A stretch of DNA of 64,000 bases. It comes from Cladopsammia gracilis. Taxonomy: Eukaryota; Cnidaria; Anthozoa; Scleractinia; Dendrophylliidae. The stretch's first letter is position 1. Every line of letters begins with the position of its first letter. Shown piece after piece: positions 1-64,000 of this stretch. Made by a program: the position numbers and the translations under genes. The stretch covers positions 1 to 64,000 of the forward strand of contig JAJGOT010000894.1 of assembly GCA_022457155.1 (NCBI GenBank). Direction: 5' to 3'. The notes under the pieces are model-generated. The model saw only the letters and a program-made list of their open reading frames with translations. It made no database searches and was not told the DNA's origin.

Positions 1-184
1 GGCGGACCTCTGGATCCAGGGTGATCGGTCATATGAAAATTCTCGCAAAAATGTTCGATTCCCTCCAAATTTTGAACAAAGCGTGACAGCATTATAAGCC
101 AATCACTGAGCGAGTTTGAGCTGGACAGCTCGCAATTTGACTACATGAAGTGTTTTCAAAAGCCCTGGAAACACAATATTCAAG

Positions 185-343
185 ATGCCTTCCGCCGCGA
201 AGAGATCCAGAAGTCCGAGTTTGAGTCCAGAGGAAGTTTTGAAACGGATATTTACAGAAGGAAGTGACAATGAAGGAATGTCTAGTGGTGAAGAGTCAGA
301 AATTGATCGGCAACTAGCGCATTCGAGCGAAGAATCAAGGTAA
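185..343 (+). CDS. Candidate first coding exon, acidic N-terminus, gene not recognised
   Basis: An ATG at 185 opens a 52-codon frame that meets a stop exactly at a splice-donor-like AG|GTAAGAA (GT at 340-341), so the coding part would be 185-339. The peptide starts with a basic, Ser-rich stretch (MPSAAKRSRSPSLSPEE) and becomes acidic (EGSDNEG, GEESEID, SSEESR). Such disordered basic-then-acidic N-termini are common on first exons of transposase-derived genes, which is inference. No downstream exon can be joined with confidence, so the product is unnamed. It could also be a dead exon of a decayed element. Confidence 0.35.
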   Translation: MPSAAKRSRSPSLSPEEVLKRIFTEGSDNEGMSSGEESEIDRQLAHSSEESR

Positions 344-1429
344 GAAACTTATAAGAGTTGAGTCGAGTTTAGCACGTGGTCGAATATACTCTTGTCCCAA
401 GTGGTTTGAAAGGCAATAAAATGATATTAAGATGTGCGATTTACATTTGAAACCTTGCTTATTTCTTGGAGTTCATGTCTCGATTTACTTTTGGAAAGAT
501 ATCTGGGCTAAACTGTAGAATACCCCTCCACTTATTTGCATCTCATTGAATAAGAATGGTTTCTCGATCTTTTGAGATTTTGTTATTTGACTTTTGAGTT
601 TTTACACATAAAATATGTCACCTTGTTTTACATTTTACATTGATTAAGTCGTAAAAAAATTATATTTGAATAATTCTACACACGTTTGTTTACATCTAGA
701 AATCATTTATACTGCAGCCTGAAGGTGCAATATATACCTGTCTACAATGTAGCTTTTGTGTTAGGCTTCACAAATGTTGAGCTTAGAAAATTTGGGTTTT
801 TCAAGTATGCCATCAGTGAGTTTTCTCAAAGCTAGATTGCTTAATGCCATGACATCATTTTCTCACTTGAATTTTCAAGTGAAAGCTCATAATATCACTC
901 CCATCACTTCAATAACAAAATAAAAACTCAAAAACACGCTGTACTGAGTTTTTCGGATGGTGATTTGGAGAGCTTGACTGTGTTGATTGCCAATATGAAG
1001 TCATTGCAATTTGTAGCTAGGCTGCAGGAACATGGGGGTTTAATGGCAGTCAAAAATTATTGATAATTAGAGCACTAAAAACTTACTTTCCTTTAGTGTA
1101 TGAAAGTACAACTACATGTATTATTATTTTTTTATGGCAGTTACCCTTGATTATAAGGCACTGGTCATGCTCATGATGCAAAAGGAAGATAATAGCAATG
1201 CCAATGAATATGTAGATGGTCTTTGCAAAGGGGGTTGGACACAGAATGTTGTGTGTTCTGCAAAGTTATAAGGGTAGGTTATCATTGTACATGTGTAGTT
1301 AGCATACGATGAATGTCTACATTATCACACCAAATGTACACATGTCATTTTATGCTGTCAATTGCTGTATATTTACATGTAAAATTCAGTTTTTTGCACT
1401 GAAAACATGTATATGTAGACTGGCAGACA
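344..1429. other. AT-rich non-coding stretch, probably intronic or decayed
   Basis: No long frame is open here. One weak exon-like block follows ttttatggcag at about 1140 and runs to GGGTAGG near 1274, but its frames carry stops. Nothing else is supported. Confidence 0.5.
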
Positions 1430-1430
1430 C

Positions 1431-2002
1431 TTAAAGTGCCACTGCGATCAAATTTTTGATTTTCATTATTTACATCTTCATGTACAATTAGACTTTCTTA
1501 CTCATCTTGCCAAATTTCAATCCATTGCGAACTCAGAAGTCATTTTATTTTAACATTTATTAAAGAGAATTTATGGCCGCCATTAATCAACCTTGTTCCA
1601 AGGATTGGTTGCAAATGGGATAAAGTGATGTCAAAGGCTCAAACATACCTCACAGGTTGAACTTATAATAACAATAAGTATTGAAAATCATGCGAAAAGC
1701 AACAAAAACATTGGACTTGTTCTTCGTGCAATTTTCTATGCTGTTTGTTATTATAATTTCAACCTGTGAGGTATGTTTGAGCCTTTGACCTCACTTTATC
1801 CCATTCGCAACCAAGCCTTGGAACAAGGTTGATTAATGGTGGCCGTAAATTCTCTTTAATAAATGTTAAAATAAAATGACTTCTGATGTTCGTAATACAG
1901 TGTAGATTGAAATTTGGCAAGATGAGTAAGAAAGTCTAATTGTACACAAAAGATGTAAAAAAATGGAAATCAAAAAGTTATTTCATCGCAGTGGCACTTT
2001 AA
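1431..2002. mobile_element. Fold-back MITE bounded by TTAA
   Basis: The ends are near-perfect inverted copies: TTAAAGTGCCACTGCGA at 1431 and its complement ending at 2002. The inverted arms extend about 250 bp inward (for example, the block around 1560-1670 returns inverted at about 1745-1865). TTAA lies at both outer edges, as expected for piggyBac-type insertion, but because TTAA is itself palindromic it may simply be part of the repeat. The element has no ORF and would be non-autonomous. Confidence 0.75.
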
Positions 2003-2099
2003 GTATTATTAATAAATACATGTAACTGTCAATTTTCTCAAATTTATTGAACCCTTTATTCTTGTAACAGTAACCATTAACATGTACTTATTATTATAG

Positions 2100-2175
2100 G
2101 GATGTGCATGTCCAGGGGTTCCACATGGGGAAGCCTGTGCTGAATGCTTTTTAAGAGCAAGGCAAATATCAGCAG
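2100..2175 (+). CDS. Exon-like block with four cysteines
   Basis: A 76-nt block lies between an acceptor-like ttattatag and a donor-like CAG|GTAAGTG. Read from its first base it is open and gives a short Cys/His-containing peptide (GCACPGVPHGEACAECF at its start). Strong splice signals on both sides and an open frame suggest a real or recently dead exon. It is too short to assign, and no partner exon is certain. Confidence 0.25.
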
Positions 2176-2369
2176 GTAAGTGAATACTTCATAAACCACT
2201 GTAACTTGTTTATTTACTGTAGTGGTAAAAAGATTAAGCTTGATAATGTTTATGTTTATTTATGAAATAAAAATTTCACATAATTAACAATTATTATATA
2301 CATACTGAGATTTACACACCAGAAAACTATGAGTTAAAAATCGTCCCTTCACATATGACAAGCCATCCT

Positions 2370-2417
2370 ATTGGTCATACGATTTTCCTCACTAGTGAAG
2401 AATATCGTATGACCAAT
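2370..2417. repeat. Short inverted repeat, 14-bp arms
   Basis: ATTGGTCATACGAT (2370-2383) is repeated as its complement at 2404-2417 around a 20-bp loop. It may be one end or the core of a small MITE. Confidence 0.5.
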
Positions 2418-2521
2418 GAGAATCTTGATACAACATTTTTCACTAGTGACAAAAATCGTACATGGAAATTCCCGCCATTCAGTGTGCCCTTGCCCTCCTC
2501 GGCATTTCTGTTAGTTGAAAA

Positions 2522-2863
2522 ATGGCTTCGAGTCGTTTTGAAGATCTCGCTTTGTCCGTAGAGGAATTTATAGACAAACAAGAAAATGAAAACAAATGAG
2601 AACATTCAGCCGAGTCGACATCCCATCTATGACAACAACCGACTGCTACACAAAAAAAAGTCGAGAGTTCTCTAGCTCAGCTTCATGAAAACAAACAAAC
2701 AAGCAGGCCAGCAACCACTGTCATTATTCACGGGTGCTGTTATCAGCGGAGGACAAATAACTGTTTCAGTGAACACTTTGAATCAATCTCCAACTCTAAC
2801 AGTTCGAGAAAGCTCCTTTACAAAAAGATACAAACGAATTAGACCATTGGATTCCGATTCAGG
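2522..2863 (+). pseudogene. Possible Crypton/ZMYM-QRICH1-like gene remnant with the recombinase core deleted
   Basis: An ATG at 2522 begins a 25-residue peptide starting MASSRFEDLALSVEEF and ending in a stop at 2597-2599. Cnidarian ZMYM2/QRICH1-like proteins (DUF3504, tyrosine-recombinase fold related to Crypton transposons) often begin in this style; this is recall, not a search. About 85 bp later another frame (from 2685) encodes a tail ending KRYKRIRPLDSDSG at a donor-like AGG|GTAAGTAAG. Basic-then-SDSD tails are typical of the same proteins. If so, the N- and C-terminal ends are joined with the entire catalytic middle missing and the frame broken. An unrelated chance pair of frames remains possible. 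Confidence 0.35.
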
Positions 2864-3216
2864 GTAAGTAAGTAAGCTTACATGGATTTCGTAAACTATA
2901 AATTGTTTACATTTAGCAGGCCTGCTTTTATATAAAAAAAATAAAGTGTTTCTCCAACTTTGACTCATTGTTCAATTATGTTAGAATTTTCAGTCATGTT
3001 TCTTTGAAGTTGTGACTAATTATTTATAGTCTTGTTATAGTTTTGGAAAAAATTATTGTCGTAGTTATTTTTGTTAGATGTGTGAATTCGGTGAATTTTT
3101 CCACATGAAAGTTGAGTCTGACAATAAACCAAGAACCCTTCTACTAAAGTGTTGATAATTTAATCGTTTCATCTTGTTTTTCTGTTGTGTAAATCTCAGT
3201 ATGCATATAATAAACA

Positions 3217-3499
3217 AATTGAAGGTGTGAGTGGAATAAAGCCCTAAGTGACTTCTGATCAACTGTTAGATTCTCCTTCGAGTTTGTCTTGTATATGCTC
3301 ATGTAACAAAAGGAGAATTTTGTTTCAGATCAGGGGTCACTTAGGGCCTTACTTCAGTTTGGGATAAGGCCCTTAGTGACTCCTGATATATAGCCAAATT
3401 CTCCTTTTGTTACATGAGCATATACAAGACAGACTGGAAGGAGAATCTAGCAGTTGATCAGAATTCACTTAGGGCTTTATTCCACTCACCCCTTCAATT
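3217..3499. mobile_element. Palindromic MITE of about 283 bp
   Basis: The left half (aattgaaggtgtgagtgg, then a conserved 'taaagccctaagtgac' block) returns as its complement in the right half, ending ccccttcaatt at 3499. The inner copies around 3290-3320 and 3395-3430 are also inverted copies of one another. No ORF or clear target duplication was identified. Confidence 0.7.
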
Positions 3500-3524
3500 A
3501 CTTCACAGTTCGTTCGCTTGTACT

Positions 3525-3611
3525 ATTTTTATTCACGAGTTGGGAAGAACTCACTCGCTTGCAAAGCCTAGCTCATTCGTTTATGATTCTTCCTAACTCG
3601 TGAATAAAAAT
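3525..3611. repeat. Inverted repeat with about 24-bp arms
   Basis: Tttttattcacgagttggg at 3526 is matched by its complement ending near 3611 with a few mismatches. It directly follows the 283-bp MITE. The loop sequence (cttgcaaagcctagctc) has a related copy near 36770-36795, which marks it as a dispersed repeat. Confidence 0.6.
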
Positions 3612-3783
3612 CATACGCGCTCACCAAATAAATATCTCAGTGCTCTGCTTATGGGCCTTGGTTTTGGTCTAAAACATAAATGTGTATATGTAACTGTTAT
3701 ATACACAGTTATATAACCCTTAATAACCCTACATTTGACTGAAATCTTAATAGCAGAACTAAGAAAATCTTTATGGTTTTCAG

Positions 3784-3977
3784 GGTCAACAGAAGATAGG
3801 TTTCTGGATAACATTGGAGAGATTGTGACTCAATCACTGCCAGTGGATAAATTGCAAAACTTCGTTAAAGACAAAGATGTTACTGAAACATACTTGTTGC
3901 ATCAGGTTACATTCTGTAAGGAAATGGTTCAGGTGCACTCACAAATACTTCCAAGGAGCAGTGGAAAAGAGTTATAG
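3784..3977 (+). CDS. Exon-like frame, possible terminal exon, product unknown
   Basis: An acceptor-like tggttttcag precedes 3784, and the frame stays open to TAG at 3975-3977. The roughly 63-residue peptide is hydrophilic and predicted helical (for example DRFLDNIGEIVTQSLP, then KDVTETYLLHQVTF). No motif is recognised. It could be the last exon of the gene suggested upstream, but the phase cannot be confirmed. Confidence 0.3.
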
Positions 3978-4131
3978 TGCCTTAGTACATGTATGATAGG
4001 GAAAGTAAAAACAATATTTGTCAAATGTAACTAATGGCAGTGATGCCTTCCCAGCATAGTTTTCAAATAATTATTAATGTTAATTTCACACACCTTACAG
4101 TGTGAGTGTACATGTACATGTATATTATCTT

Positions 4132-6127
4132 GAGCTGCAATTACAAATCTAGGCAAAATATAGGAGTCCTGGCATCGCTGTATGCCTGAGCGCTTCTGGG
4201 ATATATAACATGATTATTATTTTGAGCCGCATTTGAAAATCTAGGCAAATGTTGTATATCCTTTCTGGTCCATCCAGGTAGGAGTCCTGTCATCGCTGTA
4301 TGCCTGAGTGCTTCTGGGATATATAACATGATTAATATTTTGAGCCGCATTTGAAAATCTAGGCAAATGTTGTATATCCTTTCTGGTTCATCCAGGTAGG
4401 TGTCCTGTCATCGCTGTATGCCTGAGCACTTCTGGGATATACAACATGATTATTATTTTGAGCCGCATTTGAAAATCTAGGCAAATGTTGTATATCCTTT
4501 CTGGTCCATCCAGGTAGGAGTCCTGTCATCGCTGTATGCCTGAGCACTTCTGGGATATATAACATGATTAATATTTTGAGCCGCATTTGAAAATCTAGGC
4601 AAATGTTGTATATCCTTTCTGGTCCATCCAGGTAGGAGTCCTGTCATCGCTGTATGCCTGAGCACTTCTGGGATATATAACATGATTAATATTTTGAGCC
4701 GCATTTGAAAATCTAGGCAAATGTTGTATATCCTTTCTGGTTCATCCAGGTAGGTGTCCTGTCATCGCTGTATGCCTGAGCACTTCTGGGATATACAACA
4801 TGATTATTATTTTGAGCCGCATTTGAAAATCTAGGCAAATGTTGTATATCCTTTCTGGTCCATCCAGGTAGGAGTCCTGTCATCGCTGTATGCCTGAGCA
4901 CTTCTGGGATATATAACATGATTAATATTTTGAGCCGCATTTGAAAATCTAGGCAAATGTTGTATATCCTTTCTGGTCCATCCAGGTAGGAGTCCTGTCA
5001 TCGCTGTATGCCTGAGCACTTCTGGGATATATAACATGATTAATATTTTGAGCCGCATTTGAAAATCTAGGCAAATGTTGTATATCCTTTCTGGTTCATC
5101 CAGGTAGGAGTCCTGGCATCACTGTATGCCTGAGCGCTTCTGGGATATACAACATGATTATTATTTTGAGCTGCATTTGAAAATCTAGGTAAATGTTGTA
5201 TATCCTTTCTGGTCCATCCAGGTTGGAGTCCTGTCATCGCTGTATGCCTGAGCACTTCTGGGATATATAACATGATTAATATTTTGAGCCGCATTTGAAA
5301 ATCTAGGCAAATGTTGTATATCCTTTCTGGTCCATCCAGGTAGGAGTCCTGTCATCGTTGTATGCCTGAGCGCTTCTGGGATATATAACATGATTAATAT
5401 TTAGAGCCGTATTTGAAAATCTGGGCAAATGTTGTATATCCTTTCTGGTCCATCCAGGTAGGAGTCCTGTCATCGCTGTATGCCTGAGCACTTCTGGGAT
5501 ATATAACATGATTAATATTTTGAGCCGCATTTGAAAATCTAGGCAAATGTTGTATATCCTTTCTGGTTAATCCAGGTAGGAGTCCTGTCATCGCTGTATG
5601 CCTGAGCACTTTGGGATATATAACATGATTAATATTTTGAGCCGCATTTGAAAATCTAGGCAAATGTTGTATATCCTTTCTGGTTCATCCAGGTAGGAGT
5701 CCTGTCATCGCTGTATGCCTGAGTACTTCTGGGATATATAACATGAATAATATTTTGAGCCGCATTTGAAAATCTAGGCAAATGTTGTATATCCTTTCTG
5801 GTCCATCCAGGTTGGAGTCCTGTTGTCACTGTATGCCTGAGCGCTTCTACTCTATGTAACATGATCACTATTTTGAGCCGCATATAAAAATCTAGACAAA
5901 TGTTGTATATCCTTTCTGGTTCATCCAGGTTGGAGTCCTGACATCGCTGTATGCCTGAGCTCTTCTGGGATATACAGTATAACGATAAATATTTTGAGCC
6001 GCATAAAAAATCTAGGCAAATATTGTATATCTTTTCTGGTTTACCCAGGTTGGAGACCTGACATCACCGTATGCCTGGGCACTTCTGGGATATGTAACAT
6101 GATTAATATTTTGAGCCGCATATCAAA
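4132..6127. repeat. 118-bp satellite array with a 354-bp higher-order period
   Basis: About 17 head-to-tail monomers of about 118 bp are present; each contains the blocks gagccgcatttgaaaatct, ggcaaatgttgtatatcc and gtatgcctgagc. Monomers 118 bp apart differ more than monomers 354 bp apart: the blocks at 4359-4586 and 4713-4940 appear identical, as do 4477-4704 and 4831-5058. That makes a three-monomer higher-order repeat in the central part. Edge monomers (from 5700 on, and the first one) are more diverged. 118 is not a multiple of three, so the repeated minus-strand ORFs across it are by-products, not genes. Confidence 0.9.
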
Positions 6128-6985
6128 AAGTTCTGTCATGTACTAGTTATATTGAGCCCTTTGTTTCATCGATCGTAGAATCAGCACTTCTCTTGATATA
6201 ACCTTGTTTCTACAAGCAGTAGCTAAGTCAGCAATTCTTTTGTTATATAATTATTTGTTACAGGAGTTTACTTTTGTTATATAGATATTCCAATAATGCA
6301 GTTTCATGTGAACATAAGTTAAACAAAGAAATACATGTAGCTTTGTCATGAAACAAGACAAGCAGGTTATCTTGACCTTGTTAATCGGTCACATCAAGCT
6401 TGCGACATGGTCACAAGTCCTGGCTGAATTTCTGCTGTTTGTACGAGTACCAGCTACAAACCTGAGCAATACTTCTTGGGACACTAACTGAAATTGCACG
6501 CGAAATATACCCTTACCTAATATATTCTTATCCTAGTACTCGGTATGCTTCAGAATGTTGTTATCACGTGCTATTTCAGTCCCCACCCACAGCAAGGTTA
6601 ATTGCCGTGTAAACATTTTGTACCCGTAAGGACAACATTCCACTAGGGGGGAGGGGAATGCATTATTTTGCAGGGTTGTTTCGGTAGTGTCCCAGGAGTA
6701 TTGGCCAGGGTTGTAGATCCGTGTACCTCAGAAGCGCGTGACGAGCGTGGGGCTCTGGAGAGTTCATTTTCCCGGTCGTTGTTCTAAAATAGTCACCGAA
6801 ATCCCGAGAAGTCTGCAATGTTCGGCTGATGTTAATATATACCCATGCGTAATAACCCCATCCCCCCCCCCCCCCCCCACATCCCAAACAGCCATTTTTT
6901 TTACTATTTGTAGCAAAGGCTTCTCCCCCCTTTCTCAGTCCTCCACAAGATCAGTTTGAAAAGAAAAAAAGCGATGTCTAGTTAA
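6128..6985. other. No gene seen; contains a long poly-C tract
   Basis: The sequence is mostly unique-looking. It contains a pure C run in the 6857-6878 area followed by cacatccc. Short frames on both strands here lack any family resemblance. Confidence 0.5.
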
Positions 6986-7206
6986 GTTGATGTTACACGG
7001 GACGATTCGCAAGGACGATTTTTAGCGCAACAAAATTAACGACAGGTATGTTACACGAAACATCTTGAGTAAAATTCGTGTTTTTGCCTTGCAAGTTTTT
7101 GAAGCTGATTCAAAAACTTCGCAACGCAATAATTGCGAAGAAGATCGTCCGCGCACCCATGTTGCACTAAAAATCGTCGTTGCGAATCGTCCCGTGTAAG
7201 ATCAGC
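6986..7206. mobile_element. MITE with about 35-bp inverted ends
   Basis: The left end contains ttacacgggacgattcgcaa and the right end contains its complement, continuing inward as ggacgatttttagcgcaac against gttgcactaaaaatcgtc. Total length is about 221 bp with no ORF. Target duplication is unclear. Confidence 0.7.
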
Positions 7207-7300
7207 CTTATCCGCTCCCGTTTTTCGATGTTATTTGTTATTTTTCGATATTAGTTTGGAATGTTCTTTCTTTGTCCTCAGCAATAAATATTCCTCCACT

Positions 7301-9541
7301 TAAAATTTTGAGATCTGTACCCAGCCGCCAGGTATCTAGACGCTGCCTTTCTGTAAGAGAGCATTCACGTTACTTCCGATAGCAGGCTTTGGCCGGCTTC
7401 CTTCTTAATTTAGTTGCCCCTTGAGTTGCTTGGTGACCAGTTTTAGTCAAACTTCGCATTTCCCATGTACACATTAAGTCCCTTCCTTTGAACCAAAGTT
7501 TCTAAGGAAATTAAAATAATTTGATTGCCGAAGATTGTTTTGCTGCACAGTGAAAGGCGCAAACTTGAGCCATTATACTATACCTGCTAACTCACACGCA
7601 TTATGCCGGAGTCTCACGCTCGCGTTTTGGCCAATTTCTGACGCCTATCTTTGCCCTACTAAAGTCAGAATTCTTTGGAGGTCTTCGGCAACGTTCGGAA
7701 GCCCTCCAAACGTCTTCGGTAATCTTAGGTAACGTTCGGGAGACGTCTTTGCATATTCGAAAATCTTCTGTAGTGTTCGGAAGACGTCAGTACATCTTTA
7801 GCAGTAATCGCCGGAACACTTTGAAAATCTGGTGTGTCCGAAGAAGAAAATCTCACTCATGACTCACGAAAAGTTGGTCGCTATATTGTACTTAAACTTT
7901 CGTAAACAAACCTTTTACTCGAGTTTTTTTTCTTTAAAACTCTGGGCAAAGAAAACAAAAAAAACAGACGAAAAACAATTTATTTTTGGCCGGGTACTGT
8001 GCAACATACTGCACCGCACCAGGGCAGTGGAATACGTTTCATTTCTTCTGTCGCCTGAATTGTACGTGGCTTAGGACGTAGATTTCACTGGCTTTATGAG
8101 TGGCTTGTGTAAACGCTATAAAAAAATATTATCCACAAACAGGATCGGGAATTATTTTTAAAAGATTATAACCAGTTAAAAATTACGGGACGCTGAGTAA
8201 CCGTAATTTTGGCTAAACTGCAGAATACCCCGCAACCTATTTGCATCATATTGAACAACAACAGTAGCTATTGTAGTGAGTATTAGAAACTCAAAGACAT
8301 CACAAGAAAGTCGGGAAGAAAGTCAACGTCGTTATATTTTACTTTACGTACATATAGAAAATAAAATTTTGAGATCTGTACCCCGCCGCCAGGTATCTAG
8401 ACGCTGCCTTTCTGTAAGAGAGCATTCACGTTACTTCCGATAGCAGGCTTTGGCCGGCTTCCTACTTAATTTAGTTGCCCCTTGAGTTGCTTGGTGACCA
8501 GTTTTAGTCAAACCTCGCACTTCCCATGTACACATTAAGTCCCTTCCTTTGAACCAAAGTTTCTAAGGAAATTAAAATAATTTGATTGCCGAAGATTGTT
8601 TTGCTGTGCAGTGAAAGACGCAAACTTGAGCCATTATACTATACCTGCTAACTCACACGCATTATGCCGGAGTCTCACGCCCGCGTTTTGGCCAATTTCT
8701 GACGCCTATCTTTGCCCTACTAAAGTCAGAATTCTTTGGAGGTCTTCGGCAACGTTCGGAAGCCCTCCAAACGTCTTCGGTAATCTTAGGTAACGTTAGG
8801 GAGACGTCTTTGCATATTCGAAAATCTTCTGTAGTGTTCGGAAGACGTCAGTACATCTTTAGCAGTAATCGCTGGAACACTTTGAAAATCTGGTGTGTCC
8901 GAAGAAGAAAATCTCACTCATGACTCACGAAAAGTTGGTCGCTATATTGTACTTAAACTTTCGTAAACTAACCTTGGTACTCGAGTTTTTTTTCTTAAAA
9001 CTCTGGGCAAAGAAAACAAAAAAAACAGACGAAAAACAATTTTTTTTTGGCCGGATACTGTGCAACATACTGCACCGCACCAGGGCAGTGGAATACGTTT
9101 CATTTCTTCTGTCGCCTGAATTGTACGTGGCTTAGGACGTAGATTTCACTGGCTTTATGAGTGGCTTGTGTAAACGCTATAAAAAAATTATTATCTACAA
9201 ACAGGATCGGGGAATTATTTTTAAAAGATTATAACCAGTTAAAAATTACGGGACGCTGAGTAACCGTAATTTTGGCTAAACTGCAGAATACCCCGCAACC
9301 TATTTGCATCATAGTAGCATAGTAGCTATTGTAGTGAGTATTAGGCCCGGTTCAAACGTCGAACTTCACATGTGCCGAACCTAATGCAAATGAGTAAAAT
9401 CTATTGTTCTTGCTCATTTGCATTAGGTTCGGCACATGTGAAGTTCGACGTTTGAACCGGGCCTTAGAAGCTCAAAGACATCACAAGAAAGTCGGGAAGA
9501 AAGTCAACGTCGTTATATTTTACTTTACGTACATATAGAAA
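7301..9541. repeat. Tandem segmental duplication, two copies 1,061 bp apart
   Basis: The first copy is 7301-8361 and the second 8362-9541. They are nearly identical throughout, including the two small frames at 7535 and 7832, which recur at 8596 and 8893. The length difference is explained mainly by the 120-bp MITE plus its 3-bp duplication in the second copy. Neither frame shows a recognisable domain and the second pair differs by small indels, so a coding role is doubtful. The unit contains an unusual density of cttcgg/cgttcgg words. Confidence 0.9.
9344..9463. mobile_element. 120-bp PIF/Harbinger-type MITE with TTA target duplication
   Basis: This nearly perfect palindrome starts GGCCCGGTTCAAACGTCG and ends with its complement, with arms of about 52 bp and a loop of about 16 bp. 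It is flanked by TTA at 9341-9343 and 9464-9466. The first copy of the tandem duplication preserves the empty site as gtattagaaactc with a single TTA. A 3-bp TWA duplication is the hallmark of the PIF/Harbinger superfamily. Two more copies lie at 54993 and 55283. Confidence 0.85.
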
Positions 9542-10409
9542 ATATACATAAGTAAGTAAATTGCATAACAAGCAATCTATGAACAGTTTGTGCAAACATT
9601 TAACCTCTCTTTCCGTTTAATTTACGCAAGCGGCCCACAAATGGTCACCATTTTCGCGTGCTAGACATTTCTCTGTTTACACCAGCCCAGCTCTCTTGCT
9701 GTCAGCAATTTATTGCTTCCTATTTTCTTTGTGTAAGCCGTACATACACAGGTAAAAATTTACCGGACAGAGGGAATCCACATTTAGACATAGCTGTCTG
9801 TAATACGAACTACACATTTCACCGAACTCCAAGTTCAATGATCATCAGTAAAGAAAGCTCACATGGAAGTGTCTTGTTTATCGCAAAAAAAAATTCACAT
9901 TTGTACCTACAACTAGGTTGCGGTGTTTCCGTTCTGAGCGACTTCTGAATTTAGCGATTAGAATGATAATTACCGAATCGCTACATTTCTCTTAGCTTGA
10001 ATACACAAAATTTCAGTCCAGACGGTGTTGATTTTCATACCGCTCTTTTATTCAGTCGTATAAGACCTACAAAAATCTAAATTTATTGTTTTGCAGATAT
10101 CTAAGAGGCTAACTTATTCTGTTATTGCGCTGTATCTAATATCAGGACCCCTTTTCTACAACGTAAATTTATTGTGCCCATAAGATCCTTCTTAATTTCA
10201 AAGCTTCGTCTCACAAAAAATTTCCTGTCAAGCCGCATCAAGACCTCTCAAACGTCACGAATAAAGATAGAATCTTAATTAAAACCGTGCATCAAATTAA
10301 TTTTCACGCCTAAAGATTATAACGCCTTGGTGCAAAAGTTCACGCTTAACGTGGAATAAAAATGGACAGCAGAAGGGATTCGATTACATTGGCATGTAAG
10401 AAGTTACTA
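9542..10409. other. No supported feature
   Basis: A 96-codon frame from 9658 begins with GTG rather than ATG and has no recognisable motif. No repeats stand out. Confidence 0.5.
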
Positions 10410-10460
10410 GACCTCCCTCTGAGATATAGGGCAAATTGCCCTATATCTCAGAGGGAGGTC
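10410..10460. repeat. Perfect 51-bp palindrome at the broken edge of element X1
   Basis: Two 25-bp arms (gacctccctctgagatatag at the start) surround a single central A. It sits where sequence homologous to the X elements begins, so it may mark a repair or insertion junction. The motif ctccctatat also occurs in the fold-back element at 63011-63176. Confidence 0.8.
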
Positions 10461-10497
10461 TTGGTTTTTTTTGGTTGCTAAGAACGTCTGGCTCGTT

Positions 10498-11792
10498 ATG
10501 AAAGAGGAAAAGGCCGAGTACATTCAACGATACTACGAAAAGGAAGGTTTTCGCCTTGATGCCCAAAACGTGGAGTACAATCCAGGTCTGAGACAAGTGG
10601 CTAAGATCATACTCAACTCTATGTGGGGCAAGTTTGGCCAACAAGTAAACAAGACCCAAGTCAAAGAATTCGTCGACCATGTGGCTTTTCACAAGTTCCT
10701 GGACTCGGACAAGCATGACGTGAGATACGTGAATCCACTCAATGCAGATAGGGTAGAGGTACATTACAAACAGCAAGAGGGGGACGTCAGCGTATCACCT
10801 GAACATATTCATTGCTTGCTTCACCACTTGTTGGGCCCGATCACACTTATACGAAGCCCTGGAGCTCTTAGGAGAACGCTGTCTGTATTATGACACGGAC
10901 TCTGTCATTTTCATCAGTCGTCCCGGTGAAACCGACCCACCCCTCGGCGATTTTCTTGGAGAATTCAAACATGAATCCGTGAATCCATCATTGAATTCGT
11001 ACTATGGGTACCAGACCGTGCGAGGTGAAACTTGTTGCAAAGTTCGAGGTTTCAGCCTCAACAGTACAGTGAAAGAGCAGCCCAATTAAATTACCAAGTG
11101 ATTAGGCAAAATGTCCTCGACGAGGTACAGAAACCACTGAAGAACATGCGCCAAATTCAAGTCATCAAGAGCTTCCAAATACACCGGGATGCAAAACATT
11201 ATCATCTGGTCACCTTTCCAGAGTACAAGCAGTACCAGTTGGTTTACACAAAAAGAGTATTGGATCAGCTGACCTTTGCCACATACCCATATGGATACAA
11301 AGAAGAAGATGAATTGAACATCGACAATTTGTTGGATTTGTAAAGAGTCTGGGACGAGTGGTCACTAGGACCCTCACATACACCCGCGTGGAAATCAGGT
11401 TTTATTTTTTCACAAAATAAATTTTGTAAAATTTTAATCGTATGTGTGACGTTATTGACCTCGTTCACATGCGTGCGTGATATTGCGCAATGGCACTTGC
11501 CCGGGCATAGCTCTTTTTCGACCACAGATACGTTTCTATTTTACAGCTCGCAAGCGGCCATCTTGAATTCATTATCCACCCCTCAATTTGGCGCCATCTT
11601 GAATCTATTAACCAGAAGGGGCCATCTTGAATTCTTTATCCACCCCTCAATGCGCTTTTGCGCCATCTTGAATGTATTAATCCAGAAGGGGCCATCTTGA
11701 ATTCATTATCCACCCCTCAATGCGCTTCGGCGCCATCTTGAATCTATTAACCAAAAGGGCCACGCCCGTATGAACCGCTTGACATTACTACT
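10498..11792. mobile_element. Element X1: right half of a Polinton-derived fold-back element
   Basis: Homology to the other X copies begins near 10500, inside the polymerase fragment, and continues to the terminus CATTACTACT at 11783-11792. Between them lie the PolB fragment, an AT-rich tail, and about three copies of a repeat of about 68 bp (ggccatcttgaattcattat ... gcgccatcttgaatc). The left arm and central array are missing. The flank is CTTTCA (11793-11798), the same hexamer that follows X2. X1 lies within LINE-B, judged by the LINE-B coding sequence immediately to its right. Confidence 0.75.
10501..11343 (+). pseudogene. DNA polymerase B (protein-primed, Polinton type), C-terminal fragment, copy A
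   Basis: The first frame contains LNSMWGKFGQQ, which matches polymerase motif B (Kx3NSxxG) of family-B DNA polymerases. After a frameshift near 10800 the next frame contains LYYDTDSVIF, which matches catalytic motif C (DTDS). A further frameshift near 11085 leads to the thumb region, ending DELNIDNLLDL at a stop at 11341-11343. The exonuclease domain and motif A are absent. All five copies in this window share the frameshift before the motif-C segment, so the ancestor was already inactive when X spread. Polinton/Maverick origin is inferred from motif style together with the element ends. Confidence 0.8.
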
Positions 11793-11864
11793 CTTTCATG
11801 AGACTTAAAAGAGCATTCCTATAATTCGTCTCCTTCCACGGTAGTCCCCCACACTTATCTAGAC
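11793..11864 (-). pseudogene. LINE-B endonuclease fragment, copy 1
   Basis: Read on the minus strand, the sequence encodes a peptide containing SRLDKCGG and ETNYRNALLSLMK. It continues exactly from the LINE-B endonuclease that stops at 27193 (WNTGLSRLDK). This is the piece of LINE-B between the LINE-A insertion and the X1 insertion. Its right 14 bases (ACACTTATCTAGAC, 11851-11864) form one half of the LINE-A target duplication. Confidence 0.75.
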
Positions 11865-12007
11865 TACTGGGTTTTTTTTTCGTACACTGGCTGCCTACAA
11901 AAACATCTTGCCTCTAGGGATCAAAATAACAATCCTAGCAATCACTATAGGGCAAATAATGCAATTTAGTTTCTTGCAGGTGTCAGTCTTTTTCAATCCA
12001 TGGTGTG

Positions 12008-12670
12008 ATGACAAAATTTAAATCTATTATGTCTGAAACAAACACATTTCAAATTAAAGCGGTGACACTTAATGTCAGAGGTATGAATAGGTCCATCAAA
12101 AGGAGATCAATTTTCAGGTGGCTACACAATCAAAATGCGCATTTCCACTTTTTACAAGAAACTTATAGTGATGAAAACTCAAAAGCTATTTGGGAAGCAG
12201 AATGGGGTGGAAAAATATTTTGCAGCCACGGTACAAAACTTAGTAAAGGAGTCATGATTCTACTCAATCCAAAATCCGACATTGAGGTTGAAAGTTTTGA
12301 GGAAGACAAATGCGGAAGATTGATTATTCTCGATACGAAAGTTAATGGTTCCCACCTGATTGTCGTTAATGTTTATGCGCCGAATGATCTCTCGCAACAA
12401 GTACAATTTTTCGAAAATGTTAAGAACAAACTCTCAAAGTATGCAGATGAACCTATTATAATCGGCGGCGATTTTAACTGCGCTTTAACTGCCTCAGACA
12501 AAGTAGGTGGCAGACCAATAGAAAATAAAAAATGTGTCATTGACAAAATTGCAAATCTCTCCTCCTTCTATTCGTTACAAGACGTATGGCGTGAAATGAA
12601 TGCCGGTAAGAAGCAATTTACCTGGAGGGATAAGGCATACAAAGTGCAGTGCAGACTAGACTACTTTTAA
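12008..12670 (+). pseudogene. LINE-A ORF2 apurinic-like endonuclease domain, copy 1
   Basis: ORF2 would start at ATG 12008. Visible signatures of the APE-type endonuclease are TLNVRGM, FLQETYSD (catalytic Glu), VVNVYAPND, IIGGDFNCAL (Asp/Asn of the active site) and QCRLDYF. This domain nicks target DNA to prime reverse transcription. A TAA at 12668-12670 ends the frame; the duplicate copy at 20079 reads Leu-Thr-Ser onward there, so the stop is a private mutation of this copy. Confidence 0.85.
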
Positions 12671-13913
12671 ATATCTAAAAACCTTACTAATATCACTCGA
12701 AATTGCGATATCATTCATGCACCAAGTTCTGATCACTGCGCAGTTAAGCTATTTATCCAATCCGAAGTTCTAAACAAAAAACCTGGGCCTGGCTTCTGGA
12801 AGTTCAACGGTTCGCTTCTTGAGGATGAAGTGTATACTAAGGAGATTAAAAACAACATTAAAACTTATAGAGACAAATATGATTATTTGGCAGATAAAGG
12901 TCTGAAGTGGGAGCTTATAAAAATGGAACTGCGTGGCTTCACGATTGCTTACACTAAAGAGAAAGCCAAAAAGAACAGAGACACAGAAAGAGAGCTACAA
13001 GAACAATTAAATGACCTGTTGACACAGGCTGAACATTGTAAAAACAACCCTGTGCTCAGAACAAATATACAAATTTTACAAACGCGTTTAAAACGAATAA
13101 CAGAACAAAAAGTAAAAGGCGCGATGATACGAAGCAAAGCAAGGTGGGTTGAAAATGGCGAAAAAATACTAGATACTTTCTCAATCTAGAAAAAAGAAAA
13201 GCCGAAAAGAAAAGGATCGTTAAGTTAAAAAAAGACGATGGTTCCGAAACAGAAGAACAAAAAGATGTCATATTAAAAGAGGCGGAGAACTTTTACAAGT
13301 CTCTCTACAAGTCAGGAAATAATAACACAGAAAGTCCAGAAAGTGAAGCTTTCTTTAAAAATAAACTAATTAGGCCACTAAGCTCTGAAAAAGCGGATAT
13401 ATGCGAAGGCAAAATAACTAAAGAAGAGTGCCGACAAGCTCGCTGACAGAAATGCAAAATGGCAAGTCACCAGGGTCAGACGGTTTTACTTGCGAGTTTT
13501 TCAAAGCTTTTTGGGACGAAATTGGCGACGATGTAGTACAAAGCATCAACCACGCCTATGACAAAGGAGAATTGTCAATACGCCAAAAAAGAGGCGTCAT
13601 AACCCTCTTACCAAAAAAAGATAAACCGACTAACGTACTAAACAATTTAAGACCAATTACTCTTTTAAATATTGACTATAAAATTGCAACGAAAGTAATA
13701 GCCAATCGATTAGCAAAGGTCCTGCCTGACATCATAAGTCCAAATCAGACTGGATATGTAAAGAAGAGGTACATTGGCGAAAACGTCAGACTCATCGCTG
13801 ATATTATTAACTATGCAAAACTAAAGAAATTACCCGGAATAGCCGTTTTTATAGATTTCAAAAAAGCGTTTGACTCAATCGAATGGGACTACCTAAATAA
13901 AATACTGAACGTC
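12671..13913 (+). pseudogene. LINE-A ORF2 linker and N-terminal reverse transcriptase, copy 1
   Basis: Beyond the stop the coding sequence continues as a lysine/glutamate-rich linker (12830-13189). A one-base loss in an A run near 13165 breaks the frame, and the duplicate has the same break. RT fingers and palm follow: SPGSDGF, ITLLPKKDKP, NNLRPITLL, NQTGYVKKR and motif A FIDFKKAFDSI. A small insertion near 13437 disrupts the frame in this copy only. The frame is cut by X2 right after the motif-A helix. Confidence 0.8.
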
Positions 13914-14292
13914 AGTAGTAATGTCAAGCGGTTCATACGGGCGTGGCCCTTTTGGTTAATAGATTCAAGATGGCGCCAAAGCGCATTAAGGGGTGGATAA
14001 TGAATTCAAGATGGCCCCCTCTGGTTAATAGATTCAAGGTGGCGCCAAATTGAGGGGTGGATAATGAATTCAAGATGGCCGCTTGCGAGCTGTAAAATAG
14101 AAACGTATCTGTGGTCGAAAAAGAGCTATGCCTGGGCAAGTGCCATTCAGCAATATCACGCACGCATGGGAACGAGGTCAATAACGTCACATATACGATT
14201 AAAATTTTACAAAATTTATTTTGTGAAAAAATAAAACCTGATTTCCACGCGGGTGTATGTGAGGGCCCTAGTGACCACTCGTCCCAGACTCT

Positions 14293-15142
14293 TTACAAAT
14301 CCAACAAATTGTCGATGTTCAATTCATCTTCTTCTTTGTATCCATAATTTTTATGGGTATGTGGCAAAGGTCAGCGGATCCAATACTGTTTTTGTGTAAA
14401 CCAACTGTACTGCTTGTACTCTGGAAAGGTGAACAGATGATAATGTTTTGCATCCCGGTGTATTTGGAAGCTCTTGATGACTTGAATTTGGCGCATGTTC
14501 TTCAGTGGTTTCTGCACCTCGTCGAGGACATTTTGCCTAATCACTTGGTAATTTAATTGGGCCGCTCTTTCACTGTACTGTTGAGGCTGAAACCTCGAAC
14601 TTTGCAACAAGTTTCACCTCGCACGGTCTGGTACCCATAGTACGAATTCAATGATGGATTCACGGATTCATGTTTGAATTCTCCAAAAATCGCCGAGGGG
14701 TGGGTCGGTTTCACCGGGACGACTGATGAAAATGACACAGTCCGTGTCATAATACAGACAGCATTCTCCTAAGAGCTCCAGGGCTTCGTATAAGTGTGAT
14801 CGGGCCCAACAAGTGGTGAAGCAAGCAATGAATATGTTCAGGTGATACGCTGACGTCCCCCTCTTGCTGTTTGTAATGTACCTCTACCCTATCTGCAGTG
14901 AGTGGATTCACGTATCTCACGTCATGCTTGTCCGAGTCCAGGAATTTGTGAAAAGCCACATGGTCGACGAATTCTTTGACCTGGGTCTTGTTTACTTGTT
15001 GGCCAAACTTGCCCCACATAGAGTTGAGTATGATCTTAGCCACTTGTCTCAGACCTGGATTGAACTCCATGTTTTGGGCATCAAGGCGAAAACCTTCCTT
15101 TTCGTAGTATCGTTGAATGTACTCGGCCTTTTCCTCTTTGGT
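14293..15142 (-). pseudogene. DNA polymerase B C-terminal fragment, copy B
   Basis: This is the left-arm copy in X2, pointing outward on the minus strand. It retains the motif-B segment ILNSMWGKFGQQ in frame with the upstream helix. The shared frameshift separates it from the motif-C segment. A 14758-area stop ends the first frame, as in the other copies. Near the end, the local sequence cccataaaaattatgg replaces cccatatgg of copies A and E, an insertion also present in copy D and, slightly changed, in copy C. This points to exchange between arms. Confidence 0.75.
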
Positions 15143-15283
15143 CCCCGTCCAGCTGGCCAAACCTGACCAATCAGCACTTGTTATGACCAAATAAGGAAGT
15201 TGGCGTGGGTTAGGAACACATGGGGGAGGAGACAAATCTGACCAAACAGCACGTGTTATGACCAAATAAGGAAGTTGGCGTGA

Positions 15284-16494
15284 AGTTGCTCTGAGTTACT
15301 CTGAGTTGCTCGGAGTTGCTCTGAGTTGCTCCGAGTTGCTCCGAGTTGCTCCGAGTTGCTCCGAGTTGCTCCGAGTTGCTCCGAGTTGCTCTAAGTTGCT
15401 CCGAGTTGCTCCGAGTTGCTCCCAGTTGTTCTGAGTTGCTCTGAGTTGCTCCGAGTTGCTGCGAGTTGCTCCGAGTTGCTCCGAGTTGCTCCGAGTTGCT
15501 CCGAGTTGCTCTAAGTTGCTCCGAGTTGCTGCGAGTTGCTCTAAGTTGCTCCGAGTTGCTCTAAGTTGCTCTAAGTTGTTCCGAGTTGCTCCGAGTTGCT
15601 CCGAGTTGCTCCGAGTTGCTCTAAGTTGCTCCGAGTTGCTCTAAGTTGCTCTAAGTTGCTCCGAGTTGCTCTAAGTTGCTTCGAGTTGCTCTAAGTTGCT
15701 CTAAGTTGCTCCGAGTTGCTCCGAGTTGCTCCGAGTTGCTCCGAGTTGCTCCGAGTTGCTCTAAGTTGCTCTAAGTTGCTCTAAGTTGCTCCGAATTGCT
15801 CCGAGGTGCTCTAAGATGCTCTAAGGTGCTCCGAGTTGCTCTAAGTTGCTCCGAGTTGCTCCGAGTTGCTCTGAGCAAGTTAGAGCAACTTAGAGCAACT
15901 CGGAGCAACTAGGAGCAACTCGGAGCAACTCGGAGCAACTTAGAGCAACTCGGAGCAACTCAGAGCAACTGAGAGCAACTCGGAGCGACTTAGAGCAACT
16001 TAGAGCAACTCGGAGCAACTTAGAGCAACTCGGAGCAACTCAGAGCAACTCAGAGCAACTTAGAGCAACTCGGAGCAACTCGGAGCAACTCGGAGCAACT
16101 CGGAGCAACTCGGAGCAACTTAGAGCAACTCGGAGCAACTCGGAGCAACTCGGAGCAACTTAGAGCAACTTAGAGCAACTTAGAGCAACTCGGAGCAACT
16201 CGGAGCAACTCGGAGCAACTCGGAGCAACTCGGAGCAACTTAGAGCAACTCTGAGCAACTTAGAGCAACTTAGAGCAACTCGGAGTAACTTAGAGCAACT
16301 CGGAGCAACTCGGAACAACTTAGAGCAACTTAGAGCAACTTAGAGCAACTCGGAGCAACTTAGAGCAACTCGGAGCAACTCGGAGCAACTCGGAGCAACT
16401 CGGAGCAACTCGGAGCAACTCGGAGCAACTCGGAGCAACTCGCAGCAACTCAGAGCAACTCCAAGCAACTCAGAGTAACTCAGAGCAACTTCAC
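15284..16494. repeat. Head-to-head decamer arrays (CYRAGTTGCT)n and complement
   Basis: About 59 units of a 10-bp repeat (mostly ccgagttgct, ctaagttgct or ctgagttgct) run to about 15874 and then switch to the inverted complement (agcaactcgg and agcaacttag) for about 62 units. The two arrays form the centre of a giant palindrome. The units vary almost only at positions 2-3 (CG, TA, TG). Three units equal 30 bp, so frames through the array look like a 10-residue repeat (LLRVAPSCSE), but this is a by-product. Confidence 0.95.
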
Positions 16495-17236
16495 GCCAAC
16501 TTCCTTATTTGGTCATAACACGTGCTGTTTGGTCAGATTTGTCTCCTCCCCCATGTGTTCCTAACCCACGCCAACTTCCTTATTTGGTCAAAACAAGGGC
16601 TGATTGGTCAGGTTTGGCCTGCTGGACGGGGACCAAAGAGGAAAAGGCCGAGTACATTCAACGATACTACGAAAAGGAAGGTTTTCGCCTTGATGCCCAA
16701 AACATGGAGTACAATCCAGGTCTGAGACAAGGGCTAAGATCATACTCAACTCTATGTGGGGCAAGTTTGGCCAACAAGTAAACAAGACCCAGGTCAAAGA
16801 ATTCGTCGACCATGTGGCTTTTCACAAGTTCCTGGACTCGGACAAGCATGACGTGAGATACGTGAATCCACTCACTGCAGATAGGGTAGAGGTACATTAC
16901 AAACAGCAAGAGGGGGACGTCAGCGTATCACCTGAACATATTCATTGCTTGCTTCACCACTTGTTGTTCCCGATCACACTTATACGAAGCCCTGGAGCTC
17001 TTAGGAGAACGCTGTCTGTATTATGACACGGACTCTGTCATTTTCATCAGTCGTCCCGGTGAAACCGACCCACCCCTCGGCGATTTTCTTGGAGAATTCA
17101 AACATGAATCCGTGAATCCATCATTGAATTCGTACTATGGGTACCAGACCGTGCGAGGTGAAACTTGTTGCAAAGTTCGAGGTTTCAGCCTCAACAGTAC
17201 AGTGAAAGTTTGAAAAAAGTTATAAAAGCGCTTTTG

Positions 17237-17290
17237 AAACTAAATGTTCAGACGTTTCGGGACTTCTGTCCCTTCCTCAGTGAATAGCCG
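17237..17290 (-). ncRNA. Hammerhead ribozyme of the Penelope-like element
   Basis: On the minus strand the core elements occur in order: CUGAGGA (matches CUGANGA; plus 17274-17280), a stem-II hairpin GGGAC-AGAA-GUCCC (roughly 17259-17273), GAAA (17255-17258), then ACGUC with the expected cleavage after C (plus 17251). Stem I can form from UUCA (17281-17284) with UGAA (17247-17250), and after an internal loop GCUA (17285-17288) with UAGU (17239-17242). Stem III is the minimal self-complementary ACGU, a form reported to act as a dimer. Hammerheads of this kind are known in PLE terminal regions. Confidence 0.8.
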
Positions 17291-17369
17291 TTAACTGAAA
17301 ACGCGCGTCAGCTATTTAAATGTTCCAAATGTCGCCATGTCACAACATTGTAGCGCGCGCGGATGAAGT

Positions 17370-18399
17370 CTAAATAAAACTAAAGTCAATGTTCATGCCG
17401 TGTGGTTGGAGGGTTTGGCATTTGAAAATTAGACGACACTCCGCACTGCGTCTCTCCGTGGTACTTTCAAAACCTGTTGTAATCACGGAAACCATCATGT
17501 CATCGGTTGTGTGTCCAGGAGATGAGAAGTGTTTAGCGACGGGCAGATCTGCTTTCTTTCGTACCGATCTGAGATGCTCGCAGAATCTGTCGCCGAGCCT
17601 GCGTCCTGTTTCGCCGATGTAACACAGAGTACATGTACGACAGGCAATGATGTAGACGAGGTTACTGGTCGTACATGTGAACTTCTGTCGAATTGTCAAC
17701 GGCCCACCAGGAGTGTTGACCAGGGCCGCTGAACTGGTGTAGGCGCAGGTCTTGCAACGTGGACGGTGACAGGGAAAGGTTCCATTAGAGTCATCCCCCG
17801 TATTTGAGTTGGATTGAAGATTGCTGTGGACCAAGGAGTCTTTTAAATTGGAGTCGCGACGGTACGCACCGAGGACTCGCAAGCTACGGAAGATTTCCAT
17901 CGTATCAGGATCAGATTTGAGGATTTCAAAGTTTTTCGTAAGGATGTTCTTGACACAGCTGTTGGTGGGGTTGTAGGTAAGTATTAAGGGGATGACTTCT
18001 TTGTCGGTGCTTGCATCGTCAGATGGTCGCATTGCTGCCTCTCGGGAGATGGTGCTGACGCGTTGGAGGGCTCGATCTACGACTGTTGGGGGATAGTTAC
18101 GGTGCAGGAAGAAAGATGCCATTTCCTTGCTCTTGTTGATGAAGTCATTCTCATCACTGCATATCCGTTTAAGGCGGAGAAATTGGCTGTACGGAATGGA
18201 GTCTTTACAACGGACCGGGTGTGAAGATGAGTATGTGAGATACGAGTGAGAGTCGGTTTCTTTGTAGTGTATGGTCGTTGCTAATCCTTGAGCAGTAGGT
18301 TTCAGGAAGAGGTCTAGAAAAGGCAGTTGGTCGTCAGAGATGGACCAAGTGAACTTAAGGCTCGGGTGGAAGTTGTTGACAAAATTGGCAAAGTTGTCA
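17370..18399 (-). CDS. Penelope-like element ORF, C-terminal part with GIY-YIG endonuclease
   Basis: The open frame runs about 343 codons inside the element to a stop at 17370-17372; its first residues before this come from flanking DNA. It starts within the RT thumb/linker region (DDQLPFLDLFL, YKETDSHSYL, FLRLKRICSDE). A CHRPRCKTC zinc-knuckle-like motif follows, then the GIY-YIG nuclease core LVYIIACRTC...CYIGETGRR, then AKHFSSPGH and the terminal ERRSAECRLI segment. The nuclease nicks target DNA during insertion. The catalytic RT motifs lie upstream and are lost through 5' truncation, so this copy cannot move itself. Confidence 0.88.
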
Positions 18400-19205
18400 A
18401 GTACAGTGAAAGAGCGGCCCAATTAAATTACCAAGTGACGAGGCAAAATGTCCTCGACGAGGTGCAGAAACCACTGAAGAACATGCGCCAAATTCAAGTC
18501 ATCAAGAGCTTCCAAATACACCGGGATGCAAAACATTATCATCTGTTCACCTTTCCAGAGTACAAGCAGTACCAGTTGATTTACACAAAAACAGTATTGG
18601 ATCCGCTGACCTTTGCCACATACCCATAAAACTTATGGATACAAAGAAGAAGATGAATTGAACATCGACAATTTGTTGGATTTGTAAAGAGTCTGGGACG
18701 AGTGGTCACTAGGGCCCTCACATACACCCGCGTGGAAATCAGGTTTTATTTTTTCACAAAATAAATTTTGTAAAATTTTAATCGTATGTGTGACGTTATT
18801 GACCTCGTTCCCATGCGTGCGTGATATTGCGCAATGGCACTTGCCCGGGCATAGCTCTTTTTCGACCACAGATACGTTTCTATTTTACAGCTCGCAAGCG
18901 GCCATCTTGAATTCATTATCCACCCCTCAATTTGGCGCCATCTTGAATCTATTAACCAGAAGGGGCCATCTTGAATTCATTATCCACCCCTCAATGCGCT
19001 TTTGCGCCATCTTGAATATATTAATCCAGAAGGGGCCATCTTGAATTCATTATCCAACACTCAATGCGCTTTGGCGCCGTCTTGAATCTATTAACCAGTA
19101 GGGGCCATTTTGAATTCATTACCCACCCCTCAATGTGCTTTGGCGCCATCTTGAATCTATTAACCGAAAGGGCCACGCCCGTATGAACCGCTTGACATTA
19201 CTACT

Positions 19206-19277
19206 CTTTCATGAGACTTAAAAGAGCATTCCTATAATTCGTCTCCTTCCACGGTAGTGCCCCAGACTTATCTAGAC
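19206..19277 (-). pseudogene. LINE-B endonuclease fragment, copy 2
   Basis: This is a duplicate of 11793-11864, starting with the same CTTTCA and ending at the LINE-A 5' junction. Small substitutions distinguish it (agtgccccagactt instead of agtcccccacactt). Its presence shows that the duplicated unit started at the X/LINE-B boundary. Confidence 0.75.
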
Positions 19278-21320
19278 TACTGGGTTTTTTTCGTACACTG
19301 GCTGCCTACAAAAACATCTTGCCTCTAGGGATAAAATAACAATCCTAGCAATCACTATAGGGCAAATAATGCAATTTAGTTTCTTGCAGGTGTCAGTCTT
19401 TTTCAATCCATGGTGTGATGACAAAATTTAAATCTATTATGTCTGAAACAAACACATTTCAAATTAAAGCGGTGACACTTAATGTCAGAGGTATGAATAG
19501 GTCCATCAAAAGGAGATCAATTTTCAGGTGGCTACACAATCAAAATGCGCATTTCCACTTTTTACAAGAAACTTATAGTGATGAAAACTCAAAAGCTATT
19601 TGGGAAGCAGAATGGGGTGGAAAAATATTTTGCAGCCACGGTATAAAACATAGTAAAGGAGTCATGATTCTACTCAATCCAAAATCCGACATTGAGGTTG
19701 AAAGTTTTGAGGAAGACAAATGCGGAAGATTGATTATTCTCGATACGAAAGTTAATGGTTCCCACCTGATTGTCGTTAATGTTTATGCGCCGAATGATCT
19801 CTCGCAACAAGTACAATTTTTCGAAAATGTTAAGAACAAACTCTCAAAGTATGCAGATGAACCTATTATAATCGGCGGCGATTTTAACTGCGCTTTAACT
19901 GCCTCAGACAAAGTAGGTGGCAGACCAATAGAAAATAAAAAAATGTGTCATTGACAAAATTGCAAATCTCTCCTCCCTTTATTCGTTACAAGACGTATGG
20001 CGTGAAATGAATGCCGGTAAGAAGCAATTTACCTGGAGGGATAAGGCATACAAAGTGCAGTGCAGACTAGACTACTTTTTAACATCTAAAACCCTTACTA
20101 ATATCACTCGAAATTGCGATATCATTCATGCACCAAGTTCTGATTACTGCGCAGTTAAGCTATTTATCCAATCCGAAGTTCTAAACAAAAAACCTGGGCC
20201 TGGCTTCTGGAAGTTCAACGGTTCGCTTCTTGAGGATGAAGTGTATACTAAAGAGATTCAAAACAACATTAAAACTTATAGAGACAAATATGATTATTTG
20301 GCAGATAAAGGTCTGAAGTGGGAGCTTATAAAAATGGAACTGCGTGGCTTCACGATTGCTTACACTAAAGAGAAAGCCAAAAAGAACAGAGACACAGAAA
20401 GAGAGCTACAAGAACAATTAAATGACCTGTTGACACAGGCTGAACATTGTAAAAACAACCCTGTGCTCAGAACAAATATACAAATTTTACAAACGCGTTT
20501 AAAACGAATAACAGAACAAAAAGTAAAAGGCGCGATGATACGAAGCAAAGCAAGGTGGGTTGAAAATGGCGAAAAAATACTAGATACTTTCTCAATCTAG
20601 AAAAAAGAAAAGCCGAAAAGAAAAGGATCGTTAAGTTAAAAAAAGACGATGGTTCCGAAACAGAAGACCGAGATGTCATATTAAAAGAGGCGGAGAACTT
20701 TTACAAGTCTCTCCACAAGTCAGGAAATAATAACACAGAAAGTCCAGAAAGTGAAGCTTTCTTTAAAAATAAACTAATTAGGCCACTAAGCTCTGAAAAA
20801 GCGGATATATGCGAAGGCAAAATAACTAAAGAAGAGTGCCGACAAGCTCTGACGGAAATGCAAAATGGCAAGTCACCAGGGTCAGACGGTTTTACTTGCG
20901 AGTTTTTCAAAGCTTTTTGGGACGAAATTGGCGACGATGTAGTACAAAGCATCAACCACGCCTATGACAAAGGAGAATTGTCAATACGCCAAAAAAGAGG
21001 CGTCATAACCCTCTTACCAAAAAAAGATAAACCGACTAACGTACTAAACAATTTAAGACCAATTACTCTTTTAAATATTGACTATAAAATTGCAACGAAA
21101 GTAATAGCCAATCGATTAGCAAAGGTCCTGCCTGACATCATAAGTCCAAATCAGACTGGATATGTAAAGAAGAGGTACATTGGCGAAAACGTCAGACTCA
21201 TCGCTGATATTATTAATTATGCAAAACTAAAGAAATTACCCGGAATAGCCGTTTTTATAGATTTCAAAAAAAGCGTTTGACTCAATCGAAAGGGACTACC
21301 TAAATAAAATACTGAACGTC
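19278..21320 (+). mobile_element. LINE-A 5' half, copy 2 (duplicate of 11865-13913)
   Basis: This is nearly identical to copy 1 and also ends at AACGTC (21315-21320), where X3 begins. The EN frame starts at ATG 19418 and is broken near 19942 by one extra A in an A run. It continues in another frame from 20007, where the RLDYFLTS segment is intact. The frameshift in gaaaaaatac near 20573 is shared with copy 1 and therefore predates the duplication. RT motif A is disrupted by an extra A near 21268. Both copies are dead. Confidence 0.85.
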
Positions 21321-21774
21321 AGTAGTAATGTCAAGCGGTTCATACGGGCGTGGCCCTTTTGGTTAATAGATTCAAGATGGCGCCAAAGCGCATTGAGGGG
21401 TGGATAATGAATTCAAGATGGCCCCTACTGGTTAATAGATGCAAGATGGCGCCAAAGCGCATTGAGGGGTGGATAATTAATTCAAGATGGCCCCTTCTGG
21501 ATTAATATATTCAAGATGGCGCCAAAGCGCATTGAGGGGTGGATAATGAATTCAAGATGGCCGCTTGCGAACTGTAAAATAGAAACGTATCTGTGGTCGA
21601 AAAAGAGCTATGCCCGGGCAAGTGCCATTGCGCAATATCACGCACGCATGGGAACGAGGTCAATAACGTCACACATACGATTAAAGTTTTACAAAATTTA
21701 TTTTGTGAAAAAATAAAACCTGATTTCCACGCGGGTGTATGTGAGGGTCCTAGTGACCACTCGTCCCAGACTCT

Positions 21775-22624
21775 TTACAAATCCAACAAATTGTCGATGT
21801 TCAATTCATCTTCTTCTTTGTATCCATAATTTTTATGGGTATGTGGCAAAGGTCAGCGGATCCAATACTGTTTTTGTGTAAACCAACTGGTAGTGCTTGT
21901 ACTCTGAAAAGGTGAACAGATGATAATGTTTTGCATCCCGGTGTATTTGGAACTCTTGATGACTTGAATTTGGCGCATGTTCTTCAGTGGTTTCTGCACC
22001 TCGTCGAGGACATTTTGCCTGATCACTTGGCAATTTAATTGGGCCACTCTTTCACTGTACTGTTGAGGCTGAAACCTCGAACTTTGCAACAAGTTTCACC
22101 TCGCACGGTCTGGTACCCATAGTACGAATTCAATGATGGATTCACGGATTCATGTTTGAATTCTCCAAGAAAATCGCCGAGGGGTGGGTCGGTTTCACCG
22201 GGACGACTGATGAAAATGACAGAGTCCGTGTCATAATACAGACAGCGTTCTCCTAAGAGCTCCAGGGCTTCGTATAAGTGTGATCGGGCCCAACAAGTGG
22301 TGAAGCAAGCAATGGATATGTTCAGGTGATACGCTGACGTCCCCCTCTTGCTGTTTGTAATGTACCTCTACCCTATCTGCAGTGAGTGGATTCACGTATC
22401 TCACGTCATGCTTGTCCGAGTCCAGGAACTTGTGAAAAGCCACATGGTCGACGAATTCTTTGACCTGGGTCTTGTTTACTTGTTGGCCAAACTTGCCCCA
22501 CATAGAGTTGAGTATGATCTTAGTCACTTGTCTCAGACCTGGATTGTACTCCATGTTTTGGGCATCAAGGCGAAAACCTTCCTTTTCGTAGTATCGTTGA
22601 ATGTACTCGGCCTTTTCCTCTTTG
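21775..22624 (-). pseudogene. DNA polymerase B C-terminal fragment, copy D
   Basis: This left-arm copy of X3 lies on the minus strand, with intact motif-B segment KIILNSMWGKFGQQ and the shared frameshift before motif C. The last part from about 22090 to 21775 is in a third frame, with an additional one-base loss (near 21953) compared with copy B. Like B it has cccataaaaattatgg near 21830. Confidence 0.75.
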
Positions 22625-22765
22625 GTCCCCGTCCAGCTGGCCAAACCTGACCAATCAGCCTTGTTATGACCAAATAAGGAAGTTGGCGTGGGTTAGGAAC
22701 ACATGGGGGAGGAGACAAACCTGACCAAACAGCACGTGTTATGACCAAATAAGGAAGTTGGCGTG

Positions 22766-23796
22766 AAGTTGCTCTGAGCTACTCTGAGTTGCTCTGAGTT
22801 GCTCCGAGTTGCTCCGAGTTGCTCCGAGTTGCTCCGAGTTGCTCTAAGTTGCTCCAAGTTGCTCCGAGTTGCTCTAAGTTGCTCCGAGTTGCTCTAAGTT
22901 GCTCTAAGTTGTTCCGAGTTGCTCCGAGTTGCTCCGAGTTGCTCTAAGTTGCTCCGAGTTGCTCTAAGTTGCTCTAAGTTGTTCCGAGTTGCTCCGAGTT
23001 GCTCCGAGTTGCTCTAAGTTGCTCCGAGTTGCTCTAACTTGCTCCGAGTTCCTCCGAGTTGCTCTAAGCAACATAGAGCAACTAGGAGCAACTCGGTGCA
23101 ACTTAGAGCAACTCGGAGCAACTCAGAGCAATTTAGAGCAACTCGGAGCAACTTAGAGCAACTTAGAGCAACTCGGAGCAACTTATAGCAACTCAGAGTG
23201 ACTCAGAGCAACTTAGAGCCCCTCGGAGCAACTCGGAGCAACTCGGAGCAACTTAGAGCAACTCGGAGCAACTCGGAGCAACTCGGAGCAACTCGGAGCA
23301 ACGTAGAGCAACTCGGAGCAACTTAGAGGAACTTAGAGCAACTCGGAGCAACTCAGAGCAACTCGGAGCAACTCGGAGCAACTCGGCGCAACTCGGAGCA
23401 ACTCGGAGCAACTTAGAGCAACTCGGAGCAACTCGGAGCACCGTAGAGCAACTCGGAGCAACTTAGGGCAACTTAGAGCAACTCGGAGCAACTTAGAGCA
23501 ACTCGGAGCAACCCGGAGCAACTCGGAGCAACTCGGAACAACTTAGAGCAACTTAGAGCAACTCGGAGCAACTCAGAGCAACTCGGAGCAACTTAGAGCA
23601 ACTCGGAGTAACTCGGAGCAACTCGGAGCAACTCGGAGCAACTCGGAACAACTCAGAGCAACTCGGAGTAACTCGGGGCAACTCGGAGCAACTTAGAGCA
23701 ACTCGTAGCAACTCGGAGCAACTCGGAGCAACTCGCAGCAACTCGGAGCAACTCAGAGCAACTCCGAGCAACTCAGAGTAACTCAGAGCAACTTCA
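22766..23796. repeat. Head-to-head decamer arrays in X3
   Basis: About 30 units in the GTTGCT orientation run to about 23067, followed by about 73 units in the AGCAAC orientation. The two sides are far less equal in length than in X2, which shows independent expansion or contraction of each side. Several units carry private variants (cgtagagcaa, ctcggcgcaa, cccggagcaa). Confidence 0.95.
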
Positions 23797-23937
23797 CGCC
23801 AACTTCCTTATTTGGTCATAACACGTGCTGTTTGGTCAGGTTTGTCTCCTCCCCCATGTGTTCCTAACCCACGCCAACTTGCTTATTTGGTCATAACAAG
23901 TGCTGATTGGTCAGGTTTGGCGAGCTGGACGGGGACC

Positions 23938-24762
23938 AAAGAGGAAAAGGCCGAGCACATTCAACGATACTACGAAAAGGAAGGTTTTCGCCTTGATGCC
24001 CAAAACATGGAGTACAATCCAGGTCTGAGACAAGGGCTAAGATCATACTCAACTCTATGTGGGGTAAGTTTGACCCAGGTCAAAGAATTCGTCGACCATG
24101 TGACTTTTCACAAGTTCCTGGACTCGGACAAGCATGACGTGAGATACGTGAATCCACTAACTGCAGATAGGGTAGAGGTACATTACAAACAGCAAGAGGG
24201 GGACGTCAGCGTATCACCTGAACATATTCATTGCTTGCTTCACCACTTGTTGGGCCCGATCACACTTGTACGAAGCCCTAGAGCTCTTAGGAGAACGCTG
24301 TCTGTATTATGACACGGACTCTGTCATTTTCATCAGTCGTCCCGGTGAAACCGACCCACCCCTCAGCGATTTTCTTGGAGAATTCAAACATGAATCCGTG
24401 AATCCATCATTGAATTCGTACTATGGGTACCAGACCGTGCGAGGTGAAACTTGTTGCAAAGTTCGAGGTTTCAGCCTCAACAGTACAGTGAAAGAGCGGC
24501 CCAATTAAATTACCAAGTGATGAGGCAAAATGTCCTCGACGAGGTGCAGAAACCACTGAAGAACATGCGCCAAATTCAAGTCATCAAGAGCTTCCAAATA
24601 CACCGGGATGCAAAACATTATCATCTGTTCACCTTTCCAGAGTACAAGCAGTACCAGTTGGTTTATATAAAAAGAGTATTGGATCCGCTGACCTTTGCCA
24701 CATACCCATATGGATACAAAGAAGAAGATGAATTGAACATCGACAATTTGTTGGATTTGTAA
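23938..24762 (+). pseudogene. DNA polymerase B C-terminal fragment, copy E
   Basis: This is the right-arm copy of X3. The one-base deletion after 'ctgagacaag' is shared with copy C. A private deletion of about 17 bp removes the sequence after 'aagtttg' near 24067, destroying part of the motif-B helix. The motif-C frame (YYDTDSVIF, from about 24266) and the thumb frame ending DELNIDNLLDL at 24762 remain readable. Confidence 0.75.
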
Positions 24763-25147
24763 AGAGTCTGGGACGAGTGGTCACTAGGACCCTCACATAC
24801 ACCCGTGTGGAAATCAGGTTTTATTTTTTCACAAAATAAATTTTGTAAAATTTTAATCGTATGTGTGACGTTATTGACCTCGTTCCCATGCGTGCGTGAT
24901 ATTGCGCAATGGCACTTGCCCGGGCATAGCTCTTTTTCGACCACAGATACGTTTCTATTTTACAGCTCGCAAGCGGCCATCTTGAATTCATTATCCACCC
25001 CTCAATTTGGCGCCATCTTGAATCTATTAACCAGTAGGGGCCATCTAGAATTCATTATCCACCCCTCAATGCGCTTTGGCGCCATCTTGAATCTATTAAC
25101 CAAAAGGGCCACGCCCGTATGAACCGCTTGACATTACTACTAACGTC

Positions 25148-26116
25148 TTTAATTTCAAAGATGACTTCAAGAAGTGGATACGGGTTTTCTATACAGACAT
25201 ATCAAGCTGCGTAATAAACGATGGCTTCGCTTCTCCCTTTTTTAACCTCAATCGTGGAGTAAGACAAGGTTGCCCTTTATCAGGGTTACTTTTTATGTTA
25301 GGAATAGAAATGCTAAACCTGGCCATCCAAGCGAATCCTGATATTAAAGGGTGTAATGTCGGAAAGAAACAAATAAAAATTACCTTATACGCAGATGACA
25401 CTACTATCTTTGTCAAAGATCTAAGCTCGGTAACAGCGCTACTTGACACTTTAGAAAATTTCAAAAATTGTTCCGGTTTGGAGCTAAATAAATCCAAAAC
25501 GGAAGCCATGTGGCTCGGCTTGTGGGCAGACAGGAAAGATACACCGTTTGGTTTCCGCTGGCCAGAAATCTCCGTGTATGCTTTAGGAATTCACTTTTCT
25601 AACGATAAACGCATTAACGATAAACTCAACTTTGAAAAGAAACTAGAAGACCTTCAAAAAATTCTGAATTCATGGAAAAGAAGGAAGTTAACACTCCTGG
25701 GAAGAATTAATATTGTTAAGACGTTGGGCCTCTCTAAACTCATATATAATGCTTCGGTCTTACCATTACCAGAGGAATTCGCTAAACAGGTAGACAAAAT
25801 CACCTTCGATTTTGTTTGGGAAGGTAAACCCCACAAAATCAAAAAAGCTACACTTATAGGCGAAAAAAGCGATGGCGGCCTAAAGATGGTAGAATTCGAC
25901 TCGATAAATAAGGCTCTAAAAGCTTCTTGGGTTAGAAGATTCAATAATGACGCTGACTCACCTTGGAAAATTATTCCAAATTTCACAACACGTGAGTCAG
26001 GCGGCTTCCAATTCCTACTGTCTTGCAATTACAAGGCAAAAGAATTACAAGCAAACGATATTCCCATTTTCTATCTAAAAATACTTAATTACTGGGAACA
26101 GATTAAAAAAAATTAA
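25148..26116 (+). pseudogene. LINE-A reverse transcriptase, C-terminal half (motifs B and C, thumb)
   Basis: The frame starts with FNFKDDFKKWIRVFY, then NRGVRQGCPLSGLLF (motif B) and TLYADDTTIF (motif C, catalytic YADD), followed by the thumb (LNKSKTEAMWLG, WKRRKLTLLGRINIVKTL). It stops at about 26114. It copies LINE RNA into DNA at the nicked target in an intact element. Here it is separated from its N-terminal half and from the EN domain by more than 11 kb of inserted and duplicated sequence. Confidence 0.88.
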
Positions 26117-26237
26117 GTCCGATCAGATTCAAAACGATGTAGATGCGCGCGAAAGTATCATATGGAATAATACAGATTTCAAAGTTAAGGGAACCCCTAT
26201 TTTTTATCAGTCTTGGTACAACAGTGGTATTACAAAA

Positions 26238-26925
26238 GTGAAGCATTTACTTCATCATAATAGCAGCAAGTTTTTGTCGTTTGAAGAATTTACTACGCAG
26301 TTCAAAATTAAAACTAGCTTTTTAACGTATTATGGACTCTTACGTGCAGTTAAAAGTAGATGGAAAAAACAACACTTACTACGCAAACGCAAACGACGAA
26401 CGCAAGTTGGCTTGACACAGAAGAAATCTCTCCAATGCTGCCCTTCACAAAATCATTGTTAAAAGTAAGCTTCAACCACCAAACACTGAAAATCGAATTA
26501 TTGGCTATGGAATAGACCAGTCTGAAGTGTCGGTTATATATAACTGGCCATTTGGTGTCACAAAGAACGTAAAACTAGCAATGTTCCAATTCAAGATTAA
26601 TCACAACATACTTTATACTAAAGACAAGCTAAAGAAAGCCAACTTAGTATCAGATGATTCTTGTTATCTTTGTAAAAATGAAAGACATACAATCGTGCAC
26701 ATGTTTGTTAAATGCCCCCTAGTCGTTTCCTTCTGGAAAAACTTCCACTTATGGTGGTTACAAAATACAATGGAAAATATACACCTGTCTGAAGCTACCC
26801 TTCTATATGGATCTATCCATCCGCTCAAGTACCAACAAGTGCTAAGCGTCGCACTGCTGATAGCAAAATATTTTATTTACAAATGTAGTTTAATCAGAAG
26901 AACCTCTAACTTTTCAGGTTTTTAA
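26238..26925 (+). pseudogene. LINE-A ORF2 C-terminal region with CCHC zinc finger
   Basis: Two frames separated by a frameshift continue ORF2. The second (from 26527) contains CYLCKNERHTIVHMFVKCP, a Cys-Cys-His-Cys arrangement typical of the zinc-binding region after RT in L1/Tx1-like elements, followed by FWKNFHLWW. This region is thought to help bind the element RNA. The frameshift near 26450 disables the protein. Confidence 0.8.
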
Positions 26926-27178
26926 ATTACAATTTCATGACAACACCATGGTTGAAAGATATATAGCTGTAAGAAACAAAACTAAAAATATTTTCAATGA
27001 AAAATGGAAACCTTTTATTTCAAATAACTTTATCCCAGCTATTGACTAAACTTAGCACAGCAATTTGTTTTTTTTTTACTTCGTATATATGTTTCCAGTA
27101 TGTATCCAATACGTATCTAATTAGTATTTGATTTTTGTGTAAAGCTTAATAATAGTAATAAAAGTTAATAAAAAAAAA

Positions 27179-27641
27179 ACACTTATCTAGACGACTAAGT
27201 CCTGTATTCCAGTCACCGGAGATGATAGTTTTGGATGTATTGGCCTTTGAAACTAAGAGATCACTCAGCGTTCTTATAAATATAGGTTGTTGACGGTAAT
27301 CAGTAGGTGCATAAATATTTACAATTGAGATACTCTCTTCCATTTTCAAATTAGCCAAGATCAACCTGCCTTCAGTATCAGTACAAACATTATCTAATAT
27401 AAAAGATACTATTTGGACTCACCAAGATACATACGCCTCTGGAGTGCTCTGTGCCATGGGAAAAGATGATCTGACCACCCCATTCTGAGCGCCAAAATCT
27501 TTCGTCTTCTCTCTTAGAAAAGGTTTCTTGTAGACAATAAAGTGAAGCTCTTTGATTTTTCAGGTACGAAAAGATTGCCCTGCGTTTTGTAGGATTACGC
27601 AAACCCCTTACATTCAGTGACAAAACTTTTAGCGAAGCCAT
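27179..27641 (-). pseudogene. LINE-B ORF2 endonuclease N-terminal part
   Basis: The minus-strand frame starts at ATG 27641 (MASLKVLSLNVRGLRN) and shows the APE endonuclease order: LNVRG, CLQETF, SEWGGQIIFSHG. After a frameshift near 27400 it shows VNIYAPTDYR and IISGDWNTGL. It is cut at SRLDK by the LINE-A insertion; the next residues lie at 11793-11864. LINE-B is a relative of LINE-A of the same general L1/Tx1 type but clearly different in sequence. Confidence 0.85.
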
Positions 27642-27918
27642 ATTCACGCATACAAAAAGATAAAAGTTTTGAAAGAAAGAAAAACAAAACACCAGAAAGT
27701 CAAACGGACACTAAACACAATCACTTACAATTACAGCTACAACTTACCTCTCCTGGGATCTACAACTATACTCAAAACAAACAAAGAGGTCCGCATATTG
27801 AGAGGTGTAATTAAGTCACATTGTTGCTTTTATATAGGATCGATACAAATTAGACTATTGGGCGTGTTAATTGGTGGAAAAAGAAAAACTGAATCAATGC
27901 TGAAAAATTAAGGTCCGG

Positions 27919-28719
27919 TCAAGATAAACTATAATTTTTTAAGTCTTCTTCCGTATCGATTTTAATTGCAGCCTTGGTCGCTGGATTTAGTTTAATAAAA
28001 ATTTTCCCATCTGTTGTCCAAACTCTCCATTCTTTGTGCTGGCGCTTTTTATCACGTAATGTTTTGAATAATCCGGCTCTTTGGGCTGTAAGATTTTCAT
28101 TTATGTAGATTTTTTCTGCGCCTGAAAGGTGTTGGACGTTTGCTCTGCGTAGTTTCCTGCGGTTCCGATACATTTTATCTTTGCTGTGATAATTATTGAA
28201 ACGCACAATTATTGGTTTTGGTTGAGTTTCCCCCCTCTTAAAACGATGGACTATGTCTATATCTTCCGGATACAAGTCTATGTCCATACTCTCTGCCAAC
28301 TTAATAATTGTCTCTTCAAGATCTTCATCTTCCACTTCGGGAATCCCAAATATTTCTAAATTCACCTTTCTCGTATATTGTTCGAGATCATCCAGTTTTT
28401 TCTCCAAAGACTCAATTTGCGCAATCTTTTCCTGTAGCTTAGTGCTCATCTCTTCCTTATTAGTATCGATTTTTTCATTCAAACCAGAGTTCTTCTTTTC
28501 CAAGTTCTTCACTTTCTTGTGTAGATCCGAGTTGCTTTTAGTAAGTTCATCTGTTTTGGCTTGTGAAAAGTCGAGAGATTCGCGCAGCTCTTTATAGTTG
28601 TTCTGTAATACTTTAAGATCGTTAATCAAGCTGTTGATGTTATTTTCAATTCGCATTAAAGCCTTCCACATGTCTGACAAAGAATGGGTCCCTTCTTCGT
28701 GTTCGACAGAATCCGCCAT
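27919..28719 (-). CDS. LINE-B ORF1, coiled-coil RNA-binding protein
   Basis: An intact 266-codon frame starts at ATG 28719. Residues from about 10 to 125 are a long coiled coil (ELRESLDFSQAKTDELTKS, KKVKNLEKKNSGLNEKID, SLEKKLDDLEQ). An L1 ORF1p-like RRM region follows (YTRKVNLEIFGIPE, DIDIVHRFKRGE, PIIVRFNNY) and then a basic C-terminal domain (KKRQHKEWRVWTTDGKIFIK). In L1 elements this protein trimerises through the coil and coats the element RNA. It sits about 280 bp upstream of ORF2 on the same strand. Surprisingly it is unbroken, while its ORF2 is shredded. Confidence 0.85.
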   Translation of the reverse strand: MADSVEHEEGTHSLSDMWKALMRIENNINSLINDLKVLQNNYKELRESLDFSQAKTDELTKSNSDLHKKVKNLEKKNSGLNEKIDTNKEEMSTKLQEKIAQIESLEKKLDDLEQYTRKVNLEIFGIPEVEDEDLEETIIKLAESMDIDLYPEDIDIVHRFKRGETQPKPIIVRFNNYHSKDKMYRNRRKLRRANVQHLSGAEKIYINENLTAQRAGLFKTLRDKKRQHKEWRVWTTDGKIFIKLNPATKAAIKIDTEEDLKNYSLS

Positions 28720-28926
28720 TGTTGACGAACTGAATTCTTCGTCTGAATTACCACTTTTCGCTTCTTGTTTGGGCGACGTATCAGTGCCTGAACCGCCACT
28801 GAGCCTCTTTCTCTTTATTTTTTTCCATATTCAAAGCATTTGTCGGTTTTCATCTTTAAATTGCCTCTCACATAACGGAGCTCAAAAAAACATGTCCGAC
28901 TCTTGTCAGCCTCTCTTCCCAGTCCC
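28720..28926 (-). other. Probable 5' leader of LINE-B
   Basis: This is non-coding sequence upstream of LINE-B ORF1, abutting the inverted repeat of the next transposon. No promoter motif was identified. Confidence 0.35.
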
Positions 28927-29235
28927 CACATACACATTTGATCAACTGTTGTACCTAAATATATGTGTTTGTATATATTTCAAACCATGCAAGATCTTTC
29001 CTTCTTGATGTACTACAAAAACAAAATTCGTCTCGGAAAAAAAATTCCAAGCTAATTAGAAATAGATAAATCTGTTAACAAGATCAAAGGGAAGCATGGA
29101 TAAAACTTTAGGAACAAACAACCGGTAAAAGACATGCAAAGACGCGAGGGCTTCCGTAGCCATTTATCCTTATTTTATGACCTATGCTTCCATTCGGTCT
29201 TGTCCTCCCTATGTTTTTCTGGGCCGCTTCCAATC

Positions 29236-31978
29236 TTAAGCATGGCTACCTTGAACAACTACATTTTTTACAAGTTCATCAAGCGCATCAATGAAAGTTT
29301 TTTTCCTTGCTTGTGAACCTTTCACTTCGAGATGGAGATCTTGGCATATCGACTTTAGCTGAGCCAACTTCAGACTTTTCAGATTTTTTTTCTTTTGAAA
29401 ACTTACAGATGTTAACCTGTTCAACTTCGATGGGATGCTGGAGCTCGAACATCTCCTGATGGATGGCAATCAGCAAATCTTGGCGAGTCATCTCTGCTTC
29501 CAGTGCTTCTACATCTTCCTCGTAGACCTCGTTTCCCGCATTCATCTCTTTCAATTTAGCGCTATGCCTGGAGAAAAAGCTTTTAATCTGCTGTGTTTTT
29601 TTTTTCACTCACAGGGTTCAAAGAAAAGTTTCCCATCCTCATCTTTTTTTCACTTTCATTTCTTTGGACACTGCAACTGGATCAGCTTTATTACCGGTCC
29701 TTTGTCCCTCTTCGAACTTCTCGCTCAGATATACTTTCACTTTTTCTTCAAATCTCTTCTTCTCTTTGACTGTTTTAAGGGCCCAGCCCATCTTCTGAGA
29801 AGGAGTGCTACGTTTGGCAGGCTCACCAGATGGCTGCTCTACGGTAGTAAGGGATGGCTGGTATTCTGGTTGGCTTATCCCTGTTACTCTGTCGGCCCAT
29901 TTCTTCCTGATGGTGTCATACAAAGAAACTGACTCTAACTCTTTCACGTGCATCCCGATATCCATGTGAGCTTGGGCCTCTTCTTCTGTTTTGAATGTCA
30001 GGATGCAGTTGTTCTCGTTACAGCCAAAGATTTCACTGATACCGGTAGCAGTACTCGCTCGAATTACGCCTCGCTCTTTCTGTCGTGGGGCAAAGGGAAG
30101 AATCACTTTAAAGTCATCGATTCTCTGCTTTCTAAATTCATTGTAGGGCAGGTGTTTACCTTTGCCAATCCTATATGCCTTCCAGACTCTGACTCCTTTT
30201 TCCTCATACATGAAATTGTAAAGCAGGCTGATACCTGGTATATTGTTAAAGGCGTCATCAAGATCTTTGGAGCTATCAATTTCCACCACAGAAACTGGGC
30301 ATCCTGTCAGCCCTCTATGTGATTCAATGGCTGTCTTCATGTCCTCTGCTGTGGTGACGTCGTGGTTTTCGTTGACATAGCGTCGTATGTGGGCCTTCAT
30401 GGGGGCAGTTTTACGGTCACAAATGTCTTTTCCAGCTTGGGGATCGGAAAAGTCATAGCGAATTACAGACACCCCAGTGCGTTTGCCTATGTCAGCAAGG
30501 TAGACGATAAGCGGGCCATTGTGGTAGCATCTTGCGTTGTCCGATCTTAGGTACGCCTGGGTGATAAGAGGATACTCTGCTTTGATGGTCTTGAACAGGT
30601 GGTCAAGAAGAGATGCCACTGCATAGTTGTTTTGCGTACAAGCATTGAAAATGTAAACGAAGCACTCCACTTCATAGTTTTCCTCCCTCCTAGTGACAAC
30701 TGCACTGACATGCCAGCTGAGGCCACGCTTTCCGAAGAACTCGCTCATACTCTCTCTGTACTTCATGGGAAGAAACTTCATCGCCCAATCGACAATAATC
30801 AAGCACGTCTGTTGGTCAAGCTTACTCATGGCATCTTGTTTTGCCTCTTCCTGCAAAAACGTTCTCAACAAATGGGCTTTCCATGCGCGGATAAAAAGTC
30901 AAAATGTGTTCTGTTTCTCTGCTGTTCATCTATTGAAATACTTTTGATTTTTTCTTCAACATCTTTCAAGGTGAATTCGAGAGACTCACAGCGATCACAT
31001 TCGATGTCGTGCTTATGTGAGCATTTAGTCTGGTATTCTTGTCTTTGATCACTCAGAGCGTACGTCGAGCAGTGATCGGGACAGTTTTCTTCACGTCCAA
31101 CATGGGCCTTGTAATCTGTCTTCAAGTATCGTTTTGCTTCTTTGATGTTGTTTTTGATGGTCTTTGCCCATGACTCGTCTGCTCCGTACTCGACCATTGT
31201 TTGTGTTGGAATCATCAAGTTATCGATGGCTTCTGTTCCTTCAGCTGTGATGTTATCTAAACCTTGCAGGGACTTCTGCATCGAGGCGCTTCAGACATCT
31301 AGTATTCTGTACAAGGACCTCTCACCGGCTGGCTCGAACTGTTGTTGGTTACAGTACGAGAGGTATCGGTCAATGATTCGAGTGGGAATCAGTGTTCGCA
31401 CAACAGCTGGAATAATTATTTGTTTTCCAGAATCCAGTTTCATTGTCTTGGTGCCGAAGGCCACGTCTTGCAGGAATTCTGGTCTTGAAACAAAATCAAG
31501 GAAGTGATGTACTTTTGCGTGCCCAATCTTGTTCTAAAAATCTGTTTGTCTGGAATAGGTTGTCCTTTCCCTGACTTTGTGGCATGGTCACGGGCTTGGT
31601 CAATTCGCCACTTTGTCAGACCCGGTATTATCCTTTGGAGTTCTGAACGGCTAAAATCGTTAGCAAATATGGACAAAATCTGACGTTTTGTTTGCCACGT
31701 TTGAGCATCATTGTGGGCCTTGACCAGGGCATCTATAAGATCTGATTCGATATCAAAGTGCTTTGGCGTTGTTTCTTTTGATTCTCCGTCTGTCTGATTG
31801 ATTTCCAAAGTTGTTCCTCTTGCCCTGGACTGATAACTGATAAGGTGGTAATGAACATTTCTTTTGCTTTTCTCAAATAGTACTTTTGCTGGGTAGAAGA
31901 AATGTCATTCCATTCAGTATTCAATGTAGACTGGAGAGGACTTACACGGCCGTCTGTCACACTACCAAAAGCATCGTT
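29236..31978 (-). pseudogene. DDE-type transposase-like gene with a C-terminal SAP-like segment, multiply broken
   Basis: From 5' to 3' on the minus strand: an acceptor-like ttttggtag precedes SVTDGRVSPLQS (about 31960). The coding sequence continues to about 31540, shifts frame (FLDFVSRPEFLQDVAFG, about 31500), meets an in-frame TGA near 31297, then passes a Cys/His-rich region (CPDHCSTYAL, CSHKHDIECDRCESL; about 31080-30980). After a frameshift near 30890 the longest frame reads LIIVDWAMKFLP, YLRSDNARCYHNG and YVNENHD, candidate positions for acidic catalytic residues of an RNase-H fold. Near 29400-29240 KLAQLKSICQDLHLEVKG resembles a SAP DNA-binding helix pair. The superfamily was not identified. 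At least four breaks make it non-functional. Confidence 0.7.
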
Positions 31979-32025
31979 TAGGGCCTTTCTTTTAGTGTGC
32001 TTTTAGTGTTATATATATATAATAT

Positions 32026-32032
<7 letters not shown>

Positions 32033-32094
<62 letters not shown>

Positions 32095-32170
32095 GTACAT
32101 CCTGTGCCCAAGTTCAGGAGTTGCCATAAAGCCCTTATGGTAATAACCGGGAGGGCACATTGTATACATA

Positions 32171-32228
<58 letters not shown>
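32033..32228. repeat. Two (TA)n microsatellites around an 80-bp core
   Basis: Long uninterrupted AT dinucleotide runs at about 32034-32091 and 32173-32228 flank a unique block (taccgtacatcctgtgccca ...). They lie in what would be the first intron of the transposase-like gene. Paired TA tracts can extrude cruciforms and are instability-prone. Confidence 0.9.
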
Positions 32229-32232
<4 letters not shown>

Positions 32233-32480
32233 CTTAGCAAAAATGTCTAACACTCGTTCGACTGTAACTCTTCAACGAAATGCTTTTGCGCTTCAAAATT
32301 TTGCCAAGATGTGTAGTTTTAAACTCTCTACAATTCCATAAACATTTTGGAATCGGAATCTATTGTTTAATGCTTCTGAATTTTGTTATGACGTAAGTGA
32401 AAACCAAGAATTAACATTTCCCCAATTATCCAGCCCTAGTTCGGTTTTTCTATAGGAGCAAATAGTAGATATAAACTCAC

Positions 32481-32810
32481 CAGAACCAATCGGGACAGCA
32501 AGTTTATGAAGAGAGAGGATTTCATCTGACATGCTGGCATTAACTCTTCGAAAGTTGGCCATCTGTTTTTGTAAACCTTTATGCAGCGGATGACAACACT
32601 TTTTCTTTTTCGTCCTGACCAGTCAAGCGTGAGTTCTCTCCGATGCCTAGGCCAGATGGTCATTGTCGCAACTTCGGTTGATTCCTCAACGCGACCCGCA
32701 CGATTTAGAATAAGGTTTATTTCTGAAAGTGCATGTTGATCCTTACTTCGCTTTACACTAACACCAAGACTACCCAAATAAGAAGTCATGTCATGGTCGC
32801 ACTTTTCCAA
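32481..32810 (-). pseudogene. Probable upstream exon of the transposase-like gene
   Basis: The minus-strand frame is open for over 110 codons and ends at a good donor, CTG|GTGAGTTT (GT at 32480-32479). The peptide includes EKCDHDMTSYLGSLGV, a basic KRSKDQ, and WPRHRRELTLDWSGRKRK. No ATG lies at its head, so it continues upstream or has lost its start. Its position inside the terminal inverted repeats and ahead of the acceptor at about 31965 suggests exon 1 of the same gene. Function is unknown. Confidence 0.4.
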
Positions 32811-33155
32811 TGGTATAATGGCCGAGTTGTTTGCGAATGGACCACATTGAGTTTCGTTTGAGGCAAAGGAACATGTCAGAGATAGTGCACTAATGATTGC
32901 AAGGGTGAAATGACAGTTGTCTTGAGAAAGGGACCTATTATTAATTGTTGAAGTTGCGAAATATATTTACGTCACCGCCAAGTTATCCAAACCGACTTGT
33001 GATATCAAGTTACTAATAAAAGAGATTGAATGATTTTCTCTTAACCGAGACGAATTTTTTTTTTGGTAGTACATCAAGAAGGAATGATCTTGCATGGTTT
33101 GAAATATATATAAACACATATATTTAGGTACAACAGTTGATCAAATGTGTATGTG

Positions 33156-33449
33156 AAAGGCTATTTACTGTTTTGCTTTTTATTGCGTGACACAGTTAAC
33201 AAAGCGTAAGCCCTACTAACAACATTGGACACTCCAGGGCTCAAATTTAGAAAATTGTGTCCAAAATGTCTAAAACAAATTCTCCAGCTCGAACTTCATG
33301 ATATTGATAAGAAAAATGGTTATTTTGATATCAAAGCAATGTTTCAAAACTGCACATAAGTTGCCCAGGGAGTCAAGACGTGACCTTTCACGCGTGTTTC
33401 GCAACTCATTATGTATACATTAGTAATACGATAATACACTCGCTATATT
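33156..33449. other. Unique-looking spacer
   Basis: No ORF or repeat was recognised between the two transposons. Confidence 0.5.
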
Positions 33450-33823
33450 CCAGGCGTAGTCAATCGATAAACTGATAAACGATAACAATCAATAGCAATC
33501 GATATCAATCTTCGATTGATATCAATTTCCGATACCACTCGATAGGAATCGATAAAGACAAAAAGTTGTGAGTTCGATTGATATCGATTTGGAAATCGAT
33601 AAGGATTGGTTTACCGATTGTTATCGATTATCATCGATTTTTATCGGAAACTATTTTTGTCAATTTCTACAAGTTAGAGATTGACACGATGTATTTTCTA
33701 TGGTTTTATTGAGTCATTCAATCGTGGATATGCAATGCAAATATCAACAAGCTGATACTAAAAGAACAAGAACAATAACAGAAATAATTTGGTATTTTTA
33801 TCGATGTTAAGCTTCAGCGCGGT

Positions 33824-34417
33824 TCAAAGAAGAAGAGGAAGTTGCGACCAAAGTAACGGTGTGCAACCCTCTTGTCTCGCTATAGCAACGCCAAAAATAT
33901 GAAGGAAAATAAACAACAAAATCAGTGTTTTTATAATTTCAGTTAATTGCATTAAGAAAGAAGCGTAGTAATAAATCGCAGAGTAAGCAAGAAATATAAA
34001 ATAATCCAGTAGCACAGAAGTCATCACTTTTGCTGCATAAATATTGATAAGGAAGAACACATGTAAAAGAAGAAGTAATTTTCTGTGTTTTTCGTCGTCA
34101 TAAAATAAAGGCTCTACTCGCGAATTGTGATATATTATTGTTTGGAAGTGCTTTTCATCATGACGGTCATCGTTAGGGCGTAACCGATTGGAAGCGTTCG
34201 GGAGGGCTACAATGTCCGTGCATATATAGGATCGAGTTGGACTTTCATCAACGCGATAAACGACATAAAGGAGATGCAAGATGCAATCGACAACGCTGGG
34301 ATGAATGGACAAGTTAAAATATTTTAAAACCCCAAACCAAGAACTAGCTGCTGATATAATAAAATGTTTTACCATTTGAACGCGGGTCTCGTATTGTTTA
34401 CTAAATAGTAACGCCAT
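33824..34417 (-). CDS. Predicted multi-pass membrane protein carried inside a transposon
   Basis: From ATG 34417 (context AAAGATGG) 197 codons are open. Hydrophobic stretches occur at about residues 18-50 (HFIISAASSWFGVLKYF), about 113-130 (KLLLLLHVFFLINIYAA), about 133-155 (SVLLDYFIFLAYSAIYYY) and about 160-180 (IIKTLILLFIFLHIFGV), with a polar, charged middle (RLRPNDDRHDEKHF). The frame stays open upstream to 34486 but without an ATG. No family is recognised. It may be a captured host gene fragment or a chance frame in AT-rich DNA; the four hydrophobic blocks make chance less likely but not excluded. Confidence 0.35.
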   Translation of the reverse strand: MALLFSKQYETRVQMVKHFIISAASSWFGVLKYFNLSIHPSVVDCILHLLYVVYRVDESPTRSYICTDIVALPNASNRLRPNDDRHDEKHFQTIIYHNSRVEPLFYDDEKHRKLLLLLHVFFLINIYAAKVMTSVLLDYFIFLAYSAIYYYASFLMQLTEIIKTLILLFIFLHIFGVAIARQEGCTPLLWSQLPLLL

Positions 34418-34447
34418 CTTTGAAACGAATACTCCGCCAGGGACTCG

Positions 34448-34763
34448 GTTAAGCCTAAAGAATACGTTCAGAAGGACGTCGGACACCTTATTGAAACTTA
34501 TATAACGGAGTAACTGGTTATATAGTTAAATTTAGGCCTGAACAACCCGAGAAGCTAGGTGGTACAGTGGTACAGTGGTACGGTAGGCTATCTAAGCCTA
34601 AGCCTAGCTGAGATCACAGGTTCAATCCTGAGTGGGGGATTTTAGATTTTCTTTTTTACACTTAAAAATTTATTGAAAATAAAATTCCAAGTGTCGACAT
34701 TACGTTATATAAGTCTTAATAAGGTGTCCGACGTCCCTCTAAATGGTATTCTTTAGGCACAAC
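34448..34763. mobile_element. Nested hairpin MITE with tRNA-like core and 10-bp target duplication
   Basis: Arms of about 60-70 bp (gcctaaagaatac ... ggacgtcggacacc ... ttatataacg) are inverted at the two edges. CCAGGGACTC occurs directly on both sides (34437-34446 and 34764-34773), as expected for a Mutator-like insertion (9-11 bp). It is inserted just upstream of the ATG of the membrane-protein frame. Confidence 0.65.
34545..34640 (+). other. tRNA-like sequence with box A and box B-like motifs
   Basis: The block contains aggtggtacagtggta (box-A-like) and aggttcaatcctg (box-B-like GGTTCAATCC), with CAGG/CCTG able to pair around the TTCAATC loop. A duplicated gtacagtg expands the D-arm region, so it is a degenerate pol III promoter or SINE head rather than a working tRNA gene. 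Confidence 0.45.
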
Positions 34764-35021
34764 CCAGGGACTCCTTGGGATTAGTGATTGTTATCGATAA
34801 CTGTCGATTGCTATCGATTATTATCCATTATCTCAATCGATAACAATCGATAATAATTTTTTTCTGTGAGTTCGATTGTTATCGATTACCGATTTCAATC
34901 GATATCAATCGGTGATTGATATCGATTGATATCGATGGTATCGATTGATTTCCGATATCGATTGATATCGATGGTATCGATTGATTTCCGATATCGATTT
35001 CTATCGATTGACTATGCCTGG

Positions 35022-35617
35022 TATATTCTGGCGTAAACCGGCATGCTAATTAGACAAAAAATTATTCATCAATTTCATGGAAGTCGATCGACTTTGACCC
35101 TATTTCATTTTTTAACAATTCAAGACCCCGCGCTCAAAATTTTTCAAGCCCAACAAGAAACCTTTCAAATATCATAAAATGCAAAAATATTGAAAATAAA
35201 CTGCCGCACTTTTGAGAAAACATTTTTTTGAAAATTGCTAAAATCGCGTCACAACTCAAATTCCGACGTGCAGCCAAGAGAAAACCGAGTCCCTCACAAA
35301 AAATATTTTTTGAAACAAACAAATATCGAGGCTAACGTACTCTCGAAACATCAAATAATACGGCAAATAAGAAAAGAAGTCGATGCGCCAAGTATTTCTG
35401 ATTTTAGTGCCGTTCAAAGTTGAGCCAAAATTCGGGCAATTTGGGGCCATTTATGAGCCCAAACTTAGGGGGTGGTGATCTCGAAAAATAAAGGGTCGTT
35501 GAAGCTCATATTTGTCCAGTCTTATTTCTACCAGATGATTATTAAATGGTAGAAATTTGAAGTAAATCGGCCGACCCCGATCTTTTGCCCCTGCCCGGTT
35601 TTCTCAGACAATGACTC
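35022..35617. other. No supported gene; diverged repeat sequence
   Basis: Overlapping small frames on both strands (35134-35450) have no recognisable motif. Text such as 'gaagtaaatcggccgacccc' looks like dispersed repeat sequence. Confidence 0.4.
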
Positions 35618-36235
35618 TTAAGGTAATTCCCTGGAAAAAGAATCTGTCATAGATTTGTAATGAAACTTGGCACAAATATTGAACAAGTCATGAAGGTTCC
35701 AAAATTGCAACAAAAATGAGGGGTCACCGTGCTCGTTTTAGTGGTATACTGCTGACGAATACAGTGTTTAAAGGCATTTTCAGGCAATAACCGCGTGAAG
35801 CTAATATGCTCAATATTTCCACTGCATATTGATATTTCGCGTATAAGTTGACTTTATACATATGTATAATCGTCTGTATCAGAAAACGTGTCCAAAAAGC
35901 TTCAAATTTACTGAACACTCGAACAGTAGACGGTTGCTTGGTGTGCGGTACTCTACCCAAAACGGCTTTCTTCGTAGGATTTCTATAAACTGTGCAAAAT
36001 CTGATCATATATTTTTGCTCACTTTTTAAATTTGCGTTGGGAACACTATCCTGATTGAATTTATGCAGTATAAAATGGGATCACCGTGCTCGATTTTGCG
36101 CTAGAGCTCACAGAGTCCTTTTCTATCGTGGGAAAGGCCGGCTTTCCTCACAAAAGCCGCCATTTTTTTCAATCTGATGTCGCAATGTTTATGCGCAGTA
36201 GGGATGCGCAGTGCAAAACCAGGGAATCACCTTAA
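35618..36235. mobile_element. TTAA-bounded MITE, 618 bp
   Basis: TTAAGGTAATTCCCTGG at 35618 faces its complement ccagggaatcaccttaa ending at 36235. The immediately outer bases (atgact on the left, agtcat on the right) are also inverted, so the true edge is uncertain. 'tcaccgtgctcg' occurs twice inside. No ORF. Confidence 0.7.
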
Positions 36236-37158
36236 AGTCATACCTTATACGTGTTTTATGAAGGACCTCTCATCATGGAATCCGGCACTTTTTCACTCGA
36301 AAAGACGCAATAATTCAAGTGAATAATCCGGCTTCTGATCTTTAGGGATGCACCATTAGAAATGTGAAGGGGGGGGGGGGGGTAGGACTTTCTGGAAAGG
36401 CATGTTATTTTTTTCACAACCAGCAGGAGTGCAAGCTTTTTTTTTTTCAACCTTCAAACCCTTGTACAATTTTTTTTTCCAAAATGACTATGCCCTCTAT
36501 TGGTCTTGTTCTACTAGGACCATTTCAACCGCGCAAATGTTCTTTTGTTGTAGTGTCCCAACAGAACACGTTTGTATTAAGTATATTTATTTCATAATAA
36601 TTAAGATTTTCTATTGAAATTTGGTGTATGAAAACCCTATTCATGGTTCGCAGCCAATCAAAAATAGCGTTTCGTCCAGTCACAAATGTTACGTAATGTA
36701 ACAGGACACCTAACACGTGCAGTGTTAGACATTGACTTTGCCACATTGTATGTTGTAATCTCTCTCGCTTGCGCAAAGCCTAGCTCGTTCGATTTCTGAT
36801 GCGAACCAACTTGTGCGTAAATACCGTACGTCCGCACTGCCCATGAAGTAATCTATATGTTTACACGCCCCAACCGAGATCAATGGCAGTTGAAACAGCT
36901 ATAAAGTTAAACAATTATCACCACAATCTCTTAATTTAATACTATGGCAGCTATAGAGATGAAGGGCATCAGAGTTGGTTCAAATTGAAATATCTATGCA
37001 GACAGTAGAAATTGTTTTTTTTTAAATAAAATGAGATGCCTGAAATGCAGTTTGAAGACTGTCCAACCCTTTAAGCTTAAAAATCAGTATAAATTAGAAT
37101 TGAGACGGATTGGCGAGCGCCAAAGGCGCGAGCCGCTGGGGGGTTCTGGGGGCATGCC
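36236..37158. other. No gene seen; G14 tract and dispersed repeat pieces
   Basis: A G run covers 36369-36382. The block 36236-36310 (cataccttatacgtgtttta) recurs inverted near 61385-61430. Near 37110, 'gcgagcgccaaaggcgcgag' is a compact GC-rich word typical of transposon edges. Confidence 0.5.
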
Positions 37159-37664
37159 TATGGTGGCCCATCGTTATCATAGTAAAATATGCAAGTTATT
37201 GCAAAGGTAACAATAAAAATGGGAAGAAAAAAAAATAAGAAAAAAGGTAGAAAAAATAATAAATTAATAATATTAAAAAAAAACTTTGAAAATAAATATC
37301 TCCAATTAAAAAAGGTAACCAAAAAAATATAAAATATTATTAAGCAAAAAAAAAATAAAAAAATACTTTGGGAAAATATCATCAAAAACGAAATTCGGAA
37401 AAACATTGAAAATCAATGTCGAAAAACAACATTGAAAATAAACATTGAAAAACAACATTGAAAATCAACATTAAAAAACAACACTGAAAATCAACATTGA
37501 AAAAAACATTGAAAATTAACATTGAAAAACAACAATGAAAATCAACATTGAAAATCATCATTGAAAAACAACATTGAAAATCAACATTGAAAAACAACAT
37601 TGAAAATCAACATTGAAAAACAACATTGAAAAACAACATTAAAAATCAACATTGAAAATCAACA

Positions 37665-37994
37665 TTGAAAAAAAAAACAAGTCGAAAAAAACACTGTTTT
37701 TTCCACGTGGCCCATCGTTATCATAGACCTGGATGCTTTACAGGCTTGTTCAATACATTACATTCATTGGAAGCTCCTGATTCACCAGGGTTGTTCAATT
37801 GGTGCTTAATATCTGCAATATATGATTATCGAAGTGTAAGGGTGAAAGTGCAAAAGAAGCGGAACGATTTACTGTCCATAAGCGAGTGCTGCCAGTGCAG
37901 TAAACCGAGCACATGGCCCATCGTCCTCATAGCCCGTGATGTTATTTATCAGCGGACTTCTCATCTATACTCATCATCGATCGACGAGAAATGA
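37665..37994 (+). CDS. 109-codon frame in the left arm, function unknown
   Basis: This frame contains HRYHRPGCFTGLFNTLHSLE, a basic KVQKKRND and a Cys pair (ECCQCSKPSTW). The inverted copy in the right arm is also open for exactly 109 codons with about ten amino-acid differences and no indel. Because the protein differs at roughly as many sites as neutral drift would predict, open frames alone do not prove selection. No family is recognised. Confidence 0.25.
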   Translation: MKKKTSRKKHCFFHVAHRYHRPGCFTGLFNTLHSLEAPDSPGLFNWCLISAIYDYRSVRVKVQKKRNDLLSISECCQCSKPSTWPIVLIARDVIYQRTSHLYSSSIDEK

Positions 37995-38318
37995 AAACAA
38001 GCAGGCAACGAAACGGACCTAAAAGTCGTAGAACTAGCAGTTAAGGAAGAAATCAGTGGACCGGGATAACTCTTGGGGCATTGAACAATGCACAAAAAGT
38101 TACGAGAGCACCACCAGTTGGCAGTACCGCGAGGCTTAGTAAACGATGTGATGACGAGCCTTGTGGCGATCGAGTGCTGCTTTTCTTCGTAATGTCTGGG
38201 CACCATCTTAGAAAACGAAATTAGAGGAAGATGTAGTATAAATAGTGCTATAAAAAAGGACAGGCTAAACAAGACTCCCACTCGTTTCAAAAAAGTATTT
38301 TAAAAGCCTAAAGTATAA

Positions 38319-39195
38319 CGCAGTGGCTATTCGTACGGCACCCGTACGCGGACTTCGATTTGCTATTCGTACGGGAGTCCAAAACTTTCGTCAATTTTCG
38401 ATGTTATTCTTCTTTTTTATTCATCCACAATATTAAATGTTCGTTTAGTTTTCCGAAGCGCTTTCGGCAAGCGATGTTGATTTGGCTCAGACTAATTTGC
38501 TGACTTGTCTCTGTATACTACGCGAGCGACTCATTTCGTGACTCTTACAAATTTTTCGCGTCAAAGAAAACTCCCGTACGGCCAACTTCGATTTGCTATT
38601 CGTACGGGAGTCCAAAAACTTAAAAAACTTTCGACAATTTTCGATGTTATTCTTCACTTTTGTTGATCCACAATGAAGATCACTTTTTGCCGTACGTGAG
38701 TGATTTTTTTCGGTTCTTTTTATTATTACAGTATATATATATGTTTCATTACAAGACTCCCATATGAATAAACAATAACAAGTTAGCCGGAGTACATGGC
38801 GGTGTCACGAGATTCTTTCGCGTAGCTGAATAAACATCGCTCACAAGAAGCGCTTCGTGAATCTAAACAAACGTACAATATTATGGATCGGCAAAAGTGA
38901 AGAATAACATCGGAAATTTACGAAAGTTTTATACTCCCGTACGAATAGGAAATCGAAGATGGCCGTACGGGAGTATTCTAAGTGTCACGAAATGAGTCGC
39001 TCACGTAGTATACAGAGACTAGGCAAATTGGTCTGAGCCAAATCAGCATCGCTTACCAGAAGCGCTTCGTAACACTAAACGAACATTTAATATTGTGGAT
39101 CAATAAAAGTGAAGGATAACATCGAAAATTGACGAACGTTTTGGACAATAGCAAATCGATGTCCGCGTACGGTTGCCGTACGAATAGCAACTGTG
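38319..39195. mobile_element. Mutator-like fold-back element rich in CCGTACG, 9-bp duplication
   Basis: The ends CGCAGTGGCTATTCGTACGG and the complement of CACAGTTGCTATTCGTACGG are inverted. AAAGTATAA flanks both sides (38310-38318 and 39196-39204). A paralogous sequence near 47467 retains the site with one copy of AAAGTATAA, which is an empty-site control. Inside, blocks ccgtacg + cgatttgctattcgtacggg + cgatgttattcttc alternate in both orientations. No ORF. A 9-bp duplication fits Mutator-like elements. Confidence 0.78.
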
Positions 39196-39915
39196 AAAGT
39201 ATAAAGCTTTCCCAGTAAGACTTCAGAGAGGATCGCGCCGTTAGATCACAGTTAAGAATTTGTTCTCTTCGATGACATAAACCTTTTGATCTCAGCGGTT
39301 TATCTCTCAGATTGATAAGAGGGTTCATGTTGTCCAGAGCCGTCTCAGTTAGAATTATCAGTTTATTTCTTTGTGCCGTTATTCGGTGCTAGCTCTGTTG
39401 GCATACATTGTGGTTTCTTTTGGCTCACTTTTGTTGCAAGATAAATACTTATCGGCTAAAGTTTGTTTCGCTTTGAAAGTGCCAGGATCATTAAATTTCT
39501 CAGGCCGTGATTTAATGTCTAAAGTCTGCGGCGTGCAAGACTTGTGAGAAAGTGTTTCCGGCATTACGGTTGAAAGCCGTAGTTTATAATTACACTGCAG
39601 TGAAATCACGAATTCTTGCAATAATGTTTAGCTCCTAAGTTAGTTCTGTAGTTTAGTAGTGTGTCTCAGTAGAAACTCGAGTCTTGCTTAAAAGCATTAA
39701 ATTGTGTTCATTCCTTGGTAGGACTCAAGAATTTACTAGCAACCGTGAGATTTACAAAACAGCAACTGTGCTGCAGATTATCTGTTGGATGCCAAATCAA
39801 ACGCTATTACAAAGCAACAGAGGTTTATCATAGCTCCACGATGAGTATAGATGAGATGTCCGCTGATAACTGCCATTTCTACGACTTTAAGGTCTGTTTC
39901 GTTGCCTGCTTGTTT

Positions 39916-40245
39916 TCATTTCTCGTCGATCGATGATGAGTATAGATGAGAAGTCCGCTGATAAATAACATCACGGGCTATGAGAACGATGGGCCATGTA
40001 CTCTGTTTACTGCACTGGCAGCACTCGCTTATGGACAGTAAATTGTTGCGCTTCTTTTCCACTTTCGCCCTTACACTTCGATAATCATATATTGTAGATA
40101 TTAAGCACCAACTGAACAACCCTGGTGAATCAGGAGCTTCTAATAAATGTAATGTATTGAACAAGCCTGCAAAGCATCCAGGTCTATGATAACGATGGGT
40201 CACGTGGAAAAAACAGTGTTTTTTTCGATTTGTTTTTTTTTTCAA
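39916..40245 (-). CDS. 109-codon frame in the right arm, partner of 37665-37994
   Basis: It mirrors the left-arm frame: HRYHRPGCFAGLFNTLHLLE, KVEKKRNNL, ECCQCSKQSTW and the end YSSSIDEK are recognisable. Both frames read from the outer repeat block toward the centre. Equal length with many substitutions would be notable only if synonymous changes predominate; from what I can see many are non-synonymous. Confidence 0.25.
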   Translation of the reverse strand: MKKKTNRKKHCFFHVTHRYHRPGCFAGLFNTLHLLEAPDSPGLFSWCLISTIYDYRSVRAKVEKKRNNLLSISECCQCSKQSTWPIVLIARDVIYQRTSHLYSSSIDEK

Positions 40246-40739
40246 TGTTGATTTTCAATGTTGTTTTTCAATGTTGTTTTTCAATGTTGTTTTTCAATGT
40301 TGATTTCAATGTTGTTTTTCAATGTTGATTTTCAATGTTTTTTTCAATGTTGATTTTCAGTGTTGTTTTTTAATGTTGATTTTCAATGTTGTTTTTCAAT
40401 GTTTATTTTCAATGTTGTTTTTCGACATTGATTTTCAATGTTTTTCCGAATTTCGTTTTTGATGATATTTTCCCAAAGTATTTTTTTATTTTTTTTTGCT
40501 TAATAACATTTTATATTTTTTTTGTTACCTTTTTTAATTGGAGATATTTATTTTCAATTTTTTTTTTTATATTGTTAATTTATTATTTTTTCTACCTTTT
40601 TTCTTATTTTTTATTTCTTCCCATTTTTTATTGTTATCTTTGCAATAACTTGCATATTTTACTATGATAACGATCGGCCACCATACTAAACATTCCTATT
40701 TTGCTAAAATCTTCACAGGACGAAATAACGGAATTAATT

Positions 40740-41160
40740 TGTTCTTAAGCCAACTTAAAGATTAACATTTGAGGTATTTAATGAATCTTTAGGTGTTGTA
40801 CAAAAGACCTGAAATGAACCTTTAATTGAACTTTCAGGGACCTATTAAAGTCTTCTTATGAAGCATTTCATGTAAGCTTTAATTTAAGATTAAAGACAAC
40901 CGAAAGGTTCATTTTTATAAACTTTTGAGATGTCCCCTAAATTGTCTTAAAGTCACCTTTAATTCACCTTTAATTGACCTTTAATTTGACCTAAATGTTT
41001 GGTAGATGTCTTTTAGGTCACCTTTAATTTAACTTTAATGTTTGGTGGTTTTTTTTAGTCACCTTTAATTTTCATTTAATTGTGCTTTTGGTAGTCACAT
41101 TAAAAGTTATCTTTAATTCACCTTTATTTTCGGTTTAATATTTGATCTAGAGCCATTTTA
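40740..41160. repeat. CTTTAAT-rich interspersed motif cluster
   Basis: Words like ACCTTTAATT and CTTTAAT recur more than a dozen times at irregular spacing. A mirror cluster of ATTAAAG words lies at 59585-59930. They may be binding-site-rich parts of the same transposon family in opposite orientation. Confidence 0.6.
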
Positions 41161-41493
41161 TTGATAATTACATTTGTAATTTTAAATTAAGGCCTGCTTC
41201 AGAGCAAACAAAGAAGATGAAAGTTGTGTCCTTTCGAATTCTGGTTTACATTCTGTTTCTGTACTTTTTACCCCAAGGACAGTGACAATCAGTTATGGTC
41301 ATGATTGTTTTGCATGAGACAAGAAGTGTTGTTAAACCAGGATGATGTAAAAATCAGTGTATTTATTATCTCTTTTCTTACTTTAAATTCAACAAATAAC
41401 AGAAATCAGATTATTTACAGTGAACCAAGCAAATACATGTAGAGCCAATAGTTCAAGCCCCAAATATTACAAATATCTATGTACATTAATACA

Positions 41494-41731
41494 TGTGATA
41501 GGGCTTATGCATGATGACATCAGACTAGCTGATTTCACCCCTAAGCCTCCCTTTCATAGTGTAAACATGCAAAAATCTCATGAATGTATTCTCAAAGGAG
41601 CAAATCCAAAAATAATACCCACTCAAAAACAACACGCAGTTGGCAAAAGTTTGCAAAGAATTTCTAACAAATGAGGCTTGATGGTGAATTTTGAGCTGGA
41701 GACATCATCATCATGCATAAGGCCTATCATT
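41494..41731. repeat. Fold-back sequence of about 238 bp
   Basis: Tgatagggcttatgcatgatga at the left returns inverted as tcatgcataaggcctatca at the right, with a diverged middle. It is probably an old MITE. Small frames here are not supported. Confidence 0.55.
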
Positions 41732-42842
41732 GTGTTGTTGATCTTGTCTTCTTTGCCCATCCAAGGGACATTACTGGTCTGTGTTGTTGATACACTGATA
41801 CAAAATGTAAGCATAATGCATATCAAGCTTGATAGACCCAACCTCAAGCTTTTTATGAAAGATAATTATTTCAATCTACTGGTAGATGTTGCCATTTGTT
41901 TTTGATCCTAAAAAAAAGCTAATAATACCACAACTAATTTTGGTGTTTGTAGTATCATATTATTCTTACATTGCTTACATGAACCAGATTTCACTAAATC
42001 ATCATTCAGATCAGGTGTACTATAATAATAAATGACAACAAACAAGACATTCTCTGGATTTCAGTAAAACTAGCCAAAACTACTAATAGTACTGTATTCG
42101 TTTACAGTCAAAACAAGTCAAGTGCTCCTGCATAGACTGAGTGAATGAATGAATTTATTATTGCAATATTTGATTTCATTACTCAATTCAATAATCCGCT
42201 CTTCAAATGAAGAATGCAAAATTCAAAAGCGGTTTCACATGCACTTGTCATGTGAGAATTTTATAAGGTAGGTTTCCCGATATTTAGATAAAATGTACAT
42301 CACCCTTACCAAACCAAGTGTATTTTAAAAGTGATTTAAAGGTACTTTTAATGTATTTGAACGATTTGAACTATATTTTGAGCTCATCATGGTGTATTTT
42401 AATTATATTTTAACAAAAATTCTAAAATAGTGGTAAGAGCTTGAAATGTATTTGAGGTATAGTTAAATGCTATTTAATAAACCGGATAGGTTTTTCCATG
42501 TATTTGTAAGCTATTTGTCGCCAAAACTACATTTCAAATAGCGTATTTGAACACTTTTTTGACAACATGACTGCCGAAGTGTTACTCTAAATTGTTTTAA
42601 ATAGACTATTTGAACACTGTTTGGAAAAGAATCATAAAATGTTGTCCTTTTATAATGTAGTTGTAACAAGTAAAAAATAAAAATACGTTTTAAATATGTT
42701 TGAAACAGCATTCGTTCTCCTGCCAAATTTAAAATATATTAACCTCGATCGGTCCTTGATAGTACATGCAATATGATAACAACATTATAAAATGAGACTA
42801 CATTCGATATTTGTCTTGGTACAATTTAAGCTTACATGTAAG
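41732..42842. other. AT-rich region with TATTTGAA-type repeats
   Basis: From about 42280 to 42740 words such as GTATTTGAA, TTTTAAAT and TATTTTAA recur. A similar composition fills 49950-50880. No coding sequence was identified. Confidence 0.5.
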
Positions 42843-43449
42843 TTAACCCTATTCGGCCTGGGCTTTTTTTGAGTTCCTGAGCCTGTGGGGGGGGGGGGGG
42901 GGGGGCACATTGTGCCCCCCCTTCGTAACTTCAAGAATATTAAGGCTACGACAATGAAACCTGGAGGGTACATAGTACGTCCGAAACTGTCTCCTTTGCA
43001 GTCCGCACAATGAAACGATGACGTCATATGACGTAGTTATTAGGTAATTAGTTATACGGCCGCATTTGGATCCGCCATCTTGGATTTCTGAAATTTTTTA
43101 AAACCTCTTAAAAACCGTCCAAATTGACTCAAAATTAATCAAAACCAATAAATAAGTGCTAAATGACGTAAAAATATAAAAGTTATACCAATAAACATTG
43201 TTTTTCTTCATTCAAAGGTACAAATATGCAAATTTCAAAAAACATGGCTGTCAAAACCTTGTTGCCATGGAAACATCAAGTCACGTGATCAAAAAATTGT
43301 CATACAAAATTGTTGCCAGATAAATTTTAGGAAAAGTCACAAAGTTTGATGGCGTTTGAATACATATTGAAGAAGTTATGAAGGTTCAAAGTTAGCGCGG
43401 GCACTTTGTGCTCCCCCCCCCCCCCCCCCCCCACGCCGAATAGGGTTAA
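42843..43449. mobile_element. piggyBac-type MITE, TTAA duplication, with long G and C tracts
   Basis: The structure is TTAA|CCCTATTCGGC ... GCCGAATAGGG|TTAA, with TTAA at 42843-42846 and 43446-43449. A TTAA target and ends starting CCC are classical for piggyBac. Next to each end lies a homopolymer: G19 at 42887-42905 and C20 at 43413-43432, i.e. the same tract in inverted orientation. No ORF, so it is non-autonomous. Confidence 0.85.
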
Positions 43450-45431
43450 AACATATCGGTTTTTGCTTTGAAATTAACTGGTCATGATACAGATTACATG
43501 TATGAGCTCCAGAATTTACGTTTAACATACAATCGTCATAAAACGCTGAGACTTTAATAGATCGAACCTTGTACATGAAAGATTGTCTGTAGTCTTGCTT
43601 CGTTTTGCGAGTTGTGTCATACCTGTAAGCTTGAAGTGAACCCTTGCTTTTAATCTAGTATTAACTGCTATAAATAATGGTTTGTTTGCATGTATTATGG
43701 ATATTTTTTTGTTGGACCACTGATGTTTCAGATTTAAAAGCAAGTAAAAACATTTTGTCTTTGTGAACAATTTACTTGACAAAATATTGTGTTTACGCTT
43801 AAACGTTTACCAAGGTTTCAATTTACTGAGGTCGTTACTTTACCTTCGCTAGTACTTGAATCACCAGTGCAACAAATTGAATTGGCTTCAATTTCTAAAA
43901 ACATTGCCTGCTATTAGAAGTGAAGCGGTGGCTTTCGTGTTCATTGCCTTTTATTTTCTAGTTCTTAGCCTTGAGATTTCAGCAGCTGTTAACTACAGCA
44001 CCTTACTATACTGAAGGGAAAAGGGATAGTTTTAACTCAAATTGCATTATGAAATACAAGGCCTGCTAGACATGCATGACCATGGCCAATGTACCTTTCA
44101 TATTGTCTGCCATAAGGATCAAAGGCTTTACCAGGATTGTTTTGTGAAGGATTATTTTGTGCCACAGCTAAAAAGCTGTGAACATGCAGTCAAATAAAGT
44201 GATCTGAACACCACGGCCGGAAGTGAAATAGACGTGCCACTGACCCCAAGGCTATGTAGCTGTCATTTTGACCTCAGTTACTGACCTTTGGTGGAAACCA
44301 TGCGTGATCACAGCAGAATTACAACATTTACCTTGGTCAAATTTCTATTTTCTTTGGCATCATTTACTGAGGTATTACATGTAGTTCCCACTTACACTCA
44401 TGAAAAGTTTACCTACATTGTAGGTAAGTAAACTCCAATACCGCAGTAAAACCCTCAAGTGTAAACAATGCAAAAATATAACTTTACATGTATGTACTGC
44501 ACACAGTTGAAATAATTTTATTATACAAATTAAACCTTGCAGATTATTTGTGACCTTGTGGTGCAAGCAACTAGTGTGCTTTTGCTGAGCCATAACGAAG
44601 GCTCCTACATGTACATGTAGCTCCCGAATTCAAATTCTAGTGGAGAGAGAATTAATAACTTCTTTAACTCGAGATTAAAGCCAGTAGCAATTTTTGTCAC
44701 TAAAGTTATTTATTGTGGTGACACCGCTTTATGCGCTAAAGGTCCACTTTCATATGTTGTCAATGGATCTGTTCCTCAAGCGAAAATATATTCTTGTTAC
44801 TGAACTGCATTAAAACGTCACATACATGTAAATCATATCGTGAATTATGTCCGACAGCCTTTGTCAAAAGGTGGTCTTAATTTCATAAACTTTAGAACTA
44901 CATGTATGGTGTAATCTCTTCATTTAGATTGGATAGATAGACTGCCCAGCGATTCCAATGACAAATGGAAAGCCATACCAAATTACTATTGTGATAAATA
45001 TGGGGGCTTACTCTTTCTTCTTAGGTAGTGACTACATGTAAATGTAATTACAATATTGCAAATCTCTATAAAAATTTACCTTATATTTTATTACATAATT
45101 ATTACTAGACTACTTCTAAGAATTGACTAATATTTCAAAAGACGACTGTCAAAATGACCTCATTCTTTCGAATATAAGGAAAATAACTATTGAAAAAATT
45201 GTGTTTTTTGGAAACACTGATTTGACTAGGGAATTTATTTTATACACTGTAAGTGATTTGTTAAATTAAGAAGGGAAATTCCTGATGGTCAGGCTTACAA
45301 AAAAATTCAAAATGAAATTAAACTTAATATTTGCATTATTTTCAACTAATCGCTGCCATCCCTTCTCATCTGAGGAGAAAGGCATTTGATTCTCCCACCC
45401 CTGATATGCTTAGTGCACCATTAGAATAGTA
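43450..45431. other. No gene seen in about 2 kb
   Basis: The sequence is AT-rich with many TACATGT words. No frame over about 90 codons, splice pair or clear repeat structure was supported. Confidence 0.5.
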
Positions 45432-45727
45432 AAGTCGCACACGAGCCACGATGGCCCACACGGCCGGAGCTTATTTAGCTTAACCCGGTTTCTGTAGCAT
45501 GAAGCTACTAGGAATATTGCTATTCCCCCCTGGATGGGATGCTAGTCCATCGCAGGGTTACCCCCAGCATTTTGTCGCCGGTACCCATTTATACACCTGG
45601 GTGGAGAGTGACAGTGTGGAGTAAAGTTTCTTGTCTAAGGAAACAACACGACGACAGAGACCAGGCTTTGAACCACCGACCTTCAGGTTGGAAGTCCGAC
45701 GCGCTAACCACTAGACCACCGTGACTC
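45432..45727 (-). mobile_element. tRNA-derived SINE
   Basis: Read on the minus strand, the head has ggtggtctagtggttagcg (box A) and ggtggttcaaagcc (box B), the internal pol III promoter of a tRNA-derived SINE. The body follows (cacccaggtgtataaatggg, ggatgggatgctagtccatc on the plus strand). The tail reaches about 45432. It depends on a LINE for movement. Confidence 0.8.
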
Positions 45728-45760
45728 CACTTAGTATACATGTAGGTACAAAATACTTAA

Positions 45761-45907
45761 CAATTATTGGATGAGGTTGAGCATGATAGCGATAATTATC
45801 AAGGCCAAAGTTTGTGTTACATGTATCTGCCGAAGGCTGAGGCGGATAACACAAACTGAGGCCTCGATAATTATCGCTATCATGCAAAAACCGAATCCAA
45901 TAATTTT
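45761..45907. mobile_element. Palindromic MITE of about 147 bp
   Basis: aattattggatgaggttgag at left and its near complement (ccgaatccaataattt) at right enclose a second inverted pair, atgatagcgataattatc and gataattatcgctatcat. Both frames through it are mirror images and not genes. Confidence 0.75.
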
Positions 45908-47424
45908 TTTATTATGCATATTTCTGAGCTGCACTTGTAAAGACAAGAGCGCGTACAAAAAAGTGATCAATGCACAGCAGACAAACTTTTGTCTGTAGGT
46001 ATGACATCACTTCTACATATATAAAATTCATTGTCTGTAGGTATGACATAACAGAAACAGCAAGCAATAATTAGCTGCGTGCTTATAGCCAATCAAAATT
46101 GAGCTAGTGACACCAATGTATAATAACATCGGTTGGAGGACAAAACATCAGTGTTATCTACATGTAAATACAGTTGTACCATCTGTAAAAATGTAGGTCT
46201 CATGTAAAGTATGTTATTTATATCTTATAATGTAGATATGATTTGTAATTTAGTATATCTCATGAAAGTCTTCTCAGCTTAATAGTTGGTACCTGTAATT
46301 TGTGATTGTGGTATGTAAAAATTATTTCTAGAAGATTGAAATAATGTTTTGTGTATCCTACATGTACATGTCGATGCAGGTTAAAAAAATAGTTTTTAAG
46401 AGATATAGAGACATGTTTATAATTTAAACATACAGTGTAAACATTGTGTTTCATGAACTGCATAAAAAATAGATGAAGTTAGCAATCTTATCAAAAGTGT
46501 TAATAAATACATGTACATGTACAGTATAATCAAGTTTGTACAAACCATACTCGAGTGTCTCCTCAATCAAATCAATAAGTTCATGGCTACTTTACATTCA
46601 AAATTTCTATTGACAGTTTTTTTTTGTGAATGTTGGTCTCTCAAACACAAGTCAGCAATACTTGTATGTACATGTAGGGCATTTCCCATTTTTGAGTTAG
46701 CTAACAGGAGCCTTTGACTCTACTTGAACAAGAAAATACATGTAGGCATGTGAAAAGAGATTTCCTTGGTTGATTGTACATGTACTATGTTTTGATAAGT
46801 GCCTCCTTACTGTGGTGATGATTAACTGGTTACCGGTCGTGGTTCGTACGGTCATGGAATTTAAGTGTGGGTCATGGAAAGTCATGGAAAATTATGTTCA
46901 TTGTACAAAATCACTAAGGCAGCATACTTTGTGGGAATAATAAGGCAAGATGAAAAATTAAAAAAAATGAACGTTTTGATAAAATTTTGAAAACAACTGT
47001 TGAACTCTTGGTCATGAAAAATTTGAAAAGGTCATGGAAAGTCATGGAATTTCAAGATCTGAAAGGAGTATGAACCCTGATGTACATTACCTCATGGCAA
47101 TGCTCTACCAGTACCCAGGTGAGCAATGTAGCAGCTCTCGTAAGGTCTCACACCATTGGTTCGATACCCTTCGAGAGAACAATAGAAAAAACAATGACAA
47201 TAGAGGTTTCTGAGAGCTGCTACACTACCGACCCAGGTGCCACAGTCAACTCATTTTTGTCTTTGGGGGACAAGAAAAAACATAGTTTATGCATGTTCTA
47301 CAACAAGCATGTGATCCTCATGTAGTAGTGTTGTGCCACAAGCATTAAGATGTACATCTGTAATCTCATGCATTGCACCAGGATGAGCGAGCACTGTCAA
47401 AAAATCATAGATATTAGTATAATA
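45908..47424. other. Repeat-derived, no gene seen
   Basis: Between 46846 and 47056 the word GGTCATGGAA/AGTCATGGAA occurs at least six times. 'Ttgtctgtaggtatgacat' is directly repeated near 45989 and 46032. Palindromic TACATGTACATGTA words are common. Confidence 0.5.
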
Positions 47425-47795
47425 ATAGACAGGTTAAACACGACTCCCACTCGTTACATTAAAGTATTTAAAAAGTATAAAGCTTTCTCAGTAAAATTTC
47501 AGAGAGAATTTACTGTAGTACATTAATTATTTTTGTTCTCTTTGATGATACTGATCTCTCAAATTGATAGGATGATTTCATGCTGTCCAGAGTTGATAGA
47601 ATTATTTTCTTTCTTTATACTGTGGTTCGGTGCTACAGTACCTCTATTGGCATACGTTGTAGTTTCTTTGGCTCACTTTTGTTGCATGATAAATACTTAT
47701 CGGCTAAAGTTTGTTATCGCTTTGGAAGTGCTAGGGTCGTTAAACTTCTCAGGTCGTCAAAAGTCTGTGATGTTCAAGACTTGTGAGAAAGTGTT
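47425..47795. repeat. Paralogue of the centre of the 37-41 kb element (empty site)
   Basis: Gacaggttaaacacgactcc at 47430 matches 38258 onward. From aaagtataaagctttctcag the match continues to 39196 onward, through ggctcacttttgttgca and aagacttgtgagaaagtg. The 877-bp Mutator-like element is absent here. A 105-codon frame across it has no counterpart in the other copy. Confidence 0.75.
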
Positions 47796-48604
47796 GTCCA
47801 TCACAGATATAGGCATCTTAGATCTGAGTCTCAAAAGTGCAACCAACTAATGTTAATGCTCCTCCACATGATTGTACATGTAAGTGTATAACATAAAATT
47901 CCCATCTCAAAAAATTAACTAAGCAACCTAATTCTGGAGCTTCTAAATTGGAATACATGTAAGTGCCTAGACACTTAGGGCATGTTTACATGGAGGGAGG
48001 GTGCCCTGGTTAACTGAGCTACCCTGGGAGAGCCAACTTTTCATGTTTCTTTAGAAAATGCATTGAAGGGTGTACATGTTAGAAACGGTAACCCACCTTC
48101 CCGAGGCACCCTTCTAGGAGGGCTATCTTTTTGCCATGTAAACGGCTCGTGTCGGGTTACCCGGGTAGCCGAGGTGAGAAGACCGCAAAAGAATAGTGGT
48201 ATAAAATTACCATCCTGGGGAATTGTTTCATTGTTATCACTTTCCAGTGATATCTGCTGAACAGAATGAATTAGTAGAGTGCAAAATAATAGCCCCAGAC
48301 ACTGAAAAGCAGCCGCTTGCAGAACGAATGATAAAAAAATTAAACTTGCCGCCAAAACGTTTCTTTTGTGTGCCATCCAGTTTGTTGTGCTTAGCGGCCA
48401 CTCAAAAGATAGCCCACTGACTTGGAAGTACTGGCATTACCTTTCAAAAGCAAGTAGCATAGAACTGTCGGTTTAGTTTGAGTTGCCTAGTGTCAGTGTT
48501 GTGTACCAGGTTAAAAATAACCCACAATATTGTTAAATAATGTGCATTCTTTTTTTTCAATTAACTTTGATTGCTACGTACATTCTATTATTGTTTTACT
48601 GCAG
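47796..48604. other. Mixed region with a weak exon-like frame
   Basis: After an acceptor-like tatcactttccag near 48247 the plus frame is open to a stop at 48418 (ISAEQNELVECKIIAPDTEK at its start). No family is recognised. Around 47985-48180 partially inverted catgtttacatgg/ccatgtaaac words suggest an old MITE. Confidence 0.3.
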
Positions 48605-48682
48605 AAAAGTATGTGCAAATGAAGGGGAAAAAAGGCCCAGCAGATACAGGATGCATAACAAGGCTGATTCACAAGGATAAGG
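48605..48682 (+). CDS. Exon-like 78-nt block
   Basis: An acceptor ttgttttactgcag and a donor AAGG|GTACGTCC bracket a block without stops in one frame (KYVQMKGKKGPADTGC at its start). Its length is a multiple of three. It could belong to the same gene as the frame ending at 48418. The product is unknown. Confidence 0.3.
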
Positions 48683-49132
48683 GTACGTCCGATTGACTGA
48701 TTCCGGAGTAGGAATATGCAGAATGGTCACAAAAAAATCACATTCTTTGAGATTTGGGACCAATAAAAAACCTTAACTTCTGCCACTGTCGTATCATAAA
48801 CATGTTTTAACAGATTTGCAAAGCAAGTGTGCCTGAACAACCAATTCTCAGAGACTATTCTGTTTACACTTATTCTGGAAAATGGTGAATTGAATGTGCC
48901 CTACATTATTGCATTACAAATTCAAATATTTTGATTTGACAATGCAAATGTTCCTTGCTTCTTACCGCACAAAATATCTGAATGATACATGTGGCTTCGT
49001 GAGTGTAGGTTGTTTGCAACTAAACCTGAATGTGATGCTGAGTATGTGCTCGGTTTTCCTTTAATGTTTGGATTTCATCTGAGAGGTGCACAGTAACTTT
49101 CATTTCCACCAAAAAATACAAGATGTCAAGTT
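48683..49132. other. No supported feature
   Basis: Non-coding; gattccggagtaggaat near 48700 and ttattctggaaaatggtgaat near 48890 look like diverged inverted ends of an old element. Confidence 0.35.
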
Positions 49133-49428
49133 GTATACACCAAATTGAAGAAACGTTGACCCGTGAAAAGCATAAACCATGAACGACGAAACTGAATGGG
49201 ATGCTGGGTAGGCAGCATTGGCAAGCTAGTAACATTCTATTTCTTGATAATCAAGATGTTTTCTTTGTTTGAGACATTTAAGAGCATGATTTATGCATCC
49301 TGTGTTAATAATTATAATGTGTATTCTGTCACAGACAAAGATCAAATTTTCCAACTTCCCAGTAAACCTTTGGGTCGCATCGTTCATGGCTTATGCTTTT
49401 CACCCGACGTTCTTCAATTTGGTGTATC
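49133..49428. repeat. Fold-back sequence, about 296 bp
   Basis: Atacaccaaattgaagaa at 49135 and gcataaaccatgaacgacg nearby return inverted at 49369-49428 (cgttcatggcttatgctttt, ttcaatttggtgtat). Frames on both strands here are mirror products. Confidence 0.65.
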
Positions 49429-49829
49429 ATTTTAATACTTGACTGCTTAAACATAAAGCATATTTATCAAGGTGCCAAAAAACATCTTCAAGCATCGTAA
49501 TTTTCGTATTGAACAAAAATCGAAATGTGGAATCAAGGAATAGGATTTGTGAATCAAATTGAATGGTCATGATTGTGAATAATTGCATAATCAAGAATTT
49601 AGACCAGTAATAAGTTCACGGATTTGGTTTTCATGTTGATATAAATTACCAGTGTATTAATTTTCAGAGGACCAAAATATTTTATACTTAAATTTTGACT
49701 TTAAAATACTCAAATTTTGACCCTTTTAGGGGTCAGCAAATTACATGCATACAGTTGTCATTTGTTTTATTGAATTTTTTTATATTAAGAAAGAATTAGT
49801 AAATTCGAATTGTATTTAACAACTATTCA

Positions 49830-50880
49830 CCGAAGTGGAGGTGGGTAGTTGCTGGGAGGTGAATAGCACTTGCTATTCCGAGTTTCAGTAGCCAATCAGA
49901 GCGCGCCAACAATGCTATCCACTGTTTCATTATATACTAAATTTATATATTATTATAGGGTTTGAACCATGTTAAAATTATTTGTAAGGAATTTAGAAAG
50001 TATTTCAAATATATTTTTATTGTATTTTGACAGACATAATTATGAATAAACCATTTATTGCAAATACGTACTACTCCATGTTGTTTTTAAAATCTTTTAA
50101 AATCTATGTTCAGTGTATTTTCAGGTAGTTTGAAAGGCTCTTATACCCGATTCAAATACTATTTATAGTATATTTTGAAACATCACCCATTTTCTCCATT
50201 CACGAAATATAGAGGTTTTTCAAAATACGACACAATAGTGTTTTAAACAGGTTTAAACATCGTTAAAATAAGTCAAAAACTACTTAAAAACTATATTTCA
50301 AGCACGAATTTTCAATGTATTTTGAATACAAATACATTCAAAATAGCTTTCCAAACAGTTTGCAAATAGTTTAAGAATTGTTTTTTTAAAAAATTGTAAA
50401 CTGTTTTGATGCTAATTTTCCACTATTTCAAATACGTTTCAATATCGTTTTAAACAGGTTTAAACATCGTTAAAATAAGTCAAAAACTACTTAAAAACTA
50501 CATTTAAAGCACGAATTTTAAACGTATTTTGAATACAAATACATTCAAAATAGCCTTCCAAACAGTTTGCAAATAGTTGGAGAATTTATAATGTATTTTT
50601 AAAAGATTTGTGAGCTGTTTTTGAAACTATTTTTTAAGGTGTTGAAACGTATTTGAAATATATATTTTAAAACGTATATGTGGATCTGAATTCATCGAAA
50701 CTACACTCTGAAAAGGTTTTAAAAATATATTTCAATATCGTTTTAAACAGGTTTAAACATGGTTAAAATAAGTCAAAAACTACTTAAAAAACATGATTCA
50801 AATACATATTTTTCATATATTTTTCAAAAATATATTAAAAATAGTTTTTCAAAATACATTAAAAACAGTTTTAAGATAGG
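49830..50880. repeat. AT-rich region with three long direct repeats
   Basis: Ttttaaacaggtttaaacat starts blocks at about 50241, 50449 and 50741; the first two share about 140 bp nearly unchanged (gtcaaaaactacttaaaaac, ttgaatacaaatacattc). Spacings are about 208 and 292 bp. It resembles 42280-42740 in word use. Confidence 0.7.
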
Positions 50881-51210
50881 GTTTGGTTTGCTAAGGGCAG
50901 CCAAGGGTCTTTGTATTTTTCTTTTCGTTTTGTTTTGCCAATTACTTTTTAACCTTCTCAGAATACCAAAGAGCCTTTTCTGTGTTTTAACATTCTGAAG
51001 GAAATTTTAAAAAGCTGGTATCAGAACTTAGAAGAGAGAACAAAACAAATTGCAAATATGGTTGTTTGAATTAATTTTTGCATTCTTCAACTGTAGAGCA
51101 GATTATTGAACAAGTAATGAAAACAAATAAATATTGCAATTATGAATTCATTAATTCACTTTTGCAAACATAAATTGGAGGATTTGTTGAATTTTTAAAC
51201 ACGAAGTTCC
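50881..51210. other. No supported feature
   Basis: AT-rich non-coding sequence between the repeat and a promoter-like motif. Confidence 0.4.
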
Positions 51211-51290
51211 GGTACGTATAAAAGGAGCCTGACCTCGCCATTCTCACCTCCAGTCATCAATCAACCACTGAAGAATTAACACCTGGCAAA
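51211..51290 (+). promoter_or_regulatory. TATA-type promoter-like sequence
   Basis: TATAAAAGG at 51217-51225 sits in a locally GC-richer context. About 30 bp downstream is ctccagtcatcaatc, a plausible initiator. No convincing reading frame follows, so it may drive an element-derived RNA or be fortuitous. Confidence 0.3.
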
Positions 51291-51548
51291 AAACATGCAT
51301 CATTACTAAGACCATTGCTAAAACAATCTGGAAAAATTTTATGAAAGTTATATGAGAAGTCTTTATGAACTTCTATTTCTTTTTTTACTTAGGTAAAATC
51401 TTGGTTTAATTAGATTTTTGAAGCAAATTATATTTAAAGGATGCACAAGTTAACCACGTTTTGTGACTGAAGGACGCGAAATGGGGGAGAAGCTAAGCCT
51501 TTTATACTAGAACTTCATGTCAAAAGCACTAGAAAACTTGGCAGTGGG

Positions 51549-53859
51549 TTAACGAACAGCCCATTCTTGAAATCCATCAGGGGGCTGTCGTTCTGACAAT
51601 TCAGGAGCTACAATTCTTTCTAGTGCCCCCTTAGTCAATGATTTCCAGTAATATTTATCAAGCCTCTTCTTCTTTCTCCTCAACACCGTACTTTCCCAGC
51701 CAGGTCTCCGTACTTTATATCCAGTAAGCTTTTGATTGTCAGCATCATCATCCTCATATACACTATCTTCACTGCTCATGGCATCTATCACCAGCACCTC
51801 AGCTACTTTCCCTTTTTCATGTTCATCTGCCCATGGAACCATTTCAAGGGCAGTCAGTCCGTCTGGTCAATTTCTGAAAGTTAATAGTTGATTGCTTAGA
51901 CACTAAAGCTTGATTTAAAATCAGATGTTTGGACAGGATGAACTGAGTCATGTATATGAATTAAAATAAGAAACATGTAACACAGAAATACAGTTAATCT
52001 CTCTGGATGGGCACTCTCATAAGCAGACAGCAAATGTCCCATCTGGTCATTTATTTCCAATTCAAATTCCTGAAGTAATAGAAAGCTTCATGTTAAAGCT
52101 AAGTAATGTGCATATTTTTCCACAAGTAAGTTAAGAGTGGATAATTTATGTTCAGGGCTGATAGCAGCACCCGGGTGCCAACTAACTTCTGTCTTTGGAC
52201 GACAAGCAAATTACTGAGTTTATGCACATAGCATAACTGCTATATATAGTGTATGAGGCACCATAGATTTATAGTTGGACTCCCTTTGTGCTCCCTTTGA
52301 TAACTGACTTAGACCACAGCCTCGATGTTATAGCAAAATAGATAATTAAGTAACTATCCACCACGAAAAAGCTTCTATATACAATGTAGGTAATCTGCAA
52401 AGGGCTTCTTATGATCACCCACTCAGACTCATTTCATGAGAACACAAACTGTTGGGAGAATGATGTTTCATTAGCTGTTCCTTTGGATCTTTTGGACGTT
52501 TTACTCATTCAAATGCAAGTTTAATCTTGTTTATTGATTGCTTATCATTAGTTATACTCACTCCTCATCTACAGCTGTAGGTTGAAGCCAGCAAAGTCCT
52601 CTTTTTTGGTCAATACCTTATACATTCATTTATTGTCCTCACTGATTTCTGAAAAAATATTAATGGTTTACATGTAAATGTAATTTTTTAATGTGATTAA
52701 AAAATAATACCCCGCTCCCCACCAAAGTTCCGTTATATTAATTGAAACTTTTAACCCTCGGAGACATACAGGGATCCCTTCGGTAATAGAACATTTTCAA
52801 ACTCACAAAAAACATTTTGTCAATTGAACACAATGAAACGTTTGATTATCAAACGAACAGCAATCAAACTCAGTCGAATCATAATGGAACGTTCAATTAC
52901 TGAACTCATGGCTGCTATTGAAGGCTTTGAAAAACTCATGTCTACAGCGTTCTGGTTAGTCATCATTATTATTTGGATGTTGAACAGCAAAAATCCTTTC
53001 AGGATCTCACTACCCTACAAAAAATACCGGGCAGGACCCCCCCCCCCCCCCCACCTCCACATATAGATAAAAATGTTGCAGTTGAAGTTTTCAGGGTTAT
53101 TATTATTATTATGAACACAGTTTATGAGTTTATGCTATAATAGTATAGCTACGCAGAAGGAACTAAAATAAATTAAGTTACAATAAAACCGCCGTTGCGG
53201 TAGCTTAATGAATAAATTATGCAAGCACTAATTTTCATCCACGCGCAAAAATATAAACGGTTTAAAAAATAATTCTATAAAGAAGCCAATTTTTCGTCGC
53301 ACATCAAAATATTTGGGCTTTTTTCGTTCGAAAACTTTATTTTATTTCAATTTATCCACAGAAGAATGAAGAGGTCGCAATCAACTCAATTATTTTACCC
53401 TTGTGCGAGTCTGAATAATTTATGCACCGCGGCATAATTTTGCTCGCAAAAACCGTTAACTCATTTTTAAACTAAAAATACAAGAAGTCACTGTAAAATA
53501 ATTATTCTACGGACCACTATATTCTCCTGCAAAGAATACATTATATCCATGCACGTGTGTAATTTATTTATACCGTGTTCAATTCTTCTACTTACTTTAC
53601 ATGCGGCAGGAACTGCAATGGTCCTTGTTGCACGTCGAAGTCTTGCACGAGGATGACCTCGGGGAGGATTTTCTGGCTCGTTCAAGCGCCGTTCGATTCG
53701 CTGTAGTACTTCAGCTTGCAATTTATTCGCTTGATAGTGCTCCTGTCGGAGCTTTGCATTGTCCGCGGCAAGATCACGGTTACTCCTTATGGGCTCTTCC
53801 AGAAGAACAACACAATCATCCGACAAGCCCTCTCTTATTCTATCGATTTGTTCTTCCAT
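51549..53859 (-). CDS. Multi-exon gene model, function unknown
   Basis: Exon 1 runs from ATG 53859 to 53596, ending AAA|GTAAGT. It encodes an acidic, helical N-terminus ([14 protein letters not shown]), a coil ([20 protein letters not shown]) and a basic, proline-rich stretch ([13 protein letters not shown]). An internal block at 52069-52001 follows acceptor attacttcag ([19 protein letters not shown]). The last exon runs from about 51883 to the stop at 51549: a [17 protein letters not shown] start, acidic [14 protein letters not shown], then basic [10 protein letters not shown] and [15 protein letters not shown], ending GFQEWAVR. Similar short acidic/basic proteins seem to form multi-copy families in cnidarians (recollection only). 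Phases between exons are not all verified. Confidence 0.45.
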
Positions 53860-54395
53860 AGTAAACAAAACCTTCTAAAATGTGAAAGAGTAAATTGCAA
53901 CGCAGTAAAAAGCTAGTAGACGAAAGGTAGATGACGAAAGCTTGTGTGCTCAGAACGCGACCGTTAAAGCAAGAGGACTTTCGTAAAAGCGCGCGATTTT
54001 TTTATAAATCTGGCCCCCCGATGTTTTGCCTCGTACTGGGTTAGTGATTTATGTATGGCACAATGAAATGTCCTGGCGTTACAAATTACTTTATTTAGTC
54101 CGAGATGATTGTATTACTTGAATGATCTTGAATGTCATACATAGCGTACTGACCTCGATCTTATTATCGCTGACCAGTAATACAAAGCTGGTCTTCGAAG
54201 GCATGATGAATACTAGCTGACTTACAAGACTTCAACATTTGAGATTTGAAAGGTACTTTTGACTTTTTTTTTTACTATTCGGCAAATATTTGCCAAGAAG
54301 GTAGCTTTACTCGTTGGATATTTTCAGGAATAAACTGTACAATAAGACTTGCTAACTATATTAAAGTTAAATTTGTCATCCATGGAATGACAATT
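53860..54395. other. Possible upstream region of the minus-strand gene, nothing else seen
   Basis: This lies immediately 5' of exon 1 of the 51549-53859 model. No TATA box was recognised. Confidence 0.35.
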
Positions 54396-54992
54396 CTGTA
54401 CCATTTTGAGTGGCCACATGAAGTATCAGATTTAAAATGATTTTGTCTTTATAATTTTTTTGAGGTTTAGAATTGAGAGCTTTAGTTTTCTAGGCTTTTC
54501 ATGTGAGATCTTAATGCTTGGTACAGTTTACGAGTGGCGGCATTTTGCCAGATCTTTGAGTCTCTGTACCATTTTGAGTGGCCACATAAAATATCGGATT
54601 TAAAAATGATTTTGGCTTTATAAATTTTTTTGAGGTTTAGAATTGAGCGCTTTAGTTTTCTAGGCTTTTCATGTGAGATCTTAATGCTTGGTACAGTTTA
54701 CAAGTGGCGGCATTTTGCCAGATCTTTGAGTCTCTGTACCATTTTGAGTGGCCACATGAAATATCGGATTTAAAAATGATTTTGTCTTTATAATTTTTTT
54801 GAGGTTTAGAATTGAGAGATTTAGTTTTCTAGGCTTTTCATGTGAGATCTTAATGCTTGGTACAGTTTACGAGTGGCGGCATTTTGCCAGATCTTTGAGT
54901 CTCTGTACCATTTTGAGTGGCCACATGAAATATCGGATTTAAAAATGATTTTGTCTTTATAATTTTTTTGAGGTTTAGAATTGAGAGATTTA

Positions 54993-55112
54993 GGCCCGGT
55001 TCAAACGTCGAACTTCACATGTGCCGAACCTAATGCAAATGAGAAAAATCTATCGTTCTTTCTCATTTGCATTAGGTTCAGCACATGTGAAGTTCGACGT
55101 TTGAACCGGGCC
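54993..55112. mobile_element. 120-bp PIF/Harbinger-type MITE, satellite copy 1
   Basis: Same element as 9344-9463 with a few changes. TTA occurs on both sides (54990-54992 and 55113-55115). Neighbouring satellite units show the empty site gagatttagttttc with one TTA. Confidence 0.88.
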
Positions 55113-55282
55113 TTAGTTTTCTAGGCTTTTCATGTGAGATCTTAATGCTTGGTACAGTTTACGAGTGGCGGCATTTTGCCAGATCTTTGAGTCTGTACCA
55201 TTTTGAGTGGCCACATGAAATATCGGATTTAAAAATGATTTTGTCTTTATAATTTTTTTGAGGTTTAGAATTGAGAGATTTA

Positions 55283-55402
55283 GGCCCGGTTCAAACGTCG
55301 AACTTCACATGTGCCGAACCTAATGCAAATGAGAAAAATCTATCGTTCTTTCTCATTTGCATTAGGTTCAGCACATGTGAAGTTCGACGTTTGAACCGGG
55401 CC
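55283..55402. mobile_element. 120-bp PIF/Harbinger-type MITE, satellite copy 2
   Basis: It appears identical to the copy 290 bp upstream and sits at the same position in the satellite unit. This indicates one insertion that was then duplicated with its unit (170 + 120 bp) rather than two independent insertions. Confidence 0.88.
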
Positions 55403-56933
55403 TTAGTTTTCTAGGCTTTTCATGTGAGATCTTAATGCTTGGTACAGTTTACGAGTGGCGGCATTTTGCCAGATCTTTGAGTCTCTGTACCATTTTGAGT
55501 GGCCACATAAAATATCGGATTTAAAAATGATTTTGTCTTTATAATTTTTTTGAGGTTTAGAATTGAGAGATTTAGTTTCTAGGCTTTTCATGTGAGATCT
55601 TAATGCTTGGTACAGTTTACGAGTGGCGGCATTTTGCCAGATCTTTGAGTCTCTGTACCATTTTGAGTGGCCACGTGAAATATCGGATTTACAAATGATT
55701 TTGGCTTAATAATTTTTTTTGAAGTATAGAATTGAGAGCTTTAGTTTTCTAGGCTTTTCATGTGAGATCTTAATGCTTGGTACAGTTTACGAGTGGCGGC
55801 ATTTTGCCAGATCTTTGAGTCTCTGTACCATTTTGAGTGGCCACATAAAATATCGGATTTAAAAATGATTTTGGCTTTATAAATTTTTTTGAGGTTTAGA
55901 ATTGAGCGCTTTAGTTTTCTAGGCTTTTCATGTGAGATCTTAATGCTTGGTACAGTTTACAAGTGGCGGCATTTTGCCAGATCTTTGAGTCTCTGTACCA
56001 TTTTGAGTGGCCACATGAAATATCGGATTTAAAAATGATTTTGTCTTTATAATTTTTTTGAGGTTTAGAATTGAGAGATTTAGTTTTCTAGGCTTTTCAT
56101 GTGAGATCTTAATGCTTGGTACAGTTTACGAGTGGCGGCATTTTGCCAGATCTTTGAGTCTCTGTACCATTTTGAGTGGCCACATGAAATATCGGATTTA
56201 AAAATGATTTTGTCTTTATAATTTTTTTGAGGTTTAGAATTGAGAGATTTAGTTTTCTAGGCTTTTCATGTGAGATCTTAATGCTTGGTACAGTTTACGA
56301 GTGGCGGCATTTTGCCAGATCTTTGAGTCTCTGTACCATTTTGAGTGGCCACATGAAATATCGGATTTAAAAATGATTTTGTCTTTATAATTTTTTTGAG
56401 GTTTAGAATTGAGAGCTTTAGTTTTCTAGGCTTTTCATGTGACATCTTAATGCTTGGTACAGTTTACGAGTGGCGGCATTTTGCCAGATCCTTGAGTCTC
56501 TGTACCATTTTGAGTGGCCACATGAAATTTCAGATTTAAAAATGATTTTGGCTTTATAAATGTTTTTAAGGTTTAACATTGAGAGCTTTAGTTTTCTAGG
56601 CTTTTCATGTGAGATCTGAATGCTTGGTACAGTTTACGAGTGGTGGCATTTTGCCATATCTTTGGGTCTCTGTACCATTTTGAGTGGCCACTTGACATTA
56701 AAAATTAAAAGCAAGCCAGTGACATGATTTTGTTAAATGTTTGAGTTTCTGTGCCATGTGCAGATTAAAAAAAATAATTCCCTCTTGATACATGTATATT
56801 AGTGCTATAAATTGTTAACAATAAATAATTGTGATGTTGTTACTTTTAGGACAAATGTGACTCAAGCAAGAGAATCCACAGTTACTTGGCCACTTTACAT
56901 CAGTAAAATCTATTGACTTGCGAGAAATGAATA

Positions 56934-57743
56934 CAGTCGGACCTCTATTTAGCGGCCACCCTCGGGACTTTGAAAACTGGCCGCTTAATAGAGGTTGGCC
57001 GTTTAATAGAGGTACAATATAAATTGGATAGAAATGGCAGTCAACGTAATTTTATTGCCTCTATATGAAAACGCTTGTTGAAAAGTAAACATATGTGAAG
57101 ATAAATGCAAAAATCATTGAAACAAAAAATTAAGCGCCCTGTATTTGCGCATTTCAAGTCCGTACAAAATTCTAGCGCTGACACAGAAAGCATGTAGTCG
57201 ATAAGTACAGTATTTTTTTGTGTTGAGTAGGTACAGAAAAATATGCAAATCTATGTAACAAAACATCAAGTTTCTTAGGCCTTTTTTGCACCAACAGTAT
57301 GTTAAAATTTTAGCTCAAAATATTTCACGGACGATATATTTAAAATAATCCGTCACTGCTGTTTGCCGTTGTGGAGCTTGGAGTTGTAACGAGAAGATCA
57401 AGTCATTTGCCTTTCCGATAGATAGGGCAAGGTCCTGGTAACCGTGAAACTGGGCAAGTGGAGATTAAATTGCAGTTTTTATTGTTATCATTTATCACCT
57501 TCATATTATCTGTCACCATTTCGCTTGAAAAGATGATTTGCTGGCCGCTTAATAGAGGTAAAAATACAATAAATACTAAACTTGCAACAACAAAAAGGTG
57601 GCCGCGGCCGCTTAATAGAGGTGGCCGTTGAATAGAGGTACCGAATACAGCACTTTACTGACAAATAATTCGGGACTTTGGAAAGTGGCCGCTTAATGGA
57701 GGGTGGCCGCTTAATAGGTGGCCGCTTAATAGAGGTCCGACTG
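56934..57743. mobile_element. pogo/Tigger-like (Tc1-mariner) non-autonomous element
   Basis: CAGTCGGACCTCTATT at 56934 and its complement ending at 57743 are bounded by TA (56932-56933 and 57744-57745). CAG-starting ends with a TA target fit Tc1/mariner, pogo/Tigger group. Inside, ggccgcttaatagaggt recurs several times near both ends. No transposase ORF is present; a minus frame made of repeated KRPP motifs is a repeat artefact. Confidence 0.78.
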
Positions 57744-57745
57744 TA

Positions 57746-58059
57746 TTTATTTACAATGGACATTTCATTTTGAATGTATTTATTAACTTTGCACAAGGCT
57801 GTTTGTTGTTCATATGAAAAATTATAAGGAGCTCAAAAGCTCCCAATTATGAAATCCAGGGTGGTCAGTTCAGTTTTTGCGAACAGTAAGGGCTGGTTAT
57901 TTTTTACAAAGTTTAGACAGTGTTCAACAAAACTGTGGTCTAAACTGATCGTAATAGTTAAACGATGTTTACTGTTATCAGTGTCAAGTAATCATATGCA
58001 GCATAGACAAGAAAAATCATGATTATTTTTTTGTATTTTGTTTTAAAACACTGTCTAAT
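57746..58059. other. No supported feature
   Basis: Non-coding AT-rich spacer. Confidence 0.4.
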
Positions 58060-58296
58060 GCTGTGTTCACACCTCCATCGATACATGTTTATAGTAAACA
58101 TATTTCAATGATAAATGTTTATATAACTGTTGACATTTGTTGTTTATTTTAAAACGCAATTCATGCCTGGTTCTAGAAAGAACATATTTCGATCATGATT
58201 CCTGCAATGTTCCTTTGATGTTAACACTTTTGTATAGTGAAACGTGTTTCATTCCCGATAAGGCTAAATGTGTTTTACCCTGGTGTGAACACAACA
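58060..58296. mobile_element. MITE with GTGTTCACACC ends
   Basis: Gctgtgttcacacc at 58060 and its complement ggtgtgaacacaac near 58296 enclose partially inverted sequence (atgtttatagtaaacatat). About 237 bp, no ORF. Confidence 0.65.
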
Positions 58297-58675
58297 TAAG
58301 TTAGACTTCATTTAAATAACCAGGTCCAGCACTGAATTGCTCCACAAATCTAGGTTAAAGATTAGGTAGAAAATTATAATAGCCAGTGATGTTTCAATCA
58401 AAGGCATTTTTATAAATTAACAACAGTACATGGATTTAATGAAATAAGGAATCTAGGGCAGACGACTACTTGAAATCTTAAGGAAACCCGTGTTAGTCAA
58501 GCCACCTTTTCAATTCCTAGCAATATTATTAGAGTTTCACATTTTGTGTATGTTTATTATACGAGTTCTGTATTACAAGGGGTCCACGAGGGAGTCAATC
58601 ATAATGGTCCGAGTGCACTTTGACTAGCGATCATGCATCATGTCGGTTGGAAGTTCAACCAATTGAGACTGATGT
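58297..58675. other. No supported feature
   Basis: Non-coding; no repeat or frame recognised. Confidence 0.4.
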
Positions 58676-59062
58676 TTATAAGTGTACATTCCTGATTATT
58701 GGTGACACCGCTATATGTTTTTGCCCCCCCCCCCCCCCCCCCCCCCCCAGCACAAGTTCAACCGAGGCAAATCTGGAAAAGATCCTTTGAACTGGCATAA
58801 ACGAAGAAGGTCCGCCCACGTAGAACTTCTTTTTACAGATTTTAATGGGATTGCCATATAAACTAGTAGGTTCCTCATGTGGTGTGTACCATTTCACGCA
58901 TGTTTCAAATTCTGAATTGCGCGAAGTTACTTTAGATGTTCCACACTCATTCGCTGAAGCTTCTGAGTATCTTTTTCTTTGATGTCTTTCAAAGGTTGAA
59001 CGTGATACGAGATCATCGCAATGAGGGCAATATAAATAACCATTAGCTTCATCGCGCTCCAT
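58676..59062 (-). pseudogene. Zinc-finger-like N-terminal exon fragment
   Basis: ATG 59062 opens a frame with GYLYCPHCDDLVSRSTFERH, a CxxC...H arrangement close to a C2H2 finger, followed by a polar stretch (TSKVTSRNSEFETC, WYTPHEEPTSLYG). It then runs into a translated poly-C tract (58724-58748), giving a glycine run. Similar CxxC-STFxRH segments head certain cnidarian transposase genes (recollection). No catalytic part lies nearby. Confidence 0.4.
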
Positions 59063-59082
59063 GATAGAATGGTAAATCCGAG

Positions 59083-59400
59083 ACTCGCCGAGACGCCGAG
59101 ACCCTTGTTTCAAATTCCGAGACCGAGACCGCAGCTACGTTACAAAATCCGAGCCCGAGACCCAATGCGGGAAGAAACCGAGCCCGAGACTTAGTGCCAA
59201 AAATATCCGATTCACCTATCAAACAACAAACAAGGATGAAGAATGAGAATGCTTGACAAAAGTATCCGAGACTCCGAGACCTCGAGGAAAAAAATCCGAG
59301 ACTCCGAGACAGAAAAAGCACCAGCCAAACGAGACTTTGAGACTTAAAACAAAAACTGCCGAGATTTCGAGACCGGACCAAAATTTTCCGAGACCCATGA
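59083..59400. repeat. Degenerate CCGAGAC repeat region
   Basis: Words ccgagac, cgagactccgagac and gagcccgagac recur about 20 times at irregular spacing. Frames through it (LGVSDTF-like) are repeat artefacts. Confidence 0.75.
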
Positions 59401-59430
59401 TTTTGAAGGTACCATTCGCCACCCCTCATG

Positions 59431-60683
59431 ATATCTCAGTACGATGAAATACCCGGCGGTAAATGCAAGTCGATGGTATTTGCTTTGATTTAAATTAAAC
59501 CCGCCACTAAAAATTAATCAGCTTTACCTATAGTATATATATACGGCTCGCACTATCAGTTGTACTGCCGCACCGAGCATTCTCCAGATTTAGACACCTC
59601 AGGTTAAAGGTCCCTAAAGGTTAACAAAGAGCCATTAAAGATCAAGTTACCTTTACTAGCTTTAATGTTCTAATTAAAGATAACAAAGGATCAAGTTTAA
59701 ATTTAACTTGACTTTAATCCCAAATTAAAGGCGTCAAAATCTTAGAGTTTATTTTCATAATTTTGGATAAAGAAAAAGACCACTAAAAGGATGCCTAAAG
59801 ATTGGTGTTCTTAAAGTTTAACATAAGGGTAATTAAAGATTCATTAAAGGTCGATTTAACCTTTTAGAACTTTAATGTCACAATTAAAGGTAATTAAAGA
59901 TCAAGTTAACCTTTTGGTTAGCTTTAATTTTTTCCTAATGACACCAAAATCTAACGATCCGTCCTGTGCTTTGCTGAATGAGACGAAGCAGTATGTCTGC
60001 AACTTTGTTAAGCCATGGTATAAAATTCCATGCCACTGTCAGTTAAAAAAAAAAGAAAAGTCGTGCCTATCTCAAACTTCTCGGAGACGAGTCGTCGGAG
60101 CGGGATGGAGCGGTATTTTTTAACCGGATGTGACGTAATAATTATTTTGTTGGAGGAGTCCTATACGAAAAATCGATGAGTGTTCTGCTCCCCCTGGTAG
60201 TGATGAAAAAAGCCTTAAAAGGAAAATGCCCATATTTTGCTAAAAGTCGATGAAACTTTTTGTAATTAGTGAGTAGTGTATTCAGTTTCCCGTATAACAT
60301 TTTAAGAACGCCAACTTTGAATCTGAATATTCTGCGATTGAAGTATTTCAATTTCCGTTAACATTTATAAAGGTCGTGTAGAAAAGGTTAATTCGCTGAC
60401 GGTATATTTTGCATTCAGGCTTTTAATATGATCAACATAAATGAAATGGTTCACATGTTAGAAAATAATAGCGGCCCCTTCAGTTTAGTGTCGTTTACAT
60501 CGCTTGGCTGACATTACTGTTTGAAAATAAAACTAACCGGCAAGAAGGGGGACGTGTCATGTCCTTTCATACCGTCGCTACGTGTTTAAGCAACGATGCA
60601 TTTGGCTCTCCCAATCTCTTACATTCGCCCCAATAAATATACTCCATAAATTATCAACAGCTACCTCTCAAATCAAAACTTAC
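59431..60683. other. ATTAAAG cluster and otherwise empty sequence
   Basis: 59585-59930 holds many ATTAAAG and TTAAAGGT words, the mirror of 40740-41160. 60142-60351 has a 69-codon basic minus frame without a recognised family. Confidence 0.45.
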
Positions 60684-60755
60684 AAAGTTTGCAGACTGGT
60701 CAGTACGAAGAATACTCTTTCCGGCAACTCCACTATTTCATTGTCATCAAGATCT
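60684..60755 (-). CDS. Single leucine-rich-repeat exon, 72 bp
   Basis: The block lies between acceptor gaaatttctag and donor TTT|GTAAGTTTTG and is exactly 72 nt, one 24-residue LRR. In the open phase it reads DLDDNEIVELPERVFFVLTS followed by LQTL, a textbook LxxNxIxxLPxxxFxxLxxLxxL pattern. Families such as LGR/RXFP receptors encode each repeat on a 72-bp exon. No neighbouring LRR exon was found, so it could be an isolated duplicate or part of a gene with long introns beyond the window. Confidence 0.5.
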
Positions 60756-60868
60756 CTAGAAATTTCAAAGTTAGAGAAAAGTTAGGAGTTATTTACAGAC
60801 ATTAATTACAGATTGTTCAGTATACGCATTATCTGACCATCACGTAGTCCGGTATCAAGAAAAGCGGC

Positions 60869-61129
60869 TCATATTCGACAATAATAGGCATTGTATTCTT
60901 CATCGTTTTTGCCTATGTAAGGGCAAAATCGATCAACGGTGAAACAATGGCTTTTAACAAGCGAGGGAAATTCAAACTTTCCGAATATTTTCTCAACAAT
61001 GTGGTGATTTGGATCTTCGGCAGGACCGAGCCAAGGAGCAATCTCCCCCGGGGAGGGACAGAGTTGTAACTGACACGACAAAACTAACAACGCTGGGGTG
61101 AGTGGTGAGCGACAGTTTGACAACCCCAT
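60869..61129 (-). CDS. 86-codon frame, possible N-terminal exon
   Basis: It starts MGLSNCRSPLTPALLVLSCQ, which could be a weak signal peptide, and ends at a stop 114 bp upstream of the LRR exon. Later residues (CFTVDRFCPYIG) include cysteines. Linking it to the LRR exon is speculative, as no donor in phase was identified. Confidence 0.25.
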   Translation of the reverse strand: MGLSNCRSPLTPALLVLSCQLQLCPSPGEIAPWLGPAEDPNHHIVEKIFGKFEFPSLVKSHCFTVDRFCPYIGKNDEEYNAYYCRI

Positions 61130-61849
61130 TGTTTGTATTCTTATAGTTTTTAATGTGCTTCGTTCTGGGTTAAAATCTTGTGCCGCGTAAATAATTGTTA
61201 GGTATAAAATGTGTTCAAGCTTTATTCGCTGACATCGTGCCTGAATGATTATTTTGCGAGGCTAACGGTCTGAACGGCTGCTACGTTCATCGGAAGACAA
61301 ACCAGCAAACCAATTTGGTAATAACTAGTTTCAACAAGCGATTTGGTACCCGTTCGAAATTGTTCAAGGAAATCCTGGAATTCCATGATGAGGGGTCCCC
61401 CATAAAACACGTATAAGGTATGACTTTAATATGTCATTTTAATCTTAGGAAGAGACGCAATTGTGGGTCATCTTTCATGTATATTTTGAGCTTAATATGT
61501 TCTTTGCGGGACGCTCCATAAATTGCTTGTTTACAAATGTGTGCTCTGACATGCGATCGCATTGCCTAGCTGCTCTAAACACACGTTTTATACGGCAAAA
61601 TATAGAATACAACATAAGCTGGGGCCACTAAGCTATTTGTAGTCTCGCTGAATAATAACAACATCTTGTTATGTTATGCATAAGCTTCTATCTACAAACG
61701 CGTTTGAAGATGTCATTAATCGAGGAATAACCTTTTACACCGACCAATTGTGTCGGGATAATGAGTGTGGAATGAGTGGATCAGAGCCAAAAAAAGCGAA
61801 CATCAAATGTATCTTGCGTGCGATATCGCCTTGCTTTCAAGTCCCAGCC
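61130..61849. other. No gene supported
   Basis: 61385-61430 is an inverted copy of 36236-36290. A plus frame at 61676-61939 overlaps a fold-back repeat and is not supported. Confidence 0.4.
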
Positions 61850-62156
61850 CACAAGCCGACAATGGGCAATATGTGCGACTCTACAAGCAGTTGCAAAAAG
61901 GTTGAGACACTTTCCAAAAATAATAATCATTCCATATAAAAGCGACCGCGTAACACAAATCAAATCAATGCAATGTGATACTGACCCCCCCTCCCCCTTT
62001 CAATGTTGATGACTGTTAGTTTGAATGGCATTTTTTATCTGGTACAACATTGATAAGGGGGAGGGGGTGGGGACTTGTTGAAAACCATGTTCTCCTCGAA
62101 ATTTGCACTACAGTACACAATGTCTCAACTCTTTTTGCAATTGCTTGTAGCTTGAA
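61850..62156. mobile_element. Fold-back element of about 307 bp
   Basis: Ctacaagcagttgcaaaaag-gttgagaca at about 61881-61910 returns inverted at 62122-62151. A second inverted pair, ccccccctcccccttt and aagggggagggggtgggg, lies inside. Confidence 0.7.
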
Positions 62157-62245
62157 CAAGTCGGGCTCTCTGCTGCTCCACCGTTTGTCAGCGCCATGAT
62201 GAACGGCCAAACACCGAAAAACACATTCATTGTCATTGAAAGTGT

Positions 62246-62885
62246 CTAGAGCGATGACCTATTTTTGGTAGGAAGCCAATCGGGCAAACGACCTAAACCT
62301 ATTTGCAGAGGCTGACTATCTAAAATCACTTTGATGTCGACAAAGCCAGAGCTTTCGAAAACCCATTTAGTGTCGGGTCTGTCGATGCGTTCACCTAGGA
62401 GGCGAAGCTCTTCTTGTCTTTGTAACCAAAGTGTCGTCTGTGATAATTTGGAAAACCAAGGACTAATTGTGTTTTTTGATAAACCAAATACTCGTCGGTT
62501 TTGATTTTCGGAGATTGTTAGCAAACGATAGGTTTACCTTGTGCCTTTTGAGAACAGAGTGTTTGATCTTGTTTATCATTTGAGACGCAAGAGGTTTTGA
62601 AATACCTTTAGTAAACCGCCATTTCAGGGTTCTTCTCTTTCTCCCAGGTTTGCCCTCTTCTCCGTGCTCGGCAGTATCGTAGATTTCGATAATACGCCCG
62701 AGAAGCTTAAACCCATCACCCCTATGCCGTCGGTGTAGAGGGTCAAAGGCTTGAATGATCTCGTTTGCAGGGGGGACTATCGAAAAGGGTTTTCGTTCTT
62801 GGGCATCCAGAAAGGCGATCAGTTCACGCTGACTGGTACGGGAAGAAGCAAAAACACAATGTCCATCAACCACAGAGCTCGCCAT
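62246..62885 (-). CDS. Intact two-exon gene model, 179 residues, function unknown
   Basis: Exon 1 (62885-62538, ATG start MASSVVDGHCVFASSRTSQ) ends CACAAG|GTAAACC. A 100-bp intron ends ttatcacag|ACGACAC, with tgctaac inside as a possible branch site. Exon 2 is 62437-62246. Both exons are multiples of three and join in phase 0 to a single open frame ending at a stop. The product is basic (GKPGRKRRTLKWRFTK) with mixed helices (WLQRQEELRLLGERID) and a C-terminus ending LPTKNRSSL. No domain is recognised. The intact frame and splice sites argue for a functional or recently functional gene. Confidence 0.5.
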
Positions 62886-63010
62886 GTCTATATGGAGTTT
62901 TTTTTAAAATCAATCGCCAGTGTGGGGTGGCAGATATATACAAAGGAAACACAACCCTTCAATTGGTAAGAGAGCCGCTGTTTGAATCACTCAAAACTCA
63001 GTGACGTCCC

Positions 63011-63176
63011 TAGTAGTATATAGGGAGGTCTTTCGAAGAATATTTTGAATCAACAACTGTCTCCTCCAAGCTTCCAGGTCGCCGAACGAGCCGCAGGTGA
63101 GTGAGGCGACCTGGAAGCTTGGAGGGAAAAGTTGTTGATTAAAATCCTCCTCGAAAGACCTCCCTATATACTACTA
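63011..63176. mobile_element. Palindromic MITE of 166 bp
   Basis: Tagtagtatatagggaggtc at 63011 is matched by its complement ending ctacta at 63176; the inner pairs tcaacaact/agttgttga and ccaagcttccaggtcgc/gcgacctggaagcttgg extend the hairpin almost to the centre. No ORF. Confidence 0.8.
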
Positions 63177-63639
63177 CAGCTACTGGAAAAAAAAATAACA
63201 ATTGTCCGTTCGAAAAATACTCTTTCCAAATAATTATTGCTGCGATACTCCAATCAAGCAGCACACTAATCTTTGGTTTGCATATGGTTCCTTGGGTTCC
63301 CTGCCTTATCTTATGCGGGCATTCTCGATTTTTGTTTGTGACGATGATTTTGAACAAGCGTACGTCCAGCGGTGTCATCATAACTTATATGCGCCTGGAT
63401 CTGGATGCGTCTTTCGCCGTCCATAGCTTCTCTTGCTTCGCTTTCCCGATTTCAAGGTAAGTGTTTCTATTTGCAAATGTATCATGCCAAATTGAAACTT
63501 ATTTGTTGCTGGAAGCATTCATCAAGGTCACGAACGATTTAGTTACATTTCACGGGGAAGGCAATGTTCTTTTATGAGTTTTTCAGCGTTGTTACGTGCT
63601 CGGAGTTTGCTGATTGAACAATAGACCGCCTCCACCATA

Positions 63640-63955
63640 GATCAGATTCTTGGATGCTCTTGAAAGTAGAACCATCCCTGACACAGTGACCTTGTCCCTG
63701 GATTATCTGCCTAATGTGGCGTGTTGGTCTATTGAGACTAACAATTTAAATGATTTGCCTGTTGGGGCGCAAACACATGATTCGTTGATGTGGGCTGATG
63801 TGGAAACAAATGATCAGCTTCTCCTGGCGGATACAAATGATTTGCTTTTCCGGGCAGATATTGAGTCGCCTGTTACGGTGACTAACACTGATCTACCGGC
63901 GGTAGAACCAAACAACAACCCGTGTTGGTCTATTGAGACTAATATATATATATAG
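63640..63955 (+). CDS. Reading frame with internal acidic repeats at the window edge
   Basis: After acceptor-like ctccaccatag the plus frame is open from 63641 to a stop at 63953-63955. It has loose repeats of an acidic unit: CWSIETNNLND, MWADVETND, LLLADTND, FRADIES, and again CWSIETN near its end. The two CWSIETN segments are also identical at DNA level over about 22 bp (about 63720 and 63922). A donor-like AAG|GTAAGTG near 63459 could end a preceding exon, but the phase is not settled. It may continue past the window. No family is recognised. Confidence 0.3.
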
Positions 63956-64000
63956 ATAGGCTTAGCCTAACAGCGGAGCTCTCTGAACAGAAACGATAAT

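What the first reader, a model, noticed from the sequence alone, without database searches (positions are those of the whole stretch)
13914..25141. A fold-back Polinton derivative: AG...CT ends, 6-bp duplications, dead PolB in both arms
X2 and X3 start AGTAGTAATG and end CATTACTACT; X3 is flanked by AACGTC on both sides, and excising it restores the LINE-A frame. These ends and a 6-bp duplication are Polinton/Maverick hallmarks, and the arms carry motif B and motif C of a protein-primed family-B polymerase. Instead of a 15-20 kb self-synthesising element, this is a 3.8-4.1 kb palindrome consisting of the polymerase end duplicated head to head. I know of no named non-autonomous Polinton family of this shape.
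Basis: partly seen in the sequence, partly recalled or inferred. Interest (0 to 1): 0.82.

Follow-up and report, generated by a model that had tools for sequence, protein, structure and literature searches.

The report
Palindromic, helper-dependent Polinton fragment
A 4-kilobase hairpin-shaped mobile DNA, apparently built from one end of a large virus-like transposon copied twice in mirror image around a dead polymerase gene, has inserted into a retrotransposon, probably in a sea anemone or coral relative.

Summary
Largely confirmed. X3 (21321-25141, 3821 bp) is a real palindromic insertion: ends AGTAGTAATG/CATTACTACT, exact 6-bp duplication AACGTC, splitting a LINE reverse transcriptase that is open again across joined flanks. 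Its arms are 98.1% identical over 1346 ungapped positions and hold pieces of a broken polymerase (PF03175 above cut-off in X1 and the X3 left arm). The ends match the (AGT)2//(ACT)2 plus 6-bp signature printed for vertebrate Mavericks. Corrections: the interval is not one element. X2 (13914-19205) has no duplication (AACGTC left, CTTTCA right) and contains a 1.19-kb Penelope-like insert; X1 (10501-11792) is a half copy. A ~7.4-kb tandem duplication by recombination between two X copies would explain this, so only one target duplication is demonstrable. All five arms share a frame break, form a near-star phylogeny and change evenly over codon positions: the polymerase was dead before the arms diverged. 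Best reading: a helper-dependent, snap-back derivative of a Polinton. Helper and further copies could not be sought: the host-genome search did not complete (17 attempts). Eight literature searches of one open-access library listed no such family. New variant of a known kind.

The parts
10501..11792 (.). X1: right half only of an X element (one arm, terminus at 11792, right flank CTTTCA)
   Evidence: long blastn pieces to X2/X3 arms 96-99%; flank
10498..10890 (+). PolB piece with motif B (NSMWGKFGQ) in X1
   Evidence: PF03175 E 4e-7 for 10450-10890; 30 homologues, best by E-value 60% identical over 75% of the piece
10757..11086 (+). PolB piece with motif C (YYDTDSVIF) in X1, another frame than the motif-B piece
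   Evidence: 63% identical over 60 aa to P0003; no Pfam hit of its own
11793..13913 (+). LINE-A 5' part, copy 1 (with ~190 bp of upstream sequence)
   Evidence: 98.7% identical to 19206-21320; RVT_1 positions 2-88
13914..19205 (.). X2: palindromic element, flanked AACGTC on the left and CTTTCA on the right (no duplication)
13914..15283 (+). X2 left arm: terminus, ~64-70-bp subterminal repeats, reversed PolB 3' part
   Evidence: tandem repeats, alignment of arms
15284..15875 (+). X2 left 10-bp tandem array (AGTTGCTCCG), 59 units
15883..16490 (-). X2 right 10-bp tandem array, inverted, 60 units
17209..18399 (-). Insert in X2 right arm: 3' part of a retroelement with a GIY-YIG domain (Penelope-like, name recalled); 13-bp repeat AGTACAGTGAAAG at 17196-17208 and 18400-18412
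   Evidence: GIY-YIG E 1.9e-4, just under the curated cut-off; flanks
19206..21320 (+). LINE-A 5' part, copy 2
21315..21320 (+). Target-site duplication AACGTC, left of X3
21321..25141 (.). X3: palindromic element, 3821 bp
21321..22766 (+). X3 left arm
22234..22692 (-). PolB motif-B piece in X3 left arm
   Evidence: PF03175 E 1.1e-6
22038..22367 (-). PolB motif-C piece in X3 left arm (shifted frame)
   Evidence: stop-free pieces; frames
22767..23064 (+). X3 left 10-bp array, 29 units
23065..23075 (.). Centre of the X3 palindrome: the two arrays abut with no unique spacer
   Evidence: centre sequence
23076..23793 (-). X3 right 10-bp array, 71 units
23794..25141 (-). X3 right arm; PolB pieces 24176-24505(+) and 24448-24759(+), no Pfam hit of their own
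25142..25147 (+). Target-site duplication AACGTC, right of X3
25142..26116 (+). LINE-A, further part of the reverse transcriptase (RVT_1 positions 96-193)

Best explanation
X is a short, helper-dependent derivative of a Polinton/Maverick: the end of the parent that carries the 3' part of its polymerase gene, joined to an inverted copy of itself inside a 10-bp tandem array, so that both ends of the ~4-kb element are the same terminus. SHOWN: palindromic form; (AGT)2//(ACT)2 ends; one exact 6-bp target duplication in a LINE; polymerase sequence with PF03175 matches in two arms; the same frame break in all five arms; X copies with two different right flanks (AACGTC and CTTTCA). INFERRED: two insertion sites, one inside and one upstream of the LINE, and a later tandem duplication that made X2 a mosaic; a parent that replicated outside the chromosome by protein-primed synthesis; a strand growing from the polymerase end that switched template and copied itself back (snap-back), as in defective genomes of other linear DNA viruses; and, because both ends kept the replication and integrase signals, spread with polymerase and integrase supplied in trans by an intact Polinton.
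For: End motif and 6-bp duplication equal those printed for intact vertebrate Mavericks (PMC8097293). X3 splits the LINE reverse transcriptase: RVT_1 2-88 | 96-193, open frame across the joined flanks. PF03175 above cut-off in X1 and X3L. The only PDB match of the homologue profile is the protein-primed phi29 polymerase, weak (E 0.031, 22 positions). Frame change between the hinge after motif B and motif C: read directly in 4 of 5 arms; in X2L the motif-C string was not matched, but the alignment has no gap there in any arm and the next piece fits once its own 2-bp gap is allowed for. A second change follows in 4 of 4 arms not interrupted there. Variable sites in the coding pieces fall 10/10/12 on codon positions 1/2/3 (32 sites), so no sign of coding constraint since the arms diverged. 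Near-star phylogeny: 49 single-arm substitutions against 2 shared by two arms and 1 multi-state column, gapped columns left out. Array unit order exceeds all 200 shuffles in 3 of 6 arm pairs (X2L-X3L, X2L-X3R, X3L-X3R), so at least part of the array existed before those arms diverged. Parallels: self-complementary snapback genomes of AAV (passages of PMC8235507); adenovirus incomplete particles with duplicated left ends (recalled).
Against: No helper, integrase, ATPase, protease or capsid gene was seen with these ends. No confirmed match to terminus, subterminal repeat, array or PolB in viral contigs. Only one insertion has both flanks. The motif-B piece of X3R and the C-terminal pieces have no Pfam match, and the C-terminal piece found no homologue. 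The palindrome could have arisen by a chromosomal event rather than during replication. In X2 the two arms share one substitution (column 498), and with X3L share the states of a 7-bp indel and of a second substitution (columns 577-583, 620) against X1R and X3R, so arm-to-arm conversion may occur and could mimic common descent. Array order is near chance in 2 of 6 pairs (X2R-X3L, X2R-X3R: 45 and 51 of 200 shuffles as good) and only moderately beyond it in X2L-X2R (5 of 200).
Confidence: 0.55

Rival explanations
1. Same Polinton-derived, helper-dependent element, but the palindrome arose in the chromosome (fold-back repair of a break, or deletion between two head-to-head Polinton copies) and was only afterwards mobilised.
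For: Possible arm-to-arm conversion in X2 and the tandem X-LINE-X arrangement suggest that recombination acts on these sequences in the chromosome. A palindromic hAT-derived MITE is described in Atlantic cod (passages of PMC12368964).
Against: No trace of two different parents; arms meet inside a homogeneous array with no spacer. Nothing here decides against it.
Confidence: 0.22
2. A fold-back (FB/Galileo/Tetris-like) transposon whose long inverted repeats with tandem arrays evolved in the usual fold-back way, and which captured a polymerase fragment; mobilised by a cut-and-paste transposase rather than a Polinton integrase.
For: Long inverted repeats with inner tandem arrays resemble fold-back elements (recalled; Tetris, PMC4079207, seen only as a listing).
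Against: Ends and 6-bp duplication match Mavericks specifically, and the only above-cut-off Pfam match in X is a PF03175 polymerase. FB-type duplications are longer (recalled).
Confidence: 0.1
3. An ordinary degraded Polinton: two partly deleted copies in head-to-head orientation, not a mobile palindrome; copies multiplied only by the local tandem duplication.
For: 96% of vertebrate Maverick loci in one survey are decayed (PMC8097293, passages).
Against: X3 as a whole palindrome is bounded by one target duplication inside a LINE, so it inserted as a unit; the CTTTCA flank of X1 and X2 points to a second site.
Confidence: 0.08
4. Assembly artefact: haplotypes or reads falsely joined through a palindrome.
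For: Palindromes and arrays are hard to assemble; LINE copies are 98.7% identical, as two haplotypes might be.
Against: X3 has exact ends and an exact target duplication; X2 carries its own insert with a 13-bp repeat.
Confidence: 0.05

Closest known systems
Polinton/Maverick (vertebrate Mavericks of PMC8097293)
   Same: (AGT)2//(ACT)2 termini, 6-bp target duplication, family-B polymerase sequence of the PF03175 kind
   Different: 3.8-4.1 kb instead of 12.7-24.6 kb; no integrase, ATPase, protease or capsid gene found; PolB broken and present in mirror image; PolB 3' end faces the terminus, whereas modules of vertebrate Mavericks generally point to the centre, with the cane toad as an exception
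AAV snapback (SBG) defective genomes (PMC8235507, passages)
   Same: One genome end duplicated as a self-complementary molecule carrying part of the replication gene; replicates only with helper functions
   Different: Parvovirus, not protein-primed; not a germline family with target duplications
Adenovirus incomplete-particle genomes with duplicated left end (recalled)
   Same: Protein-primed linear genome giving palindromes of one end
   Different: Not integrated; recalled, not read here
Fold-back transposons (FB, Galileo, Tetris; recalled)
   Same: Long inverted repeats with inner tandem arrays
   Different: Other ends and other transposases (recalled); no Polinton polymerase
gadMor-hAT-1784 palindromic MITE of Atlantic cod (PMC12368964, passages)
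   Same: Palindromic non-autonomous derivative of a larger DNA transposon
   Different: hAT, not Polinton

Membership tests
Polinton/Maverick | 6-bp target-site duplication | tested here: met
   X3: AACGTC on both sides, LINE frame open across it. X2 fails (AACGTC/CTTTCA), explained by inference as a recombination mosaic; X1 not testable. So 1 of 1 insertion with both original flanks.
Polinton/Maverick | Terminal motif (AGT)2//(ACT)2 or (AG)3//(CT)3 | tested here: met
   AGTAGT...ACTACT in X2 and X3, and ACTACT at the X1 end,
Polinton/Maverick | Terminal inverted repeats | tested here: met
   Arms of ~1.35-1.45 kb plus arrays; the whole element is inverted repeat, more than the 46-1447 bp printed
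[quoted passage not shown]
   PF03175 motif-B pieces in X1 and X3L; motif C by homology; broken in all arms; X3R motif-B piece without Pfam match. Protein priming rests on family; the PDB match is weak
Polinton/Maverick | Retroviral-type integrase, ATPase, protease, capsid genes | tested here: not met
   X3 has 40 stop-free six-frame pieces of 50 aa or more; 33 of 40 were scanned against Pfam (3, 30). Only PF03175 passed its cut-off; sub-threshold chance-like matches were SPP1_GP23-1, IlvB_leader, Fer4_NDSU1 and Homeobox_KN. Seven pieces of 51-54 aa were not sent. Not an autonomous Polinton.
Polinton/Maverick | Size 12.7-24.6 kb (vertebrate intact elements) | tested here: not met
   3821 bp (X3)
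Polinton/Maverick | Same termini as an autonomous element in the host | not tested
   The genome search 'own' did not complete (17 calls)
Fold-back (FB-like) transposon | Long inverted repeats built of tandem arrays | tested here: met
   Arrays of 29-71 10-bp units
Fold-back (FB-like) transposon | Ends and duplication length of FB/Galileo | tested here: not met
   6-bp duplication and AGTAGT ends; FB values recalled
Defective (snap-back) viral genome | Formed by strand switching during extrachromosomal replication | not testable with these tools
   Only the integrated end product is seen

The most novel reading that the evidence does not exclude
Polintons throw off adenovirus-style snap-back defective genomes which, unlike those of viruses, are integrated by the parent's integrase and persist as a heritable family of palindromic satellites. 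Read-through transcription of such a palindrome would give a long polymerase hairpin RNA, so X may also act as a natural RNA-silencing trap against its parent.
Probability: 0.15. Interest if true: 0.8.

Novelty: new variant of a known kind. Interest (0 to 1): 0.5.

Why it matters
Protein-primed replication of Polintons is inferred from their genes (established knowledge, recalled); a family of integrated one-end palindromes is what strand switching in such replication would leave behind, so X offers a genomic fossil by which the replication model can be tested (distribution of centres, shared ends with helpers, extrachromosomal forms). It would also be a helper-dependent Polinton derivative of a shape that the searches here did not find described.

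Tried and rejected
Rejected: X2 as evidence for a second 6-bp duplication (flanks differ). Rejected: one 11-kb element (two X copies and a LINE block). Considered and dropped: a functional PolB reached by programmed frameshift; more than one break, even codon-position change and pieces in different frames speak against it.

Led nowhere: search for the PolB C-terminal piece (no candidate); viral-contig scans for PolB (3, 11 and 21 pattern matches, none confirmed), terminus (34), subterminal repeat (58) and array (59): 0 each; genome-contig scan with A1 gave one 32-residue match in a Prevotella MAG (L001), not followed; AlphaFold model of the P0003 alignment was poor (mean pLDDT 57.4, pTM 0.29) and was not used for a fold search; PDB search of the motif-C piece gave only two matches at E 0.34 and 0.37. 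The like phase of the X2 and X3 centres is not counted as evidence for one origin, since X2 may be a local duplicate of X3.

Literature: ten searches of one open-access library, seen as listings with the start of each abstract: eight on Polintons/Mavericks and two on palindromic or snapback viral genomes. One search listed 20 of 40 papers. The exact phrases non-autonomous/nonautonomous Polinton/Maverick gave no paper; one search's three hits hold only 'Polinton-derived'. Polinton with 'defective interfering' gave one review on astrovirology. Read as passages: PMC8097293 (also its section 7), PMC6431247, PMC8235507, PMC12368964, PMC5182062. Kapitonov and Jurka 2006 is not held, and Repbase could not be searched, so a Repbase entry of this shape cannot be excluded.
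Full report
What is there. Self-comparison of the window shows an ordered series: X1 (10501-11792), LINE-A 5' part (11793-13913), X2 (13914-19205), LINE-A 5' part again (19206-21320), X3 (21321-25141), then more of LINE-A (25142-26116). X3 is a 3821-bp palindrome: left arm 21321-22766, a 10-bp tandem array of 29 units, the inverted array of 71 units, right arm 23794-25141. The arrays meet with no unique spacer. X2 has the same plan but is 5292 bp, because a 1191-bp piece of a retroelement with a GIY-YIG domain (recalled as Penelope-like; E 1.9e-4, just under the Pfam cut-off) sits in its right arm between 13-bp repeats.

Insertion. X3 begins AGTAGTAATG, ends CATTACTACT and lies between two AACGTC copies. 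The chance of an exact 6-bp match at given positions is about 1 in 4096 (inference). The LINE reverse transcriptase is cut by it: RVT_1 positions 2-88 on the left and 96-193 on the right, and with one AACGTC kept the joined frame holds only its terminal stop. For that join the left flank came from LINE copy 1, because copy 2 has its own frameshift upstream of the site (read); the 20 bases before X are the same in both.

Why X2 has no duplication. X2 is flanked by AACGTC on the left, as X3 is, but by CTTTCATGAG on the right, as X1 is. Crossing-over between an X inside the LINE and another X upstream of the LINE would leave this: a ~7.4-kb tandem duplication whose middle X is a mosaic. The LINE blocks are 98.7% identical over 2123 aligned positions. 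The explanation is inferred; an assembly effect is not excluded. On this reading the window holds two insertion sites and one testable target duplication.

Arms. Five arms were aligned (the X2 right arm as two parts put end to end). Pairwise ungapped identity is 97.8-98.4%, as high between elements as within one. Among columns without gaps 49 substitutions belong to one arm, 2 are shared by two arms and 1 is multi-state. So the arms diverged from nearly one sequence at nearly one time. A 7-bp indel and the two shared substitutions suggest some arm-to-arm exchange in X2. Subterminal repeat number differs between the two arms of one element. Array unit order exceeds all 200 shuffles in 3 of 6 arm pairs, 195 of 200 in one, and is near chance in two.

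Polymerase. The motif-B pieces of X1 and X3L match PF03175 (E 4e-7 and 1.1e-6, above cut-off); the X3R counterpart, which has a 17-bp deletion, does not. A database search gave 30 homologues, 42-77% identical over 26-98% of the piece, found only among short proteins because of the tool's length limit. The motif-C piece had no Pfam hit in 3 of 3 arms tested, but matches P0003 (63% over 60 aa) and P0021 (59% over 59 aa) downstream of their motif B. The C-terminal piece had no Pfam hit in X1 or X3R and no homologue. The frame changes between hinge and motif C: read directly in 4 of 5 arms; in X2L the motif-C string was not matched, but no arm has a gap there and its next piece fits once its own 2-bp gap is allowed for. 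It changes again further on in 4 of 4 arms not interrupted there. The 32 variable sites in the coding pieces fall 10/10/12 on the three codon positions. The gene was therefore most likely dead in the common ancestor of the arms and has drifted since; any spread after that needed enzymes from elsewhere.

Other genes. Of 40 six-frame stop-free pieces of 50 aa or more in X3, 33 were scanned against Pfam. None matched an integrase, ATPase, protease or capsid protein; the sub-threshold matches (SPP1_GP23-1, IlvB_leader, Fer4_NDSU1, Homeobox_KN) look like chance. Seven pieces of 51-54 aa were not sent.

Family. Vertebrate Mavericks are printed with (AGT)2//(ACT)2 ends, 6-bp duplications, 46-1447-bp inverted repeats and 12.7-24.6 kb. 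X meets the first two exactly, exceeds the third and fails the fourth, and lacks the other genes. It is not an autonomous Polinton; that it derives from one is well supported by ends, duplication and polymerase together. A profile of the homologues has one PDB match, the phi29 polymerase, weakly (E 0.031). The AlphaFold model was too poor to use.

How it most likely works. A Polinton replicating outside the chromosome by protein priming is expected to be open to strand switching; copying back from inside the 10-bp array would give a linear molecule with the polymerase-side terminus at both ends. Such a molecule keeps whatever the polymerase and integrase recognise, so a helper could copy and insert it. 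Snap-back genomes of AAV, with part of the replication gene and helper dependence, are an observed parallel (passages of PMC8235507); the adenovirus parallel is recalled. The strand-switching origin is inferred, and a chromosomal origin of the palindrome cannot be excluded.

Host. An unrelated 410-aa ORF (29639-30871, minus strand) has 326 homologues, of which 120 were listed. Fifteen of these carry an organism name, 13 of them from Acropora, Paramuricea, Actinostola or Stylophora (anthozoans, recalled) and one each from Branchiostoma and Lineus. An anthozoan host is likely, not shown.

Limits. Nothing in the viral collection was confirmed. Literature claims rest on eight searches of one open-access library, mostly seen as listings; Repbase and the founding Polinton paper were not available.

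Noticed in passing
29639-30871 (-): 410-aa ORF without Pfam match; 326 homologues, 13 of the 15 organism-named ones among the 120 listed are anthozoan; one is labelled Transposon Tf2-6 poly.
   Followed up: partly
9343-9464, 54992-55113, 55282-55403: Three copies of a 122-bp palindromic element (AGGCCCGGTTCAAACGTCG...), two of them inside a 169-bp satellite.
   Followed up: partly
4161-6128: 118-bp satellite, 16.7 copies.
   Followed up: no
7301-9344: Direct duplication of ~0.98 kb, 97% identical.
   Followed up: no
1429-2004; 3217-3499; 63011-63176: Further fold-back segments of 576, 283 and 166 bp, 84-88% self-complementary; no evident exact target duplication in the 25 bases printed on each side.
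   Followed up: partly
17209-18399: Truncated retroelement with GIY-YIG domain inserted in the X2 right arm, 13-bp flanking repeats.
   Followed up: partly
P0009, P0017 (homologues): By eye in the alignment, two homologues of the PolB piece also seem to change frame near the same place between motif B and motif C; the length limit of the search favours such truncated proteins.
   Followed up: no
27919-28719 (-): 266-aa coiled-coil-like ORF resembling an L1-type ORF1 (recalled; listed, not tested).
   Followed up: no
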